Shown here: piece by piece, positions 1 through 64,000 of the stretch
Position numbering within the stretch: position 1 is the stretch's first letter
Layout of the letters: each line of letters opens with the position of its first letter
DNA from: Pseudomonas sp. SCA2728.1_7
GTDB lineage: Bacteria > Pseudomonadota > Gammaproteobacteria > Pseudomonadales > Pseudomonadaceae
Direction: 5' to 3'
Assembly (NCBI RefSeq): GCF_018138145.1
Contig: NZ_CP073104.1
Span: 2,046,001 to 2,110,000 of the forward strand
DNA length: 64,000 nt
Program-made: the position numbers and the translations under genes
The notes under the pieces: model-generated
What the model was told of the DNA's origin: nothing
The model's database searches: none
What the model saw: the letters and a program-made list of their open reading frames with translations, nothing else

Positions 1-614
1 TGTTCATCATGATCAGCAACCACTTCCCGAGCACGTATGGCAGCCAGTACAACTGGTTGATCCTCGCCGGGATCGCGGTATTGGCGGTGTTGGTGCGTCA
101 CTACTTCAACACCCGTCACGACAGCCACAAGTTTGCCTGGACCCTGCCAGTGGCAGCGGTGGGCATGATCAGTCTGGCGTACGTCACCGGCCCGATGCCG
201 ATGTCGACCGCGCCGGAAGTGGCCAAGGCACCAGCGAAAATCGAGTACCAACCGCTGCCGGAAACGGCACTGGGCGGTGGCGCGAAACCGGCTGAAGCGG
301 CACCGGCAGCCCCTGCTGAACCTGCTGCACCAGCACAAGCCTCCAACGCAGGTCCTGGTTTTGACAAAGTCCACACCGTGATCCAGGAACGCTGCGCGGT
401 TTGCCACTCGGCCAAACCAACCAGTCCGTTGTTCAGCGCAGCTCCGGCGGGTGTGATGCTCGACACCCCTGAGCAGATCCGTCAGAACGCGGCGCGCATC
501 CAGGCGCAAGCCATCACCACGCAGATCATGCCACTGGGCAACATCACTCAGATGACCCAGCAGGAACGTGACCTGATCGGTGCATGGATCGCCCAGGGAG
601 CACAGACCAACTAA
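1..614 (+). CDS. puuD: Urate hydroxylase PuuD, C-terminal part (5' end outside window)
   Basis: This is the end of the membrane-bound urate oxidase PuuD, which converts urate to 5-hydroxyisourate and passes electrons to a fused cytochrome c. The frame is open from base 3, so the start lies upstream. Visible are two hydrophobic segments (around 'WLILAGIAVLAVLVRHYF' and 'LPVAAVGMISLAYV'), a Pro/Ala-rich linker, and a C-terminal cytochrome c domain with the heme site CAVCH and a probable Met axial ligand in 'IMPLGN'. The full protein normally has an N-terminal multi-spanning domain, absent here only because of the window edge. The purine permease downstream supports a role in urate breakdown. 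Identification rests on recalled family features. Confidence 0.88.
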   Translation, partial: FIMISNHFPSTYGSQYNWLILAGIAVLAVLVRHYFNTRHDSHKFAWTLPVAAVGMISLAYVTGPMPMSTAPEVAKAPAKIEYQPLPETALGGGAKPAEAAPAAPAEPAAPAQASNAGPGFDKVHTVIQERCAVCHSAKPTSPLFSAAPAGVMLDTPEQIRQNAARIQAQAITTQIMPLGNITQMTQQERDLIGAWIAQGAQTN

Positions 615-624
615 GCAACAAAGC

Positions 625-688
625 TTCGCGAGCAGGCTCGCTCCCACAGAGATCGCGCATTTCCTGTGGGAGCGAGCCTGCTCGCGAA
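625..688. repeat. REP palindrome pair
   Basis: Two inverted copies of the REP core (ttcgcgagcaggctcgctcc and its complement) are separated by a short spacer, giving a long hairpin between puuD and the permease gene. This is the typical intergenic REP doublet of fluorescent pseudomonads and may act as a transcript 3' stabiliser or attenuator. Confidence 0.9.
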
Positions 689-780
689 TCGCCTTAACGC
701 GGTTTACCTGATGCACAGAAACAGCTGTGAGCAACCCGGCAGCTGTTCAATCACAAGAATAAAAAGATCCGAGGTGTTGC

Positions 781-2139
781 ATGTCCGAGCTGTCCAAAGC
801 GCGCATCCCCGACGCACCCGCCATTCAGCGATTGCCCCTTTTGCAACTGATCCTGGTCGGTCTGCAACATGTTCTGCTGATGTACGGTGGTGCCATCGCG
901 GTGCCGCTGATCATTGGACAGGCCGCTGGCCTGAGTCGTGAAGAAATTGCCTTCCTGATCAACGCTGACCTCTTGGTCGCCGGTGTCGCCACCATCGTCC
1001 AGTCCATGGGCATCGGCCCGATGGGCATTCGCATGCCGGTGATGATGGGCGCCAGTTTTGCCGCTGTCGGCAGCATGGTCGCCATGGCCGGCATGCCCGG
1101 TATCGGCCTGCAAGGCATCTTCGGTGCGACGATCGCCGCCGGTTTCTTCGGCATGCTCATCGCGCCGTTCATGTCCAAAGTCGTGCGCTTCTTCCCGCCG
1201 CTGGTGACCGGCACGGTCATCACCTCGATCGGTTTGTCGCTGTTCCCCGTGGCCGTGAACTGGGCCGGTGGCGGCGCCGCCGCTGCGCAATTCGGCTCAC
1301 CGATTTATCTGGCCATCGCTGCATTGGTGCTGGGCACTATCCTGCTGGTCCATCGCTTCATGCGCGGTTTCTGGGTCAACATTTCCGTACTGATCGGCAT
1401 GTGCTTCGGCTACATCCTGTGCGGCGCGATCGGCATGGTCGACCTCAGCGGCATGGCCAACGCGCCATGGATTCAGTTCGTCACCCCGCTGCATTTCGGC
1501 ATGCCGAAATTCGAACTCGCGCCGATCCTGTCGATGTGTCTGGTGGTAGTGATCATCTTCGTAGAATCCACCGGCATGTTCCTCGCGCTGGGCAAGATCA
1601 CCGGCCAGGAAGTCTGCCCACGCATGCTGCGTCGCGGCTTGCTGTGTGATGCCGGCGCCTCGTTCGTGGCGGGTTTCTTCAACACGTTTACCCACTCCTC
1701 TTTCGCGCAGAACATCGGCCTGGTGCAGATGACCGGCGTGCGCTGCCGTTCGGTGACCATTGTTGCCGGTGGTTTGCTGATCGTGTTGAGCCTGTTGCCA
1801 AAAGCGGCGTTTCTGGTGGCGTCGATTCCTCCGGCGGTACTCGGCGGCGCAGCGATTGCGATGTTCGGCATGGTTGCCGCGACCGGCATCAAGATCCTGC
1901 AGGAAGCCGACATCGGTGACCGTCGCAACCAGTTGCTGGTCGCGGTGAGCATCGGCATGGGCCTGATCCCGGTGGTGCGTCCGGAATTCTTCGCGCACCT
2001 GCCGCTGTGGATGAGTCCGATTACTCACAGCGGCATCGCCATGGCCACGCTCAGCGCACTGACGCTGAACCTGCTGTTCAACATTCTCGGCGGCAAAGAG
2101 CGCGCAGCGATCAACGACTGCCATGCACACCAGCACTAA
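781..2139 (+). CDS. NCS2-family urate/xanthine permease
   Basis: A 452-aa polytopic inner-membrane transporter of the nucleobase-cation symporter-2 family, expected to import urate or xanthine with protons. The NCS2 signature 'QNIGLVQMTGVRCR' is present, as is the conserved acidic segment 'VVVIIFVESTGMFLALGK' in a mid-protein helix. The length fits UacT/UapA-like permeases. The start ATG at 781 follows a purine-rich stretch (gatccgaggtgttgc). It lies downstream of puuD and upstream of two Tsx-like channels, so outer-membrane entry, inner-membrane import and oxidation sit together. Urate rather than uracil is inferred from the neighbour; the exact purine cannot be read from sequence. Confidence 0.9.
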   Translation: MSELSKARIPDAPAIQRLPLLQLILVGLQHVLLMYGGAIAVPLIIGQAAGLSREEIAFLINADLLVAGVATIVQSMGIGPMGIRMPVMMGASFAAVGSMVAMAGMPGIGLQGIFGATIAAGFFGMLIAPFMSKVVRFFPPLVTGTVITSIGLSLFPVAVNWAGGGAAAAQFGSPIYLAIAALVLGTILLVHRFMRGFWVNISVLIGMCFGYILCGAIGMVDLSGMANAPWIQFVTPLHFGMPKFELAPILSMCLVVVIIFVESTGMFLALGKITGQEVCPRMLRRGLLCDAGASFVAGFFNTFTHSSFAQNIGLVQMTGVRCRSVTIVAGGLLIVLSLLPKAAFLVASIPPAVLGGAAIAMFGMVAATGIKILQEADIGDRRNQLLVAVSIGMGLIPVVRPEFFAHLPLWMSPITHSGIAMATLSALTLNLLFNILGGKERAAINDCHAHQH

Positions 2140-2160
2140 CAGCAACACCGATGTAGCCCC

Positions 2161-2250
2161 TGTAGGAGTGAGCCTGCTCGCGATCGCGGTATGACATTCA
2201 ACACATGAGTTGATTGAAAGAACGCTATCGCGAGCAGGCTCACTCCTACA
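2161..2250. repeat. REP palindrome pair
   Basis: Inverted copies of 'tgtaggagtgagcctgctcg' flank a spacer. It is the 'actcctaca' variant of the REP family, placed directly after the permease gene. Confidence 0.9.
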
Positions 2251-2300
2251 AGGGTCAACAGCTCTGCGCCTCAAACAATAAAAACAAGAGGGAGCAACAG

Positions 2301-3086
2301 ATGATTCGCACGCAAACCAACGTTCTGTTGAGTGGCGGCCTGCTGGCCGCGAGTCAGGCCATGGCCGGCGATTTACTGCTGTGGCAGACCAACAGCCTCA
2401 GCTACCTGTACGGCAAGAATTTTGCGATCAACCCGTCGATTCAGCAGACGCTGACCTTCGAGCACGCCGACAAGTGGAAGTACGGCGACAACTTCCTGTT
2501 TGTCGACAAGATCTTCTACAACGGCAAAGAAGACGCGAACAAAGGCCCCCACGCCTTCTACGGTGAGTTCACCCCGCGCTTCTCGTTCGGCAAGATCTTC
2601 GACCAGAAACTCGAGTTCGGCCCGATCAAAGACGTCCTGCTCGCCATGACTTACGAGTACGGCGAAGGCGACAGCGAGGCCTATCTGATCGGCCCCGGTT
2701 TCGACCTCAAGGTGCCCGGTTTCAACTACGTCACCCTGAACATTTTCCGCCGCCAGACCGAAGGCCCGCGCCCCGGCGATGGCGTCTGGCAAATCACCCC
2801 CGGCTGGTCCTACAGCTTTCCCCTCGGTAATTCCGATGTGCTGATTGACGGCTATCTCGATTGGGTGGTCGACAACGATGAGAACTCGCGCGGCACCTAT
2901 CACGCCAACCTGCACATCAACCCGCAGATCAAATATGACCTGGGCAAAGCCTTGGGCTGGAGCCACAAGCAACTGTATGTCGGCACCGAATACAGTTATT
3001 GGAAAAATAAATACGGCGTCGAAAACACCCACAACTTCGACACCAATCAGAACACCGCCAGCCTGCTGGTCAAGGTGCACTTCTAA
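2301..3086 (+). CDS. Tsx/OmpK-like outer-membrane nucleoside channel (copy 1)
   Basis: A 261-aa outer-membrane beta-barrel of the Tsx/OmpK family, likely passing nucleosides or purines. It has an N-terminal signal peptide cleaved near 'ASQAMAG', alternating aromatic beta-strands, family-type segments such as 'WQTNSLSYLYGKNF' and 'FEHADKWKYGDN', and a C-terminal Phe ('LLVKVHF') typical of BAM substrates. The ATG at 2301 is chosen because the AGGGAGCAAC ribosome site precedes it; an upstream in-frame ATG at 2214 runs through the REP element and lacks such a site. The next gene is a close paralogue. Purine context suggests it serves the permease upstream. Confidence 0.85.
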   Translation: MIRTQTNVLLSGGLLAASQAMAGDLLLWQTNSLSYLYGKNFAINPSIQQTLTFEHADKWKYGDNFLFVDKIFYNGKEDANKGPHAFYGEFTPRFSFGKIFDQKLEFGPIKDVLLAMTYEYGEGDSEAYLIGPGFDLKVPGFNYVTLNIFRRQTEGPRPGDGVWQITPGWSYSFPLGNSDVLIDGYLDWVVDNDENSRGTYHANLHINPQIKYDLGKALGWSHKQLYVGTEYSYWKNKYGVENTHNFDTNQNTASLLVKVHF

Positions 3087-3460
3087 GATGGCCCGCAACC
3101 GTGCCCCATGCCTGTCGTCGGTGCTCTGTTGCGGGGCACTTGAGGCCTGGCCGTTGAGTCAGTATTCTCCGCGGCCTCTTGAATTCGGTCTAAAAAAAAG
3201 CCCGGATTTAATTCCTGACCGAAAAGCCAACTTATCCCGGCCCCGGTCAGTACCGAGGCATCCCGAAAACACACTCAATCGACTGTTTTTCAGCAGCCGA
3301 GCGGGTGTTTTTTTGCTTTTCGAAAGCCTTGGCTCGGCTCTTGCTAACAGCAACGAAGCTGACCGATCGGATGACTTTTGCAGCAACGAAAAAAGGCGCC
3401 ACACCAGAGCGCCGATCTTAAAAAAAATAAACGTGGAACACCTACTTTGGGAGCAACCGA
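3087..3460. other. Intergenic region between the two Tsx-like genes
   Basis: No gene is supported in these 374 bases. There is an imperfect stem (agccgag 3295-3301 with ctcggct 3333-3339) with a T-run in its loop, a short GC stem (ggcgc 3395-3399 with gcgcc 3409-3413) followed by an A-run, and A/T-rich sequence just ahead of the second Tsx-like gene that could hold its promoter. The second copy therefore probably has its own transcription signals. Confidence 0.5.
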
Positions 3461-4246
3461 ATGAAACGTATGTGCACCAGCCTGATGCTCGCGGGATCGA
3501 TGTTGGCCGGCGGCCAGGCCATGGCCGAGGGCCTGCTGCAGTGGCAGAACAACAGCCTGACCTACCTCTATGGCAAGGACTTTCAGGTCAACCCGCGCAT
3601 CCAGCAGACCGTCACCTTCGAGCACGCCGATGCGTGGAAGTATGGGGATAACTTCTTCTTCCTCGACAAGATCTTCTACAACGGTGGCAAGGACTTCAGC
3701 AACGGTCCGAACACCTACTACGGTGAGTTCAGCCCGCGCATCTCGCTGGGCAAAGTGCTCGACCAGAAGATCGAGTTCGGCCCGATCAAAGACGTCCTGG
3801 TGGCGATGACTTACGAGTTCGGCGAAGGCGATACCGAGTCGTACCTGATCGGTCCAGGCTTCGACCTGGCCATCCCGGGCTTCGACTACTTCCAGTTGAA
3901 CTTCTACCAGCGCCACACCCAAGGTGCTCGCGCCGGTGACAACGTCTGGCAGATCACCCCGGTCTGGTCCTACACCATCCCGGTCGGCAAGTCGGACATC
4001 CTGATCGACGGCTTCATGGACTGGGTCACCGACAACGACTCCAACTCCAAAGGCGATTACCACGCCAACCTGCACTTCAACCCGCAGATCAAATACGACT
4101 TGGGCAAGGCGTTGAGCTTCGGCGAGAAGCAGCTGTATGTCGGTGTGGAATACGACTACTGGAAAGACAAGTACGGCATCGACGACACCGGTGCGTTCAA
4201 GACCAATCAGAGCACCACGAGCTTCCTGGTGAAGTTCCACTTCTGA
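3461..4246 (+). CDS. Tsx/OmpK-like outer-membrane nucleoside channel (copy 2)
   Basis: A 261-aa paralogue of the preceding gene with the same length, signal peptide (cleavage near 'GQAMAE') and C-terminal Phe ('FLVKFHF'). Long stretches match copy 1, including 'YLYGKDF', 'FEHADAWKYGDN', 'GPIKDVLVAMTYE' and 'YLIGPGFDL', so this is a tandem duplication that has since diverged. The start at 3461 follows 'ttgggagcaaccga', a good ribosome site. Different substrate preference or expression is possible, but sequence alone does not show which. Confidence 0.85.
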   Translation: MKRMCTSLMLAGSMLAGGQAMAEGLLQWQNNSLTYLYGKDFQVNPRIQQTVTFEHADAWKYGDNFFFLDKIFYNGGKDFSNGPNTYYGEFSPRISLGKVLDQKIEFGPIKDVLVAMTYEFGEGDTESYLIGPGFDLAIPGFDYFQLNFYQRHTQGARAGDNVWQITPVWSYTIPVGKSDILIDGFMDWVTDNDSNSKGDYHANLHFNPQIKYDLGKALSFGEKQLYVGVEYDYWKDKYGIDDTGAFKTNQSTTSFLVKFHF

Positions 4247-4255
4247 TTTCAAGAG

Positions 4256-4321
4256 CTTCGCGAGCAGGCTCGCTCCCACATTCGACCGAGTTCCAATGTG
4301 GGAGCGAGCCTGCTCGCGAAG
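4256..4321. repeat. REP palindrome pair between convergent genes
   Basis: Two inverted 'cttcgcgagcaggctcgctc' units sit between the converging Tsx-like and patatin genes and could serve as a shared hairpin terminator. Confidence 0.9.
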
Positions 4322-4336
4322 GCCTCACCGCAAATC

Positions 4337-5509
4337 TCAGACTGGAACCACCGACTCGGATAGTCCGAGAAACCGGCACAACTCCTCACGTTTGGCCAGC
4401 GCATCACGCCGCCCCAGATCAATCAACTCGCTGCAATACCCCGCCTCGAACAGCAAATAACTCAACACCCCCGCCCCACTGGTCTTGGTCGCCCCCGGCC
4501 CACGCAAAAAAAGACGTAACGCCGCCGGCAATTCCTGGCGATGCCGCGCCGCGATCTCATCGATCGGCTGACTCGGCGAAATCACCAACACCTCCACCGG
4601 TGCCACACCCAATTCACGCGTCGGTGTGCCGGCGGGCACCAAGTGGCTGAACTGGTTGAGACGCTGCAGCAACTCGATGTCGCTCTCGAGGCTGTCAATG
4701 AACGTGCTGTTGAGCATGTGCCCGCCAATCTGCGCCAGCGTTGGCTGCTGGCCGGTGTAGGCGCGCTCCTGCGGCTGCTGCGGATCATATCCGCGCGGAT
4801 TGCCGCTGACACCGACCACCAGCACCCGGCTCGCGCCCAAGTGCAGCGCCGGGCTGATCGGCGCCGATTGCCGCACCGCGCCATCGCCAAAGTATTCATC
4901 GCCAATTTTCACCGGCGCGAACAGCAACGGAATCGCCGAACTGGCGAGCAAGTGATCCACCGACAATTGCGTCGGTACGCCGATGCGCCGATGCCGCAAC
5001 CACGAATCGATCTTGCCGCCGCCCTGATAGAACGTCACCGCTTGTCCTGATTCGTAGCCGAACGCGGTCACCGCCACCGCGTGCAATTGCTTGCGCGCAA
5101 TCGATTCGGCGATGCCGGGCATGTGCAGTTTTTCATTGAGCAGTTCGCGCAGCGGCGAACTGTTGAGCAGCGCCACCGGCAATTGCCGACCGAGGCCGAG
5201 CAGGCTGTGGCTGACAAAGCGGCTGGCCTGACGGATAACCCCGGGCCAGTCACTGCGCAACACGCGATGGCTGCGAAAGCCTTGCCAGAACAAGGTGAGA
5301 CGTTCGATGGCGGCGCGAAAATCGGTAGCGCCACTGGCGAGGCTGACCGCATTGATCGCCCCGGCCGAAGTACCGACGATCACCGGGAACGGATTGTCCG
5401 CGCCCAACGGCAGCAACTCGGCAATCGCCGCCAATACCCCCACCTGATACGCCGCCCGAGCCCCGCCGCCGGAAAGAATCAAACCTGTGACCGGTTCAGC
5501 TGGGCTCAT
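4337..5509 (-). CDS. Patatin-like phospholipase (RssA-type)
   Basis: A 390-aa cytoplasmic patatin-fold lipid acyl hydrolase. The oxyanion motif 'LSGGGARAAYQVG' occurs at about residues 11-24, the nucleophile elbow 'GTSAG' (G-x-S-x-G) at about 46-50, and the catalytic Asp in 'FGDGAVRQ' near residue 209, so the Ser-Asp dyad is complete. No signal peptide or export signal is visible, so it differs from the secreted toxin ExoU. The start at 5509 places the glycine-rich loop right at the N-terminus, as is normal. It lies 33 bp downstream of lpxL on the same strand and may be co-transcribed, suggesting a link to membrane lipid turnover. The substrate is unknown. Confidence 0.88.
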   Translation of the reverse strand: MSPAEPVTGLILSGGGARAAYQVGVLAAIAELLPLGADNPFPVIVGTSAGAINAVSLASGATDFRAAIERLTLFWQGFRSHRVLRSDWPGVIRQASRFVSHSLLGLGRQLPVALLNSSPLRELLNEKLHMPGIAESIARKQLHAVAVTAFGYESGQAVTFYQGGGKIDSWLRHRRIGVPTQLSVDHLLASSAIPLLFAPVKIGDEYFGDGAVRQSAPISPALHLGASRVLVVGVSGNPRGYDPQQPQERAYTGQQPTLAQIGGHMLNSTFIDSLESDIELLQRLNQFSHLVPAGTPTRELGVAPVEVLVISPSQPIDEIAARHRQELPAALRLFLRGPGATKTSGAGVLSYLLFEAGYCSELIDLGRRDALAKREELCRFLGLSESVVPV

Positions 5510-5542
5510 CGCAACACTCCATGGTGCTTGTCAGTGATTGGT

Positions 5543-6475
5543 TCAGCGGCGCTTGGCGTACAACTTCGGCTCGCCCGGTGGGCGGCTCTTGAAGCGACGG
5601 TGCGCCCACAGGTATTGCTCGGGGCAGGCACGCAAAGCGCTCTCGACCCACTGGTTGATGCGGATGCAGTCGGCTTCTTCGGTTTCGCCGGGGAAATCTT
5701 CCAGCGGCGGATGAATCACCAAGCGATAACCGCTGCCATCGGCCAGACGTTCCTGCGTGAACGGCACCACCAATGCCTTGCCGAGACGGGCAAATTTGGT
5801 CGTCGCCGTCACGGTCGCTGCCTGGATACCGAACAGCGGCACGAAGATGCTCTGCTTGGCGCCGTAATCCTGGTCCGGTGCGTACCAGATCGCGCGACCG
5901 GAACGCAGCAACTTGAGCATGCCGCGCACGTCGTCACGCTCCACCGCCAGCGAATCGAGGTTGTGCCGCTCGCGCCCCTGACGCTGAACATAGTCAAACA
6001 ACGGATTCTTGTGCTCGCGGTACATGCCGTCGATGGTGTGCTGCTGGCCGAGCAGCGCTGCACCGATTTCCAGCGTGGTGAAATGCGCGGCCATCAGGAT
6101 CACGCCTTTGCCTTCGCGCTGGGCCTTTTGCAAATGCTCCAGGCCTTCAACGTGGGCCAGCTTGGCGAGACGCTCGCGCGACCACCACCAGCTCATGGCC
6201 ATTTCAAAGAAAGCGATGCCTGTAGAGGCGAAGTTCTCCTTGAGCAGACGTTTGCGCTCGGCAGCGGATTTTTCCGGGAAGCACAGCTCAAGGTTGCGCT
6301 TGGCGATGCGCCGTCGGTCGCCGGCCACGCGGTACATCAAGGCGCCCAAAACTCGACCGATGGTCAGCAAGGCCGGATACGGCAGCTGCACAATAAGCCA
6401 TAAAAGCCCCAGACCGCACCAGAGCGGCCAGAAGCGTGGCGATAAAAATGCTTTTCGAAAACGCGGGCGATCCAT
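5543..6475 (-). CDS. lpxL: Lipid A biosynthesis lauroyl acyltransferase
   Basis: A 310-aa inner-membrane acyltransferase of the LpxL/HtrB family, which adds a secondary acyl chain to lipid A. An N-terminal hydrophobic anchor ('FWPLWCGLGLLWLIVQL') precedes the HX4E catalytic motif 'HFTTLE'; 'DQDYG' and 'TQER' are also conserved family positions. The start at 6475 (MDRPRFRK) is preferred because longer in-frame starts would overlap minC. It is divergent from minC across about 117 bp, which must hold both promoters. Confidence 0.9.
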   Translation of the reverse strand: MDRPRFRKAFLSPRFWPLWCGLGLLWLIVQLPYPALLTIGRVLGALMYRVAGDRRRIAKRNLELCFPEKSAAERKRLLKENFASTGIAFFEMAMSWWWSRERLAKLAHVEGLEHLQKAQREGKGVILMAAHFTTLEIGAALLGQQHTIDGMYREHKNPLFDYVQRQGRERHNLDSLAVERDDVRGMLKLLRSGRAIWYAPDQDYGAKQSIFVPLFGIQAATVTATTKFARLGKALVVPFTQERLADGSGYRLVIHPPLEDFPGETEEADCIRINQWVESALRACPEQYLWAHRRFKSRPPGEPKLYAKRR

Positions 6476-6592
6476 TAAAGCTTCCGTAAATACAGTGGCC
6501 GCGCATTCTACATCGTTCGACCCGGCTTGCGGCCTGCGGGCGTTCTCGTTATAAGTCTCGGCACTTTTAGTGACAAGCCGTTGTATGCCGAC

Positions 6593-7330
6593 ATGAGCCA
6601 AACCGAACCGTTAGACCAAGATCCCGTATTCCAGCTCAAGGGCAGCATGCTGGCCATTACTGTGCTGGAACTGGCCCGTAACGACCTCGAAAGCCTCGAT
6701 CGGCAATTGGCCGCCAAAGTCGCCCAGGCGCCGAACTTCTTCAGCAACGCGCCGCTGGTTCTGGCGCTGGACAAACTGCCGCCGAGCGAAGGCGCCGTCG
6801 ATCTGCCGGGCCTGATGCGCGTCTGCCGCCAACATGGCCTGCGCACTCTGGCGATTCGCGCCAGTCGCATCGAAGACATCGCCGCCGCCATCGCCATCGA
6901 CATTCCGGTATTACCGCCATCGGGCGCCCGTGAACGGCCGCTGGAAACGCCAGAAGCCGAAGTCAAAAAGAAGCCGGAAAAACCGCCTGAGCCAACGGTC
7001 AAACCGACCCGCGTCATCACCACGCCAGTACGTGGTGGCCAACAGATATATGCCCAGGGTGGCGATCTGGTCGTGGTGTCCTCGGTCAGCCCGGGGGCGG
7101 AACTTCTCGCCGATGGCAACATCCATGTATACGGCCCGATGCGCGGTCGGGCGCTGGCCGGCGTGAAGGGTGACACCAAGGCACGGATTTTCTGTCAGCA
7201 ATTGAGCGCTGAACTGATCTCCATCGCCGGTCATTACAAGGTTTCCGAAGATTTGCGTCGCGACCCTATGTGGGGCTCGGGCGTACAGGTCAGCCTGTCG
7301 GGCGACGTGTTGAACATCATTCGGCTTTAA
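6593..7330 (+). CDS. minC: Septum site-determining protein MinC
   Basis: A 245-aa FtsZ-ring inhibitor. The N-terminal domain (about 1-105) is followed by a Pro/Lys-rich linker (around 125-140, '[11 protein letters not shown]') and a C-terminal beta-helix dimerisation domain with repeated Gly turns ('[15 protein letters not shown]', '[19 protein letters not shown]'-type region) that binds MinD. The start at 6593 (MSQTEPLD) is chosen because upstream sequence would extend into the divergent lpxL promoter. It is first in minCDE, with a 169-bp gap before minD that may hold a separate promoter. Confidence 0.95.
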
Positions 7331-7499
7331 CGGATACTGCCGCATTTTCCAAGCATCTCTAAAACGTAGCGAAAACGGCTCAAACGAAGTAGGAAAAAGG
7401 CTCAACGCCGAATTCCAGCCAAGGCTGTCCGACTGCAGTAGTTTTCAAGAGATGTTTTTCAGGGGCTAAAAAGTCCTTCTTCCTTAGGGGTGAAACACC

Positions 7500-8312
7500 T
7501 TGGCCAAGATTCTCGTGGTTACATCCGGCAAGGGTGGTGTGGGTAAGACCACCACCAGCGCCGCTATCGGTACCGGCCTCGCTCTGCGCGGCCACAAAAC
7601 AGTGATCGTCGACTTCGACGTGGGCTTGCGTAACCTTGACCTGATCATGGGTTGCGAGCGCCGCGTGGTGTATGACTTCGTCAACGTGGTCAACGGCGAA
7701 GCCAACCTGCAACAGGCCCTGATCAAAGACAAGCGCCTGGAAAACCTCTACGTACTGGCCGCCAGTCAGACCCGCGACAAAGACGCGCTGACTGTCGAAG
7801 GCGTGGAAAAAGTCCTGATGGAGCTCAAGGAACAATTCGAGTTCGTCGTCTGCGACTCCCCGGCCGGCATCGAGAAAGGTGCGCACCTGGCTATGTACTT
7901 CGCTGATGAAGCGATCGTCGTGACCAACCCGGAAGTGTCCTCGGTACGAGATTCGGACCGCATGCTCGGCCTGCTGGCGAGCAAATCGCGTCGTGCCGAA
8001 CGTGGCGAAGACCCGATCAAGGAACACCTGCTGATCACCCGCTACCACCCGGAGCGTGTTGAAAAGGGCGAAATGCTCGGCGTTGAAGACGTCAAGGAAA
8101 TCCTCTCGGTAACGCTGCTCGGCGTGATCCCGGAATCCCAGGCGGTGCTCAAAGCATCCAACCAGGGCGTCCCGGTGATTCTCGACGACCAGAGCGATGC
8201 CGGTCAGGCTTACAGCGATACCGTCGACCGTTTGCTGGGCAAAGAAAAAGCCCACCGTTTCCTCGATGTCGAGAAGAAGGGATTCTTCGAGCGCCTGTTT
8301 GGAGGTAGGTAA
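7500..8312 (+). CDS. minD: Septum site-determining ATPase MinD
   Basis: A 270-aa ParA-type ATPase that recruits MinC to the membrane and oscillates with MinE. It begins with the deviant Walker A '[10 protein letters not shown]' close to the N-terminus, has a switch region '[11 protein letters not shown]', and ends in an amphipathic membrane-targeting helix ('[12 protein letters not shown]'). The start codon is TTG at 7500: the Walker A motif begins only nine residues later, and a purine-rich stretch (cttaggggtgaaac) lies just upstream. It overlaps minE by one base (TAATG), so the two are translationally coupled. Confidence 0.96.
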
Positions 8313-8566
8313 TGAACCTTTTTGACTTCTTTCGTGCCAACAAAAAGCCAAGTACCGCCTCGGTAGCGAAAGAGCGTCTACAGATCATCGTGGCGCATGA
8401 GCGCGGCCAGCGCAGCACGCCGGATTACCTGCCAGCCTTGCAGAAGGAACTGGTCGACGTGATCCGCAAGTACGTCAACATCGGCAACGACGACGTACAT
8501 GTTGCACTGGAAAGCCAGGGCAGTTGCTCGATTCTGGAACTCAACATCACCCTGCCTGATCGCTGA
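8312..8566 (+). CDS. minE: Cell division topological specificity factor MinE
   Basis: An 84-aa MinE. The N-terminal amphipathic and anti-MinCD segment ('[20 protein letters not shown]') is followed by the contact helix containing '[14 protein letters not shown]' and the C-terminal topological domain ('DVIRKYVNI' to 'LNITLP'). The ATG shares its A with the last base of the minD stop, and a GGAGG site lies inside the end of minD. Confidence 0.96.
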
Positions 8567-8610
8567 GTCGATCCGGCAGTCGCTACGGCGGCTCGGACTA
8601 TTGATGCTTG

Positions 8611-8683
8611 TGTAGGAGCTGCCGAAGGCTGCGATCTTTTGATCTTCAAAGTCAAAAGATCGCAGCCTTCGGCAGCTCCTACA
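8611..8683. repeat. Inverted repeat of the 'gctgccgaaggctgcgatc' family
   Basis: A nearly perfect 32-bp inverted repeat (tgtaggagctgccgaaggct ... complement) with a short loop 'gatcttcaaagtc'. It is a second, distinct intergenic palindrome family common in pseudomonads, here between minE and rluA, and may act as terminator. Confidence 0.85.
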
Positions 8684-8735
8684 GGGTTATCAGCAGTTCC
8701 GAGCCGCCGTTGGCATTTGTTACGAGGCTGTTTTA

Positions 8736-9371
8736 ATGCCGCTGTCCAACATCCACATCCTCCATCAGGACGCCGCCGTACTGGTGGTGAACAAACCGAC
8801 GTTGCTGCTCTCGGTGCCCGGTCGCGCCGACGACAACAAGGATTGCCTGATTACCCGTTTGCAGGAAAACGGCTACCCGGAAGCGCGCATCGTCCATCGT
8901 CTGGACTGGGAAACCTCCGGCATCATTTTGCTCGCGCGTGACGCCGACACCCACCGCGAACTGTCGCGGCAGTTTCACGACCGCGAAACCGAAAAGGCCT
9001 ACACCGCGTTGGCCTGGGGTCAGCCGGAGCTCGACAGTGGCAGTATCGACCTGCCCCTGCGTTACGACCCGCCGACCAAACCGCGTCATGTGGTCGACCA
9101 CGAATTCGGCAAGCATGCGCTGACCTTCTGGCGTGTGCTGGAGCGTTGCGGTGACTGGTGTCGCGTTGAGTTGACGCCGATCACCGGCCGTTCGCACCAA
9201 TTGCGCGTGCACATGCTGTCGATCGGGCATCCGCTGCTCGGCGACGGGCTCTACGCCCATGAGCAGGCGCTGGCGGCATGGCCACGCCTGTGTCTGCACG
9301 CGAGCATGCTCAGCTTCACCCACCCGCAAACCGGCGAACGCCTGCGCTTCGAGTGCCCCGCGCCGTTCTGA
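8736..9371 (+). CDS. rluA: Pseudouridine synthase RluA (23S rRNA U746 / tRNA U32)
   Basis: A 211-aa RluA-family synthase that isomerises uridine in rRNA and tRNA. The catalytic motif is 'HRLDWETSG' at about residue 53, with the nucleophilic Asp present, and 'GRSHQLRVHM' provides the family RNA-binding/active-site segment. There is no N-terminal S4 domain and the short length matches E. coli RluA rather than RluC or RluD. It is preceded by the palindrome at 8611-8683, so it is probably transcribed from its own promoter. Confidence 0.9.
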   Translation: MPLSNIHILHQDAAVLVVNKPTLLLSVPGRADDNKDCLITRLQENGYPEARIVHRLDWETSGIILLARDADTHRELSRQFHDRETEKAYTALAWGQPELDSGSIDLPLRYDPPTKPRHVVDHEFGKHALTFWRVLERCGDWCRVELTPITGRSHQLRVHMLSIGHPLLGDGLYAHEQALAAWPRLCLHASMLSFTHPQTGERLRFECPAPF

Positions 9372-9388
9372 CAGGCACCGTAGCCCCT

Positions 9389-9477
9389 TGTAGGAGTGAG
9401 CCTGCTCGCGATAGCGGTATGTCAGACAAGACTTACTTGAATGACACACCGCTATCGCGAGCAGGCTCGCTCCCACA
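9389..9477. repeat. REP palindrome pair (mixed variants)
   Basis: The left arm is the 'taggagtgagcctgctcgcg' form and the right arm the 'gcgagcaggctcgctcccac' form, so two REP sub-variants are paired here. Confidence 0.88.
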
Positions 9478-9548
9478 AGGGTTCGGGTGCAGATTCAATT
9501 CCCCGGCCGATGCGTTAAACTCCCGCCCATTGCTGTCTGGAGTTTCTT

Positions 9549-10838
9549 ATGCGCGAAGAGTTGAACCAAGGCCTGATCGACTTTCTCAAGGCCTCCCCTA
9601 CCCCGTTCCACGCCACCGCCAGTCTGGTGCAGCGTCTGGAGGCTGCCGGTTATATGCGCCTCGACGAGCGCGAGCCATGGACCACCGAGCCGAACGGCCG
9701 CTATTACGTCACCCGCAACGACTCCTCGATTGTCGCGATCAAAATGGGCCGCACTTCGCCACTGCACGGCGGCATCCGCCTGGTCGGTGCGCACACCGAC
9801 AGCCCGTGCCTGCGGGTCAAGCCGCAACCGGAGCTGCAGCGTCAGGGCTTCTGGCAACTGGGCGTTGAAGTTTACGGCGGCGCGCTGCTGGCACCGTGGT
9901 TCGACCGTGATCTGTCGCTGGCCGGCCGCGTAACCTTCCGCCGCGACGGCAAAGTCGAAAGCCAATTGATCGACTTCAAGGCACCGATCGCCATCATTCC
10001 GAACCTGGCCATTCACCTCAACCGTGAAGCCAATCAGGGCTGGGCGATCAACGCGCAGACCGAACTGCCGCCGATCCTCGCGCAATTCGCCGGTGACGAG
10101 CGTGTCGATTTCCGCGCCGTGCTCACCGATCAACTGGCCCGCGAACATGGCTTGAACGCCGACGTCGTACTCGATTACGAGCTGAGCTTCTACGACACGC
10201 AAAGCGCTGCAGTCATCGGCCTGAATGGCGACTTCATTGCCGGCGCGCGCCTCGACAACCTGTTGTCGTGCTACGCCGGTCTGCAAGCCTTGCTCACCGC
10301 CGAAACCGACGAAACCTGCGTACTGGTGTGCAACGACCACGAAGAAGTCGGTTCCTGCTCGGCCTGCGGTGCCGACGGCCCGATGCTCGAACAGACCCTG
10401 CGCCGTCTGCTGCCGGAAGGTGACGAATTCGTCCGCACCATCCAGAAATCCCTGCTGGTCTCGGCCGACAACGCCCACGGCGTGCACCCCAACTACGCAG
10501 AAAAGCACGACGCCAACCACGGCCCGAAACTCAACGCCGGCCCGGTGATCAAGGTCAACAGCAACCAGCGCTACGCCACCAACAGCGAAACCGCCGGGTT
10601 CTTCCGCCATCTGTGCATGGCCGAAGAAGTGCCGGTACAGAGCTTCGTGGTGCGCAGCGACATGGGTTGCGGCTCGACCATAGGCCCGATCACCGCCAGC
10701 CACCTCGGTGTGCGCACTGTCGACATCGGCCTGCCGACCTTCGCCATGCACTCGATCCGTGAACTGTGCGGCAGCCACGATCTGGCGCACCTAGTCAAAG
10801 TGCTGAGCGCGTTCTACGCCTGCCGCGAGTTGCCTTAA
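9549..10838 (+). CDS. apeB: M18-family aminopeptidase
   Basis: A 429-aa cytoplasmic metallo-aminopeptidase of family M18. Metal-binding motifs are visible: '[12 protein letters not shown]' (His, Asp), 'CNDHEEVGS' (catalytic Glu pair) and '[11 protein letters not shown]'; the terminal '[10 protein letters not shown]' supplies the last metal-binding His. The size matches bacterial DAP-like enzymes. The ATG at 9549 follows 'tggagtttctt'. It likely releases acidic or neutral N-terminal residues in peptide turnover. Confidence 0.92.
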
Positions 10839-10840
10839 AA

Positions 10841-10924
10841 GCTTCGCGAGCAGGTCGAATCGTCGCACCGTCGCTCCCACCCTGGAATGCATTCCAAACT
10901 GTGGGAGCGAGCCTGCTCGCGAAA
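10841..10924. repeat. REP pair with disrupted left arm
   Basis: The right arm is a standard REP. The left arm reads gcgagcagg, then 16 unrelated bases (tcgaatcgtcgcaccg), then tcgctcccac, so one arm of the palindrome carries an insertion. Confidence 0.8.
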
Positions 10925-11042
10925 GCGGCAGTCCAGGCAGCACAAATTTCATTTTGAAACCGGCTCAATTCTGATACACATCAGAACCGCTCCACCAAAA
11001 CCGACCTAGACTTACATCATTCATTTCGACAAGGCAGTCTCC

Positions 11043-11219
11043 ATGATCTCGATGTCTTCGTTCCACGCCATGCTCATTCCCATCCTGTGCGGAATGATCC
11101 TGCTGGCAATCGGTTTCAACTTCCGTGACAAGAACGCCGGGGTGTTTGCCATGTGGGTCGGCATGCTGACGATCCTCGCCACCGTGGTGTACAAGATCCT
11201 CGCCAAACTCAACGAATAA
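11043..11219 (+). CDS. Small two-helix membrane protein (58 aa)
   Basis: A 58-aa open frame begins MISMSSFHAMLIP and ends KILAKLNE. It has two predicted membrane helices (about residues 8-25 and 34-52) with a short basic turn 'NFRDKN' between them, giving a hairpin topology. The ATG follows 'aaggcagtctcc', a plausible ribosome site, and codon use with GC-rich third positions resembles the neighbours. It lies 77 bp ahead of the mechanosensitive-channel gene. I do not recognise the family; a subunit or regulator of the channel is only a positional guess. Confidence 0.65.
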   Translation: MISMSSFHAMLIPILCGMILLAIGFNFRDKNAGVFAMWVGMLTILATVVYKILAKLNE

Positions 11220-11296
11220 ATCCGCGCCCGGCTCGCATTGCTTTAGTGGGCCTCGTACACTCCAGCGAATCCGCCCCTTGCGAGGTTGACCGCCTA

Positions 11297-13450
11297 GTGT
11301 TCGCTCGTCTTTTTGCTTTGCCCAGCCTGTTCCTCGTCTGCCTGATGACGCTGTTGCCGCTGGCCCCCGCCCACGCGGTCGGTTTGCCCGGTCTGCTCAA
11401 CACCAACAAAGCCCAACCGGAAGCCCAGGAACCGCTCGGCCAGTCCCTCGACGAAGTCATCAAGTCGCTGGAAAACGACAAGCAACGCGCACAGTTGCTG
11501 ACCGATCTGAAGAAGCTGCGCGACGCCACCAAAAAGGCTCAGGCCAGCCCCGAAGAAGGCGTGCTCGGCCTGATCGGCGGCACTCTGTCCAACTTCGAAA
11601 AACAATTCACCGGCGCCGACAGCCCGCTCAACCGCTGGGGCAACGAGTTCGACCTGGCCAAGGACGAACTGAGCGCGATGATGCTGCCGGCCAACGAGTG
11701 GCTGCCGATCATCTTCGGCTTCGCCATGATCCTCGCGGTGTGGAGCCTGCTAGCCGCCGCACTGATCTGGCTCAGCCATCGGGTGCGCATGCGCTTCGGC
11801 CTTACCGAAGAATTGCCGCAACACCCCAAGGCCCTCGACATGCTGCGCTTCGCTTTGCGCAAGCTCGGGCCGTGGCTGATCGCGTTGGTGATGACGGTTT
11901 ACATGAGCTACGCATTGCCGTCGTCGCTGGGCAAAAGCCTGGCGATGGTGCTGGCCTATGCGCTGGTGGTCGGCACCTGTTTCTCGGCGATCTGCGTGAT
12001 CGCGTTTTCCCTGCTCGACGGCCCGCACCGCCATCGTGCGCTGTACATCCTCCGTCATCAGGCGTTCCGGCCGCTGTGGCTGATCGGCAGCTTCGCCGCG
12101 TTCGGCGAAGCGCTGAATGATCCGCGCCTGATCGAAAGCCTCGGCGTGCATCTGGCCCACACCGCCGCGACCATCGCCAATGTCCTCGCGGCACTGTCGA
12201 CAGGTCTGTTTATCCTGCGTTTCCGCCGACCGATCGCGCACCTGATCCGCAATCAGCCGCTGTCACGGCGCCTGACCCGCCGCGCCCTCAGCGACACCAT
12301 CGAAATCCTCGGCACCTTCTGGTACGTGCCGGCGCTGGTGCTGGTCGGCATCTCGCTGTTCGCCACCTTCGTCTCCGCCGGCGACACCAGCACCGCGCTG
12401 CGCCAGTCACTGATCTGCACCGTGCTGCTGGTGATGTGCATGGTGATCAACGGCCTCGTGCGCCGCCACTCACTGAAACCGCAACGCGGGCCAAAACGTC
12501 ATGCGCTGTACTCCGAACGCCTGAAAAACTTCTTCTACACCCTCGCGCACCTGCTGGTCTGGCTGGTCTTCATCGAACTCGGCCTGCGCGTCTGGGGCCA
12601 GTCGCTGATCGGTTTCGCCGAGGGCGAAGGACATGATGTCAGCGTCAAACTGTTCAGCCTGATCGGCACACTGATTTTCTCCTGGCTGATCTGGATCCTC
12701 GCCGACACCGCTGTGCACCACGCCCTCACCCGCTCGCGCAAAGGTCTGGCAAATGCTCGTGCGCAAACGATGATGCCGCTGATTCGCAACGTACTGTTTG
12801 TAGCGATCTTCATCATTGCGCTGATCGTCGCGCTGGCGAACATGGGCATGAACGTCACGCCACTGCTGGCCGGTGCCGGCGTGATCGGTCTGGCCATCGG
12901 TTTCGGTGCGCAGTCGCTGGTGGCGGACTTGATCACCGGCCTATTCATCATCATTGAAGACTCACTGGCCATCGATGACTACGTGGATGTCGGCGGCCAC
13001 CTCGGCACCGTCGAAGGCCTGACCATCCGCACCGTGCGCCTGCGCGACATCGACGGCATCGTCCACACCATCCCGTTCAGCGAAATCAAAAGCATCAAGA
13101 ACTACTCACGGGAGTTCGGCTACGCGATCTTCCGCGTCGCGGTGCCGTACAACATGGAAATCGATGACGCGATCAAACTGATGCGCGACGTCGGCCAGAA
13201 GATGCGCACCGATCCGCTGCAGCGGCGCAACATCTGGTCGCCGCTGGAGATTCAGGGGGTCGAGAGTTTCGAATCCGGCAGCGCGATCCTGCGCGCACGG
13301 TTCAAGACTGCGCCGATCAAACAGTGGGAAGTTTCCCGGGCGTTCAACCTGTCGCTCAAACGCCATCTCGACGAAGCCGGACTCGATCTGGCAACGCCGC
13401 GCATGAGCGTGCAAGTGATCACTGCCGGTGGCGGTCAGCCGAAGGAATAG
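11297..13450 (+). CDS. MscS-family mechanosensitive channel (YbiO-type)
   Basis: A 717-aa multi-domain mechanosensitive channel. A signal peptide (cleaved near 'APAHAVG') is followed by a periplasmic coiled region, several membrane helices and the MscS pore module: the Gly/Ala-rich pore helix 'GAGVIGLAIGFGAQSLV' and the beta domain beginning 'DYVDVGGHLGTVEGLTIRTV'. Size and layout match E. coli YbiO better than the 1,100-aa MscK. The GTG start at 11297 is chosen because it gives a clean signal peptide; extending to the ATG at 11153 would overlap the 58-aa gene. It protects cells from hypo-osmotic shock. Confidence 0.88.
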   Translation: MFARLFALPSLFLVCLMTLLPLAPAHAVGLPGLLNTNKAQPEAQEPLGQSLDEVIKSLENDKQRAQLLTDLKKLRDATKKAQASPEEGVLGLIGGTLSNFEKQFTGADSPLNRWGNEFDLAKDELSAMMLPANEWLPIIFGFAMILAVWSLLAAALIWLSHRVRMRFGLTEELPQHPKALDMLRFALRKLGPWLIALVMTVYMSYALPSSLGKSLAMVLAYALVVGTCFSAICVIAFSLLDGPHRHRALYILRHQAFRPLWLIGSFAAFGEALNDPRLIESLGVHLAHTAATIANVLAALSTGLFILRFRRPIAHLIRNQPLSRRLTRRALSDTIEILGTFWYVPALVLVGISLFATFVSAGDTSTALRQSLICTVLLVMCMVINGLVRRHSLKPQRGPKRHALYSERLKNFFYTLAHLLVWLVFIELGLRVWGQSLIGFAEGEGHDVSVKLFSLIGTLIFSWLIWILADTAVHHALTRSRKGLANARAQTMMPLIRNVLFVAIFIIALIVALANMGMNVTPLLAGAGVIGLAIGFGAQSLVADLITGLFIIIEDSLAIDDYVDVGGHLGTVEGLTIRTVRLRDIDGIVHTIPFSEIKSIKNYSREFGYAIFRVAVPYNMEIDDAIKLMRDVGQKMRTDPLQRRNIWSPLEIQGVESFESGSAILRARFKTAPIKQWEVSRAFNLSLKRHLDEAGLDLATPRMSVQVITAGGGQPKE

Positions 13451-13514
13451 CACTCAGGCGCGCGGTTGCAGTCACAGGCAGGGAAGCCCGACAACAATAA
13501 TCAAGGAGAAACCG

Positions 13515-14849
13515 ATGCAACTGACGCGCATTGCCCAAGCCGTTCTACTGACCCTGTTCGCCAGCCACGCCGGCGCCGCGACGCTGGAAAGTACCCGCAC
13601 GCAAATCGCCGAACAAGCGCAAAAGCTCGAGCCCGAGCTGCTGGAAACCCGCCGCGACATCCACGCTCATCCAGAACTCGGCAACACCGAAAAACGCACC
13701 GCAGACCTCGTCGCCAAACAACTCAAAGCCATGGGCCTGGAAGTCAAAACCGGCGTCGCCCGCACCGGCGTGGTCGCCGTCCTCAAAGGCGCCCTGCCCG
13801 GCCCGACTGTGGCTTTGCGCGCCGACATGGACGCACTGCCGGTCAAGGAAGTCTCCGACCTGCCCTTCGCCTCGAAAGCCAAAGGCACCTACCTCGACAA
13901 AGAAGTCGACGTCATGCACGCCTGCGGCCACGATGCGCACACCGCGATCCTGCTGAGCACGGCGAAAATTCTCACGGGCATGCGCGACACCCTGCCCGGC
14001 ACCGTGGTGTTCTATTTCCAGCCCGCCGAGGAAGGCCCAAGCGACTTCGTACCCGACGGCAAAAACACCTGGGGCGCGAAAATGATGGTCGAGGAAGGAG
14101 TAATGAAATCGCCAAAACCCGACGCGGTGTTCGGCCTGCACGTCTGGGCCGGCATCCCCGCCGGCCAGATCGCCTACCGCCCCGGCGCCACCCTCGCCAG
14201 CTCCGACGACCTGCGCATCAAAATCCTCGGCAAACAAACCCACGCCGGCCGCCCATGGGACGGCATCGACCCGATCACCGTCGGCGCGCAAACCATCGTC
14301 GGCCTGCAAACCGTGGTCAGCCGCCGCACCGACATATCCTCTTACCCGTCAGTGGTCAGCATCGGCACCATCAACGGCGGCACGCGCTACAACATCATTC
14401 CCGAATCCGTGGACATGACCGGAACGATCCGCTCCTACGACTACGGCATCCGCCAGAAACTGCATACCGACGTACGCCAGACCGTAGAAAAAATCGCCGA
14501 AAGCGGTGGCGCGAAAGCGGATGTGACCATCATCGAAAAATACGACCCGACGATTAACAACCCGGCACTGGCGGAAAAAATGCTGCCGACACTGAAGTGG
14601 GCAGCCAAGGATGATGTGGTGAATGCGCCGCTGGTGGGTGGCGCGGAAGACTTTTCTTTCTATGCCAAGGAAGTGCCGGGACTGTTTGTGTTTCTCGGCG
14701 TCACGCCGCGGGATCAGGACATGAGCAAGGCCGCGCCGAATCACAATCCGGGGTTCTTTGTCGATGAGTCGGCGTTGGTGGTGGGCGTGAGGACATTGGC
14801 GTCGTTGGCGACGGATTATTTGTATGCCAATGCGGGGGTGGGCGAATAG
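13515..14849 (+). CDS. Periplasmic M20-family amidohydrolase
   Basis: A 444-aa metal-dependent hydrolase of the M20D (hippurate hydrolase / indole-acetyl-amino acid hydrolase) group. An N-terminal signal peptide ('AVLLTLFASHAGA') predicts export, unlike most cytoplasmic members. The family motifs 'RRDIHAHPELGNTE', 'LRADMDALPV', 'HACGHDAHTAILL' and 'QPAEEGP' are intact, giving the bridging Cys/His metal ligands and catalytic Glu. The ATG at 13515 follows AAGGAG. It probably cleaves N-acyl or N-aroyl amino acids outside the cytoplasm; the substrate is not readable. It ends just before the 72-bp repeat array. Confidence 0.87.
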   Translation: MQLTRIAQAVLLTLFASHAGAATLESTRTQIAEQAQKLEPELLETRRDIHAHPELGNTEKRTADLVAKQLKAMGLEVKTGVARTGVVAVLKGALPGPTVALRADMDALPVKEVSDLPFASKAKGTYLDKEVDVMHACGHDAHTAILLSTAKILTGMRDTLPGTVVFYFQPAEEGPSDFVPDGKNTWGAKMMVEEGVMKSPKPDAVFGLHVWAGIPAGQIAYRPGATLASSDDLRIKILGKQTHAGRPWDGIDPITVGAQTIVGLQTVVSRRTDISSYPSVVSIGTINGGTRYNIIPESVDMTGTIRSYDYGIRQKLHTDVRQTVEKIAESGGAKADVTIIEKYDPTINNPALAEKMLPTLKWAAKDDVVNAPLVGGAEDFSFYAKEVPGLFVFLGVTPRDQDMSKAAPNHNPGFFVDESALVVGVRTLASLATDYLYANAGVGE

Positions 14850-14870
14850 GGATGAGGTGACTGTGGGGGC

Positions 14871-15404
14871 GCCTTCGCGAGCAGGCTCGCTCCCACATTT
14901 GGACCGTGTGCAGCCTGTCAGAAATGGGCCGGCTGTCAGGGCGCTATTGCGAGCAGGCTCACTCCTACATTTGGACCGTGTGCAGCCTGTCAGAAACAGG
15001 TCGGCTGTCAGGCCGCCATCGCGAGCAGGCTCACTCCTACATTTGGAACGTGTGCAGCCTGTCAGAAACAGGTCGGCTGTCAGGCCGCCATCGCGAGCAG
15101 GCTCACTCCTACATTTGGACCGTGTGCAGCCTGTCAGAAACAGGTTGGCTGTCAGGCCGCTATCGCGAGCAGGCTCACTCCTACATTTGAACCGTGTGCA
15201 GTCTGTCAGAAATGGGTCGGCTGTCAGGGCGCCATCGCGAGCAGGCTCGCTCCCACATTTGGACCGTGTGCAGCCAGTTAGAAATTGGTCGGTTGTCAGG
15301 TCGCCATCGCGAGCAGGCTCACTCCTACATTTGGACCGTGTGCAGCTTGTCAGAAACAGGTCGGCTGTCAGGCCGTCATCGCTGGCAAGCCAGCTCCAAC
15401 AAGG
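14871..15404. repeat. 72-bp tandem repeat array built on half-REPs (7 copies plus a variant end)
   Basis: Units begin with gcgagcaggctc at 14877, 14949, 15021, 15093, 15165, 15237 and 15309, exactly 72 bp apart, each followed by '(a)ctcctacatttggaccg' and 'tgtgcagcctgtcagaaa'. An eighth unit at 15381 starts with a different REP variant (gctggcaagccagctcc). Units 1 and 6 carry the 'cgctccca' form, the others 'cactccta'. All arms face the same way, so this is a direct array, not hairpin pairs. Because 72 is a multiple of three, long open frames with 24-aa repeats appear on both strands; I do not regard them as genes. Confidence 0.93.
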
Positions 15405-15439
15405 ATTGAGCCCAACCGGTAAACCTAAATCGCTTCGGC

Positions 15440-15750
15440 TTCTCACCACTCAACACAATGAGCGCAAGCTCGAGTACCGCTCTTGATCTTGCCGTGCCGG
15501 CCCCTTCGGCAGGCTGAGTGGAGGGGTCTATCCGGGGGTGGGCGCGCAGCGCCGTTCGACGAAGTCGAACACATCGAAAGTAGGTGCAGCGAAGCAAACC
15601 GGAAGCGATGCCCCCGGATCGATCCCGGAGCGAAGGAACCCCGAGCCCCAGCGAGCGGGCCGAACGCCGGGGCCTAGCCTTTTGCTTACTTTTCGGCGTC
15701 TGGAAAAGTGAGTCGCTGTAAGAGCGAAACCGTCAGCGGCAGCACCCGAA
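15440..15750. repeat. Probable dispersed intergenic repeat
   Basis: No gene is supported here. The stretch has features I associate with a repeated non-coding element of fluorescent pseudomonads: 'ccttttgcttacttttcggc' followed by 'aaaagtgagtcgctgtaaga', and a GC-rich block with inverted pieces ('ccccggatcgatcc', 'gccggggcc'). Recognition is from memory and a within-genome copy count would settle it. Confidence 0.45.
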
Positions 15751-15813
15751 GCAACGGATATACACCCAAAACCCCAAGAACCTGGTCGGCCCACAGGCCG
15801 CCAAGGTCAAAGC

Positions 15814-16530
15814 TCAAACCACATCAACCCCAACGTGAATCGCATCATGCCGCCAAAACTCCAGATCACAATCAATCAACCGCTCATGCTGATCATAATT
15901 AACCCGAGCAATCCTTAACCCCGGACTCCCCACCGACACCCGTAAAGCCGCCGCCGCATCCACCGACAACGACGTAGGCACAATCTCAAAGCGCACCCGC
16001 CCATAATGCAAATCGTAATGCCGCGCATACAACTCGGTCATCGACTGATTCAAATCAAACTCAAGAATCCCCGGAAAAAACTGCGGATTCAAATAATGCT
16101 CAACATAAAGCACCAGCCGCCCATCAATGCGCCGCGACCGACAAATCTGAATCACGCTCGACAACGCCGGCAACTGCAACCAGGCACACACCGCCGCAGA
16201 CGCCGGCTGCAACCGCGCCGAAATAACCTCGGTCGACGGCACCCGCCCTTGCGCACTGACCATCGCGTGAAAGTGACTGCGCTGCATCAGGTTATAGGCC
16301 AGACGCGGCGGCGAAACGAACCAGCCACGGCGCTCCTCACGATAAATCTGCCCCTGCGCCTCCAACTGCAACAACGCCTCACGCACGGTAATCCGCGTCG
16401 TGCCGAACAACTCACTGAGCTTGCGCTCGGCCGGCAACTTGCTGCCCGCCGCCAGCAAGCCGTGATCGAGCTGCTCCTGCAACACCTGGCCGATCGCTGT
16501 CACCGCTTTTGTTGCCTCATCGCGCATCAA
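15814..16530 (-). CDS. GntR/HutC-family regulator with UTRA domain
   Basis: A 238-aa one-component repressor. The N-terminal winged helix-turn-helix ('LPAERKLSELFGTTRITVREALLQLEAQG', about 30-60) is followed by a UTRA ligand-binding domain (about 85-235), as in PhnF and HutC. It is divergent from the ABC importer at 16879 across a 348-bp gap holding two related palindrome-like sites (16541-16554 and 16820-16832), so it probably controls both itself and the importer. UTRA regulators of this type often sense phosphorylated or phosphonate ligands, which would suit the phosphatase-like enzyme in the operon; that link is inference. Confidence 0.88.
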   Translation of the reverse strand: MMRDEATKAVTAIGQVLQEQLDHGLLAAGSKLPAERKLSELFGTTRITVREALLQLEAQGQIYREERRGWFVSPPRLAYNLMQRSHFHAMVSAQGRVPSTEVISARLQPASAAVCAWLQLPALSSVIQICRSRRIDGRLVLYVEHYLNPQFFPGILEFDLNQSMTELYARHYDLHYGRVRFEIVPTSLSVDAAAALRVSVGSPGLRIARVNYDQHERLIDCDLEFWRHDAIHVGVDVV

Positions 16531-16540
16531 CGTTACCTAT

Positions 16541-16554
16541 CTGGACTAGACCAG
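16541..16554. promoter_or_regulatory. Candidate UTRA-regulator operator, site 1
   Basis: The sequence ctggactagaccag is a 12-of-14 palindrome lying 10 bp upstream of the regulator's start codon. It resembles the TGGTCTAGACCA-type operators known for HutC-subfamily regulators, and suggests autoregulation. Confidence 0.5.
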
Positions 16555-16819
16555 CACTGTTTCGGGGCAAAACCGCACGGCAATCGAGCCGTTTCCTGAT
16601 GATGCAAGCCTAGGCAGTGCAGATGACCGAGAGATGACAAAACTACCGAACGGTCGTCTTCATGACTTGCAATACATCGGCCAAGTCCCTTGCGCTCCGG
16701 GCCTTTGAGCATGGTCTACGCTTATCTGACAGCCGCCAATACCGGGCAAATAAAAGGCCCGCCGCAAGGCCGCCGACATCAAAGTGTCATCCAGCCCCCT
16801 TAAATTGGCTCAGGTATTG

Positions 16820-16832
16820 CTGACCTAGACCA
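16820..16832. promoter_or_regulatory. Candidate UTRA-regulator operator, site 2
   Basis: The sequence ctgacctagacca shares the 'ctagacca' half and the following 'cac' with site 1, and lies about 45 bp before the binding-protein start, where a repressor would block the importer promoter. Confidence 0.5.
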
Positions 16833-16878
16833 ACACACACCGCAATCGCAGCGTTGAACACGACCAAGGAGCTTCGGA

Positions 16879-17946
16879 ATGAAACAGCTTTTCCTGGCAA
16901 CACTGTTAGGCTCGACCATTGCAATGTGCACCTCCGCCATGGCGGCCGGCACCGATCTGAAAACCCTCGAAGCCGCTGCGAAAGCGGAAGGCGCCGTCAA
17001 CAGCGTCGGCATGCCGGATGACTGGGCCAACTGGAAAGGCACCTGGGAAGACCTGGCCAAGACCTACGGCCTGAAACACATCGACACCGACATGAGTTCC
17101 GCCCAGGAAATCGCCAAGTTCGCCGCCGAGAAAGACAATGCCAGCGCCGACATCGGCGACGTCGGTGCCGCCTTCGGTCCGATCGCGGTCAAGCAAGGCG
17201 TGGTGCAACCGTACAAGCCAAGCACCTGGGATCAGGTTCCAGACTGGGCCAAGGACAAGGACGGCAACTGGGCACTGGCTTACACCGGCACCATCGCCTT
17301 CATCGTCAACAAGAAGCTGCTGCACGGCTCCGAAGTACCAACCAAATGGGCAGACCTCAAGGGCGGCAAATACAAGGTCTCCATCGGTGATGTGAGCACC
17401 GCTGCACAAGCCGCCAACGGCGTATTGGCCGCAGCCCTGGCCAACGGTGGCGACGAGAAAAACATCAAGCCTGCCCTGCTGCTGTTCGCCGACATCGCCA
17501 AGCAAGGTCGCCTGTCGATGGCCAACCCGACCATCGCCACCATGGAAAAAGGCGAGATCGAAGTCGGTGTGGTTTGGGACTTCAACGGCCTCAGCTACAA
17601 AGCCAAGATGGCCAACCCGGATGACTACGTGGTGCTGATCCCGTCCGACGGTTCGGTGATTTCCGGCTACACCACCATCATCAACAAGTACGCGAAAAAC
17701 CCGAACGCCGCCAAGCTGACCCGCGAATACATCTTCAGCGACGCCGGCCAGACCAACCTCGCTCGCGGCAACGCCCGTCCGATCCGCGCCGAACACCTGC
17801 AACTGCCGGAAGACGTGAAAGCCAAGCTGCTGCCGAACGAGCAGTACAAAAAGGTCACCCCGATCAAAGACGCCGATGCGTGGGAAAAGACCTCCAAAGC
17901 CCTGCCACAGCAGTGGAACGAGGAAGTCATCGTCGAGATGAAATAA
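16879..17946 (+). CDS. ABC importer periplasmic binding protein
   Basis: A 355-aa solute-binding protein of the iron/putrescine/AEP-type (type 2 periplasmic-binding fold). A signal peptide ends near 'SAMAAGT'. Typical features are 'VNSVGMPDDWANWK' early, 'ADIGDVGAAFGP' and 'YTGTIAFIVNKKL' in the hinge region and 'SGYTTIINKYAKNPNAAK' near the end. The start at 16879 follows aaggagcttcgga. It is the first gene of an operon with an alkaline-phosphatase-superfamily enzyme, two permeases and an ATPase. A phosphonate or phosphate ester is the contextual guess for the ligand; Fe3+ or polyamine cannot be excluded by sequence. Confidence 0.88.
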   Translation: MKQLFLATLLGSTIAMCTSAMAAGTDLKTLEAAAKAEGAVNSVGMPDDWANWKGTWEDLAKTYGLKHIDTDMSSAQEIAKFAAEKDNASADIGDVGAAFGPIAVKQGVVQPYKPSTWDQVPDWAKDKDGNWALAYTGTIAFIVNKKLLHGSEVPTKWADLKGGKYKVSIGDVSTAAQAANGVLAAALANGGDEKNIKPALLLFADIAKQGRLSMANPTIATMEKGEIEVGVVWDFNGLSYKAKMANPDDYVVLIPSDGSVISGYTTIINKYAKNPNAAKLTREYIFSDAGQTNLARGNARPIRAEHLQLPEDVKAKLLPNEQYKKVTPIKDADAWEKTSKALPQQWNEEVIVEMK

Positions 17947-17986
17947 ACCGGCTGATCACCGATGCATGATCTGAAACAAATCCCCA

Positions 17987-18076
17987 TGTAGGAGTGAGCC
18001 TGCTCGCGATAGCGGTAGTTCAGTCAACATTGTCGTTGAATGTTCAACAGCTATCGCGAGCAGGCTCACTCCTACA
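17987..18076. repeat. REP palindrome pair within the ABC operon
   Basis: Inverted 'tgtaggagtgagcctgctcg' arms sit between the binding-protein gene and the phosphatase-like gene. Such a hairpin can stabilise the upstream mRNA, which would raise binding-protein levels relative to the permeases. Confidence 0.9.
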
Positions 18077-18128
18077 GGGGATCTCGGCTGAATCTGAAAT
18101 TTCCTGTTTTCGCGGAGTTTTTGCCCCT

Positions 18129-18935
18129 ATGAAGCACAACGTCATCCTTGTCGTGCTCGATGGCCTCAACTACGAGGTCGCGCGTCACGCCATGGGGCAT
18201 CTGCAGGCTTATGTTGGCGCAGGACGCGCCGCGCTCTACCAGTTGGAGTGCGAACTGCCGGCCCTGTCCCGACCGCTTTATGAATGCATCCTCACCGGCG
18301 TACCGCCGATCGACAGCGGCATCGTCCACAACAACGTCTCGCGCCTGTCCAATCAGCGCAGCATTTATCACTACGCCCGCGATGCCGGTTTGAAAACCGC
18401 GGCAGCGGCGTATCACTGGGTCAGCGAGTTATACAACCGCTCGCCGTTCGTAGCCGCCCGCGACCGCCACACCGACAATCTGTCGCTGCCGATCCAGCAC
18501 GGGCATTTCTACTGGAGCGATCACTACCCGGACTCGCACCTGTTCGCCGACGCGGAAAACCTGCGCCTGCGCCACGATCCGAACTTCCTGCTGATTCACC
18601 CGATGAACATCGACGACGCCGGGCACAAGCACGGCCTCGACTCTTCGCAATACCGCAACTGCGCGCGCTCGGCCGACATCATCCTCGCCGACTACTTGCA
18701 GAGCTGGCTCGACGCGGGCTATCAGGTATTGGTGACTGCCGACCACGGCATGAACAACGATCGCTCGCACAACGGCCTGTTGCCGGAAGAGCGCCAAGTG
18801 CCACTGTTCGTCCTCGGTGACGCCTTCAGCCTCGACGCTGGCGCCGCCCCCAAGCAGACCGAAATCTGCGGCACCGTCTGCGAACTGCTCGGCGTGCCCC
18901 ACGACAAACCTGTGTGCCGGGAGTTGCTCAAGTGA
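18129..18935 (+). CDS. Alkaline-phosphatase-superfamily phosphodiesterase/phosphonate hydrolase-like enzyme
   Basis: A 268-aa protein with the metal-site pattern of type I phosphodiesterases/nucleotide pyrophosphatases: 'VLDGLNY' (first Asp), a candidate nucleophile Ser in 'PALSRPLYE', 'HPMNIDDAGHKHG' (Asp and His ligands), 'TADHGM' (Asp-His) and a late His in 'RSHNG'. There is no signal peptide, so it acts in the cytoplasm after import. The ATG at 18129 is chosen since upstream in-frame sequence is REP. It overlaps the next gene by four bases. It probably hydrolyses the compound brought in by the importer; nearest functional parallels are phosphonoacetate hydrolase and NPP enzymes, not distinguishable here. 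Confidence 0.8.
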   Translation: MKHNVILVVLDGLNYEVARHAMGHLQAYVGAGRAALYQLECELPALSRPLYECILTGVPPIDSGIVHNNVSRLSNQRSIYHYARDAGLKTAAAAYHWVSELYNRSPFVAARDRHTDNLSLPIQHGHFYWSDHYPDSHLFADAENLRLRHDPNFLLIHPMNIDDAGHKHGLDSSQYRNCARSADIILADYLQSWLDAGYQVLVTADHGMNNDRSHNGLLPEERQVPLFVLGDAFSLDAGAAPKQTEICGTVCELLGVPHDKPVCRELLK

Positions 18936-19777
18936 ACTCAATGACTCGCGGCAAATGGCTGGCAGCCCTGTGCGTGGTGCCCTTCGCGCTGTTCTTTATC
19001 GTCTTCGAAATCGCCCCGCTGACCTGGGTGATGATCAGCAGCCTGCAATCGGAAGAATTCGGCTGGAGCTTGGCCAATTTCAGCAAGATCTTCAGCTCGA
19101 AGTTCTATTTGCAGGCGATCCAGTACAGCCTCGAAATCAGTTTCTGGTCGAGCGTTTTCGGCATCATCATTGCCGTACTCGGTGCGTATTCCCTGCGCCG
19201 GGTAGATTCGAAACTGCGCAATTTCGTGAATGCCTTCGCCAACATGACCAGCAATTTTTCCGGCGTACCCTTGGCCTTCGCGTTCATCATCCTGCTCGGT
19301 TTCAACGGCAGTATCACAATCATGTTGAAGCAGTCGGGGATCATTCAGGATTTCAACCTGTACTCGAAAACCGGGCTGATCATCCTTTACACCTATTTCC
19401 AGATTCCTCTTGGCGTGCTGCTGCTCTACCCGGCCTTCGACGCCTTGCGTGAAGACTGGCGCGAGTCGGCCGCGTTGCTCGGCGCCAACGGCTGGCAGTT
19501 CTGGCGACACATCGGTTTGCCGGTGCTGACCCCGGCGTTGCTCGGCACCTTCGTGATCCTGCTGGCCAATGCCCTCGGCGCCTACGCCACGGTGTATGCG
19601 CTGACGACGGGCAACTTCAACGTCCTGCCGATCCGTATTGCAGCGATGGTCTCCGGCGATATTTCCCTCGATCCGAATCTGGCCAGCGCTTTGGCCGTGG
19701 TATTGGTGGCGTTGATGACCATCGTCACCGTCGTGCATCAACTGCTGTTGAAGAGGAGCTACCATGTCTCGCGCTGA
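18932..19777 (+). CDS. ABC importer permease subunit 1
   Basis: A 281-aa inner-membrane permease with about six helices and the EAA-type loop 'REDWRESAALLGANGWQFWRHIGLP'. The GTG at 18932 overlaps the previous stop (GTGA) and has a GGGAG site 8 bases upstream; the ATG at 18941 is a weaker alternative. It should pair with the next permease as a heterodimer and dock on the ATPase encoded downstream. Confidence 0.88.
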   Translation: MNSMTRGKWLAALCVVPFALFFIVFEIAPLTWVMISSLQSEEFGWSLANFSKIFSSKFYLQAIQYSLEISFWSSVFGIIIAVLGAYSLRRVDSKLRNFVNAFANMTSNFSGVPLAFAFIILLGFNGSITIMLKQSGIIQDFNLYSKTGLIILYTYFQIPLGVLLLYPAFDALREDWRESAALLGANGWQFWRHIGLPVLTPALLGTFVILLANALGAYATVYALTTGNFNVLPIRIAAMVSGDISLDPNLASALAVVLVALMTIVTVVHQLLLKRSYHVSR

Positions 19778-20564
19778 ATCCGGCCCGGCCGGCCTCTACC
19801 ACCGCGTCGTGGTTTATCTGCTGTTCGCGATCCTCTTGCTACCACTCGTAGGCACGCTGGTTTATTCGATCGCCAGCAGTTGGTCAGCGACCATCCTGCC
19901 CAGCGGCTTCACCTTAAAGTGGTACATCCAGTTGTGGAGCGATCCGCGCTTTCTTCACGCGTTCGGTCAGTCTTTGCTGGTGTGCGTCGGCGCGCTGGTG
20001 CTGTCGGTGGTGCTGATTCTGCCGCTGCTGTTCGTGGTGCATTACCACTTCCCGAAACTCGATGCGCTGATGAACATTCTCATCCTGCTGCCCTTCGCGG
20101 TGCCGCCGGTGGTGTCGTCGGTGGGTCTGTTGCAGCTCTATGGTTCCGGGCCGATGGCGATGGTCGGCACGCCGTGGATTCTGATCGGTTGCTACTTCAC
20201 CGTGGCCCTGCCGTTCATGTACCGGGCAATCACCAACAACCTGCAAGCGATCAACCTGCGCGACCTGATGGACGCCGCACAACTGCTCGGCGCCAGCACC
20301 TTTCAGGCAGCGTTTCTGGTGGTGCTGCCAAACCTGCGCAAAGGCCTGATGGTCGCTTTGCTGCTGTCGTTCTCGTTCCTGTTCGGAGAGTTCGTCTTCG
20401 CCAACATTCTGGTCGGCACTCGCTACGAAACCCTGCAGGTGTATCTGAACAACATGCGCAACAGCAGCGGCCACTTCACCAGTGCGCTGGTCATCTCGTA
20501 TTTCTTTTTCGTGCTGGTCCTGACCTGGATCGCCAACATCTTGAACAAGGACAAAAGCGAATGA
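19764..20564 (+). CDS. ABC importer permease subunit 2
   Basis: A 266-aa permease of the same binding-protein-dependent family, with its EAA-type loop in 'LRDLMDAAQLLGASTFQAAFLVVLP' and six predicted helices. It overlaps the first permease by 14 bases and the ATPase gene by four (ATGA), so the three are tightly coupled. A GAGGAG site precedes the ATG at 19764. Confidence 0.88.
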   Translation: MSRAESGPAGLYHRVVVYLLFAILLLPLVGTLVYSIASSWSATILPSGFTLKWYIQLWSDPRFLHAFGQSLLVCVGALVLSVVLILPLLFVVHYHFPKLDALMNILILLPFAVPPVVSSVGLLQLYGSGPMAMVGTPWILIGCYFTVALPFMYRAITNNLQAINLRDLMDAAQLLGASTFQAAFLVVLPNLRKGLMVALLLSFSFLFGEFVFANILVGTRYETLQVYLNNMRNSSGHFTSALVISYFFFVLVLTWIANILNKDKSE

Positions 20565-21550
20565 GCTACGTCAGCGTCCAACACCTGCAGAAAAGCTACG
20601 CCGGCACCACGGTGTTCAGCGACATCGACTGCGAAATCAACAAGGGCGAGTTCGTCACCCTGCTCGGCCCCTCCGGTTGCGGCAAATCCACACTGCTGCG
20701 TTGCATCGCCGGCCTGACGCCGGTGGATGGCGGAAAGATCCTGCTGGATGGCGTCGATATCGTGCCATTGAGTCCGCAGAAACGCGGGATCGGCATGGTG
20801 TTTCAGAGTTATGCGCTGTTCCCCAACATGACCGTCGAGCAGAATGTTGCCTTCGGTTTGCGCATGCAAAAGGTCAACGCCGACGACAGCCATAAACGCG
20901 TTTCCGAGGTGTTGAAACTGGTTGAACTGAACGACTTCGCCAGTCGCTATCCGCATCAACTGTCCGGTGGCCAATGTCAGCGCGTGGCCCTTGCCCGTTC
21001 GCTGGTGACGCGCCCGCGTCTGTTGCTGCTGGACGAGCCACTGTCTGCACTGGATGCGCGCATTCGTAAGCACCTGCGCGAACAGATCCGCCAGATTCAG
21101 CGCGAACTCGGCCTGACGACGATTTTCGTCACCCACGATCAGGAAGAAGCGCTGACCATGTCTGATCGGATTTTCCTGATGAATCAGGGAAAAATCGTCC
21201 AGAGCGGCGATGCCGAAACCTTGTACACCGCACCCGTCGATGTGTTCGCCGCCGGCTTCATCGGCAACTACAACCTGCTTGATGCCGACGACGCATCGAA
21301 GCTGTTGCAGCGCCCGATCAACCACCGCATCGCCATTCGCCCGGAAGCCATTGAACTGAGCCTGGAAGGCGAACTCGACGCGCAGATCCGTAGCCACAGC
21401 CTTCTTGGCAACGTCATCCGCTATCGCATCGAAGCGCGTGGCGTGGAACTGGTGGTGGATGTGCTCAACCGCTCGGCGGCCGATCTGCATCCCGACGGTC
21501 AGCGTTTGGCGCTTTCCATCGATCCGACGGCCCTGTGTGAAGTAGCTTAA
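20561..21550 (+). CDS. ABC importer ATP-binding protein
   Basis: A 329-aa nucleotide-binding subunit of the spermidine/putrescine-iron class. Walker A 'GPSGCGKST', Q-loop in 'VFQSYALFP', signature 'LSGGQCQRVALARSL', Walker B 'LLLLDEPLSALD' and the switch His in 'FVTHDQEEA' are all intact. After residue 240 comes a TOBE-like domain ('AIRPEAIELS'). It energises the two permeases upstream. The ATG overlaps the stop of permease 2. Confidence 0.92.
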   Translation: MSYVSVQHLQKSYAGTTVFSDIDCEINKGEFVTLLGPSGCGKSTLLRCIAGLTPVDGGKILLDGVDIVPLSPQKRGIGMVFQSYALFPNMTVEQNVAFGLRMQKVNADDSHKRVSEVLKLVELNDFASRYPHQLSGGQCQRVALARSLVTRPRLLLLDEPLSALDARIRKHLREQIRQIQRELGLTTIFVTHDQEEALTMSDRIFLMNQGKIVQSGDAETLYTAPVDVFAAGFIGNYNLLDADDASKLLQRPINHRIAIRPEAIELSLEGELDAQIRSHSLLGNVIRYRIEARGVELVVDVLNRSAADLHPDGQRLALSIDPTALCEVA

Positions 21551-21552
21551 AA

Positions 21553-21648
21553 GCAGCTGCAAGCTTCGAGCTACAAGCTTCAAGTTGTAGACTGCGGCGT
21601 AACTGATTTCAATTCTTGCAGCTCGACGCTTGTAGCTCGCAGCTGTTC
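21553..21648. repeat. Imperfect inverted repeat of the 'gcagctgcaagcttcgagct' type
   Basis: Left arm gcagctgcaagcttcgagct and right arm ending gcttgtagctcgcagctg can fold together. It separates the ABC operon from the HAD gene and may act as terminator; a third palindrome family distinct from the REPs. Confidence 0.7.
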
Positions 21649-21661
21649 TCGGAGAGAACCG

Positions 21662-22315
21662 ATGGCTTTGGCAATTTTTGATCTGGACGAAACGTTGATC
21701 CACGGCGACTGCGCCACCCTCTGGAGCGAGCAGATGGGGCGCCTCGGCTGGGTCGATCCCGAGTCGTTCATGCGCAAGAACAACGAACTGATGGACGCCT
21801 ACAGCCATGGCAAATTGCGCATGGAAGACTACATGGAGTTCAGCCTCGAACCGCTGATCGGCCGCACGCCGGAAGAAGTCGAGCACTTGGTCGGGCCATG
21901 GGTTGAAGACTTTATCGAACCGATCATCTTCAGCGACGCGACCAAAACCATCGCCGCCCACCGCAAGGCCGGCGACCGGATTCTGGTGATCTCGGCGTCG
22001 GGCACGCATCTGGTCAGACCGATTGCCGATCGACTGGGCATTGATGAAGTTCTGGGGATTGAACTGGAAGTCGCCCATGGCGTTTACAGCGGCCATACCA
22101 TGGGCACGTTGACCTACCGCGAAGGTAAAATCACTCGCTTGCTGGAGTGGCTGGATGCTGAAGAGGAGAACCTGGAAGGTGCGAGTTTCTATTCCGACTC
22201 GCGCAATGATCTGCCGCTGTTGCTGAAGGTGGATTTCCCACACGTGGTGAATCCGGACCCAGTGCTGCTGGAACACGCAGAAAAGGCCAACTGGCCAATC
22301 CATCTCTGGAAATGA
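21662..22315 (+). CDS. HAD-IB family phosphatase
   Basis: A 217-aa SerB-like HAD hydrolase. Motif I is 'IFDLDETLIHGDC' (nucleophile and acid/base Asp), motif II is the Ser in 'VISASGTH', and motif III/IV is 'YSDSRNDLPLL'; the helical cap lies between residues 20 and 80. This is the TIGR01490-like IB subgroup, whose members act on small phosphomonoesters such as phosphoserine or histidinol phosphate. It starts 112 bp after the ABC operon across a repeat. Whether it dephosphorylates a product of that operon is open. Confidence 0.85.
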   Translation: MALAIFDLDETLIHGDCATLWSEQMGRLGWVDPESFMRKNNELMDAYSHGKLRMEDYMEFSLEPLIGRTPEEVEHLVGPWVEDFIEPIIFSDATKTIAAHRKAGDRILVISASGTHLVRPIADRLGIDEVLGIELEVAHGVYSGHTMGTLTYREGKITRLLEWLDAEEENLEGASFYSDSRNDLPLLLKVDFPHVVNPDPVLLEHAEKANWPIHLWK

Positions 22316-22410
22316 CAAAGATTTAATCTGCACAGGCAGGCTGATATTCCAAACCTGAGTTCGACCCGATGCATCAGGTCGATGTAGCCCGGCAGAACAA
22401 CCCGGTCAGT

Positions 22411-22451
22411 CCCCTCTCCCTTTGGGAGAGGGTTAGGGTGAGGGGCTTTTT
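22411..22451 (+). terminator. Hairpin 'cccctctccctttgggagag' with T-run
   Basis: A GC-rich stem formed by ccctctccc and gggagaggg is followed by 'ttagggtgaggggcttttt'. It lies between the converging HAD and quinone-oxidoreductase genes. The same string occurs commonly as a dispersed repeat in pseudomonads (from memory). Confidence 0.7.
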
Positions 22452-22460
22452 GCCTTGATC

Positions 22461-23423
22461 TCAGCTCAGACTTTCATCAATCACCAACACCAGCTTTCCC
22501 GCCACCGTATTACTCGCCAACTCGGCAAAAGCCGCCTCGGCATCCTTCACCGCAAACGCCTTGGCCAACTGCGGACTCAACCGCCCTTCGGCAAACAACG
22601 GCCACACCTGCTGGCCCAGATCACTCAACAGATCCGCCTTGAACTGATCGTCACGACTGCGCAACGTCGAGCCCAGCAGTTGCACACGCTTGGCCAAGAC
22701 CTGCGCCAGATCCAGTTTGGCCTCACGGCCACCCATCAAACCGATCAACACCCAACGGCCGTCCAGCGCCATCAGTTTGAGATTCAGCGCCGAATAATTG
22801 CCGCCGACCGGATCGAGAATCACATTGAACGGCCCGAAATCACGCAGGCTCTCCAGATCATCGGTGCGCAGCACCCCGCCCTGCGCACCCAGCGCCTCAC
22901 AGTAGGCCAAACGCTCGGCCGAACCAACGCTGACCCAGCACGGATTGCCAAACGCCTTGCACAACTGAATGGCGGCTGAACCGATTCCACTTGCGCCGGC
23001 GTGCAAGAGAACTTTCTCACCCGGTTTGAGCGCCGCAAGTTGAAACACATTCAGCCAGACTGTTGCATAAACCTCGGGCAATGCTGCCGCCTCGATCAGC
23101 GAGACGCCTTCGGGAACCGGCAGCACGTGCCGCCCGTCGACGACCACCTCTTCGGCCATGCCGCCCCCGGCCAGCAAGGCGCAAACCCGATCGCCGACCT
23201 GCCAGGCACTGCCCGCGCCGACCTCGCTGATCACCCCGGAGCACTCAAGACCGAGTACCTGGCTGGCCCCTGGTGGTGGCGGATAGAGCCCTGCTTTCTG
23301 TAATAAATCGGCGCGATTGAGGCCTGCTGCTGCCACTCGAATGCGGACTTGTCCTACATCGCACGTAGGACTCGGCTCTTCAACCCATGCCACTTGACCG
23401 TCAACGCCTTGCAATGCCTTCAC
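22461..23423 (-). CDS. Zinc-free NADPH:quinone oxidoreductase (MDR family)
   Basis: A 320-aa medium-chain reductase of the quinone-oxidoreductase/PIG3 branch. An N-terminal GroES-like domain (about 25-120) lacks the zinc-binding Cys set; the Rossmann domain carries 'VLLHAGASGIGSAAIQL' for NADPH. It reduces quinones or enones in the cytoplasm. It is divergent from the AlgO/Prc gene with about 105 bp between, which must hold both promoters. Confidence 0.9.
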   Translation of the reverse strand: MKALQGVDGQVAWVEEPSPTCDVGQVRIRVAAAGLNRADLLQKAGLYPPPPGASQVLGLECSGVISEVGAGSAWQVGDRVCALLAGGGMAEEVVVDGRHVLPVPEGVSLIEAAALPEVYATVWLNVFQLAALKPGEKVLLHAGASGIGSAAIQLCKAFGNPCWVSVGSAERLAYCEALGAQGGVLRTDDLESLRDFGPFNVILDPVGGNYSALNLKLMALDGRWVLIGLMGGREAKLDLAQVLAKRVQLLGSTLRSRDDQFKADLLSDLGQQVWPLFAEGRLSPQLAKAFAVKDAEAAFAELASNTVAGKLVLVIDESLS

Positions 23424-23528
23424 AGTGCCTCCATAGTGAGTCTGGACTGAGCCCGAAGCTGTAGCGCCGGGCTTTTTGCATTATGCGACCGGCTCTCGTA
23501 GAACCGGCGACTTCAAAGACGGCCTAAT

Positions 23529-25646
23529 ATGCGTTATCAATTGTCCCCGCGTCGAATCAGCATGAAGCATTTGCTCCCCAGCACCGCCCTCGCTCTTTTC
23601 ATCGGTATCGGTTTGTTGCCGGTGTCGGGCAATACATTCGCAGCCAACAGCTGGGACAAATTGCAGCCTGATCGCGATGAAGTCATCGCCAGCCTGAACG
23701 TCGTCGAGTTGCTCAAGCGTCACCACTACAGCAAGCCGCCGCTCGACGATGCGCGCTCGGTGATCATCTACGACAGCTACCTCAAGCTGCTGGATCCGTC
23801 GCGCAGCTACTTCATGGCCAGCGACATCAGCGAATTCGACAAGTGGAAGACCCAGTTCGACGACTTCCTCAAAAGCGGCGATCTCAACGCCGGGTTCACC
23901 ATCTACAAGCGCTATCTGGACCGCGTCAAGTCGCGTCTGGACTTCGCCCTTGCCGAGCTGAACAAAGGCGTCGACAAGATGGACTTCACCACCAAGGAAA
24001 CCTTGCTGATCGATCGCAAGGACGCCCCTTGGCTCAAATCCACCGCTGAACTCGACGACCTGTGGCGCAAACGCGTCAAGGACGAAGTGCTGCGGATGAA
24101 GATCGCCGGCAAAGAGCCGAAGCAGATCCAGGAAACCCTGACCAAGCGCTACAAGAATCAGTTGGCGCGCCTGGATCAGACCCGTCCGGAAGACATCTTC
24201 CAGGCGTACATCAACACCTTCGCCATGTCCTACGATCCGCACACCAACTATCTGTCGCCGGATAACGCGGAAAACTTCGACATCAACATGAGCCTGTCCC
24301 TCGAGGGCATCGGTGCCGTGTTGCAGAGCGACAACGACCAGGTGAAAGTCGTGCGTCTGGTGCCGGCGGGCCCGGCCGACAAGACCAAACAGGTCGCCCC
24401 GGCCGACAAGATCATCGGCGTTGCCCAAGGCAACAAGGAAATGGTCGACGTGGTCGGCTGGCGTCTCGACGAAGTGGTCAAACTGATCCGTGGCCCGAAA
24501 GGCACCGTGGTGCGTCTGGAAGTGATTCCGGCGAGCAATGCGCCGAACGACCAGACCACCAAGATCGTGCCGATCACCCGTGAAGCGGTGAAGCTCGAAG
24601 ACCAGGCCGTGAAGAAGTCCGTGCTCAACCTGAAACAGGACGGCAAGGACTACAAACTCGGCGTGATCGAGATCCCGGCTTTCTATCTCGACTTCAAGGC
24701 TTTCCGTGCCGGTGATCCGGATTACAAGAGCACCACTCGCGACGTCAAGAAGCTGCTCACCGAGCTGCAGAAAGACAAAGTCGACGGCGTGGTCATCGAC
24801 CTGCGCAACAACGGCGGCGGTTCCCTGCAGGAAGCCACCGAGCTGACCAGTCTGTTCATCGACAAAGGCCCGACCGTACTGGTGCGTAATGCCGATGGCC
24901 GTGTCGACGTACTCGAAGATGAAAACCCGGGCGCGTTCTACAAAGGTCCGATGGCGTTGCTGGTCAACCGCTTGTCCGCCTCGGCTTCGGAGATCTTCGC
25001 CGGCGCCATGCAGGACTACCACCGCGCGCTGATCATCGGTGGTCAGACCTTCGGTAAAGGCACCGTGCAGACCATTCAGCCGCTCAACCATGGCGAACTG
25101 AAACTGACGCTGGCCAAGTTCTACCGGGTCTCTGGCCAGAGCACCCAGCATCAGGGCGTGTTGCCGGACATCGACTACCCGTCGTTGATCGACACCAAGG
25201 AAATCGGCGAGAGCGCCCTGCCGGAAGCCATGCCGTGGGACACCATCCGTGCGGCAATCAAACCGGCGGCCGATCCGTTCAAACCGTTCCTGGCCCAGCT
25301 CAAGTCCGAACATGACACGCGCACCGCCAAGGATGCCGAGTTTGTGTTCATCCGTGACAAGCTGGCCCTGGCGCAGAAACTGATGGAAGAAAAAACCGTC
25401 AGCCTCAACGAAGCCGAACGCCGTGCCCAGCACAACGACATCGACGCCAAGCAACTGACGATGGAAAACATCCGTCGCAAAGCCAAAGGCGAAGAACCGC
25501 TCAAAGAGCTGAAAAAAGAAGACGAAGACGCCCTTGCGGCTGCCGATCCGGACAAGGTCAAACCAGAAGACGATGCCTACCTGAGCGAAACCGGGCGCGT
25601 ACTGCTGGATTACCTGAAGCTGAGCAATCAGGTGGCCAAGAAGTAA
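23529..25646 (+). CDS. algO: Periplasmic tail-specific protease AlgO/Prc
   Basis: A 705-aa S41-family processing protease. A signal peptide (cleaved near 'NTFAANSWD') precedes an N-terminal helical domain, a PDZ domain at about 240-330 ('NMSLSLEGIGAVLQ'), the protease core with catalytic Ser in 'SASEIFAGAMQDY' and Lys in 'TFGKGTVQ', and a C-terminal domain after residue 560. In Pseudomonas this enzyme degrades C-terminally tagged proteins and can cleave MucA, releasing AlgU and alginate synthesis. The start is 23529; MKHLLPST at 23562 is a credible alternative with a more compact signal peptide. Confidence 0.92.
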   Translation: MRYQLSPRRISMKHLLPSTALALFIGIGLLPVSGNTFAANSWDKLQPDRDEVIASLNVVELLKRHHYSKPPLDDARSVIIYDSYLKLLDPSRSYFMASDISEFDKWKTQFDDFLKSGDLNAGFTIYKRYLDRVKSRLDFALAELNKGVDKMDFTTKETLLIDRKDAPWLKSTAELDDLWRKRVKDEVLRMKIAGKEPKQIQETLTKRYKNQLARLDQTRPEDIFQAYINTFAMSYDPHTNYLSPDNAENFDINMSLSLEGIGAVLQSDNDQVKVVRLVPAGPADKTKQVAPADKIIGVAQGNKEMVDVVGWRLDEVVKLIRGPKGTVVRLEVIPASNAPNDQTTKIVPITREAVKLEDQAVKKSVLNLKQDGKDYKLGVIEIPAFYLDFKAFRAGDPDYKSTTRDVKKLLTELQKDKVDGVVIDLRNNGGGSLQEATELTSLFIDKGPTVLVRNADGRVDVLEDENPGAFYKGPMALLVNRLSASASEIFAGAMQDYHRALIIGGQTFGKGTVQTIQPLNHGELKLTLAKFYRVSGQSTQHQGVLPDIDYPSLIDTKEIGESALPEAMPWDTIRAAIKPAADPFKPFLAQLKSEHDTRTAKDAEFVFIRDKLALAQKLMEEKTVSLNEAERRAQHNDIDAKQLTMENIRRKAKGEEPLKELKKEDEDALAAADPDKVKPEDDAYLSETGRVLLDYLKLSNQVAKK

Positions 25647-25713
25647 GGTGATGGCAATTTAATGCTGACGATCCCCGGATCGTCATCAAACAGTCATCAT
25701 TCTGTCGTGCAAT

Positions 25714-25764
25714 AAAGGACTGGGAGCCACTCTCTTCATCGAGAGCGCTCCCAGTCCTTTTTTT
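25714..25764 (+). terminator. Rho-independent terminator after algO
   Basis: A strong stem (aaaggactgggagc with gctcccagtccttt) followed by an eight-T run, ending 17 bp before the next start codon. It separates algO from the EAL-GGDEF gene, although the T-run lies so close to that gene that its promoter must overlap or precede the hairpin. Confidence 0.85.
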
Positions 25765-25780
25765 ATCGCCAGAGATTGCC

Positions 25781-27571
25781 ATGACCACGACCGAACAGCT
25801 GAGTGCCTTGAGCTCGATCCTGACTCAAAGCGGTTTACACAGCCTGTTCCAACCGATCATCTCTCTCTCGGAACGGCGCATTCTCGGCTACGAAGCCCTC
25901 ACGCGCGGCCCTTCCAACAGTCCTCTCCACTCGCCGATCGCGCTGTTCGCCGTGGCACGTCAGGCCGGACGTTTGAGCGAACTGGAGATCGCCTGCCGCC
26001 AGAGCGCTTGCCGTCGCTTCAACGAGCAGCAACTGCCGGGCAAACTGTTTCTCAACGTCTCGCCGGAATCCTTGCTGGAAGCCGCCCATCAACCGGGGCG
26101 CACGTTGCAACTGCTGCAGGATTTCGGCATTCCGCCGAGTCAGGTGGTCATCGAGCTGACCGAACAGACACCCATCGACGATTTCCAGTTGCTGCAAACG
26201 GCCCTGCATCACTATCGGGCGATGGGCTTTTCCATTGCGCTGGATGATCTCGGTGCCGGCTACTCAAGCCTGCGCCTGTGGTCAGAACTGCGTCCGGACT
26301 ACGTGAAGATCGATCGACACTTCATCGATGGCATTCATCAGGACGCGTTGAAGCGCGAGTTCGTCGGCTCGATCCTGCAAATCGCCAAAGCCTCACGCGC
26401 GCAAGTCATCGCCGAAGGCATCGAGTTGCCGGAAGAACTCGCAGTGCTGACTGAAATGGGCGTCGATCTGGTTCAGGGTTACTTGCTCGGCCGCCCTCAG
26501 GAACACCCTCCGCGCGATGCCCGCGCCTTGATGCCCAAACACGACAGCAGCAGCGTTGCGCTGAACGACGAAGGCAGCGACCTCAGCGCCCTGCTCAACG
26601 ACCAACCGGCCGTGCATCGCGACACACCAACCGCCACCGTACTGGAAGCCTTCCGCCGCCAGGCCAACCTCAATTCACTGGCGGTACTCGACGAACAAGG
26701 CCAACCCTGCGGCATCGTCCATCGTCATTCCCTGTCGGATGCACTACTCAAACCGTTCGCCACCGACCTGTTCGCGCGCAAACCGATCAGCCGCCTGATG
26801 AACGACGACTTCCTCGCCGTGGAAATGAGCCAGTCCCTGCAACAAGTCAGCCGCCTCATCACCAGCCGCGCCCGCCAGCGCATCGAAGAGGACTTCATCA
26901 TCACCCTTAACGGCGGCTACCTCGGCCTTGGCAGGGTGATTGATGTGCTCAAACTGATTACCGAACTGAAGATTCAACAGGCTCGTTATGCCAACCCGCT
27001 GACCTTGCTGCCGGGTAATGTGCCGATTCAGCAATGTCTGACTCGCCTGCTGCAACAAGGCCGCGAGTCGGTCATCTGCTACGTCGACATCGACAGTTTC
27101 AAACCCTTTAATGACATCTATGGCTACGGGCGCGGCGATGAAGTTCTGCTGTGTTTGGCGCAATGCCTCAACGAGCGAGTAGACCCGTCCCGCGACTTCG
27201 TTGGCCATATTGGCGGCGACGACTTCCTCCTTGTCCTTGGCCCCGAAGATTGGCGCAAACGTCTTAATCAATTGCTTGATGATTTCCAGAGCCAATGCCG
27301 GCGGTTCTACCGTCCTGAACACCTTGTGGTTGGATGCTTTATTGCGCCGAATCGCCAAGGGGTGCGACAGGAGTTTCCGTTGTTGTCGCTTTCCATTGGC
27401 GTGGTGCATTTGCATCCCGAGGCTTGCGCACACCTGGATGCCAGTCAACTTGCGGAAATGGCTTCGCAGGCGAAGCATCATGCTAAGAATGTTCCGGGGT
27501 ATAGCGTGCATGTGATTGATAGTCTGGCCGCTGCCGACGTCCATCCACCGCAGCTAATCGGACAACGTTGA
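25781..27571 (+). CDS. EAL-CBS-GGDEF cyclic-di-GMP protein
   Basis: A 596-aa soluble protein with unusual order. EAL domain (about 15-245): 'YEALTRG', 'NVSPESLLE', 'ELTEQ', 'ALDDLGAGYSSL', 'PDYVKID', 'VIAEGIE' and 'QGYLLGRP' keep the metal and substrate residues, so phosphodiesterase activity is likely. Two CBS motifs (about 285-400) may sense a nucleotide. The C-terminal GGDEF domain (about 410-580) has 'GHIGGDDF', a GGDEF-to-GGDDF change, so cyclase activity is uncertain. No membrane segment. The same gene order next to algO is known to me from P. aeruginosa. It should lower c-di-GMP and favour motility. Confidence 0.9.
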   Translation: MTTTEQLSALSSILTQSGLHSLFQPIISLSERRILGYEALTRGPSNSPLHSPIALFAVARQAGRLSELEIACRQSACRRFNEQQLPGKLFLNVSPESLLEAAHQPGRTLQLLQDFGIPPSQVVIELTEQTPIDDFQLLQTALHHYRAMGFSIALDDLGAGYSSLRLWSELRPDYVKIDRHFIDGIHQDALKREFVGSILQIAKASRAQVIAEGIELPEELAVLTEMGVDLVQGYLLGRPQEHPPRDARALMPKHDSSSVALNDEGSDLSALLNDQPAVHRDTPTATVLEAFRRQANLNSLAVLDEQGQPCGIVHRHSLSDALLKPFATDLFARKPISRLMNDDFLAVEMSQSLQQVSRLITSRARQRIEEDFIITLNGGYLGLGRVIDVLKLITELKIQQARYANPLTLLPGNVPIQQCLTRLLQQGRESVICYVDIDSFKPFNDIYGYGRGDEVLLCLAQCLNERVDPSRDFVGHIGGDDFLLVLGPEDWRKRLNQLLDDFQSQCRRFYRPEHLVVGCFIAPNRQGVRQEFPLLSLSIGVVHLHPEACAHLDASQLAEMASQAKHHAKNVPGYSVHVIDSLAAADVHPPQLIGQR

Positions 27572-27592
27572 TTCCCCCCAAACACACAGATC

Positions 27593-27619
27593 CCTGTGCG
27601 AACAGGCTTGCTCGCGAAG
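27593..27619. repeat. Single degenerate REP
   Basis: One arm only (ctgtgcgaacaggcttgctc, then gcgaag), with no inverted partner. It marks the edge between the core genome and the Rhs region. Confidence 0.6.
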
Positions 27620-27659
27620 GGGTCAGTAAAGTCACTCTAGGTTCTGCTTCTAATGCTGG

Positions 27660-28076
27660 CTACCACGTTGAGTAGTCTTCCTGACTGGCTAGATATAAAT
27701 CATCAACCCAGACTTCGGACAGGATAGAGTATATATGTTCAAAAAAACTCTTCGGATCTTTCATTTCGTTCCAACCAAATGGAAGCAACGAATGAGAAGA
27801 AGGATCATGTTTAAAAACTTCAGCAAGATCACTTATTTTGCCATTCAGAGCCTCACCCAACACGAAAAACAAGACAAACTTGTGCCGATAAGTCAAACCA
27901 GAAAATCTTTTCACAATAAACTTATATATCAAACTCACTCGATCCGCAGTACACTCAGGATCGTACTCCGCCAACTCCGAGCCCAGCGTCTCCTCGCGAT
28001 CGTATATATCGAACCCACCAAGAAAGTGTTTCAGCTGGGGATTATATGGGACATCAAGATAGGGATGCATCAACAT
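27660..28076 (-). CDS. Orphan immunity-type protein 2 (paralogue of the Rhs immunity gene)
   Basis: A 138-aa acidic protein sharing 'FDIYDREETLGSELAEY', 'GWNEMKDPKSFFEHIY' and the terminal 'ASQEDYSTW' pattern with the 28409-28819 product. Both have the size and composition of small cytoplasmic immunity proteins. The ATG at 28076 overlaps the stop of the truncated toxin (TGATG), so the pair stayed coupled. AT-rich codon use contrasts with the Rhs core. It may give immunity against a sibling strain's toxin even though its own toxin is truncated. No family name can be given with confidence. Confidence 0.7.
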   Translation of the reverse strand: MLMHPYLDVPYNPQLKHFLGGFDIYDREETLGSELAEYDPECTADRVSLIYKFIVKRFSGLTYRHKFVLFFVLGEALNGKISDLAEVFKHDPSSHSLLPFGWNEMKDPKSFFEHIYSILSEVWVDDLYLASQEDYSTW

Positions 28077-28363
28077 CAAACATTCTCCACCGGATACAGG
28101 GCGATAGGGTTCAACGTTTCAAAGTCAAACTTCATTTCAAACCCATTCATTTTTTCAATGAAGCGAGGCTCTAAGGGGTCTAATGGATTAGGTTCATATC
28201 CTCGCCCGACATTTTCGGCAGCCATTCTCACAACCAAATTACCCATTCTGTCCTCACCCGTAAATCGCGACATCTTGCTTGCCTCTCTTGTCATCGCTTT
28301 GTTATAAGCATTCAACTGTGCTCGATGACTTGCAAACTGCGAACTGTATACGCCTCTAAACAT
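28076..28363 (-). pseudogene. Displaced Rhs toxin tail, N-terminally truncated
   Basis: A 95-aa frame that aligns with the last part of the Rhs toxin domain: 'SRFTGEDRMGNLVVRM' against 'PRYTGQDNQGANVVKM', 'GRGYEPN' against 'GEGYKPN', and 'NGFEMKFDFETLNPIALYP' against 'GGFEMKFDPITEVPFTLYP'. It lacks the first part of the toxin domain that carries the 'HMVGKH' and Arg residues, and it lacks any Rhs core. It is best read as a relic of an earlier toxin pushed downstream when the current tip was acquired; repair by recombination could revive it. Confidence 0.75.
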
Positions 28364-28408
28364 TTTCCGTCACTACTCCACCACAACAGCATAATTTACT
28401 AAACTCAT

Positions 28409-28819
28409 TTACCACGTCGCTTGATCTTCCAAACTTGCCTTACTCAAATCCGCGGCCCATTCAACCATGGCTAGCCGATATATATCTTCAAAAAAAACCC
28501 TTGAATTATCCATCTCATCCCAACCATCCGGAAATGATGAATAGGCTTCAGGGTCGTATTGGAAAAGTGATTGAAAGTCGTAGTCTTCTTCTAGCAACGC
28601 AAGCTTCAAACATTCTACAAGTAAGAATTTTTGCCGATACGAGCGCTTCATAGGCATGCAGTACTTTAAAATAAGCCTTTCCCTATCTACTGCAGCATTC
28701 GGATTATATTTTTCAAGCTCCTCACCCAAGGTTTCCTCCCGATCATAAACATCAAAACAGCACAAAAAATATGCGGGACTAGGTAGATATGGCTTCGACG
28801 TTTCAGGATCAATTAACAT
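28409..28819 (-). CDS. Cognate Rhs immunity protein 1
   Basis: A 136-aa protein (begins MLIDPETSKPYL) starting 3 bp after the Rhs stop codon, the expected place for the immunity partner. It is homologous to the 27660-28076 product ('FDVYDREETLGEELEKY', 'GWDEMDNSRVFFEDIY', 'ASLEDQATW'). It presumably binds and blocks the C-terminal toxin in the cytoplasm. The call depends on position and pairing; I do not recognise a named immunity family. Confidence 0.78.
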   Translation of the reverse strand: MLIDPETSKPYLPSPAYFLCCFDVYDREETLGEELEKYNPNAAVDRERLILKYCMPMKRSYRQKFLLVECLKLALLEEDYDFQSLFQYDPEAYSSFPDGWDEMDNSRVFFEDIYRLAMVEWAADLSKASLEDQATW

Positions 28820-28822
28820 AAA

Positions 28823-31800
28823 TCACTCAGTCGGATAAAGAGTAAATGGCACTTCTGTAATTGGGTCGAATTTCATTTCGAACCCACCCATATTGGTAAC
28901 TAATCTAGGATTTTCTTTATCCCTTCTATTTGGCTTGTAACCTTCCCCAGCGTCAGGAAGCCTCATCTTTACAACGTTGGCGCCCTGATTATCCTGGCCG
29001 GTGTAACGAGGAAGCCCGTGTTCAACCCTGGTTGTTGCGAGGACATAGGCTTCAAGCATTATTTCCCAACTGTAAAATCTTGAGCTCGGATTGCCTATAC
29101 CAGCATTTCGACCTCTTCTTTGTTGACCCGTGATAGGGTCCGTTCCATCAATAGCTCTTTGTTTAAATTTTTCATCTGTTAACTCGGGGTCATGCTTGCC
29201 AACCATATGCATCCCCTGACTGTTGTTTAGCCTCACAATCTCTCTCTTCGCAGCTTCACTCGCGCTTAATTTTGGCGTCGGCAGCGCTGGCTCACCTTCA
29301 TCTACCTTAGCCCCACCACCCCCACCCGGCACCTCACACCCAGGCTTATTCGGCGGCGGGCAGTTGGAACTCAACCCCAACGGATCCACCCACCCCGTCG
29401 GATTCGGCACGTACTGGTACTGATTCAGCCCACCGGCCAATTTGATCGGATCCGGCGTCAGATACCGCCCCAGCCTCGGGTCGTAGTACCGATGCCGGTT
29501 GTAATGCAGTCCACTTTCCCCGTCGAAGTATTGCCCCTGAAAGCGCAGCGGCTGGTTCAGGTAGTCGTCGCCGGCGAGGGTCAGCGCGGCGACTTTGCCG
29601 TAGGCGTCGTATTGCGCGGACCAGACGATGTCGCCGCTGTAGTCGGTGAGTTCCTGCGGGGTGCCGAGGTGGTCGAGTTGGTAGTAGAACGGGCAGGCTT
29701 TTTTCGGGCCTTTGCCGTCGAGCAGCGCGAGCGGGCGGAAGGTGCCGGGTTCGTAGACGTAGCTGCGGTATTCGCTTTCGCTGCTTTCGGCGACGAGGTG
29801 GTCGCCCTGCCAGAAGAATTCGGTGGTCTCGTCGCCGACGGTTTTGCTGATGCGTCGGCCGAAGGCGTCGTACTTGTAAGACGCGGTCTGACCATCGGGG
29901 CGGGTCAGGCCGATCAGGCGGTGTTGGCTGTCGTAGCGGTATTCGGTGACGAGAGTCTGCGCGCGGCCGCGGCGTTCGCGGATCAGGTTGCCGAAGGCGT
30001 CGTAGTCGTAGTGGCGGTCGCCCTGCATCAGCAGGCGGTTGCCCTTGATCTGGCTCGGGCCGGGACGGTCCTGCATCAGCAGGTTGCCGGCCGGGTCGTG
30101 GGCGAAGGATTCCGGCAGTTCGTCGCGTGAGTGACGTACGCGAATGAGGCGGTCGAGGGCGTCGTAGCCGTAGGTGCGTTGGCCGTGGCGGCTGTCGGCG
30201 ATGTGCGCGAGATTGCCGTTGGCGCTGTAGGCATAATCGCGGCGGTACAGCGAATCGCGCTGATGGCCTACGGCGTGGGCGAGTAATCGTCCCTGATCGT
30301 CGTAGGAGTATTCGCTGAGCAGCAGGCCCTGCTGACGTTGTTGTTCGCGACCGGACTTATAGATGTGACGGGTCAGCGGCGTGCCGTTGAGGTCGATGTC
30401 GGTCAGCGCGCCGCCCTTGGCGTGGCGGTAGTCGAGCACGCTGTTGTCCGGCAGACGCATGCGTTTGAGCTGGCCGCAGGCGTCGTAACGGTAACGCAGG
30501 GTGCCCCAGCCCTGATGTTCGGTGATCAGCCGGTCCTGACGGTCGTACTCGAAGGCCAGGGGATGTTGCTGGCCGTCATCAACACCGATCAGTCGGCCGA
30601 AACGGTCGTATTGATAAACAACCTTGAGGCCGTCGGGCAGGGTTTTGACCAGAAGACGTCCGGCCGCATCGCGCTCATACGCAGTGAGCAAACAAGAGCC
30701 GTCATCACCGAACTCGGCCTTCTCCAGCAGATGCCCGTTCAGGTCATAGGTGTACGCCGTGCGGCGGCCGTCAAAACCGCTTTCCTGACGAATCAGCCCG
30801 GTCGGCGTGTAGTCCAGCCGGTACTTTTCCCCGGATTCGTTTTCGATCTCGGTGAGCAATAACTGCGCATGGTCGTAGCGGTACTGCACCCGCGTGCCGT
30901 CGGGGTTGATCCGCCGCGAGACCAAGTGCAGGTCATCGTCGTATTCGTAGCGGGTGATGCGCCCGAGTTCATCGCGCTCGGCAGTGACCTGACCGTAGGC
31001 GCCATAGCTGTAGGCGCGAGTGCTACCGGTAGGAAATGTCGTCTGAATCAGTCGGCCAACGGCGTCCCAATGCTGACGAGTGACTGCACCGTGTTCGTCG
31101 GCGGTTGTGGTCCGCCGACCCAGTGCGTCGTAGGAAAAGCGCCGCACGCCGCCGTCGGGCAGGGTTTCCTCGGTCAACTGGCCGAGGCTGTTCCAGACCA
31201 AGCGATGCCGACTGCTGTCCGGGTAGCGGATCGACAGCAACTGCCCCCGGGTGTCGTAGTAGTAATGGGTGACCTGGCCATCGGGGTCGACCGCTTCGGT
31301 GACATCGCCCTCGGCATTGCGCCGGTAGATCCACACCGCCTCGCCGCGCGAACGCCGAAACAGGAAACCGTTGCGATACTCGTAGGACGTGGGCGCCTCA
31401 TCCGGCGGAATCAGCGCGATCAGCCGTCCGACCTCGTCGTAGCGGTATTCGGTGACGGCACCTAAAGCATCCTGCTCGGCGATCAAGCGTCCCGAGGAGT
31501 CATAAGCCTTGAGCTGTTCGCCACCGTCCGCCGAGACTTTACGCACCAGCCGCGCACGATCATCGTGGACGTAGGTCTCTTCGGTGCCATCGACGTAATG
31601 CACCGCGACACTGCCGTCGTCATTCCAGACGTAGCGCGTGTCCATCTGCGAAAACGAGGCCCAATGCCTGACACAGCGAGAAGCCTTGCCCGAGCGCTCC
31701 CACTCCCAGAAGAAACTCGCGCCACCGGCCAGTTGCCGCTGCAGAATCACGTGCGCGTCGTCGTAGTCGTAACGCTCGCTGTCACCGACGGCGTTGGTCG

Positions 31801-33580
31801 CTTCGATCAGGTGCTGATAGGCGTCGTAGCGATAACTGACCAGCGCTTGCTCGGTACTCCAAGCGCCGTCGCGAAACACCTGGTAATCCACACCCAGCAA
31901 CTGCGCCCGGTCATAGCGCAACAACAGCGAGCGCCCGGCGCCGTTATCCAGGCGCTGCACCCGGTCAGACCGATCGCGCTGCACCGTCAGACGATTGCCA
32001 TAGGCATCGCTGATCGCCGTCAGCCGTCCTGCGCGAAAGTGATAGAACCGCGCCGTTGCCCCGGCCAGCGCGAGGATCAGCTCTTCCGGCTCATCACCCA
32101 GAAAAATCGCCGCCCGCGACAGGCTGTTGTGAATCGCCGGCCGTTCAATGCTCGGCAACGGAAAGCGGGTACGCCGGTTTTCGTGATCGACCCAAACAAC
32201 CTCATCGGCGAAAAACTCCAGCCGATGCGCCAGCGAATGACTCCAGCCAAACCCCAGCCCGACATCGATCTCGGCGGCACTAGAGCGATACAACCGCGTG
32301 AACTCAAACGGCAACACGCCATCGAGCACCGCATCGGTGAGGGTCAGCAGTTCTTCGCCAGTGACCATCGACACCGGACAACCGTTGGTGCAGGTGCGCG
32401 GCACGCAATCGGCGCTGTCGCCGTTGGGGTTTTTCGCCGGATCCGGCGAGTCGTCGTGATGCTCGTCTTTCTTCAACAAGGTGTTGCGCTGCGCATTCCA
32501 GCGCAATTGCATCCGGCCCTTTTTCACCCCGGCGGCGATGCCGCGGGCGGCAACGGCTTTGTATTGATCGACGTATTTGATGAACCCTTCAACGATGCCG
32601 AACATCGCCTTCACCAAACGCTTCACCGCCGACAGCAACTGCACGGCGCGATCCGCCAGACGCAGCGTCAGATAAGCGATGCCTGCGCCACCACTGACGA
32701 ACGTCAAGACGACGCTGATCAGCACATCGATGAGCAACTGCACCATCATCATCGATGCCGCTTCAGCGGTTTTGCCGGCGATTTCACTGGGCGGCAGCAT
32801 CTCCAGCCAAAGGCTGGCCGTGCGCAGCAATAAACACAGTGCAGCTTCGTCACTGACCAGCAATTGAAGCTTTTCCATGACGTCGGGGGCGGTCGCCGCC
32901 AGCGCCATCAACTGCGTGGCGCCCTCACCCAGCCGCTCGGCGAACGCTCCAGGATCCTTGAGAATGTCCGACAGCAGGCCAATGCTGTCCCACACCCCCT
33001 CGATCGCCGCCCAGCTCCCGGCGAGCATGCCGTTGCCCGCCGCCGTCGCCACCGACTGCGACCACTGCGGTTTGAAACCCTGCCACTCACTGCGCAGCCA
33101 GCCATCCAGCTCAGCGGTCAGGCCGTCATAGGCTTTGAAAAGATCCTCGACCTGACTCTCAGTGACCTCGCTGTGCACCTGCACCCGGTAGAACTTGCCA
33201 GGTATTCCTTTGAACGAGCCCTTGCCTTGCGCATCAAGGGTGATGGGGGTGGTTTCACCACCATCCATGGCGATCACATCGACCACGATGTTGCCCAGCG
33301 CAATGTCGTATACCGATTCAAACTTGCTCTCGATCTCCATCACCCCGCCCTTCGGGCACTGGACGACGCCGGAGAAAAACTCGTTGTCGGTGCTGCTGAC
33401 GACAGTGCTATCGGAGCCGAAGCGAATGATCCGCTCCATACCCATCAGTGACGGCAGATCTGCGGCGTGGCTGACCTTGTCCGCCGCTCGACTGGCCCAA
33501 TGCCTGAGCTGTTCGCGGTAAATACTGAGGGTGGCGGGAAAGCTGTCGAGTGCTTGCTCGATGCGGGTGACGGCTTCCAT
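28823..33580 (-). CDS. Rhs polymorphic toxin (1585 aa), probable type VI-associated effector
   Basis: An Rhs-family toxin. Residues 1-260 form an N-terminal region; about 275-335 is hydrophobic ('QLLIDVLISVVLTFVSGGAG'), a possible target-membrane translocation segment. The Rhs shell begins near 'CTNGCPVSMVTGEELL' and continues through many YD repeats ('YRYDEVGRL', 'YEYDDDLHL') to the 'NPTGWVDPLGLS' cleavage-type motif ending at about residue 1404. The last 181 residues are the variable toxin, with 'HMVGKH', a downstream Arg and a terminal 'FTLYPTE', reminiscent of RNase A-like contact-dependent toxins. No PAAR domain or VgrG is nearby. The start codon lacks its own ribosome site and overlaps an out-of-frame leader (33580-33627), so the N-terminus may be frameshifted. 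Confidence 0.88.
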   Translation of the reverse strand: MEAVTRIEQALDSFPATLSIYREQLRHWASRAADKVSHAADLPSLMGMERIIRFGSDSTVVSSTDNEFFSGVVQCPKGGVMEIESKFESVYDIALGNIVVDVIAMDGGETTPITLDAQGKGSFKGIPGKFYRVQVHSEVTESQVEDLFKAYDGLTAELDGWLRSEWQGFKPQWSQSVATAAGNGMLAGSWAAIEGVWDSIGLLSDILKDPGAFAERLGEGATQLMALAATAPDVMEKLQLLVSDEAALCLLLRTASLWLEMLPPSEIAGKTAEAASMMMVQLLIDVLISVVLTFVSGGAGIAYLTLRLADRAVQLLSAVKRLVKAMFGIVEGFIKYVDQYKAVAARGIAAGVKKGRMQLRWNAQRNTLLKKDEHHDDSPDPAKNPNGDSADCVPRTCTNGCPVSMVTGEELLTLTDAVLDGVLPFEFTRLYRSSAAEIDVGLGFGWSHSLAHRLEFFADEVVWVDHENRRTRFPLPSIERPAIHNSLSRAAIFLGDEPEELILALAGATARFYHFRAGRLTAISDAYGNRLTVQRDRSDRVQRLDNGAGRSLLLRYDRAQLLGVDYQVFRDGAWSTEQALVSYRYDAYQHLIEATNAVGDSERYDYDDAHVILQRQLAGGASFFWEWERSGKASRCVRHWASFSQMDTRYVWNDDGSVAVHYVDGTEETYVHDDRARLVRKVSADGGEQLKAYDSSGRLIAEQDALGAVTEYRYDEVGRLIALIPPDEAPTSYEYRNGFLFRRSRGEAVWIYRRNAEGDVTEAVDPDGQVTHYYYDTRGQLLSIRYPDSSRHRLVWNSLGQLTEETLPDGGVRRFSYDALGRRTTTADEHGAVTRQHWDAVGRLIQTTFPTGSTRAYSYGAYGQVTAERDELGRITRYEYDDDLHLVSRRINPDGTRVQYRYDHAQLLLTEIENESGEKYRLDYTPTGLIRQESGFDGRRTAYTYDLNGHLLEKAEFGDDGSCLLTAYERDAAGRLLVKTLPDGLKVVYQYDRFGRLIGVDDGQQHPLAFEYDRQDRLITEHQGWGTLRYRYDACGQLKRMRLPDNSVLDYRHAKGGALTDIDLNGTPLTRHIYKSGREQQRQQGLLLSEYSYDDQGRLLAHAVGHQRDSLYRRDYAYSANGNLAHIADSRHGQRTYGYDALDRLIRVRHSRDELPESFAHDPAGNLLMQDRPGPSQIKGNRLLMQGDRHYDYDAFGNLIRERRGRAQTLVTEYRYDSQHRLIGLTRPDGQTASYKYDAFGRRISKTVGDETTEFFWQGDHLVAESSESEYRSYVYEPGTFRPLALLDGKGPKKACPFYYQLDHLGTPQELTDYSGDIVWSAQYDAYGKVAALTLAGDDYLNQPLRFQGQYFDGESGLHYNRHRYYDPRLGRYLTPDPIKLAGGLNQYQYVPNPTGWVDPLGLSSNCPPPNKPGCEVPGGGGGAKVDEGEPALPTPKLSASEAAKREIVRLNNSQGMHMVGKHDPELTDEKFKQRAIDGTDPITGQQRRGRNAGIGNPSSRFYSWEIMLEAYVLATTRVEHGLPRYTGQDNQGANVVKMRLPDAGEGYKPNRRDKENPRLVTNMGGFEMKFDPITEVPFTLYPTE

Positions 33581-33639
33581 CAGCGCACGCGGGTGTGCGA
33601 AGTGGACTGAATAAGCGGATCAAACATGAGCGTTCCCTC
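33580..33639 (-). promoter_or_regulatory. Ribosome site and 15-codon leader overlapping the Rhs start
   Basis: On the minus strand, GAGGGA (33639-33634) sits 6 bases before an ATG at 33627. That ATG opens MFDPLIQSTSHTRVR and stops at TGA, whose last base is the A of the Rhs ATG at 33580 (TGATG). The good ribosome site thus serves the leader, and Rhs would depend on re-initiation. Alternatively the leader is the true Rhs N-terminus, disconnected by a 1-bp loss or 2-bp gain in 'cccgcgtgcgctg'. Confidence 0.7.
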
Positions 33640-33764
33640 GCGCAAAAAATTAGGCGCGGGAACTGTGCGGGGGATCAATCAGGAAAGAAGTCAGGCAAGT
33701 AGGCGATGACTGTAGGACTTGTCTGTAAAAAATAACTCATAGATAAACAGGTGCACACAAACGC

Positions 33765-33798
33765 AAACGCGGCGTGAGGAAAACCTCACGCCGCGTTT
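33765..33798. terminator. Perfect 15-bp hairpin
   Basis: aaacgcggcgtgagg, loop aaaa, and its exact complement. It lies between the Sel1-repeat gene and the Rhs gene, both on the minus strand, and should end the upstream operon. Confidence 0.85.
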
Positions 33799-33820
33799 AT
33801 TTGAGCAGACATAACAGGAT

Positions 33821-34228
33821 TTACAGTGTTGAGTCGCGAGTACTCAGCTCTTTCAACTTGAGCTCAGCCAACGGGTGCCCCGCCTTGGCAGCGATGCTCC
33901 ACCAGCGTGCGGCTTCAACAGGATCCGGCGGTTTGCTCGGTGTCCCGGTCAGGCTGATCACTCCGACCTGGTAAGCCGCTTTGCCATCACCCGCGAGGGC
34001 CGCCAGCCGCAACAGGCGCACACCTTCTTCACGTGCGCCCAGGCCGACGCCACGAAAGGTCAGGATATGCCCATAGAAGCTTTGCGCATCGACATCGCCG
34101 AGGTTGGCCATACGCGCAAACTGCCCTTCGAGCCAGCGCCAGCCGCGCGGTTGGCGAACAAACCATGACCAGTGAAACAGCCTGCGGGCCAGCCAGTAAC
34201 TGGCCCGCGCCTTGAGTCGTAAAAACAC
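33821..34228 (-). CDS. Sel1-repeat protein
   Basis: A 135-aa protein with at least two Sel1-like (SLR) helical repeats ('DVDAQSFYGHILTFRGVG', 'KAAYQVGVISLTGTPSKPPDPVEAARWW') after a basic, aromatic N-terminus that could be a weak membrane anchor. Sel1 repeats mediate protein-protein contacts. It follows the 123-aa gene with no gap and is last in a three-gene operon. Confidence 0.78.
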   Translation of the reverse strand: MFLRLKARASYWLARRLFHWSWFVRQPRGWRWLEGQFARMANLGDVDAQSFYGHILTFRGVGLGAREEGVRLLRLAALAGDGKAAYQVGVISLTGTPSKPPDPVEAARWWSIAAKAGHPLAELKLKELSTRDSTL

Positions 34229-34600
34229 TCAGGCCTCCGCCGATTCCGGGTACTCGTATTCAAAAACCCGGACGACTTCCGAAGCGTGCCAAGAGGCGGC
34301 GGCAACGCCATCAGACGGCCCGTGAAAGCGCCCCAGACGTTCAACACATTCAAAGAAACCGGTGCGTGGCAGGCGACTCGCGCCTTGGCTGATCACCAGT
34401 GAACTGCGCAACGGTTGTTCGGCCTTGGCATCCAGCGCGGCCAGATGCTCGAGGGCGGCGGTCAAGGTTTGCATGGCCGGTGTCGGCAATTGCAACCGCT
34501 CGAGCAAGGCCCGATAAGTCAGCAGATGGCGCTGGCGGCGCGCCTGATCCAGTTCTCCGAGCAATCCGTCCCAATGTTGACGACTGATGCGTACGCTCAC
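34229..34600 (-). CDS. Conserved-looking protein of unknown function (123 aa)
   Basis: I do not recognise this family. The N-terminal half is helical and Leu/Arg-rich ('LLTYRALLERLQLPTPAMQ'); the C-terminal half is more mixed, ending 'VVRVFEYEYPESAEA'. No membrane segment or signal peptide. The start overlaps the XRE gene's end by four bases (ATGA) and its stop abuts the Sel1 gene, so the three are translationally coupled and probably work together. Confidence 0.7.
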   Translation of the reverse strand: MSVRISRQHWDGLLGELDQARRQRHLLTYRALLERLQLPTPAMQTLTAALEHLAALDAKAEQPLRSSLVISQGASRLPRTGFFECVERLGRFHGPSDGVAAASWHASEVVRVFEYEYPESAEA

Positions 34601-34938
34601 GATTCATCCCTCCACCCTGGCACCGTCAATTCCCAGGCCAGGCTGCGGCGAATCGCGGCGTCAGGCTGACGCTCGCCACTTTCGATCATGGCCAGATATG
34701 ACGGGCTGATGCCTACCGTGCGGGCCAGCGCCTCAATGGCGATGCCCTTCCCTTCGCGCAAACTGCGTAGTTGATCCAGACCCGGAAGAATCGTGTCTGG
34801 TGAGGCCGCGATCGGCGTGGCTGCCGGACGCGACGGTGCTTCGTTGATGCCTGCTGCTTTTAGTAGAGCCTGATACTGAGCCCACGGCAGAACCGCGTAT
34901 TCGGGTTCGCCATCGCGTGCAATTATCTGAATATCCAT
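34597..34938 (-). CDS. XRE-family DNA-binding protein
   Basis: A 113-aa protein. The N-terminal 30 residues ('DGEPEYAVLPWAQYQALLKA') resemble antitoxin-type dimerisation segments; the C-terminal half is a Cro/CI helix-turn-helix ('LRSLREGKGIAIEALARTV' and 'SPSYLAMIESGERQP'). The start at 34938 (MDIQIIARDG) is preferred over the upstream in-frame start at 34962. It leads a three-gene operon and probably autoregulates it. A toxin-antitoxin role is possible but no recognisable toxin follows. Confidence 0.82.
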   Translation of the reverse strand: MDIQIIARDGEPEYAVLPWAQYQALLKAAGINEAPSRPAATPIAASPDTILPGLDQLRSLREGKGIAIEALARTVGISPSYLAMIESGERQPDAAIRRSLAWELTVPGWRDES

Positions 34939-35050
34939 GACTACCCCGTAGGACAACAACACTTAGCGAGTCGGCACTTTTCCCTAGAAGTGTAATCCTA
35001 ACAGCGGCCAAGGTCGCGGGGGGTATCTATCTACAGGAAGACTTAATGAA

Positions 35051-35506
35051 TCAGGGCTTTTTCGGCCCCTGAAGTTGCAGTTGTTCAGGGGTATCGGGCA
35101 GCCGTTCGACCACCGCGAGTTTTTCCGGTTGCTGGCGGTTGCGCCACAGGCGAAACGCATTGAGCTCATCGTCGAGGGTTTTCATCAGCCAGGCGAGGAC
35201 GGCGATGTCGTCGAGCATGCCGAATACAGGGATGAAATCCGGAATCGCATCCACCGGGCTGAGGAAGTACATCAAACCCGCCACCACCGAAACCAGTGCC
35301 TTGCCACTGATGGCCCGATACTCGCCGCGCCAATAAGCCAGGCACAGCGCCTGGAGCAAACGTAAATCATCCTTGAGTTTACCGAGACGATTGCCTTGCG
35401 CGGCGCCTTTGCTGGCAACTGCAAACAGCAAGGTCGGCAAACGCCCACGCGCCAGCAGGCGGCCGGCCAAGGGCAGGAATCGAGCAAAATTCCACGGAGC
35501 TTTCAT
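35051..35506 (-). CDS. DUF1232 (YkvA-like) membrane protein
   Basis: A 151-aa protein with the DUF1232 hallmark 'YFLSPVDAIPDFIPVFGMLDDIAVL' region around residues 80-104. One or two hydrophobic helices suggest membrane association. Function unknown. Its start lies about 20 bp from an inverted pair of perfect DnaA boxes, so replication-linked control is possible. Confidence 0.85.
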   Translation of the reverse strand: MKAPWNFARFLPLAGRLLARGRLPTLLFAVASKGAAQGNRLGKLKDDLRLLQALCLAYWRGEYRAISGKALVSVVAGLMYFLSPVDAIPDFIPVFGMLDDIAVLAWLMKTLDDELNAFRLWRNRQQPEKLAVVERLPDTPEQLQLQGPKKP

Positions 35507-35525
35507 CTATTCCTCCCGTTGAAAT

Positions 35526-35550
35526 GTTATCCACACAAATTGTGGATAAC
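35526..35550. promoter_or_regulatory. Inverted pair of consensus DnaA boxes
   Basis: TTATCCACA at 35527-35535 and its complement TGTGGATAA at 35541-35549 are separated by five bases, inside an 11-bp inverted repeat. Both match the DnaA 9-mer exactly. They sit 20-44 bp upstream of the DUF1232 start, a position suited to transcriptional control. Confidence 0.6.
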
Positions 35551-35752
35551 CTTGTGAACAGAGCTGCATTTCAGCGCTGAAAGCCCCGTTTCATAAGGGC
35601 TGCGCTCAGATCGGGCGTTTTTTACTCACATAAAAAACCCAAATATTTCATTGACTTGGCTGCTCAGGGCGGCTAGCGATGGCAGTCTCATTGGCTATGA
35701 CTCTCCCGGCTGCCATCGGTTCGCTCTGTTTACCCTTGCCAGACTCCAGATG

Positions 35753-35785
35753 CAACAACGCCCCGCATAAGCGAGGCGTTGTTGT
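35753..35785. terminator. Hairpin downstream of the FKBP gene
   Basis: caacaacgcc pairs with ggcgttgttg around a GC-rich loop 'ccgcataagcgag', ending 16 bp beyond the stop codon of the minus-strand isomerase gene. Confidence 0.7.
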
Positions 35786-35800
35786 TGAAGCCTTTGCCAA

Positions 35801-36517
35801 TTACTTGGCAGCAGCAGCTTCTTTGGCTGGATCCTTGATGGCCAGCAGTTCCAGGTCGAAGACCAGAACCGAGTTGGCCGGGATTGCCGGGCTTGGCGAC
35901 TGAGCGCCGTAAGCCAGATCGCTAGGGATGTACAGTTTGTACTTCTCGCCAACGTGCATCAGTTGCAGACCTTCAACCCAACCCGGGATCACGCCGCTTA
36001 CCGGCAGATCGATCGGGCTGCCGCGCTCGACGGAGCTGTCGAATACGGTGCCGTTGGTCAGCTTGCCGGTGTAGTGAACAGTCACTACGTCAGTCGGCTT
36101 AGGCTGTGGGCCGTCGGCTTTCTTGACCACTTCGTATTGCAGGCCGGAAGCGGTGGTGGTTACACCCGCCTTCTTGCCGTTTTCTTCGAGGAACTTCTTG
36201 CCAGCCGCAGCCGACTCTTCGCTCATCTTGGCCATACGCTCTTCAGCACGCTTTTGCAGCGCGGCGAAGGCTTCGACCAGTTCTTCGTCTTTCAGCTTCT
36301 GTTCTTTCTTGCCGACGGCATCTTCGATGCCCTGGGCTACCGCTTTGGAGTCCAGATCATCCATGCCTTCCTGAGCCAGGCTCTTGCCCATGTTCAGGCC
36401 GATACCGTAGGAAGCTTTTTGCGCCGGGGTTTTCAGCTCTACGCTGGTCTGCGAATCACAACCCGCGAGGACCAGGCTAACCAGGGCAACCGCCGCCGCC
36501 AACCGATGCTGTTTCAT
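35801..36517 (-). CDS. FKBP-type peptidyl-prolyl isomerase, lipoprotein
   Basis: A 238-aa Mip/FkpA-like isomerase. The signal sequence ends in the lipobox 'LAGC', so it is a lipoprotein. Residues about 30-130 form the helical dimerisation domain; 'VVTVHYTGKLTNGTVFDSS' and 'LMHVGEKYKLYIPSDLAYG' are FKBP core motifs. It assists folding of envelope proteins. The start at 36517 (MKQHRLAA) is chosen because it yields the signal peptide; the longer frame to 36601 does not. Confidence 0.92.
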   Translation of the reverse strand: MKQHRLAAAVALVSLVLAGCDSQTSVELKTPAQKASYGIGLNMGKSLAQEGMDDLDSKAVAQGIEDAVGKKEQKLKDEELVEAFAALQKRAEERMAKMSEESAAAGKKFLEENGKKAGVTTTASGLQYEVVKKADGPQPKPTDVVTVHYTGKLTNGTVFDSSVERGSPIDLPVSGVIPGWVEGLQLMHVGEKYKLYIPSDLAYGAQSPSPAIPANSVLVFDLELLAIKDPAKEAAAAK

Positions 36518-36769
36518 GCTATTTCCTTGTTCATGCGCCGAAAGGGCAATCGAGTAAAGCCGCGAGCTTATCAGGCCGCCACGACCAATGGCTACCGGCA
36601 TGAGAGCAGGAATCTTCCGATAAGTTCAGGGATTAAAACGCATTGGCGCGAAGCGACGATGAAGCTTCTGTCATCTTGTCCCGACAATCAGCGTCGTTTG
36701 TTCTTGCATCATCTGGCGTAATGGCCACTTGCCGCATAGGGGCAAGCTCAGGCATAACAGCGGAACAAT

Positions 36770-38596
36770 TTGACAAGGATGTTTATCTTGCGCCTTCTAT
36801 TCCGTGTGCTGATTCTGATCATCGTGCTGCTGGGACTCGCCCTCGCCGTGGTGCTGTACTACGTCGCCACCCCGAAATTGCCCTTCTACTCCCCCGCCGA
36901 GCAGGTGCATTACCTCGATCAGTGGAGTGACGAAGACCGGCAAACCTACTATTTCACGCCTCAGGGCACGCAGGTCAAAGGCCTGCGCTATGAGTGGTTC
37001 CAAGCGTTGGAACTGCCCTTCTCGGAGCGACGTTTCGCCTCACCCGATTACCTCGCGCGTTTCGGTTTTCTGATTGATCCGCAGCAGAAAGCCTCAGCGA
37101 AAAATCCGGGTAACCTCCCCGTCGGTTTTGCCCGGCACCAGAATCCCGGCAGCTCCGAGCAATATCTGGACATCACTTGCGCCGCTTGCCACACCGGCGA
37201 ATTGCGCTTCAAAGGCCAGGCCGTGCGGATTGACGGCGGTACCGCACAACATGTGCTGCCTTCCAGTGTTCCTACTTTACGCGGCGGCAGTTTCGGACAG
37301 GCTTTGGTGGCAAGTCTGACCTCGACCTACTACAACCCATGGAAATTCGAACGCTTTGCCAGATCCGTGTTGGGCGACGAATACGATGCGCGCCACGAGC
37401 AATTGCGCAAAGACTTCAAAACCTCGCTGAACACCTTCCTCAAGGTCGCCTGGAACGATACCCATCGCGGCCTCTATCCGACCGAAGAAGGGCCCGGCCG
37501 CGCCGATGCCTTCGGACGCATTGCCAATGCGACGTTTGGCGATGCGATTTCCCCCGCCAACTACCGCGTGGCCAATGCCCCTGTGGATTATCCGCAGCTC
37601 TGGGACATGTGGACGTTCGATTGGGTGCAGTGGAACGGCTCCGCACAGCAGCCGATGGCACGCAACATCGGCGAGGCGTTAGGCGTCGGCGCCACCCTGA
37701 ATTTTTTTGATACCAACGGTCAGCCGTTACAAGGCACTGCACGCTATGCCTCCAGCGTGCGCGTGCGTGATTTGCACAAGATCGAGGAAACCCTGCAAAA
37801 GCTCAAGGCGCCCGCCTGGCCAGAGGAGCTGCTTGGCGCCATCGACAAACCACTGGCAGCCAATGGGCGCACGCTGTTTGCCGAGAATTGCGCCGGTTGT
37901 CACGTACCGCGCCAGACGCAGGAAGGTGAGCGCTGGGTGCAGCATTTGCACATGCTGCCGGTCGATGTCATCGGCACCGACCCGACCGCCGCCAACAATA
38001 TCGCCAGCCACCGTTTCGATCTGAGCGCCCTGCAATGGGACCTGAAGGAACTCGAAACCATGGACGTCAAACTGCATCCGACGCCCAAGGAACCTCTGGA
38101 TCTGAGCCAGTTGTCAGTGGCCAAAGGCCTGGCTTACGTCACCGCCTTCGTCGAAGATCGTGCCTACCGCGAAGCCAACGTCACGCCGCAGGAGAAACCG
38201 CAGTTGGACGGTTTCGGCCTGCCCATCGGCGTGCGCGAAAAAGTCGCTTACAAGGCGCGCCCACTGGCCGGTGTCTGGGCCACTGCGCCGTTTCTGCACA
38301 ACGGTTCGGTGCCGAGCATTTATCAGTTGCTGTCGCCGCAGGATGAACGCGCCACAACCTTCTTCAAAGGCACCTTCGAGTACGATCCGCGCCATCTGGG
38401 TTATCGCACCGAAGCTTTTTCCAATGGCTTCCTGTTCGACACGCGTATCACTGGCAACCACAACAGCGGTCATGAGTTTCGTGCCGGCGAACGCGGCAAT
38501 GGCGTGATTGGTCGGCTATTGCAGCCCGAAGAACGCTGGGCACTTCTTGAGTACCTGAAAGTCCTCGGCGGCCCACTGGAGGCGCAACTGCCATGA
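36770..38596 (+). CDS. Membrane-anchored di-heme cytochrome c, RoxA-like
   Basis: A 608-aa periplasmic protein with one N-terminal membrane anchor ('LIIVLLGLALAVVLYYV') and two c-type heme sites, CAACH near residue 138 and CAGCH near residue 373. Size and spacing resemble the RoxA/di-heme-peroxidase-like family rather than short CcpA peroxidases. 'GVWATAPFLHNGSVPSIYQLL' is the typical C-terminal signature. TTG at 36770 and ATG at 36779 are both possible starts; AAGG abuts the ATG too closely, which favours TTG. It overlaps the catalase-fold gene by four bases, suggesting a joint role in peroxide or oxygenated-lipid chemistry. Confidence 0.85.
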   Translation: MTRMFILRLLFRVLILIIVLLGLALAVVLYYVATPKLPFYSPAEQVHYLDQWSDEDRQTYYFTPQGTQVKGLRYEWFQALELPFSERRFASPDYLARFGFLIDPQQKASAKNPGNLPVGFARHQNPGSSEQYLDITCAACHTGELRFKGQAVRIDGGTAQHVLPSSVPTLRGGSFGQALVASLTSTYYNPWKFERFARSVLGDEYDARHEQLRKDFKTSLNTFLKVAWNDTHRGLYPTEEGPGRADAFGRIANATFGDAISPANYRVANAPVDYPQLWDMWTFDWVQWNGSAQQPMARNIGEALGVGATLNFFDTNGQPLQGTARYASSVRVRDLHKIEETLQKLKAPAWPEELLGAIDKPLAANGRTLFAENCAGCHVPRQTQEGERWVQHLHMLPVDVIGTDPTAANNIASHRFDLSALQWDLKELETMDVKLHPTPKEPLDLSQLSVAKGLAYVTAFVEDRAYREANVTPQEKPQLDGFGLPIGVREKVAYKARPLAGVWATAPFLHNGSVPSIYQLLSPQDERATTFFKGTFEYDPRHLGYRTEAFSNGFLFDTRITGNHNSGHEFRAGERGNGVIGRLLQPEERWALLEYLKVLGGPLEAQLP

Positions 38597-39756
38597 TCTC
38601 GACCTTCAAGAAAGAATTGCCATTGTCGGCCAGAATCTGGTTATGGCTGGGACGTTTGCTTGGCAAAACGCTGCTGATTGTGGCCGCCATCGGCCTGCTC
38701 GGCTGGGCCATCGCCACGGCGTGGTTTGCCTGGCAACACCGTGGCCCGGTTTCAGCGCTGGAACAGATTCCACCCGGCGAAGCCGCGATGACTCAAGACG
38801 TGATTCAGACCGCCGTGCGCATCGTTGATCAGCACCGCGAAGGCACACGCTATCTGCGCGACGCACACGCCAAGGCTCATGGTTGCGTGAAGGCGCAGGT
38901 GCAGGTGTTGCCGGAACTGGCGCAGTCGCTGCGACAGGGCGTGTTCAGTGAGCCCGGCAAAACCTGGCAAGCGATGATTCGCCTGTCCAACGGCAATGCC
39001 TACCCACAGTTCGACAGCATCCGCGACGCCAGAGGCATGGCAATCAAACTGCTGGATGTTTCGGGAAAACAGCTGCTCGGCAACCGCCAGGCACAGCCTG
39101 AACAGGATTTCGTGATGTTCAGCCACCCGAACTTTTTCGTCAGCGATGTCGCCGAGTACCGCCAGAACGTGGCAGCGCAGGCTGACGGCAGAAAGGTCAT
39201 GGCGTTTTTCCCCGGATGGGACCCGCGCACCTGGCAGATCCGCCATTTGTTTATCGCGCTGGCAACCTTGTCGCCGCCGCCGGATAGCCCGACGGCGACG
39301 ACTTACTTTTCGGTTTCGCCCTACAAATTCGGTGAGGCGAATGCAAAATTCCGGGTCGCGCCGGATCCGGACAATTGCCCCGCGTACACATTGCCCAAAC
39401 AGAATCACGACCTGCCAAACTTTCTGCGCAGCGCGTTGAATCAGCAGCTGTCGACGGATCGTGTACCCGCCTGCTTCGTGCTGCAGATTCAGCGTCAGGA
39501 TGCCCATCAATACATGCCGATCGAGGACACCAGCATTGAATGGCGCGAGCAGGATTCGCCCTTCGAAACCGTGGCGCGGGTCACCCTGCCACCGCAGGAT
39601 TTCGATACCCCGGCGTTGAATCTGCAATGCGATAACCTGTCTTTCAACCCTTGGTTTGGCATTGAGGCGCACCGACCGATCGGCGGGATCAACCGCTTAC
39701 GTAAAGCGGTTTACGAGGCAGTCAGTGATTATCGTCACCTGCGTAATGACAAATGA
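38593..39756 (+). CDS. Membrane-anchored catalase-fold protein
   Basis: A 387-aa heme-catalase-superfamily protein with an N-terminal anchor ('LLIVAAIGLLGWAIATAWF') and a catalase-like core: 'IRDARGMAIKLLDV', 'DFVMFSHPNFFVSDV' and the closing 'AHRPIGGINRLRKAVYEAV'. It is much shorter than true catalases, so peroxidase or fatty-acid hydroperoxide chemistry is as likely as H2O2 dismutation. Its start overlaps the RoxA-like gene; its stop abuts the stop of the next, converging gene (tgatca), leaving no intergenic space. Confidence 0.83.
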   Translation: MISTFKKELPLSARIWLWLGRLLGKTLLIVAAIGLLGWAIATAWFAWQHRGPVSALEQIPPGEAAMTQDVIQTAVRIVDQHREGTRYLRDAHAKAHGCVKAQVQVLPELAQSLRQGVFSEPGKTWQAMIRLSNGNAYPQFDSIRDARGMAIKLLDVSGKQLLGNRQAQPEQDFVMFSHPNFFVSDVAEYRQNVAAQADGRKVMAFFPGWDPRTWQIRHLFIALATLSPPPDSPTATTYFSVSPYKFGEANAKFRVAPDPDNCPAYTLPKQNHDLPNFLRSALNQQLSTDRVPACFVLQIQRQDAHQYMPIEDTSIEWREQDSPFETVARVTLPPQDFDTPALNLQCDNLSFNPWFGIEAHRPIGGINRLRKAVYEAVSDYRHLRNDK

Positions 39757-41127
39757 TCACTCTGCCCGCTCGGCAATCAGCGCTACTACCTCGCCAGACG
39801 GCCTGATCCGTCCGACATCCGGCCATGCCTTGCTCGGCAGGAGCACGCTCAGGTTTCCGGCCGCCGCTACTTTGTCGACAAATATCTGTGTGGTGATTTC
39901 ACCCGAGATCACCTTTCGCTGAAAGTCCTGCGTTAACTCGACAATCAACGATCTGACCGGGATGTCGGGTTGTGAAAAGCTCAACACCGCATTATCAGGC
40001 GTGAGCATAAGCACGTGGTGCTGAGGAGCAGCGACGAGTCGGTCGAAACTGACCTTCATATCGACGGGGGAAAAAAAGTTCTCGAAACGCTCAGCGTCTG
40101 ATGGGGGTAATAGGTCCGGAAGCGAAGGCTTGCTCGAGTGGTAGAAGCCATACACCCGGAAACCCTCAGGCAGCTGGACGTTGCCATGCTGATCCTTGGG
40201 AAAAACCACCGCCAAGTCAAAGTTGACGTAGTCACAGGACTCAGCGGCGGTGGCAATAAACTCATCCCGGAAATTATGCTTGAGAATAACGCCGGCAGAT
40301 TGCTCGGCAAATGAATCACGCCGCCTGATACGCAAACAAGATGCGATGCCCGCAACATCACTAAAAACAGGGCTGAAGATCGGCATTAACTCTACCGACG
40401 AACTCTTCACCTGATTGGGGTCAATGTCCCATTTCCAACTGGCTTCCAGTGCGCCTCGACGCGACCACATTGCGTCTTTGACGATGCCTTTGACCACCAT
40501 TTTCAGTTCGCCAGCCCCGATAGCCAGCAGCATCCAGATACTGGCTGGTATCCCTCCTCGCTCATACAAACTCTGAAATAGCCGGGAGCTTCCATCGGTT
40601 TTTTTCGCAAGGTGGCGGGACAGTTCACGCTCGAAGTCTGAAGCGTTTGAGTTGTATGAGATAAGGCCATCCTTGCCCGTGGACAGATAGCACCTTGAAT
40701 AAGAACGACGTGTGTTAATGACTTTCCACAGATCGGAACACGTAAAAAAGCGATTGCGATAGGACCATTCTGCGGAGCTTTCTTGCAGGCCCTGGTCTGC
40801 GGGCGGGTGTGAATGGAAACTCGCGGCGACGGTATACCCGACAGGAACGCATAGCCGGCCTCTGCTACACATGGAAACAAAAAGTGCATCGTCTGCAGGA
40901 TCGCCGTCGTTATCGACTTTCAGTGCATTGGGTTCTACGAACTCGGCACAGAAGTAGCGTCCCTGGCTATTTTTCAGGATAAACCAGAGAACCTCGGTGT
41001 TTGCCTCGAAGTTCATGCCATGGAGAAAGGCTGCAGCGTCATCACACTCAAGAAACGACGGTTTGCGGGCCAGAAACGTTAGGTCCACCGAATTTTCGGC
41101 AGGTTTTGCTGGAAGGGAATCACTCAT
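39757..41127 (-). CDS. Unknown protein with two JAB/MPN-like halves (456 aa)
   Basis: I do not recognise a named family. Two related halves can be seen: residues about 40-150 ('VLWFILKNSQGRYFCAEFVE', then 'VPVGYTVAASFHSHPP', then 'FFTCSDL') and about 280-390 ('AGVILKHNFRDEFIATAAES', then 'LPEGFRVYGFYHSSKPSL', then 'PPSDAERF'). The H-S-H-P followed by S-x-D resembles the JAMM metal motif of MPN/JAB isopeptidases; the second half has H-S-S-K and is probably degenerate. No signal peptide. It is the last gene before the tRNA-Asp scar. A peptidase or effector-like role is inference. Confidence 0.72.
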   Translation of the reverse strand: MSDSLPAKPAENSVDLTFLARKPSFLECDDAAAFLHGMNFEANTEVLWFILKNSQGRYFCAEFVEPNALKVDNDGDPADDALFVSMCSRGRLCVPVGYTVAASFHSHPPADQGLQESSAEWSYRNRFFTCSDLWKVINTRRSYSRCYLSTGKDGLISYNSNASDFERELSRHLAKKTDGSSRLFQSLYERGGIPASIWMLLAIGAGELKMVVKGIVKDAMWSRRGALEASWKWDIDPNQVKSSSVELMPIFSPVFSDVAGIASCLRIRRRDSFAEQSAGVILKHNFRDEFIATAAESCDYVNFDLAVVFPKDQHGNVQLPEGFRVYGFYHSSKPSLPDLLPPSDAERFENFFSPVDMKVSFDRLVAAPQHHVLMLTPDNAVLSFSQPDIPVRSLIVELTQDFQRKVISGEITTQIFVDKVAAAGNLSVLLPSKAWPDVGRIRPSGEVVALIAERAE

Positions 41128-41256
41128 GAACTCAGTCTCTCGGTAGGCAATTGAACGGGCTCATGACGCGAAATGAGTCATGAACAACGTTGCCCATTGT
41201 CCGAAAGCGGCTTGGCTGGCAGGCACTACATAGATATATGCAGCGAAAAAAACTCA

Positions 41257-41311
41257 AACGCCAGACAGCAAAAAGCCCGCACTTGGCGGGCTTTCTGTGG
41301 AATCTGGCGTT
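41257..41311. terminator. Nested strong hairpin, probably the original tRNA-Asp terminator
   Basis: Outer arms aacgccaga (41257-41265) and tctggcgtt (41303-41311) enclose an inner stem agcccgc/gcgggct. Read on the minus strand, the inner stem is followed by a T-run (ctttttgc). It lies 22 bp from the tRNA-Asp 3' fragment on the same strand, the normal position of a tRNA terminator. Confidence 0.8.
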
Positions 41312-41332
41312 CAGTGTTCCAGATTCCGAATA

Positions 41333-41349
41333 TGGCGCAGCGGACGGGA
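41333..41349 (-). other. 3' end of a tRNA-Asp gene (17 bp), probable integration scar
   Basis: On the minus strand the bases read tcccgtccgctgcgcca: the last part of the T-stem, the complete 3' acceptor strand (ccgctgc), discriminator g and CCA of Pseudomonas tRNA-Asp(GTC) as I remember it. The rest of the tRNA is missing; bases beyond 41349 do not continue into the T-loop. With the terminator following, this looks like an att half-site at the left border of the accessory region. Confidence 0.65.
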
Positions 41350-41429
41350 TCATGACTCATCCTCTAACTCATTGAACGCTCTAAATTTTTAAAAATTTTC
41401 GAATCAACGATGGACTTGATTGTGTACTT

Positions 41430-41800
41430 ATAATGAGCGTCTGGCAATCTAAGAATTCTTTTTTGGGCAGGACGACTCAAACTCTCTCCCAGGGCAGTGG
41501 TAGTAGAGGACTTGCACCTCCAAGTTTAGAAGGGATCGAGCATGACGTGCGTGTTGTCGGTCTGCACCCAGGTGCTACCAAGACCGAACGTAAAATCTCT
41601 CAACCCCAAGCACGTGTGGCGAAAGAGCTTGGGGATGCTGGTCGTTTGGGAGGAGTACGTCGCCAAGTAGTCATAAGGTCGACTGGTTGAATCACAGGAG
41701 ATTGCCAATACTGCGGTGGTTCTCTGCTCCCCTACCCGACCTCTTCCCACATCAATGCTTTACCGTGGACGGGAGTTCTACTGACGGAATGGTGTAACCA
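41430..41800 (+). pseudogene. Short-chain dehydrogenase remnant
   Basis: Pieces of an SDR C-terminal half can be read in shifting frames: 'EHDVRVVGLHPGATKTER' then 'KELGDAGR', a frame change giving 'WEEYVAK', and after a stop 'QEIANTAVVL' and 'FTVDGS'. These match the usual SDR end (P-G-x-x-x-T, E-I-A-N, V-D-G). At least two frameshifts and one stop make it non-functional, and the NAD-binding half is missing. Confidence 0.7.
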
Positions 41801-41892
41801 GTAGATCCAACCAAGCCCCAGACTCGGGTTGAATCGGCGCCAAGGGAACAGCACTCACCGATGCGCTGAACCACAGCGCTCGAGCCCTTCGC

Positions 41893-42510
41893 TCAACGGG
41901 TGATCTGGCGTACGCCAAGTCCGATAAGAAGCACACCACAAATGCGGTCGACAGTTCTCTTGGCGTTTTGGTAGGCCTTGGCAATGGTCGCATGCGACAG
42001 GACGAGCGCGACCAGTCCGTACCAGCACAGAGCCGTGGCGCCGACTGCCGCAAGCATCGCCAAAAAAGTAGCCGTCGATACATGCGCAGGTGCCGCTGAG
42101 GAAAATATAGCGGCGAAGAATGCTATAGATTTTGGGTTCATGGTATTCATGGCGGCACCTTGAAAAAAGGCAGCACGAAGGCCGGTTGATTTAGGCTTCA
42201 TCTGTGGTTTAGCACCCGCGGTACGCGAAGCAATGATGAGCCTCAATCCAAACCATACCAGGTAGGCGCCGCCGGCGATCTTTACTGCCGCTGCGAGCCA
42301 TGGGAAGAGCTTGAACACCATGCCGATGCCGAAAATCGCACAAGTGGCCCAAATCAGGTTGACCGCGACGATGCCCATTACGAATGCGATTGCATCAGTA
42401 CGGCAGCCCGACACAGCCTTATGAACAACGGCAACGAAACTCGGGCCAGGAATCATCACACCTACTGCAGAAACCGTTAACACCGTTACGACAGCCGAAA
42501 TATCAAACAT
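41893..42510 (-). CDS. LysE/RhtB-family exporter
   Basis: A 205-aa inner-membrane exporter of amino acids or homoserine lactones. The family N-terminus 'VSAVGVMIPGPSFVAVV' and the 'NTMNPKSIAFFAAIF' motif are present, with about six helices. The ATG at 42510 has GGAG six bases upstream and gives the typical length; ATGs at 42516 and 42522 lie in the same short stretch. It is flanked by pseudogenes on both sides but itself looks intact. Confidence 0.88.
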   Translation of the reverse strand: MFDISAVVTVLTVSAVGVMIPGPSFVAVVHKAVSGCRTDAIAFVMGIVAVNLIWATCAIFGIGMVFKLFPWLAAAVKIAGGAYLVWFGLRLIIASRTAGAKPQMKPKSTGLRAAFFQGAAMNTMNPKSIAFFAAIFSSAAPAHVSTATFLAMLAAVGATALCWYGLVALVLSHATIAKAYQNAKRTVDRICGVLLIGLGVRQITR

Positions 42511-42770
42511 CGCCATCTCCATCGAAGAAAGCTTCACCCAAGCCAGCTGGTATCTAAACATCCAAGTGTATCGCTGCCAATGATCGTGTCGACCTTCTGC
42601 GATTCAACCTCCCCCAGAAGCGATGCTAACACTCCCGGCTGCACGACAGCCATGCTGCCCCACGCGAGACAGCTCCTAGAAGCTGGACAGTCTGTTGATC
42701 TCATTGCAGCCCCCCCCGAGGCGGGATCGTCACTTGGCAGCTTCTCATCTGCTGGAACAAAAAAGCTCGG

Positions 42771-42920
42771 TTACATGGCTTTCACCTTGGCCATCTCACC
42801 GTTCCACTCACCGGCGATCACTTCCGTACTGGCTTCCTTCTCGAACGGCGTGTAGACAGCCGTGATCTGAGCATCCTTACTCGCCCCGCCGTACGAGATA
42901 ACGGTGACGCTTTGTGCCAT
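42771..42920 (-). pseudogene. Polyamine-type ABC binding-protein fragment
   Basis: About 50 residues matching the start of a mature spermidine/putrescine-type binding protein ('AQSVTVISYGGASKDAQ', 'IAGEWNGEMAKVKAM'), then a stop. The signal peptide is lost because a fragment of an aminotransferase is joined directly upstream, and the remaining 300 or so residues are missing. Confidence 0.7.
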
Positions 42921-42929
42921 CGCATTCCC

Positions 42930-43158
42930 CGCGATTAGCCGCAGCACAGGACACTGGGTTGTTACCGAAGGTATTGAGGTAGCGAGCGGTACGGCCGAAC
43001 TCTTCGACGACATCAGAGCGCATGACCGCGGCGGCGATCGGCTGACCATTACCCATGGTCACGATATCGGGATCGACGCCGTTGCGCTGGAAGCCCCGAA
43101 GATGGGAGCCAGTGCGCCCGAAGCCGGATTGGACTTCGTCGGCGATGTACAGCAGGCC
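42930..43158 (-). pseudogene. Class-III aminotransferase fragment
   Basis: About 75 residues from the centre of a PLP-dependent class-III aminotransferase: 'LLYIADEVQSGFGRTGSH' (the D-E-x-Q PLP-binding segment), 'GNGQPIAAAV' and 'YLNTFGNNPVSCAAA'. The PLP Lys expected just before 'GNGQPIAAAV' is missing: the order runs 'IVTMGNGQP' where K-x-x-G-N-G is usual. Both ends of the gene are absent. Confidence 0.75.
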
Positions 43159-43427
43159 TCCACATCGCAGTCACCGTTATTCCTAAAGGCATCGTCCGGG
43201 AAATGATTCGTCGTGCACCAGAATTTGTGCCTAACCCTGAGAGGCTCTTACCAGCTTTATGCAACCGTCGATGATGAACTTCTGGTGCTGGGGTACGGAG
43301 GCATCAACGATGCCAGATTGCCCCGACGGTTCAGCGCCTGAGCCAGCTCTACGACTCGATAACAACAGGATAACCGCGAATGCCCCCTAGCCCTTCCAAC
43401 TCACGAACACGTTGTTGGCATGGGCTC

Positions 43428-44972
43428 TCACTCAAGCGCACAAGTGAGGCGAGTTTTTAGGATACTAGGCACAAATTCAGGGCCGCATGGCTTCAGCCTC
43501 ATTCCAGGCTTGAGATTTTTCCAAGGCAAGTCAGCGGGATCCGCCAACATTGGCCCAGGGGCCTTAGCCACTAATACCGCTCGTGCGATCCCTTGGAAGT
43601 CAGCCCGGAAATGCACTGAGCTTTTGTTGACCAAAATATCCATTGATTCTGGCTGCACACCCGCAATCCTGTAGAGGTTTCGCTCCAGCATCTGAGCTTT
43701 TGTAGAGCTCACTACGACAGTGATTTCGCCAATTCGCAGCGCCGCGACAGGGCCTAATTGAGCGATCATTCCATGCTTCATCGGGCCATCGTAGCGGCAT
43801 GCGCCATCTGAGAGTGATACGACCTCAAACAATCCGGTCAAGGCATCATCACCTTGCACTCCGCTTTTCCCTCCGAATGACAACTCCAGCTTGGCCCCCA
43901 CCCCTGCTTGGTGGGCTTGCATCGCAATATCCGGCTCGTACATCAGACCGATGGCTGCATTTTTTGCTCCTGCGCTTATCAGCGCACGCAACATCCCCGC
44001 TGTATTTGAATCAGCACCAGCCCCGGGATTGTCCTGAGTGTCAGCAATGACCACAGGCCCGTCCCCACCTCCAACGTCAAGAATACGCATAGCCTCCAGG
44101 ACTGCTTCCTCGGGCTCCATAAACGGAACCTGCCAGTGAGCTTCATTCATGAGCATCTCGGCATACAATGCCTCCACAGCGCTCGATGCTTGCCTACCAT
44201 ACCCCCAGATAACGGGCCCACATTCACAGAAGTCCGCTGCAGGAAAACCTGCCGCGAAGGAGACTGAATGCACCTGTCCTGACTCATAGTGTGCCACCCG
44301 CTCGTACATAGATTTCGCCGGATCAAGCAGCGTGCACATACTATTGATCGGAATCAGGAAAGGAAGGCGGCACACGGTCAAATCGCACTCAGCCTTGGAA
44401 AAAAGCTTTTCCAAAAGGTCAGCGCATCGCTCACCAGTTTCGGCCATATCAACGTGTGGATAGGTTCTGAATGCAACAAGCGCATTTGCGGACTCAAGCA
44501 TCTGTTCGGTGACGTTGGCATGGAGGTCTAGAGATGCAACGACCGGAATACAAGCGCCCACTACCTTGCGGATTCTGGCGAGAAGCTCCCCTTCCCCATC
44601 GTCGAAATGCTCAGTGACCATTGCGCCATGCAAATCTAGGTACACAGCATCAAATCCGCCGAGCGATACAGCCTCTAAGATTTCGTTTGCAATGCGCTCG
44701 AATGCATCCTCAGTGACATGAGCCGATGGGCTTGCTCCAGCCCACACTACGGGTATTACCGTCCAGCCTCGCTCCTCGGCGGACTTGATGAAACCTCCTG
44801 CAGGAATATTTACATCACGAAGCGCAAGAAACTCTTCACCGCGCGGTAACGCAGGGTGACCCTCTCCCCGCTCAAAATTCAGAAATGCAGCTTTAGAAGG
44901 CGCGAAGGTATTCGTCTCGTGTTGAAACCCGGCCACTAAAACTTTCTTAGGCTCAGCTGCACTAGTAGTCAT
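43428..44972 (-). CDS. M81-family metallopeptidase (MlrC-like)
   Basis: A 514-aa protein of the M81/microcystin LR degradation C family. Family motifs include 'GFQHETNTFAPSKA', 'LDLHGAMVTEHFDDGEGELL', 'SLDLHANVTEQML', 'TYPHVDMAETG' and 'IADTQDNPGAGADSNT', which supply the metal ligands. The ATG at 44972 follows GGAGG; the frame to 45044 is less likely. It is downstream of the MFS gene on the same strand. It probably cleaves or processes an imported small peptide or amide; true substrates of most M81 proteins are unknown. Confidence 0.87.
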   Translation of the reverse strand: MTTSAAEPKKVLVAGFQHETNTFAPSKAAFLNFERGEGHPALPRGEEFLALRDVNIPAGGFIKSAEERGWTVIPVVWAGASPSAHVTEDAFERIANEILEAVSLGGFDAVYLDLHGAMVTEHFDDGEGELLARIRKVVGACIPVVASLDLHANVTEQMLESANALVAFRTYPHVDMAETGERCADLLEKLFSKAECDLTVCRLPFLIPINSMCTLLDPAKSMYERVAHYESGQVHSVSFAAGFPAADFCECGPVIWGYGRQASSAVEALYAEMLMNEAHWQVPFMEPEEAVLEAMRILDVGGGDGPVVIADTQDNPGAGADSNTAGMLRALISAGAKNAAIGLMYEPDIAMQAHQAGVGAKLELSFGGKSGVQGDDALTGLFEVVSLSDGACRYDGPMKHGMIAQLGPVAALRIGEITVVVSSTKAQMLERNLYRIAGVQPESMDILVNKSSVHFRADFQGIARAVLVAKAPGPMLADPADLPWKNLKPGMRLKPCGPEFVPSILKTRLTCALE

Positions 44973-45082
44973 GTGACCTCCACAGATAAAATCTTTGAGC
45001 GGTATATACAATAAGGTGAAAGTAGCGATCGCATTGAGCGCCACCTTACTTACACCAAGAGTGGTGCGCTGCCACTAAGCAA

Positions 45083-46381
45083 TCACTTGCTTAGGGATGG
45101 GAGCTTAATCAGAGAGAGCAAAAGTGCTCCAACAGCTAACAGTCCGACCATCACGTAAAGCCCAGCATGAAGGCTTCCAGTCACTGAAGTTGCCCACCCT
45201 ATAATCGTCGGGCTGAAAAAGCCGCCCAACAAACCGATGGTATTAACCAGTGCGATTCCACCAGCCGCCACATCCCCTTTTAGGTATTTGGACGGGATAG
45301 ACCAGAATACTGTGTATGCTGCGTACATCATCATCGTCGCAACAATCATGAAGAGTACTGACGCGACGATGCTGCTAGATAAATAGGTCGCCACACCCAA
45401 GCAAATTGCCGCTACTACGGCAGGCACTGCGCTATGCCATCGCCGCTCTTGATGCTTATCGGAGCTTTTACCGACCAAGAACATGCTCGCGATCGCGCCC
45501 AAGTAAGGAATGCTGGTCAGCAGACCGATGTGCATGGTATTAGAGACACCATTTTCTTTCAAAATACTTGGCAGCCAGAAGTTGACAGTGTAGATACCAC
45601 AGATAAGACAGAAGTAGGCGCCTGCCATTACATAGATTCGTGGATCACCAAGTACGTGTTTAAATGAGTGATGCTTCGCCCCTGGCTGGCGAGTATGAGT
45701 TTCAAGCAAATCTTTCTCGCTTGGGGAAAGCCATTTGGCAGTATCGGGGCGATCAGCAAGTACATTCCAAACTACGAAGCCCAAGAATACGCAAGGAATA
45801 CCTTCATAGAAGAACATCCACTGCCACCCGCTGAGGCCCATCATTCCATCGCAAGCAGTCATCAGCAAAGCAGACAAAGGCCCTCCGAGTACGCCTGAAA
45901 TCGGGCCGGCCATGAGAACAAGTGCCAAGGCTCGTGCCATACGAGCCTCACCATACCAGTAGGTGAGATAGAAAATCATGCCAGGAGCAAAGCCTGCTTC
46001 GAAGACGCCAAGCAAAAAACGCAAGCAGTAGAACATTCCAATGCTGTTTACAAACATCATTGCCGCAGAGGTCAACCCCCACAGTATGAGTATTCGAGCA
46101 ATTGTTTTTCTTGCGCCAACTCTGGGTAACAGTAAATTGCTAGGAATCTCAAACAGTACGTAACCGATAAAAAATATTCCCGCCCCCAGACCGTAAACAG
46201 CATCCGAGATGGATAGATCAACTTGCATTTGAAGCTTAGCAAAACTAATATTTTGTCTGTCTAGGCATGCAAAGAAGTAGCAAGCCATCAAAAGAGGGAT
46301 GATTCGCCAGCTAACCTTACGGTAAAGCTGTTCAGAGGGTATATTGCCTACCGCTATTTTGGCATCGGAGAGAATTGTCAT
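45083..46381 (-). CDS. MFS transporter, anion:cation symporter family
   Basis: A 432-aa, 12-helix major-facilitator permease of the ACS (phthalate/tartrate/glucarate-type) family, with 'CLDRQNISFAKLQM' after helix 1 and 'ILWGLTSAAMMFVNSIGMFY' in helix 4. Such carriers import organic acids. It starts 166 bp from the divergent LysR gene and precedes the M81 peptidase, so the three form a regulated uptake-and-hydrolysis module. Confidence 0.87.
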   Translation of the reverse strand: MTILSDAKIAVGNIPSEQLYRKVSWRIIPLLMACYFFACLDRQNISFAKLQMQVDLSISDAVYGLGAGIFFIGYVLFEIPSNLLLPRVGARKTIARILILWGLTSAAMMFVNSIGMFYCLRFLLGVFEAGFAPGMIFYLTYWYGEARMARALALVLMAGPISGVLGGPLSALLMTACDGMMGLSGWQWMFFYEGIPCVFLGFVVWNVLADRPDTAKWLSPSEKDLLETHTRQPGAKHHSFKHVLGDPRIYVMAGAYFCLICGIYTVNFWLPSILKENGVSNTMHIGLLTSIPYLGAIASMFLVGKSSDKHQERRWHSAVPAVVAAICLGVATYLSSSIVASVLFMIVATMMMYAAYTVFWSIPSKYLKGDVAAGGIALVNTIGLLGGFFSPTIIGWATSVTGSLHAGLYVMVGLLAVGALLLSLIKLPSLSK

Positions 46382-46547
46382 GAAGCTATTCCCGTATGTT
46401 CTCCAGCAATGATCGACTGCCGGAAAATACTAATTGTTGTTGTGCCCGATCGTGCTCGGGATGCTTCCATCATGTTTCCCAATGCCCTTACCAGCAAGAG
46501 CAACTGCGAGCCGAGACCGTTGCCCAGAAGGCAACACGAGGTTGAAA

Positions 46548-47456
46548 ATGCGTGAGATCAATCAGCGACGTTTGCGTTATTTCTATGAAGTCCTGACACA
46601 GGGATCGATTCGTGGCGCAGCGGACAGCTTGAACACCGCAGCGTCCGTCATCACGCGGCAGATCAAGCTCCTGGAGAGTGAGGTCGGAGCAGCATTGTTC
46701 GAACGCGTGGCACGAGGTGTCGTTCCGACTGACGCGGCGCAGCACTTGCTGGAGTACTGGCAGGCCTGCCAAGGCGAGCAAGAGCAATTCGAGATGAAGA
46801 TCCAAGCATTGCAGGGTCTCGAGCACGGCGGTGTGAGAATCGCTGCGAGTGAGGGTTACATCGAGAGCCTTATAGGCGATGTGGTGAGTGATTTTTCTAC
46901 CGATTACCCACGCTTGGACGTGTGGGTCGATATTCTTCCCGTTAACAGCGTTGTGAGTGATGTAATCGATGGACGCGCTCATATCGGGCTTGCTTACAAT
47001 CCTCCGGCTCATCCCGACATCGAATATTGTGCAACCGCGCCGCGACCGTTATCAGTCGTTGTACATCCTACACATGAATTGGCCAGCCTCAACCGCCCAC
47101 TAAAGGCGAAAGACCTTGTCAATCACAGACTGGCTACAATGCCGTCTTCGTACGGCCTTCGGCAACTGGTTCAAATGTTGGAATATTCGGAAAATATAAA
47201 ATTGAAAACAGGACTCACCACAAACTCTTTGGCGGTACTTAAACAGTTCGTGAAGAAAAGTAATGAGTTCACGTTATTAGGTAAGTTTTCCGTTCAAACA
47301 GAGATATCTAATGGCGAACTCATCGCAATACCTATCGAAAATCACCTACTACAGTCTACAAAGGCGCGCATGATGGTGCGTCATGGCCGTCCTCTTACCG
47401 CTGCAGCTAACGAATTGAAGAAACGCATGATCGAACGCATGCGGATCTTCGCCTAG
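46548..47456 (+). CDS. LysR-type transcriptional regulator
   Basis: A 302-aa LTTR. The helix-turn-helix is at about residues 5-62 ('[19 protein letters not shown]', '[19 protein letters not shown]'), followed by the ligand-binding domain. The ATG at 46548 (MREINQRRL) gives the normal spacing to the HTH. It is divergent from the MFS-M81 pair, the standard arrangement for control of an adjacent catabolic operon. Confidence 0.9.
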
Positions 47457-47517
47457 TAATGCAGAATGAATCGCCCCGGACTCTCTAAACACCTTGCAAG
47501 CTCATTGTGTAAAGCTT

Positions 47518-47661
47518 TTAAAACTCTATCGGTGAAAGCTGATTGTTAAAATCATGGCGGCGTTTTACGTTGTAGAACATCTCAATGTAAACGAACATAT
47601 CGCTACGAGCATCTTTTCGCGTGCTATAGATTTTTCGCTTGATCCGTTCCCGCTTAAGAAG
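47518..47661 (-). pseudogene. IS3-family transposase C-terminal fragment
   Basis: The last 47 residues of an IS3-type OrfB ('LKRERIKRKIYSTRKDAR', 'FYNVKRRHDFNNQLSPIEF'), including the end of the DDE-domain signature. It is joined in frame to an IS66 fragment, so the rest of the transposase is gone. Confidence 0.8.
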
Positions 47662-47697
47662 CTGAAAAAAAAATGTTGGGTTCATGGAGCGCTTATG

Positions 47698-48030
47698 AAG
47701 AAAGGTCGCGCAGGCAACAGCACTTTCGGTTGGCCAGTTCACTTTGCCGGCGCCGCGCGGGTACTGGATTTCAACGCAGATATTTGATGATGCTGCGTGC
47801 GAATTTGCTACGGCCAGCTGCATGGGTAACTGAATGAATGCAGGTAGCAGCCCCGTGCTTTTCTGCACTTTCCTACGAATCCATTTGTGTACGAAGTTTG
47901 CGTTGAGGCTATGGCTGAGCGCGATGCTGGCAATTGAAGCTCCGGGCTCAACACACTCTTGAATGACCTGGGCTTTTAAGAACTTGGAGTAGAAACGGCG
48001 TTGTGGAATGCATGAAATACCCGCTTAAAA
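47698..48030 (-). pseudogene. IS66-family TnpA fragment
   Basis: About 110 residues of the IS66 accessory protein TnpA: 'KAQVIQECVEPGASIASIA' then 'SLNANFVHKWIRRKV' (helix-turn-helix) and the later 'VNWPTESAVACATFL'. There is no normal start codon, and the C-terminus runs into IS3 sequence. The other IS66 genes are missing. Confidence 0.78.
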
Positions 48031-48163
48031 GGCTAGAACTGGTGTCCACTTAATTTTAAGTGCACACCATGTCCTGGCCTTGCGGGGCTGGGTAGATGAC
48101 TTGGCCGGACGCATACATCAAAACGACAAACCAAGCTATTCAAAACAAGCAAACCTTAGGAAC

Positions 48164-49573
48164 TTACCCATTAATCGCTTCAGAGCCGACACTTAAGCTA
48201 GCGGACTTGCGCCGATTTCGAGAGTAAAGACCCGCTAAAAGCAAGAACCAAATTGGCATTATAGATAGAGCCTGAGCCGTATCTGGTTCAAGCGCTAATA
48301 AGATTAGGATGAAGACGAAGAACAACAGGCACAACCAACTCATGACAATTCCGCAGGGCATCTTAAAATCAGAGCTTTTGTGCAACTCAGGATTACGCTT
48401 ACGGTAGATGAGGTACGCAACTACGATCATAGACCATACAAAAATAAACAAGATCGCGGAAATTGTAGTAAGGATAGTGAATGCGGTCATCACTTCAGGG
48501 ATGATGAACAATAAGCCTAAACCGATGAGCATACACAGGCAGGAAAAAATCAAACCGAAGACAGGCACTGAAGACTTGGAAAGCTTCTGGAATAACTTTG
48601 CACCTCGCCCGTTAGCTGACAGACTAAAGAGCATACGGCTTGTGGCGAAAACACCGCTATTTGCCGCTGACATAGCTGACGTGATCACAACCAGATTTAT
48701 GATCCCAGCAGCTGCTGGAAGACCAGCAAGTATAAACAGCTGAACAAATGGACTTTTATCTGCGGCAATTTCCCCCCAGGACGAGACTGATATAATGCAA
48801 GTGAGAGAAAGCACATAGAAGAACAAGACTCGCGCGGGTACCGAGTTGATCGCACGAGGCAGGGTGACCTTCGGATTTTTTGTTTCTGCAGCAGTGGTTC
48901 CGATCAACTCAATACCAGCGAATGAAAATACTGCAATTTGAAAACCTGCAAAAAATCCAGTTATCCCATGAGGGAATACAGCACCTTCTTCTAACAAGTG
49001 AGAGAGCGATGCGGTAACACCGACGGGTGATACGAAAGATATACTGACCATGATAAAGCCGGTTACGATTAACGCACCGATTGCGACAACTTTAATCAGC
49101 GCAAACCAAAACTCCATTTCGCCAAAAAGTCGAACTGCAACCAAATTGATTGACAGTAGGACGGCTAATACACCGAGCGCTGGTATCCAGGTTGGGAGTT
49201 CAGGATACCAAAAGCGAAGGTAACCGCCGATAACGGTGCAGTCTGCAATAGCGACGACCACCCAGGTCAACCAATACGACCAACCAATAAAATAACCTGC
49301 CCATGGGCCAATGTAGTCGCTACAAAAATCAGTGAACGAGTTGTATTTTAGATTTGAGAGTAGCAACTCCCCCATAGCTCTCATCACAAAAAATAGAAAA
49401 AAACCGATAACCGTATACGTCAGTATGATCGAAGTCCCTGAAACACCAATAGTCTTTCCGGAACCCATAAACAGTCCTGTCCCGATAGCGCCGCCTATCG
49501 ATATTAACTGTATATGACGGTTGCTCAGCCCACGTCGAAGTTCGTCGCCACCTTCAATTTCTACAGTTTTCAT
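48164..49573 (-). CDS. CycA-like amino acid permease (APC family)
   Basis: A 469-aa, 12-helix amino acid:proton symporter very similar in pattern to E. coli CycA (D-Ser/D-Ala/Gly): 'NRHIQLISIGGAIGTGLFMG', 'FFVMRAMGELLLSNL', 'FFAGFQIAVFSFAGIELIG' and 'TTAAETKNPKVTLPRAINS'. It is the last gene of the minus-strand cluster after a 239-bp gap, and would import the amino acid used by the enzymes upstream. I infer L-homoserine or a relative; D-serine, glycine or threonine cannot be excluded. Confidence 0.88.
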   Translation of the reverse strand: MKTVEIEGGDELRRGLSNRHIQLISIGGAIGTGLFMGSGKTIGVSGTSIILTYTVIGFFLFFVMRAMGELLLSNLKYNSFTDFCSDYIGPWAGYFIGWSYWLTWVVVAIADCTVIGGYLRFWYPELPTWIPALGVLAVLLSINLVAVRLFGEMEFWFALIKVVAIGALIVTGFIMVSISFVSPVGVTASLSHLLEEGAVFPHGITGFFAGFQIAVFSFAGIELIGTTAAETKNPKVTLPRAINSVPARVLFFYVLSLTCIISVSSWGEIAADKSPFVQLFILAGLPAAAGIINLVVITSAMSAANSGVFATSRMLFSLSANGRGAKLFQKLSKSSVPVFGLIFSCLCMLIGLGLLFIIPEVMTAFTILTTISAILFIFVWSMIVVAYLIYRKRNPELHKSSDFKMPCGIVMSWLCLLFFVFILILLALEPDTAQALSIMPIWFLLLAGLYSRNRRKSASLSVGSEAING

Positions 49574-49812
49574 AGCTTCGCCTTACGATAGTTGTATTTG
49601 TTAGAATTCAGCTTGGCAGTCTTATGCTTTCTTGTGCCCAGACACATGAGTGCCGAGCACGACTCTAATCCGTGAGCTCCATGGCGCTTCAATATTTATA
49701 GCAATAACAACATCAAGAGAACCAACTGCTCCTTGGATCATAAAAAAAGCACTGGACGGGGTGACCAAACCATATCCAATGCTAAAGACCTAACCAGATT
49801 ATATTTACCCGC

Positions 49813-51225
49813 TCAATTAAGCTTATTTATACAAATCACCTTTGGTTGCGTCATATCTTCATATGCGAAGCGGACACCCTCTCGCCCTAAGCTCCCATAT
49901 TTGAAACCACCAAAAGGCATTGCATCAAATCGATAGTCGGATGAGTCGTTAATCATGATTCCACCCGCCTCAATTCGGCGAGCAGCGGACAAGGCTTTGT
50001 TCAGGTCGTTGGTGAAAATTCCTGCATGCAAACTGTAGTCTGGCTCATTTGCAAATGCGATGGCTTCATCTAAACCTGTAACAGGCTCCAAAACTACTAC
50101 CGGAGCAAAAACTTCGTTACACCACAGTAGCGAATTGTGACTTACATTTTCAAGCACTGTAGCAGCGTAACAGGCACCTTCCCGAAGATGTCCACACAAC
50201 AGTTTTGCACCCTGCTGTAAAGCTTCACCTACTACTTTTTCTGCGTTCATCGCGGCTTGAGCACTGATCATTGGGCCAACATCTGTACTCTCCAACGCTG
50301 GGTTGCCAACTACCAGTTTCGAAGATAACGCAACGAAACGTTCGCGAAACTCTTCATAAATGGTCTCCTGGATCAGCAACCTCTGTGCGCCAATGCAGTT
50401 TTGTCCAGCAGCCCAGAAGGCACCCGAGACGCATGATTCGACTGCTGCCTCAAGATCGCAATCCTCCAATACGATCACTGGCGCGTTACCGCCCAGATCC
50501 ATTGCTAGTTTCTTCAAACCGGCACCACGCGCAATGTGCTCGCCTGTTACGAAACCGCCAGTAAAAGAGATCATCCGAACCTCACGGGAGGCAACCAGTG
50601 CTTTCCCCAGTTCAGCGCCACCTGTTGCTACTGTGACCACCGATTGTGGCAGCCCGGCCTCAAACAAGTAATCCACCAACTTGATCGCAGATAATGGGGC
50701 AAGCTCAGACGGTTTTAGAATCACGGCATTCCCACCCGCGATTGCGGGGCCCAGCTTATGTGCGACCAGGTTCAGCGGATCGTTGTAGGGTGTAATTGCG
50801 ACAATCAATCCCAACGGTTCCCTGGAAAACCAGCCTTGACGGGATTCGGAACCTTCGTATGCGTCAAAAGGCAGCACCTCACCAGCGTTGCGCCTAGCCT
50901 CGTCAGCAGAGAGCCTGAGAGTGTTGACGCATCTTTTGACTTCTTTTTCTGCCTGTTTAACTGTCTTGCCAGCTTCTTGAGTAATCAACTTGGCAAACGA
51001 TTTTGCATCTCGCTCAATATTTTGCGCAGCCAGCTCAAGTATTTGCGAACGACGATAACGAGGCAGGGCTGCACAGATCTGCACGCCGATTCTGGCCTGT
51101 TCAAGAAGCATTTTTACGTCTGCTGCGTGAACCTCTTTTACTGTACCTATAATGCTTCCATCAAAAGGATTGAATACTTCAATTTGGTCACAGACATTTG
51201 CAATAGCAAGGTTTGAATTAGCCAT
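49813..51225 (-). CDS. Aldehyde dehydrogenase, candidate aspartate-semialdehyde oxidising enzyme
   Basis: A 470-aa NAD(P)-dependent aldehyde dehydrogenase. The catalytic Cys is in '[11 protein letters not shown]'; the cofactor loop is '[19 protein letters not shown]'. The usual general-base Glu in LELGG is Asp ('[12 protein letters not shown]'). It begins 12 bp after the homoserine dehydrogenase gene, so they are co-translated. DoeC of ectoine degradation is a known ALDH that oxidises aspartate 4-semialdehyde to aspartate, and the same step would complete a route from homoserine here. This is the non-phosphorylating type, unrelated to the biosynthetic Asd. Confidence 0.85.
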
Positions 51226-51237
51226 CTCTAGTCCTTC

Positions 51238-52278
51238 CTATTTCTTGTAAGCTGTATGAATGTTGATGATATCGGAAAGGAGTGCAAACGCTGTTTCGAT
51301 TCTTCCTGCGCCTGGCCCCGAGACAGTGACTGCACCCAAGAGCTCGGTATTGAACGAAATTGCGTTAGTGGCACCAGAAATTCCAGCTAGTGGATGTTCG
51401 CTGCTCAAAAGCTTCGGCTCAACGGTGCCAGAAACCGAGCCATCAGCGTTGCGTTTAGCAGAGCCAATAAGTTTCCAGTGCGAATTATTTTGACGTGCGT
51501 CATCAATATCGTTGGCAGTCAGACCGGAGATTCCGACGCAGCTAACGTCACTAATACTTAGTTTTGCACCAAGCAGTTCGTTCGCGAGAATTACCACCTT
51601 CAAACGAACATCGTAGCCTTCAACATCTGCCGTAGGATCCGCTTCGGCATATCCCAGTTTTTGGGCTTCAGCTACAGCTTCAGAAAATGCTAGCCCACTT
51701 TCCATACGCGTCAGAACGTAATTAGAGGTGCCGTTGAGAATGCCTTCGAAGCCTACGATTTCACTTCCAGCCAACGACTGCTTAGCGAGCCGAATGACAG
51801 GAGTACCGCTCATTACTGATCCTTCATACTCAAAGGCCATATTATTCTTAAGCGATAGCTCTTTGATTGTGGCAGCATGAATGGCGATTGGCCCTTTGTT
51901 AGTGGTTACGACATGTTTGCCACCCTCCAGTGCCCAGCGACAGAAGGTGGTCGCAGGCTCACCATCGATAGGGTTGGTAAAAGTCGCTTCCGCAATGATG
52001 TCTGCACCCGAATTTTTGATGACCGTTTCGTTAAACGCTTCGACGGTACCACCTGGGATTTGCGCTAGTGCTCCTTTAGTTGCTGGCAAGCTCACCAGCG
52101 CACCAGCGTCCAACCCGTCGCGATTGATTACAGAGCCGAGGAAAAGGTCAGTGACACCGACAATTTTCAGGGTAAAACCCAGACTCTCTTTCCAAGACGT
52201 ATTGCGCTCTGAAATGAGTTGAGCCAAAGCCCGGTTAACACCACCAAAACCTACCAGTGCTATTTTGTATTCCGTCAT
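51238..52278 (-). CDS. Homoserine dehydrogenase without ACT domain
   Basis: A 346-aa homoserine dehydrogenase interconverting homoserine and aspartate 4-semialdehyde. The nucleotide loop is 'VGFGGVNRAL'; 'TTNKGPIA' holds the catalytic Lys; 'EGSVMSGTPVI', 'LNGTSNYVLTRM' and 'AEADPTADVEGYDVRLK' are core substrate-binding motifs. The protein ends where the regulatory ACT domain of the usual ~435-aa Pseudomonas Hom would begin, so threonine feedback is unlikely. GGAG precedes the ATG at 52278. With the adjacent ALDH and permease, an oxidative (catabolic) direction is inferred. Confidence 0.88.
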   Translation of the reverse strand: MTEYKIALVGFGGVNRALAQLISERNTSWKESLGFTLKIVGVTDLFLGSVINRDGLDAGALVSLPATKGALAQIPGGTVEAFNETVIKNSGADIIAEATFTNPIDGEPATTFCRWALEGGKHVVTTNKGPIAIHAATIKELSLKNNMAFEYEGSVMSGTPVIRLAKQSLAGSEIVGFEGILNGTSNYVLTRMESGLAFSEAVAEAQKLGYAEADPTADVEGYDVRLKVVILANELLGAKLSISDVSCVGISGLTANDIDDARQNNSHWKLIGSAKRNADGSVSGTVEPKLLSSEHPLAGISGATNAISFNTELLGAVTVSGPGAGRIETAFALLSDIINIHTAYKK

Positions 52279-52449
52279 TTCTTGTTATCTCCGATCCGTT
52301 AGGTTAGCTATGGCCCCTAGCTTAGGACGGAGGTGCTGGCAGTAAAATATGCCGAAAAGCATTATTTTTTGAGCGTTTTGACTGTTCCGTCGCCAAAATG
52401 GCCAGCCGCAAAGAGCCAGATCCATCGGCTCTTTAGGGTATTCACATCC

Positions 52450-52887
52450 TTAGATAACGTTCAGCAGAACGAAAGAAGTTATTGTGTTTTCCACGCCTGG
52501 CATCGCAGAAATTTCGTTCCAAACTTTGTGTACGCGCTCTGGGCTGGAAGCACCGACACGTACCATCAAGTCATACTCACCACTCATGACTTCACACTGA
52601 AGGACTTCCGGCATTTTTCTCAATGCTTCCAGTACTTCTGTCCCACGCATGCGGTCATAGCGATAGACAAACATGACAGCGTTTATGAGTGAAGATGGTG
52701 TCTGCCCCTCCGGTCTACGTAAGGTATATCCTTGTATCGCGCCGTCGCGCTCCAGCCTTTCAATGCGTTGGCGTACAGCATTTCTCGATAGGTTAACTTT
52801 TATAGCAAGCTCTGCATGGGTAGCCCTGCCATTCAGAGTCAGCTCTGCGATTATGCGTTCATCGAGTGAGTCAAGAACTCGTTTCAC
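52450..52887 (-). CDS. Lrp/AsnC-family regulator
   Basis: A 145-aa feast/famine regulator. An N-terminal helix-turn-helix ('LDERIIAELTLNGRATHAEL', 'LSRNAVRQRIERLERDG') precedes a RAM ligand-binding domain ('MPEVLQCEVMSGEYDLMV'). The start codon is GTG at 52887. It lies inside the cluster between the threonine-synthase-like and homoserine dehydrogenase genes and probably senses the amino acid substrate. Confidence 0.9.
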   Translation of the reverse strand: MKRVLDSLDERIIAELTLNGRATHAELAIKVNLSRNAVRQRIERLERDGAIQGYTLRRPEGQTPSSLINAVMFVYRYDRMRGTEVLEALRKMPEVLQCEVMSGEYDLMVRVGASSPERVHKVWNEISAMPGVENTITSFVLLNVI

Positions 52888-52918
52888 TTATTCACCCGCT
52901 TATCTACTTTGTTATTTT

Positions 52919-54295
52919 TCAGATGCTGCTGAGCACTTGATTTATAGTGCCAACGTCGTCTGGGTTTATTCGATACAATCTTAGTGAGCAGCTACTCTGT
53001 ACAGGCGTTACCTTCGGTATAGGTACGATGCCAAGCTTAGCAAGTAGTATAGCCGACTTTATTGGTGAAACCTCCCCGAGAGTGACCATCGGAGCCACCA
53101 TGCTGCGTCTATAGAGTCTAGCGGCGAGCACCCCCGTCGCCGTGTGCGGGTCAATTATATAGCCAGTATCGTGATGCATGCTCTTTATCTCCGCTAAGGT
53201 TTCTTCATCGCTTACGGAGTAAGAGTCAATAATCATTCGTGCTTGCAGCCATAGCTTATTGTCTATGACCATTTCTCCGTTTTCCTCAAACTCCTCCATC
53301 AGCTTACTCACAGCAACGGAATCCTTACCATAGAGCTCCCATAGTAATCGTTCCAGATTTGAAAAAACCGAAAGATCCATTGCAGGAGATAAACTCCTAT
53401 CAGACTTGATTCTGGAATAATGATTTTTCAAAAACAATTGATGCAAAGCATCATTACGATTGGTAGCAACAATCATTTGAGTGATCGGCAACCCCATTTT
53501 CTGCGCAATGTACCCTGCATAAACTTCAGAAAAGCTTGATGCCGGAACACTGAACCCAATAGTTCTTTGCCCCCCACTGAGTTGAAGTGTGGCATAGAAG
53601 TAGAAAACCAACTGCGCCATGACATTAACCCAATTACTCGAATTAAAGCTAACTGCCGTGTAATTTGACTGCCAATTTCTAAACAGTTTCGAGACAATCA
53701 TTTGACAGTCATCAAAGCTCCCATTTACTGCGAAGCGATAAAGGTTAGGATGGTCTGACGCATGCAATCGCATAATCTGCTCATCTGGAGAACCCGATTC
53801 TGGAAAAAATGCAACAACAACCGAACTTTGACTATTCTTAAAAGCTTCAATGGCGGCAAGTCCAGTGTCTCCATTCGTCGCCCCTACAATCAGTGCCCGG
53901 CGCTTCCGTTTTGCAAGGAAGTACTCCACAAAACGGACTTGCAACTGGGCTGAAAAATCTTTCGAAGAGCGAGTCGGCCCGTGAAACAACTCAAGTACCC
54001 ATTCATTCCTATCGACCTGTTGTAAGGGCGCAATAGTGCGATGATCGAATTCACTATAAGCATCTTTAAGAAGCTGCTTTAGATCCTCTTCTGGGATCGT
54101 CTGACCAACGAATGGCTTTATAACTCGAAAAGCCAGTTCGTCATAGGTGAGCATCGACCAATTCGCTATCTCCTGAGCACTAAACTCCGGTGGAGCACTT
54201 GGCATATACAATCCACCATCCTCAGCGACTCCAGATAGTACAACCGTTTCAAAGTCAGCCTTGGTAGCAGAATTGCGGCTACTTACGTATTGCAT
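52919..54295 (-). CDS. Threonine-synthase-like PLP enzyme
   Basis: A 458-aa fold-type II PLP enzyme of the ThrC group. The PLP Lys is in 'ELFHGPTRSSKDFSAQLQ' (normally HGPT-x-x-x-KD), preceded by the ThrC N-terminal segment 'GVAEDGGLYMP'; 'VGATNGDTG' binds the cofactor phosphate. It would convert O-phosphohomoserine to threonine, but no homoserine kinase is encoded in the cluster, so it either uses the housekeeping kinase or acts on another four-carbon substrate. The ATG at 54295 has GGTGGAG six bases upstream. First gene of the cluster, AT-rich relative to the core genome. Confidence 0.85.
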   Translation of the reverse strand: MQYVSSRNSATKADFETVVLSGVAEDGGLYMPSAPPEFSAQEIANWSMLTYDELAFRVIKPFVGQTIPEEDLKQLLKDAYSEFDHRTIAPLQQVDRNEWVLELFHGPTRSSKDFSAQLQVRFVEYFLAKRKRRALIVGATNGDTGLAAIEAFKNSQSSVVVAFFPESGSPDEQIMRLHASDHPNLYRFAVNGSFDDCQMIVSKLFRNWQSNYTAVSFNSSNWVNVMAQLVFYFYATLQLSGGQRTIGFSVPASSFSEVYAGYIAQKMGLPITQMIVATNRNDALHQLFLKNHYSRIKSDRSLSPAMDLSVFSNLERLLWELYGKDSVAVSKLMEEFEENGEMVIDNKLWLQARMIIDSYSVSDEETLAEIKSMHHDTGYIIDPHTATGVLAARLYRRSMVAPMVTLGEVSPIKSAILLAKLGIVPIPKVTPVQSSCSLRLYRINPDDVGTINQVLSSI

Positions 54296-54760
54296 TATTA
54301 ACTCCACCTACTGTTTTTGAATGCTAACCTATCTGATTTTGGGCTTATCTTGAGGGAGCATTTCGTCCGCTTCGATCGCCTTAGCCGACCCGCTGCTAGT
54401 AGCTTACCCCAACGTTCCAAAGACTCACTACGATGCAGGGAAGATGCTGGACAGAAGCGATTCCTCCGCACTGTACCCTTTGGAACCTGGCGCTTGAATA
54501 CTAGATTAGGACGTGTCTCAAACTTAACAAATATAGCGCTTCGCTTTATTTTATGGTCGATCTGACCAATTTTGATCGATTTGACATAAAAAACTTCAAA
54601 TACTAGTGCAAATTGTAATTATCGGATTAGCTGTCTGATCCAATATATCTCATTTATCAGCACCAGCTCGTAAGCTTAGCCAGCTGGTCATGCTGGCAGC
54701 CATGTAATGAAAAAAATCCCTTGAACAGACTGTGTGAAAACGCACTGGAGACCAGCACAA
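54296..54760. other. AT-rich upstream region of the homoserine cluster
   Basis: No convincing gene. Sequence is notably AT-rich around 54570-54650 and is the likely site of the cluster promoter and Lrp binding. Open frames here lack ribosome sites and codon structure. Confidence 0.5.
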
Positions 54761-54795
54761 CAAACGCCCCTACTAGTGCGGGGCGTTTGTTTTTG
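54761..54795. terminator. Rho-independent terminator
   Basis: caaacgcccc pairs with ggggcgtttg around 'tactagtgc' and is followed by ttttt on the plus strand; on the minus strand it would shield the cluster from upstream transcription. Confidence 0.8.
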
Positions 54796-54830
54796 TGCGG
54801 ACGACAAACGAAAACGCCCTTCAGTCTATT

Positions 54831-55560
54831 AGCGCCATCAATTGGCGGGCCCCGATTACACTAATTGCACGTTTTAGGTTGTAGGCATTCACTGCCAAGG
54901 CGATTTCCGCTCTCGCTCCCTCCAGTTGACGCAACAGGAAGCGAGAGTCGCCAAACACCCATTCAGGTTGCCGAAGGGGTGCTCAACGTTGGATCTTCGG
55001 TTGGCCATTATATGCGGCTGGGCCAGCACTATTGCTCCATTCGCTCAACGCTTCCTCATTGGCATGGTGTGAGACGTAGCTGCGCTGAGCGCCAGTGATT
55101 GAGATTTGAGTGGGCAGGTAGCACAGTCGTTGCATCTGCCTGTTAGATCCGATCGCCCTTGTCGCGCTGTTTGAGCTATCACCACTTGCACTGCGGTAAA
55201 ACCGGACGAAGGCCCGGCACGTCGCCTCAAAGGCGAGTTTATTGTTTTTACGAAAGTCGGCGATGTTCTTGACGTCGGGCTTAAGCCGGTTAATCAATCA
55301 CATCACTTCGATGTTGCGCATGCACTCGGCTTTGAGACGCTGCGATGAGCGAATCCGGCGAAACTAGCCGTAGAGGCAGAGTTTGAGCTGGTCGGCACGA
55401 TCATAAGAGGGGTGCCCCGTGCTTTTGGCCAGCGTTTTATCAAAGCCCAGTTGAACCAGATCCAACTTTGATGTGTAGATCGTTTGGCGTCTGCCGTGAA
55501 GCGGTGCTGGCTCAGCAGGTCATCCACGCCGATGAACGCCGGTGCAGATGCTGGCACCTG
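54831..55560 (-). pseudogene. IS1182-family transposase remnant
   Basis: Fragments in several frames follow the order of an IS1182 transposase: 'LVQLGFDKTLAKSTGHPSYD', 'DQLKLCLYG' then a stop, 'RIRSSQRLKAECMRNIEVM', 'LINRLKPDVKNIADFRKNN', and finally 'RSNVEHPFGNLN'. Several stops and frameshifts make it inactive. Confidence 0.75.
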
Positions 55561-55713
55561 GCAAGCAGAAAACGCTGAGAGCTTGTGTCTTTGCCTACTG
55601 CAACATGCCGCTCTCGGCGTTCAAAGCCGTGGTCTATGACTTCAGCCCCAGCCTTGCTGGTGAGCACGCGCCCAATTATATAGGCTTGTGGAACGGCAAG
55701 TTGGTGTGAGACG

Positions 55714-55878
55714 ACCATCGGGGCTCTACTTGCCAAGCTGCGAGAGTTGATCAAGACCAACAAAACAATACGGCAGGCTAACTTGATAGGTTTGCTCAAC
55801 CCGGTTCTACGAGGCTGGGCGAACTATCACAGTCATGTCGTCACCAAGAAGATCTTCAACCCTGGGGCTTGGGACTAG
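55714..55878 (+). pseudogene. Group II intron maturase C-terminal fragment
   Basis: About 54 residues ('LAKLRELIKTNKTIRQANLI', 'LLNPVLRGWANYHSHVV') match the end of the thumb/maturase region of LtrA-type proteins, where 'NP-x-x-RGWANYH' is diagnostic. Reverse-transcriptase motifs are absent, and a stop follows shortly after. Confidence 0.8.
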
Positions 55879-56110
55879 TAGCCGGCGCACTGATCGCACG
55901 ACAGGTCGCAAAGCGGCTGCCCAAGGTTCATTTTGGCTACCTCATCGCCTCCGGATACATGGGCTACTTGTTATGGACCCAGGGCTTGTCCAGCTCCATC
56001 GCCCTGGCTAACACCGATACCAACAGCCCTATTAACGTCATTTATCAACTGACCGGCATGACGTTCCCTTTCAGCCTCACGATTTTCCAGCCCTACAGCT
56101 GGATTTCCGC
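55869..56110 (+). pseudogene. Short-chain fatty acid transporter (AtoE) fragment
   Basis: About 75 residues matching the middle of AtoE-type permeases ('ARQVAKRLPKVHFGYLIA', 'QGLSSSIALANTDTNSPINV', 'MTFPFSLTIFQPYSW'). It is joined upstream to intron maturase sequence and ends in unrelated residues, so both gene ends are lost. Confidence 0.75.
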
Positions 56111-56273
56111 TGCTTCACGCATTGCGGAGTGTCTAAACATTATCACGGCGCCCACGCCCGAGCTAAAACCATGAGGCATGAACCAGCGCCTCGCCTGATA
56201 AGAAACCAGGAAGATTCGCAACGTTAGGTTACAATATCGGCTCCAGCCTGCCCCCCAGGGGCCGATATCACTG

Positions 56274-56672
56274 TTGGCAAGGAACTTTTCGCGTGTCTGC
56301 TTGCGTCTGTTGGATGCTGCGGCAGTGTTGTTCGACAAGGCGTTCCGATATCTGACCCGTATCCCGGCTCAACGCGTTCATCAACAGATCTGCGAATATT
56401 TCTCTGTCCCTTCCGCTGAAGACTGTCCCGGTATCCGAATCCCATGGAGTGATGAATTTGGTCCGATGATTGAGGACGGCGTTCGTTGTGCGGAGAGCTG
56501 GCTTGACGATTCATCACTACCGCTATGGTGGGCACTGGCGCAGAACCGAAAACGTCATTGTCTAGGGGACTCTCTGGAAGCTTTTGAGGCCGGTTTTCTG
56601 CTGTGTTTGCAGCAGAGTCTGATCAACTTTCGTGAAGCCGCTGCATCCCGACCAACCAGTTTTGATGCTTAA
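56274..56672 (+). CDS. Possible hypothetical protein (132 aa)
   Basis: I do not recognise this. The frame opens with TTG and has no clear ribosome site. Composition is protein-like, with 'RIPWSDEFGPMIEDGVRCAE' and 'LGDSLEAFEAGFLLCLQQSL' suggesting soluble helices. It sits in a region otherwise made of pseudogenes, so it may be a gene fragment. Confidence 0.35.
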   Translation: MARNFSRVCLRLLDAAAVLFDKAFRYLTRIPAQRVHQQICEYFSVPSAEDCPGIRIPWSDEFGPMIEDGVRCAESWLDDSSLPLWWALAQNRKRHCLGDSLEAFEAGFLLCLQQSLINFREAAASRPTSFDA

Positions 56673-56840
56673 GGTTGTATTTGACGTTTGAGATCTGAAT
56701 TAACCGCTCAGGCCACTAGACGTTGATTGTTCGGGTGTATGCATCGCGGGATGCCACCTGCAGATTTAACAGCAGGCACCAAGGCCGAAAACACTGGGCA
56801 TCTCGCCCGCAGCGGCCGGAAAGGCGAGAAACATCGGTGC

Positions 56841-58145
56841 TCAGCGAGCTACCATCCCAGCGGCTTGTTCGGTAGCCTCCGTAGTACGCGTTGCGAGTTT
56901 ACGAACCTCGTCAGCCACGACAGCGAAACCGCGCCCAGCCTCTCCTGCGCGCGCAGCCTCAATAGCCGCATTTAGGGCCAGGAGATTTGTCTGACTTGCG
57001 ATGCCCTGTATCGTACCTACAATTTGCGACAACTGGGCGATGTTGGTTTCCAAAGTCCGCTGATGCCTAACCTCTGCGTCTCTCAACTCTTTCTGCTCGT
57101 GCTGCAGATGGACGTCCACGAGAGCGCCAACCACGTGAAGTGGAGAGCCAAGCGGATCGCGCCGGGTCTGACCGCGACCCCTGAACCAACGATAATCGCC
57201 ACTTTTCATCTTCAACCGATACTCGATGTCGAATGGAGTCTTTCCTGACTTATCATTCAAGTGAGCAACGAAAGCGTTGAGGCTTCGGTCTTTATCATCC
57301 GGATGCAGCCTAGAAACCCAGCTATCCAAAACATCTGGAAACTCTTCAACAGTTTCAAAGCCGAGCAGTCTTCGGAACTGAGGCGACCACCAGAAGGGGT
57401 TTTGTGCATTCACAGGATCTCCGGCGATCACTTCCATATCCCACAATCCATCGGAGAGCATTTCTCTAGCAAGTTCAAACCTGGTGATGATGACGTCGTG
57501 TTCCTGATCACGTTCCAACTGATCATGAATATCCCTTAGCGAGCCAGCTACTCGGATCGGAGTTCCTCGCTCGTCACGAAGTGTTTCACCTTGAGCGTGG
57601 AACCATCGATAGGAACCGTTCTTCATTGCGAGCCGGTACCTTATCTTATATGGCGTGTTCCCGGACTTGTCGTTGAGATGACGAGCAAAGGCGTCGAGTG
57701 TACCCTGCTTGTCCTGTGGATGAATGCGATCCGCCCAACTGGCCAAGACATTTGGGAAATCACGTTCGTCACTAAACCCCAAAAGGTTTCGAAATTGCGA
57801 CGACCACCAAAAGCTGTTCTTCGGATTAACGGGGTCGCCAGCAACAACATCCATGTCCCAAAGGCCCTCACTAGCAGCCCGATTCACTAAGTCGAATCTG
57901 ATTTCATGGGCTAAGGCAGAAGCTGTTGACTCGCGAAGTAATTCACGAGCAGCTTCAAGCTCGTATTCAAGTTGGCTAATGCGCGATTGGGACTCACGAT
58001 TTGATGATTCGAGAAACTCCCAGGCATCAAGGATTGATGGGGCCTCTTTGCAACCGTTGACCTGAGGTACCTTCCCGCTCCTGATAGCAGCTATTAACTG
58101 CTGAAGGGCAAAACGGTCACGACGCAAGAATGGAAAAGGGGGCAT
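56841..58145 (-). CDS. Soluble chemoreceptor with two PAS domains (BdlA-like)
   Basis: A 434-aa methyl-accepting-type protein without membrane helices. A coiled segment (about 45-80) precedes two tandem PAS/PAC units (about 85-215 and 216-340) that resemble each other closely ('[21 protein letters not shown]' and '[21 protein letters not shown]'), then the receptor tip '[20 protein letters not shown]' and '[15 protein letters not shown]'. The protein stops about 25 residues after the tip, so the second helix of the signalling hairpin is cut short. The ATG at 58145 gives the compact form. It might sense redox or flavin state and act in chemotaxis or biofilm dispersal. Confidence 0.8.
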
Positions 58146-58203
58146 GGTATGAGACTCAATAAACGTTACGGGCACATTGATAAGGGGCAAGGTAAAACAA
58201 AAC

Positions 58204-58268
58204 GATCGCAGCCTATGGCTGTTCCTACGTTGGAACGCGTACGCCTGAGGCTGCCGAAGGCTGCGATC
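58204..58268. repeat. Imperfect inverted repeat of the 'gatcgcagcct' family
   Basis: Left arm gatcgcagcctatggctgtt and right arm gaggctgccgaaggctgcga; a diverged copy of the palindrome at 8611-8683, marking return to core-type sequence. Confidence 0.7.
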
Positions 58269-58278
58269 TTTTCAGGGT

Positions 58279-59460
58279 TTAGAAGTAATACCCAATGTTC
58301 ATGTACAACTGGTTTTCCCACTGGTTGCTGCCACCTGCCCCCAGACTCTGGGTGTAGCTGCTGCCACCGATGTACGGATCGTTCTTACCGTATAGCCACT
58401 CCGTGGCGATCCACAGTTTGCTGACGGAGAACGATGTGCCGAAAATCATCCGCTGCGAGGTCTTGAAGTCGTCGTCGGATTTGTCGAAGGCGCTGTAGTT
58501 GGCGTACAGCTTCACGCCGCTGATCTGATCGAACAGGTACTTGCCGCCAACGTCGTAGCTCACGTCCGCCACGTAAAGGTTGCCGCGACTGGCGACGTTG
58601 AAGGTGCCGTCGAAGCCGCCGAGGGTCACCAGTTCATCGGTGCCGGGATTGCGCGGGGACATCTGCTGCCGCGCCGCTTGCAGTTGCACGCCCCATGGAC
58701 CGTTCTTGCCGATGTAGTGCACGGCCACGGCATTGCGCCGGCCGTCGTTGTTGGTGTCCTGGTTCTCCAGGGTCGAGGTCAGGCCGGAGATCCCGACTTC
58801 GGATTTCCACGGCCCCAGGTCCAGCGCCTTGGCCACCCGCAGCACCACCGTATTGCGCTCCTGGTTGTTGCTGCCATCGGCGACGTAGCTGTCGGCTTCA
58901 GACACCACGCTGGAGTAAGTATCACCCTTGCTGGTGCCTTTACCCTGCCATGCAGGGCGCAGGTAGTAGCCGGCCTGGATGTTCCAGTCGCCACTTTGCT
59001 GAATGTACTTGGCACCGATTTCTGACAGGTCTTCCAAGCCCACGACGTTGCCGAGGGTCTCGAAGAAGGTGCTGCCGAAGTATGGCTGCAAACCGAACGG
59101 CACCTGATTCAGGCCGACCTGGACCTGCTGGTCGGGGTTGAACTTGTAGCCGATCCACGCCGATTCGGCGAACTGGATGTCACCGACATTCTTTGTGTAC
59201 TGATAAGGATAGGCCCGCCCATAGAAGCGATATTTGGCCGCTCCGATCCAGGTGTCAGAATTAAACTTGGCGCTGAGAAACGCGGTGTCGAAGTTGAACT
59301 TCTGGATGTCACGATCCGGGTCATAATCCCAGCGCGCACGGACCGCGCCGCCGAGGTCAAGGTTGTCGGTCACCTGAACCGCCATGGCCGGTGCCGCAAA
59401 AGCGCCGAGCAGCGGAATTAGAGCAATGGAACGGATAGCACGAGGGGTGGTTGTGCGCAC
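58279..59460 (-). CDS. Outer-membrane porin
   Basis: A 393-aa beta-barrel with a signal peptide (cleaved near 'APAMAVQ'), alternating strands and a C-terminal Phe ('MNIGYYF'). It resembles phosphate-selective porin O/P-like and related substrate porins in length and strand pattern ('RARWDYDPDRDIQKFNFDTA'). It is downstream of an NCS1 permease and the pxpCB-type genes on the same strand, so it probably admits the same substrate. Confidence 0.8.
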   Translation of the reverse strand: MRTTTPRAIRSIALIPLLGAFAAPAMAVQVTDNLDLGGAVRARWDYDPDRDIQKFNFDTAFLSAKFNSDTWIGAAKYRFYGRAYPYQYTKNVGDIQFAESAWIGYKFNPDQQVQVGLNQVPFGLQPYFGSTFFETLGNVVGLEDLSEIGAKYIQQSGDWNIQAGYYLRPAWQGKGTSKGDTYSSVVSEADSYVADGSNNQERNTVVLRVAKALDLGPWKSEVGISGLTSTLENQDTNNDGRRNAVAVHYIGKNGPWGVQLQAARQQMSPRNPGTDELVTLGGFDGTFNVASRGNLYVADVSYDVGGKYLFDQISGVKLYANYSAFDKSDDDFKTSQRMIFGTSFSVSKLWIATEWLYGKNDPYIGGSSYTQSLGAGGSNQWENQLYMNIGYYF

Positions 59461-59632
59461 AGTGATACTCCCGATTTTCTGATTATTGTTGGGAACAGCA
59501 GCCCGGGCCGCAGCGAACGCTGCGACATGAGTAAAGGGTTATAGAGTCATTTGGCTTGAGGTCGGATCAGCCTTCCAATGCCCGCCTTCCATTGTTGGAG
59601 CCGGTTGGTCTGGAAGGTATTACTGCAAAATC

Positions 59633-60955
59633 CTACTCTGCCGACTTCAACCGTAACCGGCTTCGATGGGACAAGCCTGCCTGCAATGCAAATGCAACGA
59701 TCACAGTCGAGGGTGCGGAAAAGCTGCTCAGGCCAGGGCCGGAGAACATCAGTGCCAGTCCCAATGCGGTGGCGCCAAACCAGGCGCTCAAGCCCGCCGA
59801 ATTGAACGCTTTCACCCGTTCGAGCGCCGCCACTTCACTGCGTCCGTAAAGAATCTGCGCCAACGCCACACCCACCCAGGCCACCACGAAAATCCCCTGA
59901 TAGGCCAACGCTTTAAGTAAGTAAGTAAACACGTCCGCGAGCATCAGGCCGTACACGATCACCCCAACCGTCAGCGCCCACATCAAGTACGAACCGCGGA
60001 TGCCAAAGCGGGCAAAGAACGCCTGCATGTTCATCGTCGCCAGATAGTAATTGGCCGTGTTGATCCGGGTTTGCGTGGCCCAGACAAACAGCAACCCCCA
60101 CAAGCCCATCAACTGTAAAATTGCCATCACCACCGAGACTTCGTTCAGCGCGCCTTCGTGGGGAATGCTGCTGACCAGGTAGATGCCCGCCGCGCCGTTA
60201 AGTAGAAACGTCACCGCGTAGAACGGCATGCCGAAGTTCCAGCGGCCGTGATACTCGGCGTCTTTAGGCTTGCCGAAACGGGCGTAGTCGAAGGTGAACA
60301 GCATCAACACCCAGATGCCCATGTACGCAACAAAGCAATCCCACCAACCGAAGGCACTGGGGGTTGCCGGGCCGAAATCCAGCCATTGCGGCTGGTAGCC
60401 ATAACGACTGATCGACAGCCCCACCGCCACCAGCAAGCCACCCAGGTACACCGGCAGCAACACGCCGTTGAGCTTGTCCAGCCAGTGCTGCACGCTGCCC
60501 AGGATCATCGGCACGCTGTACAGCACCACCAGCAACGCGGCCAGCGGGAAGACCAACTGCGGATACAGGTGATTGAGCGCCACGGCGATCACCGAGCCTT
60601 CGAATACTGCGTAATAGATGGCCGTCGAGAAGAAGATCAAAGTCGCCAGGCACGCCCCGGTGCTGCCGAACAGCAACCGTGAAAACAACGCCACCGACAA
60701 ACCGCTGCGGATGGCGAAGCGACTGAGCACCGAGTTGACCAGGCCGTAGCTGATCACCGACAGCACCATGCCGATCAGGGCATTGCGGGCGCCGTACGAC
60801 AACGCCAGCGATGCGCCGACCACGATGTAGAACATTGCACTGCAGACCGCCCACCAGGCCATGGTCAGGGACAGCCGCCCCATGCGTGCGTCGGCGGGAA
60901 CGGGGTGATTGGCCGGGTCTTGCCCGGTTTGACTCGATTGCGATAAAGCAGCCAT
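59633..60955 (-). CDS. NCS1-family permease (purine/cytosine/hydantoin type)
   Basis: A 440-aa, 12-helix permease of the cytosine/purine/allantoin family. 'LSYGARNALIGMVLSVISYG' and 'WATQTRINTANYYLATMNMQ' are typical family segments. GGAG lies 9 bases before the ATG at 60955. It follows the pxpC-like gene by about 110 bp on the same strand, so it likely imports the cyclic amide or urea-like substrate handled by those enzymes. Confidence 0.85.
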   Translation of the reverse strand: MAALSQSSQTGQDPANHPVPADARMGRLSLTMAWWAVCSAMFYIVVGASLALSYGARNALIGMVLSVISYGLVNSVLSRFAIRSGLSVALFSRLLFGSTGACLATLIFFSTAIYYAVFEGSVIAVALNHLYPQLVFPLAALLVVLYSVPMILGSVQHWLDKLNGVLLPVYLGGLLVAVGLSISRYGYQPQWLDFGPATPSAFGWWDCFVAYMGIWVLMLFTFDYARFGKPKDAEYHGRWNFGMPFYAVTFLLNGAAGIYLVSSIPHEGALNEVSVVMAILQLMGLWGLLFVWATQTRINTANYYLATMNMQAFFARFGIRGSYLMWALTVGVIVYGLMLADVFTYLLKALAYQGIFVVAWVGVALAQILYGRSEVAALERVKAFNSAGLSAWFGATALGLALMFSGPGLSSFSAPSTVIVAFALQAGLSHRSRLRLKSAE

Positions 60956-61066
60956 ATGCGTGAACTCCAAAACCAGTCAAAGGTTGAAGCGCGGGCAGCC
61001 GTCACCGCACTGAAGTGCGACGTTGGCTTGCCGTTTAGCATTACCCGCGCGATGCGGCGGGCAGAA

Positions 61067-62041
61067 TCAGGAAGGGAACAGCTTGCTCAGGCAGCTGAGT
61101 TTTTTCTTATAGGAACGTCGCGCTTCCAGCGCCTCTTCGAGGGTCACCGCGACAAAGCGGGCCTTCTGGTTGGGTTGCATCTGGCCGATCAGGTCGAGGT
61201 CGGCGCTGATCACCGTGCCAATCATCGCGTAGCCGCCACCGGACACGGCGTCGCGGTGCAACACAATCGGTTCGAGCCCGGCCGGGACCTGAATCGAGCC
61301 GATCGGGTAGCAACTGTCGACGATGTTCGATGGATCGGAACCGGCGCCGAACGGTTGCTCTCGCGGCTTAAAATTCAGCGCGCTGCCGCCCTTGAAGCGA
61401 TAGCCGATACGGTCGGCTTCAGAGCCGACCGTCCACGGCTCGGCGAAAAAGCTTTTCGCCGCCGATTCGGTCAAGCGGTGGTAGTACAGACCGGGCACCA
61501 CCCGCAGGGTGATTTCGCCACCCAGCGCCTGGCGCAATGCCATGGGCAAACTGGCCCCTGCGCGGCTCTTGCCCCTGGCGATACCGATCGGCAATTCGTC
61601 GCCCGCGATCAACCGACGCCCCTGAAAACCGCCCAGCGCGCCGAGCGCATAGGTCGAGCGACTGCCAAGTACGATCGGCACATCAATGCCACCGGCCACC
61701 GCCAAATAAGCTCGGGCACCGGCCTTCGGAAAGTCAAAGCGCAACACTTGCCCGGCCTTCACCGCGAACGCGGTGTCGTGGTGCATTTCCACGCCATCGA
61801 CCCGTGCCGTCATGAGCGCGCCGCAGACCGCCACCAGTGCATCCTGCTGAAACTCCAGCTCCGGTCCAAGCAACGTGCATTCCAGCGCCGCCGAACCAGC
61901 CGGGTTACCAACCAGTTGATTGGCCGCGCTCAAGGCGTATTGATCGAGCGCACCGGAAGGTGGAATGCCCAAGTGGTAATAACCTTCGCGGCCCAGGTCC
62001 TGCACCGAAGTCGCGAGGCCGGGTTTGAGGATCTTGATCAT
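61067..62041 (-). CDS. pxpC: Biotin-dependent carboxyltransferase / 5-oxoprolinase subunit C-like
   Basis: A 324-aa KipA/PxpC-family protein. 'PGLATSVQDLGREGYYHLGI' begins the domain and 'VAGGIDVPIVLGSRSTY' is a conserved signature. With PxpB it forms the half shared by 5-oxoprolinase and urea amidolyase-type enzymes. It overlaps the pxpB-like gene by four bases. The adjacent biotin carboxylase suggests carboxylation-coupled hydrolysis rather than plain PxpABC 5-oxoprolinase. Confidence 0.87.
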   Translation of the reverse strand: MIKILKPGLATSVQDLGREGYYHLGIPPSGALDQYALSAANQLVGNPAGSAALECTLLGPELEFQQDALVAVCGALMTARVDGVEMHHDTAFAVKAGQVLRFDFPKAGARAYLAVAGGIDVPIVLGSRSTYALGALGGFQGRRLIAGDELPIGIARGKSRAGASLPMALRQALGGEITLRVVPGLYYHRLTESAAKSFFAEPWTVGSEADRIGYRFKGGSALNFKPREQPFGAGSDPSNIVDSCYPIGSIQVPAGLEPIVLHRDAVSGGGYAMIGTVISADLDLIGQMQPNQKARFVAVTLEEALEARRSYKKKLSCLSKLFPS

Positions 62042-62910
62042 GCCAACACCTCCTGTAGCGACTTGGGATAGCCGACGGGATCGGCCAGAAAGGCATCCAG
62101 GGAAAATTCTACCGGCCGGATCCGCAGATCGAAGCGCCCGGCTTCCACGTCGGCCACCGCCTGATCATAGGCCTCACGGTCCATCGGTTTGAATTGCACG
62201 ATGTCGCCCGGACGGAAAAACACCATGTGCTCCTTGAGGTACGCCAGGTTCTGCTGCGGGTCGTAGATCGGTGCCGGCGTGACGCCGAACATCTGGTAGC
62301 CGCCGGCACCGCGCACCGAGTAGATGCAGCCGAAGCAACCGCCATGCCCCAGGGTCAACTTCGGCGTGTCGGTGCGCGGTCGCAGGTATTTGGGCACCTG
62401 TAACTGACGCTCGCGCTCGACCATCTGGAACATGAACGGCAGACCCGCGACGAAGCCGACCATAGAGACAAACCACGGCGCACCACTGTGGGCGGCGATG
62501 AACGCATCGACGTCTGCCAGGCCGTTAATTCGCGCGGCGTATTCCAGGTCCGTGGCGCTCGGGTCTTGATGACGGTCGCGAAAACGCATCAAGATTTCGT
62601 GGGTCCAGGGGTCGTTATAGAGCACCGGAATCTCGATGATCCGCGTCTGCAACGTGCGCTCGGCGACGGCCCCGGCCTCGGCGATTTTTACCGCTTCGAG
62701 CAAGCTGTGTGGGGCGATGCGATCCGGGTCAAAACGGATCTGAAATGACGCGTTGGCCAAACACACATCGAGCACACCATCGAGCGCCAGACGTTCGACT
62801 GCGCGGGTAACCGCCATGCCTTTGAAGAAGGCTTCAAGGGACATGCTGTCGCTGACTTCGGCAAACAAATGTTCATCGGCGCCGAAGCTGTAGCGGATTG
62901 GAGTGCTCAT
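62038..62910 (-). CDS. pxpB: 5-oxoprolinase subunit B-like protein (KipI family)
   Basis: A 290-aa KipI/PxpB-family protein with 'YNDPWTHEIL', 'PWFVSMVGFVAGLPFMF' and 'GHGGCFGCIYSVRGAGGYQM', matching the GG-x-x-G-I-Y-x-x-x-S/G-P-GG-type motif. The start at 62910 (MSTPIRYSFG) overlaps the upstream stop by four bases (ATGA). It partners the PxpC-like protein. Confidence 0.87.
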   Translation of the reverse strand: MSTPIRYSFGADEHLFAEVSDSMSLEAFFKGMAVTRAVERLALDGVLDVCLANASFQIRFDPDRIAPHSLLEAVKIAEAGAVAERTLQTRIIEIPVLYNDPWTHEILMRFRDRHQDPSATDLEYAARINGLADVDAFIAAHSGAPWFVSMVGFVAGLPFMFQMVERERQLQVPKYLRPRTDTPKLTLGHGGCFGCIYSVRGAGGYQMFGVTPAPIYDPQQNLAYLKEHMVFFRPGDIVQFKPMDREAYDQAVADVEAGRFDLRIRPVEFSLDAFLADPVGYPKSLQEVLA

Positions 62911-64000
62911 GCTTGACCTCCACGGCCACGCTCGGCCAACCAGGTTTCCAGGGTGCCGGTGTGGAAGTCGGCGCTGTGCAACCACGGTTGTTCCAGCAAT
63001 TCGCCGTGCAGCGACAAGGTGGTGGCCATGCCGGAGAGCGTGGTGTGCTTCACTGCCAGCCGTGCGCGAGTCAAGGCCTCGGCACGATCACGACCATGGA
63101 CAATCAGCTTGGCCAGCAGCGAGTCATAGTACGGCGGCACGCGGTAGCCTTGATAGAGATGGGTGTCGACCCGAACGCCCTCGCCTTGCGGCCAGATCAA
63201 CGATTCGACCAGACCGGGGCTGGGGAAGAAATCCCGCTCCGGGTCTTCGGCGTTCAGGCGCATTTGCAGGGCGGCACCATTGAGCTGGATGTCGCTTTGC
63301 TTGAAGCCCAGCGGCTCGCCACCGGCAATGCGCAACATCGCCTGAACTAGGTCGATGCCGGTTATCAGTTCACTGACCGGATGCTCGACCTGAATCCGCG
63401 TGTTCATCTCGATAAAAAAGAACTCGCCGGTCACGTCATCATATAGGTATTCCAGTGTGCCGGCGCCCTTGTAGCCCAGGGACTCGGTGAGGCGCACGGC
63501 GCTGGTGCAGAGCGTCTCGCGTTGCTGCGGGTTGAGGGCCGGCGATGGCGCTTCCTCGAAAATCTTCTGCCGACGACGTTGCAACGAACACTCACGCTCA
63601 AACAAGTGCACCGCGTGCTGACCGTCGCCCAACACTTGAACTTCGATGTGCCGTGCGCGGCTGATGAAGCGCTCCAGGTACACCGCGCCGTTGCCGAACG
63701 CAGCCTGGGCTTCGCGCTGGGATCGGGGGAACTCTTCAGCCAGTTGTTCGGCGTTTTCCGCCAGGCGAATACCCCGCCCGCCACCGCCGGCCGAGGCTTT
63801 GATCAACAGTGGAAAGCCAACGGCTTCGGCGGCCTTGAGCGCCGATTCGACATCGAACAGTTCACCGGGCGAACCGGGCACCACGGGCACGCCCGCTTCC
63901 TGCGCGGTGCGCCGGGCTTCGGCCTTGTCGCCCATGCGCCGGATCGTCTCCGGGCTCGGGCCGACGAAAATGGCCCCGGCCGCCAGCACCGCCTCGGCGA
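62907..64000 (-). CDS. Biotin carboxylase (AccC-like), 5' end outside window
   Basis: The C-terminal 360 or so residues of an ATP-grasp biotin carboxylase. 'KASAGGGGRGIRL' is the ATP-grasp glycine loop, 'FIEMNTRIQVEHPVSE' the metal/bicarbonate site and 'GALQMRLNAEDPE' the start of the C-terminal domain. It ends without a biotinyl domain, so a separate carrier protein must exist, probably upstream beyond the window. It is distinct from housekeeping AccC by its pairing with pxpBC-like genes. Confidence 0.88.
   Translation of the reverse strand, partial: AEAVLAAGAIFVGPSPETIRRMGDKAEARRTAQEAGVPVVPGSPGELFDVESALKAAEAVGFPLLIKASAGGGGRGIRLAENAEQLAEEFPRSQREAQAAFGNGAVYLERFISRARHIEVQVLGDGQHAVHLFERECSLQRRRQKIFEEAPSPALNPQQRETLCTSAVRLTESLGYKGAGTLEYLYDDVTGEFFFIEMNTRIQVEHPVSELITGIDLVQAMLRIAGGEPLGFKQSDIQLNGAALQMRLNAEDPERDFFPSPGLVESLIWPQGEGVRVDTHLYQGYRVPPYYDSLLAKLIVHGRDRAEALTRARLAVKHTTLSGMATTLSLHGELLEQPWLHSADFHTGTLETWLAERGRGGQA

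Follow-up and report, generated by a model that had tools for sequence, protein, structure and literature searches.

What does a plant-associated Pseudomonas gain from five genes that pair a homoserine dehydrogenase (Hom) with an aldehyde dehydrogenase (ALDH), an Lrp-type regulator, a permease and a threonine synthase-like (ThrC-like) protein? Pea roots exude homoserine, and canavanine releases it. The gene set, which lies in the 64,000-nucleotide stretch of Pseudomonas sp. SCA2728.1_7 DNA analyzed here (the window), apparently works and probably turns homoserine into aspartate. We give a probability of roughly 0.7 to the reading that it forms a self-contained module for L-homoserine catabolism that arose from a seven-gene locus, here called type A, and is controlled by Lrp, with the ThrC-like protein in a regulatory role.

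L-homoserine would enter, probably through the CycA-like permease, Hom would oxidize it to L-aspartate semialdehyde, and ALDH would convert this to L-aspartate, which could feed central metabolism. Control of hom and aldh probably falls to the Lrp-type regulator, whose gene lies directly upstream, acting through a conserved site before hom, and the ThrC-like protein, whose gene is spaced as one unit with lrp, may serve regulation as a degenerate paralog. A small module able to connect to various upstream enzymes would account for the common exit route to aspartate in root bacteria.

Gene content and surroundings

All five ORFs are intact and lie on the minus strand, in the transcription order thrC-like, lrp, hom, aldh, APC permease (Table 1). 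Pfam and NCBIfam searches agree with the gene families named in a preliminary description of this DNA, including a Hom that lacks an ACT domain, PF00742 being its sole Pfam domain. Spacing is tight: lrp starts 31 bp past the end of the thrC-like gene (measured in the near-identical L001 locus), and aldh starts 12 bp past hom.

Table 1. Features of the locus, with positions counted from the first letter of the window
Feature	Position	Strand	Basis
thrC-like gene (start ATG at 54295; 458 aa from ATG)	52919..54307	minus	ORF list, Pfam, NCBIfam
lrp, Lrp/AsnC-family regulator	52450..52887	minus	ORF list, Pfam
Operator- or promoter-like site, ~76 bp upstream of hom	52335..52357	minus	Match to type A consensus AATTGCCATATTCAACTGCCATG
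hom, ACT-less homoserine dehydrogenase	51238..52278	minus	Pfam PF00742, NCBIfam PRK06270
aldh, aldehyde dehydrogenase	49813..51225	minus	Pfam, NCBIfam
APC-family amino acid permease, CycA-like	48164..49573	minus	Pfam, NCBIfam
IS3 transposase remnant, integrase core fragment, at module border	47518..47868	minus	Pfam PF13333

The island is AT-rich, as described, with 45–51% GC between 48 and 55 kb versus ~56–63% over most of the remaining window. The mobile-element debris said to bracket it was confirmed on one side by the IS3 remnant but not on the other, where a group II intron maturase-like stretch (~55700–55870) was spotted by eye only. On this far flank, a Pfam search with ORF 54983–55297 gave no match, and ORF 55869–56174 encodes only part of a short-chain fatty-acid transporter. 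In an empty-site search with the right flank, none of the matches listed from other genomes spanned the full 2.7 kb, and a generic promoter/terminator scan and a repeat search of the locus returned nothing useful.

Hom and ALDH resemble a catabolic pair

Hom scores 472.9 bits against PRK06270 (NCBIfam cut-off 373) and is 67% identical over 343 aa to an enzyme of R. johnstonii plasmid pRL8 that we take to be pRL80071; the adjacent Hom/ALDH pair on pRL8 has 67% identity to the window pair. This closeness to the pRL8 enzyme, the sequence compared, together with the lack of an ACT domain, places Hom as a predicted member of the oxidative homoserine dehydrogenase family (pRL80071 or A. nicotinovorans type). 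pRL80071 is described as strongly induced in the pea rhizosphere, and its ortholog as belonging to a family that is strongly unidirectional toward homoserine oxidation (PMC10228743, citing Liang et al. 2022). The ALDH fell below the cut-off in all 25 NCBIfam models listed, of 44 matched. Hom keeps the motifs that we take to be catalytic, and ALDH has Asp at the position of what is presumably the general-base Glu of most ALDHs, a feature common to 105 of its 112 distinct relatives. Oxidation of aspartate semialdehyde is the probable activity of this ALDH.

Could these genes instead be spare copies for biosynthesis, an additional hom/thrC set that raises threonine and methionine production? Their family names are those of biosynthetic enzymes, and homoserine dehydrogenase chemistry is generally reversible. 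However, the window set would not be biosynthetic, because core hom, thrC and thrB are encoded elsewhere in the same genome; moreover, none of the five genes encodes a kinase, the ALDH would drain the common intermediate, the ThrC-like protein is without the TGNFG loop, and the relatives are located in catabolic loci. We consider spare copies exceedingly improbable.

Comparison with canavanine and rhizobial loci

Canavanine use is said to run from homoserine through aspartate semialdehyde to aspartate. The canavanine pathway produces homoserine (PMC10018355). The canavanine operon (P. canavaninivorans, Rhizobium) holds the same Hom, ALDH and Lrp families in one locus, with homoserine as an intermediate, and in Pseudomonas it includes a ThrC-like gene, as does the window; unlike this operon, the window locus is without canavanine-γ-lyase, CtdA, SMR or ABC transporter genes. 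Hom and ALDH relatives are also found in loci with a canavanine-type γ-lyase and CtdA, and Hom is 68–70% identical to the Hom of 15 such type B loci, which were assigned by gene content. The best matches to canavanine-γ-lyase in the window's own genome are 36% and 38% identical, whereas type B enzymes reach 70–75% with the same query. No CtdA (B3/4) gene directly precedes the window operon; a CtdA-like gene lies ~1.3 Mb away, and its product, an editing protein, is 58% identical to a rhizobial one.

In the pRL8 region of R. leguminosarum 3841, where the Lrp is 53% identical to that of the window, a homoserine-kinase-like gene takes the place of the ThrC-like gene, and ABC transporter genes lie nearby where the window has an APC permease. 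The R. leguminosarum homoserine cluster with a dehydrogenase, to which the preliminary description referred, is in print as pRL80079-88 (review table); the gene for the dehydrogenase pRL80071 lies near this cluster (PMC10228743). Given the identity to the pRL8 pair and the relatives in canavanine-to-homoserine loci, comparison supports the proposed route from homoserine to aspartate by Hom and ALDH with Lrp beside them.

Origin from the type A locus

Among the 398 Pseudomonas genomes surveyed, 72 encode this Hom: 66 also hold the PRK08249 γ-lyase, five hold the canavanine set alone, and the window's genome holds neither. Type A loci consist of genes for the PRK08249 γ-lyase, an MmuP-like permease (permB) and LysR, followed by thrC-like, lrp, hom and aldh. 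The window shares the last four genes in order, as well as the operator-like site upstream of hom, but is without the first three and instead has its CycA-like permease gene after aldh. In the window, four of the seven are thus present: there was no trace of the γ-lyase, and permB and LysR queries matched only unlike genes (33% and 22%). Both trees place the window among type A rows, although they disagree on its closest sister, and in the Hom tree as drawn type A does not form a single clade. On these comparisons, the module derives from the seven-gene type A locus, from which we infer that three genes were lost; the single Hom genome with neither γ-lyase suggests that it now stands alone. 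As for the neighborhood first described, the order of its first four genes recurs in dozens of Pseudomonas species, but the exact set of five does so only in the window's own species (L001, 99.967% DNA identity) and so provides no test by recurrence.

How might the module be controlled? With a matrix built from type A sites, the window left out, the operator-like site scores 24.7 bits, and the next best in the 64 kb scores 8.8. Outside type A, the same operator was not found in nine upstream regions (eight rhizobial and one from Leifsonia; shuffle fractions 0.18–0.82), and two of 15 type B upstream regions fell below a shuffle fraction of 0.02. By eye, others among the type B regions have a half-site at a similar distance.

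It is highly unlikely that the locus is a decaying type A remnant without present function. The three absent genes, the AT-rich surroundings with their IS remnant and the long ThrC-like branch (0.46 versus a median end branch of 0.041) fit decay, but all five ORFs are intact, the operator-like site is kept, and the low pN versus saturated pS in four genes (0.115–0.167 and 0.79–0.93, versus L002) counts against it.

We know of no published function for the type A locus, whose γ-lyase probably splits homoserine off a larger amino acid. Two donors were considered and set aside. S-methylmethionine is a lead only, from the 668.1/716 bits of permB on the MmuP model; among the literature matches listed, no title concerned a type A-like S-methylmethionine locus. 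2,4-diaminobutyrate was prompted by plasmids of Priestia and Klebsiella on which PRK08249 genes neighbor ectoine-degradation genes; the one paper matched was, by its title, on a different subject.

Source of homoserine

The permease scores 706.7 bits against the CycA equivalog PRK11049, below the NCBIfam cut-off of 732. Of the loci compared, just the window and P. cichorii L001 have it in the position after aldh. A 70% identical permease directly adjoins the ThrC-like/lrp pair in the canavanine cluster of one genome (G133), and in another (G341) a relative lies ~9 kb from that pair. We regard the permease as a probable importer of homoserine, an assignment weakened by a second relative in the same genome (59% identical).

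Alternatively, the module may complete the breakdown of homoserine that an unlinked enzyme, such as another γ-lyase or a hydrolase of homoserine conjugates, sets free in the cell, as probably happens in canavanine and type A loci, with no external use. A γ-lyase of either kind occurs in 71 of the 72 Hom genomes, and the window's genome encodes two other proteins of the γ-lyase family (39–42% identical to PRK08249) and the CtdA-like editing protein. However, it has no close PRK08249 or canavanine γ-lyase, the best matches, to the same two genes, being 42% and 38%, and the gene after aldh, in the same orientation, encodes a permease. A purely internal supply is fairly unlikely.

A degenerate threonine synthase beside lrp

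In threonine synthases, the TGNFG loop binds the phosphate of PLP and a Lys forms the Schiff base. The ThrC-like protein passes TIGR00260 (178.9 bits; NCBIfam cut-off 167.1) and keeps many other ThrC positions, but has ASSFS where this loop belongs. The loop is replaced in all 86 type A-like rows (the window and 85 relatives), while [ST]GNFG is present in five of five matching solved threonine synthases and in the genome's own core ThrC. Despite the TIGR00260 match, the suggestion that this protein is a side-branch threonine synthase was rejected as the main reading because the loop is lost; it is probably a degenerate paralog that serves regulation.

Could it be a working PLP enzyme that catalyzes a novel reaction on homoserine or its phosphate, making it a real side branch? 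The Schiff-base Lys is kept in 86 of 86 distinct rows of the type A kind, window included, as are the many other ThrC positions. Yet this possibility is fairly unlikely given the replaced loop, the Asn that stands for the SGDTG Ser both in the window protein and in all variants listed, and the canavanine-locus counterpart, in which Gln replaces the Lys in 12 of 12.

A regulatory role may extend further. The rhizobial counterpart is a homoserine kinase homolog without two key Asp residues (6/6), which in homoserine kinase have catalytic and metal-binding roles, and a worn threonine-pathway enzyme gene nearly always stands directly before lrp. We tentatively suggest that retired threonine-branch enzymes have been recruited repeatedly, each broken differently, as ligand-sensing partners of the adjacent Lrp, with the old active site binding homoserine (or its phosphate) and telling Lrp to open hom and aldh. 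There would be three cases: loop-less ThrC (type A and the window), Lys-less ThrC (Pseudomonas canavanine loci) and Asp-less homoserine kinase (rhizobia).

Several loci count against this pairing. In three type B loci out of 15 (L105, L107 and L108), the lrp before hom lacks a preceding ThrC-like gene; farther along the cluster there is a ThrC-like gene of the type A kind, adjoining a second lrp, which in L108 is reduced to a fragment of 40 residues. An Lrp is encoded near hom in Leifsonia (L041) and R. acidisoli (L199), where no such enzyme neighbor was found; on M. huakuii pMHa (L200), a kinase fragment sits among IS elements, with no Lrp found; and Priestia (L064) has neither Lrp nor a worn-enzyme neighbor. 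If the sensor idea is true, these proteins would clearly exemplify the convergent conversion of enzymes into sensors, and many Pseudomonas proteins called threonine synthase, such as those so named among the 120 relatives listed, may be misnamed.

Gene content and surroundings of the locus

All five ORFs in the preliminary description are present and intact in the order given there, and their names match the Pfam and NCBIfam assignments (see table). The claim that the region is AT-rich also holds, with a GC content of 45–51% at 48–55 kb versus about 56–63% across most other parts of the window. Flanking mobile-element debris was borne out on one side, where an IS3 remnant lies at the border; the other side carries gene debris of possibly mobile origin. 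Pseudomonas cichorii is very probably the host species: strain ICMP 3353 (locus L001) matches over 20,948 bases at 99.967%.

Genes of the five-gene module in the window
Gene	Coordinates	Strand	Pfam assignment
thrC-like	52919–54307	minus	Thr_synth_N + PALP
lrp	52450–52887	minus	AsnC/Lrp
hom	51238–52278	minus	Homoserine_dh, no other domain
aldh	49813–51225	minus	Aldedh
permease	48164–49573	minus	AA_permease

Genes for an M81 (MlrC-like) peptidase, an MFS transporter and a LysR regulator (43428–47456) adjoin the module, as they do in ICMP 3353. Elsewhere in the window, at 27660–33580, a 1585-aa Rhs-repeat protein has on its 3′ side a low-GC stretch (42–50%) with two small ORFs that lack a Pfam match, an arrangement like that of Rhs tip/immunity regions, and a small ORF at 56274–56672 matches QslA, a LasR antiactivator (E 3.3e-09).

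A probable homoserine-disposal module of a known kind

The proposed pathway, homoserine to aspartate, is probably right, and the locus is a variant among homoserine-disposal modules already known. A biosynthetic role for the five genes is improbable, because the 6.78-Mb genome has a second hom (C1:2907344) close to thrC (C1:2905579), and thrB at C1:4086731. Among the titles listed by our literature search, with most subscription papers outside its reach, none deals with a Pseudomonas homoserine module of this make-up.

Scanning genome contigs with Hom gave 46 loci, 43 from Pseudomonas; among 398 sampled Pseudomonas genomes, Hom occurs in 72, at 82 places (E ≤ 1e-60). Eighty of these were retrieved with surroundings; the copy in the window and a fragment at a contig end in genome G272 were left out. 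Fifteen of the 80 (L098–L112) are type B, equal in gene content to the published canavanine locus, with relatives of the canavanine-gamma-lyase (70–75% identity) and CtdA (56–61%) of Rhizobium sp. CB3060. The central paper on canavanine is Hauth 2022.

The other 65 loci include 61 with the complete type A set: gamma-lyase (PRK08249), permease, LysR, thrC-like, lrp, hom and aldh; L123, L143, L148 and L155 are the exceptions. The likely product of the type A locus is homoserine. At E ≤ 1e-120, the PRK08249 gamma-lyase was found in 67 of the 398 genomes, and all of these except G076 also have Hom, which makes 66 of the 72 Hom genomes; in G061, G129 and G376 (L155, L123 and L143) it is encoded beyond the retrieved stretch. 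Five Hom genomes (G133, G281, G285, G336 and G341) have type B alone, and among the 72 only the window's genome has neither kind of gamma-lyase, its best matches being 42% to PRK08249 and 38% to canavanine-gamma-lyase. The seven-gene locus is widespread in Pseudomonas (L003:4189–12472 and the 61 complete loci within L113–L177); its transporter, which sits with the gamma-lyase, resembles S-methylmethionine permease.

Tree groupings argue for derivation of the module from a type A-like locus. The ThrC-like tree has 44 rows, made up of every third one of the 82 type A rows and all remaining sequences except the genome's own core ThrC; there a starred branch (96/90) places the window, which has a long tip (0.46), within a type A subset. 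The Hom tree (54 rows) puts the window among other type A rows (95/83), type A overall not being a single clade. Selection has maintained the four genes common to the window and P. akapageensis (L002), with pN at 0.115–0.167 versus a pS of 0.79–0.93.

The window permease is CycA-like, scoring under the curated cut-off. Its link to the module has modest independent support, because its nearest relatives in the 398 genomes, 71% in G341 and 70% in G133 (both with type B variants), occur near ThrC-like/lrp pairs: about 9 kb away in G341, and in G133 about 55 bp away and convergent to the pair of the canavanine cluster.

ALDHs usually have LELGG(K/N), in which Glu is the general base. The window ALDH and its relatives have MDLGGN; of 112 distinct proteins in the family, 105 carry Asp at the position of this Glu.

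Relatives outside Pseudomonas

A tblastn search of plasmids with Hom gave 128 records, 46 at 60–80% identity; among the matches listed, 40 of 40 were from rhizobia and agrobacteria. Rhizobium johnstonii pRL8 (L062) is 67% identical to the window in Hom, 67% in ALDH and 53% in Lrp, and we equate its sole annotated dehydrogenase with pRL80071. Published work describes strong induction of pRL80071 in the pea rhizosphere and, citing Liang et al. 2022, assigns its orthologue to a strongly unidirectional family that oxidises homoserine (PMC10228743). A table in a review lists pRL80079-88 as the homoserine cluster (PMC8416774). In Rhizobium sp. CB3060 and M. huakuii pMHb, the Hom/ALDH pair lies within loci encoding gamma-lyase, aspartate ammonia-lyase and a CtdA-like protein, a content that fits conversion of homoserine to aspartate and then fumarate.

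PRK08249-type gamma-lyase genes also adjoin ectoine-degradation genes on a Priestia plasmid (L064:1537–11025, with hom and aldh) and a Klebsiella plasmid (L065:3777–7203, doeA and doeB), where the enzyme may convert diaminobutyrate to homoserine. At about 784 kb on G000:C1, the window's genome encodes a CtdA-like canavanyl-tRNA editing protein (L060:5342–6797), 58% identical to a rhizobial one; canavanine-gamma-lyase was not found in this genome. The gene adjoins an XRE-type regulator, and a similar regulator lies beside ctdA in L192.

Gene spacing and an operator-like site

The thrC-like gene travels with lrp, and hom-aldh is under a separate leader, as gene gaps indicate: thrC-like/lrp gaps are ≤23 bp in all 61 type A loci measured and in 14/14 within type B loci (two being type A-like pairs), and hom-aldh gaps are ≤19 bp in 64/64 type A and 15/15 type B loci, whereas no lrp-hom gap is ≤40 bp (0/60 and, for type B, 0/15).

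All 66 distinct type A leaders contain a site with ≤5 mismatches to TGCCATATTCAACTGCC, a level attained by about 2.5% of base-composition shuffles; the window leader has 4. A matrix built from 35 distinct type A sites, window excluded, scores 24.7 bits at 52335–52357 and ≤8.8 anywhere else in the 64 kb. Lrp may bind this operator-like site before hom, or the conserved site could instead be a promoter.

Degenerate enzymes paired with lrp

Three distinct losses next to lrp are a striking aspect of this analysis, and the pairing of broken enzymes with Lrp merits follow-up. We infer that these proteins may modulate Lrp and may have homoserine, or a related compound, as ligand. The enzyme/lrp pairing is not universal (exceptions are L105, L107, L108, L041, L199, L200 and L064). 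Among the titles listed by our literature search, which did not use the word pseudoenzyme and could not reach most subscription papers, none deals with a degenerate ThrC beside Lrp.

The suggestion that the ThrC-like enzyme forms a side branch is probably wrong, as the TGNFG loop is replaced in the window protein, where VPASSFSEVYAGY corresponds to VPTGNFGDIFAGY of the genome's own core ThrC. The loop reads AASFA (45), AASSA (25) or TASFA (12) in 82 distinct type A ThrC-like proteins, whereas 3 type A-like copies located in type B loci have GASFA. G-N and the final G are lost from every one of these type A and type A-like proteins, while 86/86 of this kind retain the Schiff-base Lys. Matching solved threonine synthases have both Lys and [ST]GNFG (5/5). 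The type B ThrC-like proteins are the mirror image: TGNFG is retained in 12/12, but Lys is replaced by Gln in 12/12. In rhizobia, a shortened homoserine-kinase homologue precedes lrp. Four that were scanned score 122–171 bits versus cut-offs of 256 and 271, and relative to the core enzyme HAD is changed to HGA and IDF to INF in 6/6 aligned copies, with some 42 residues absent.
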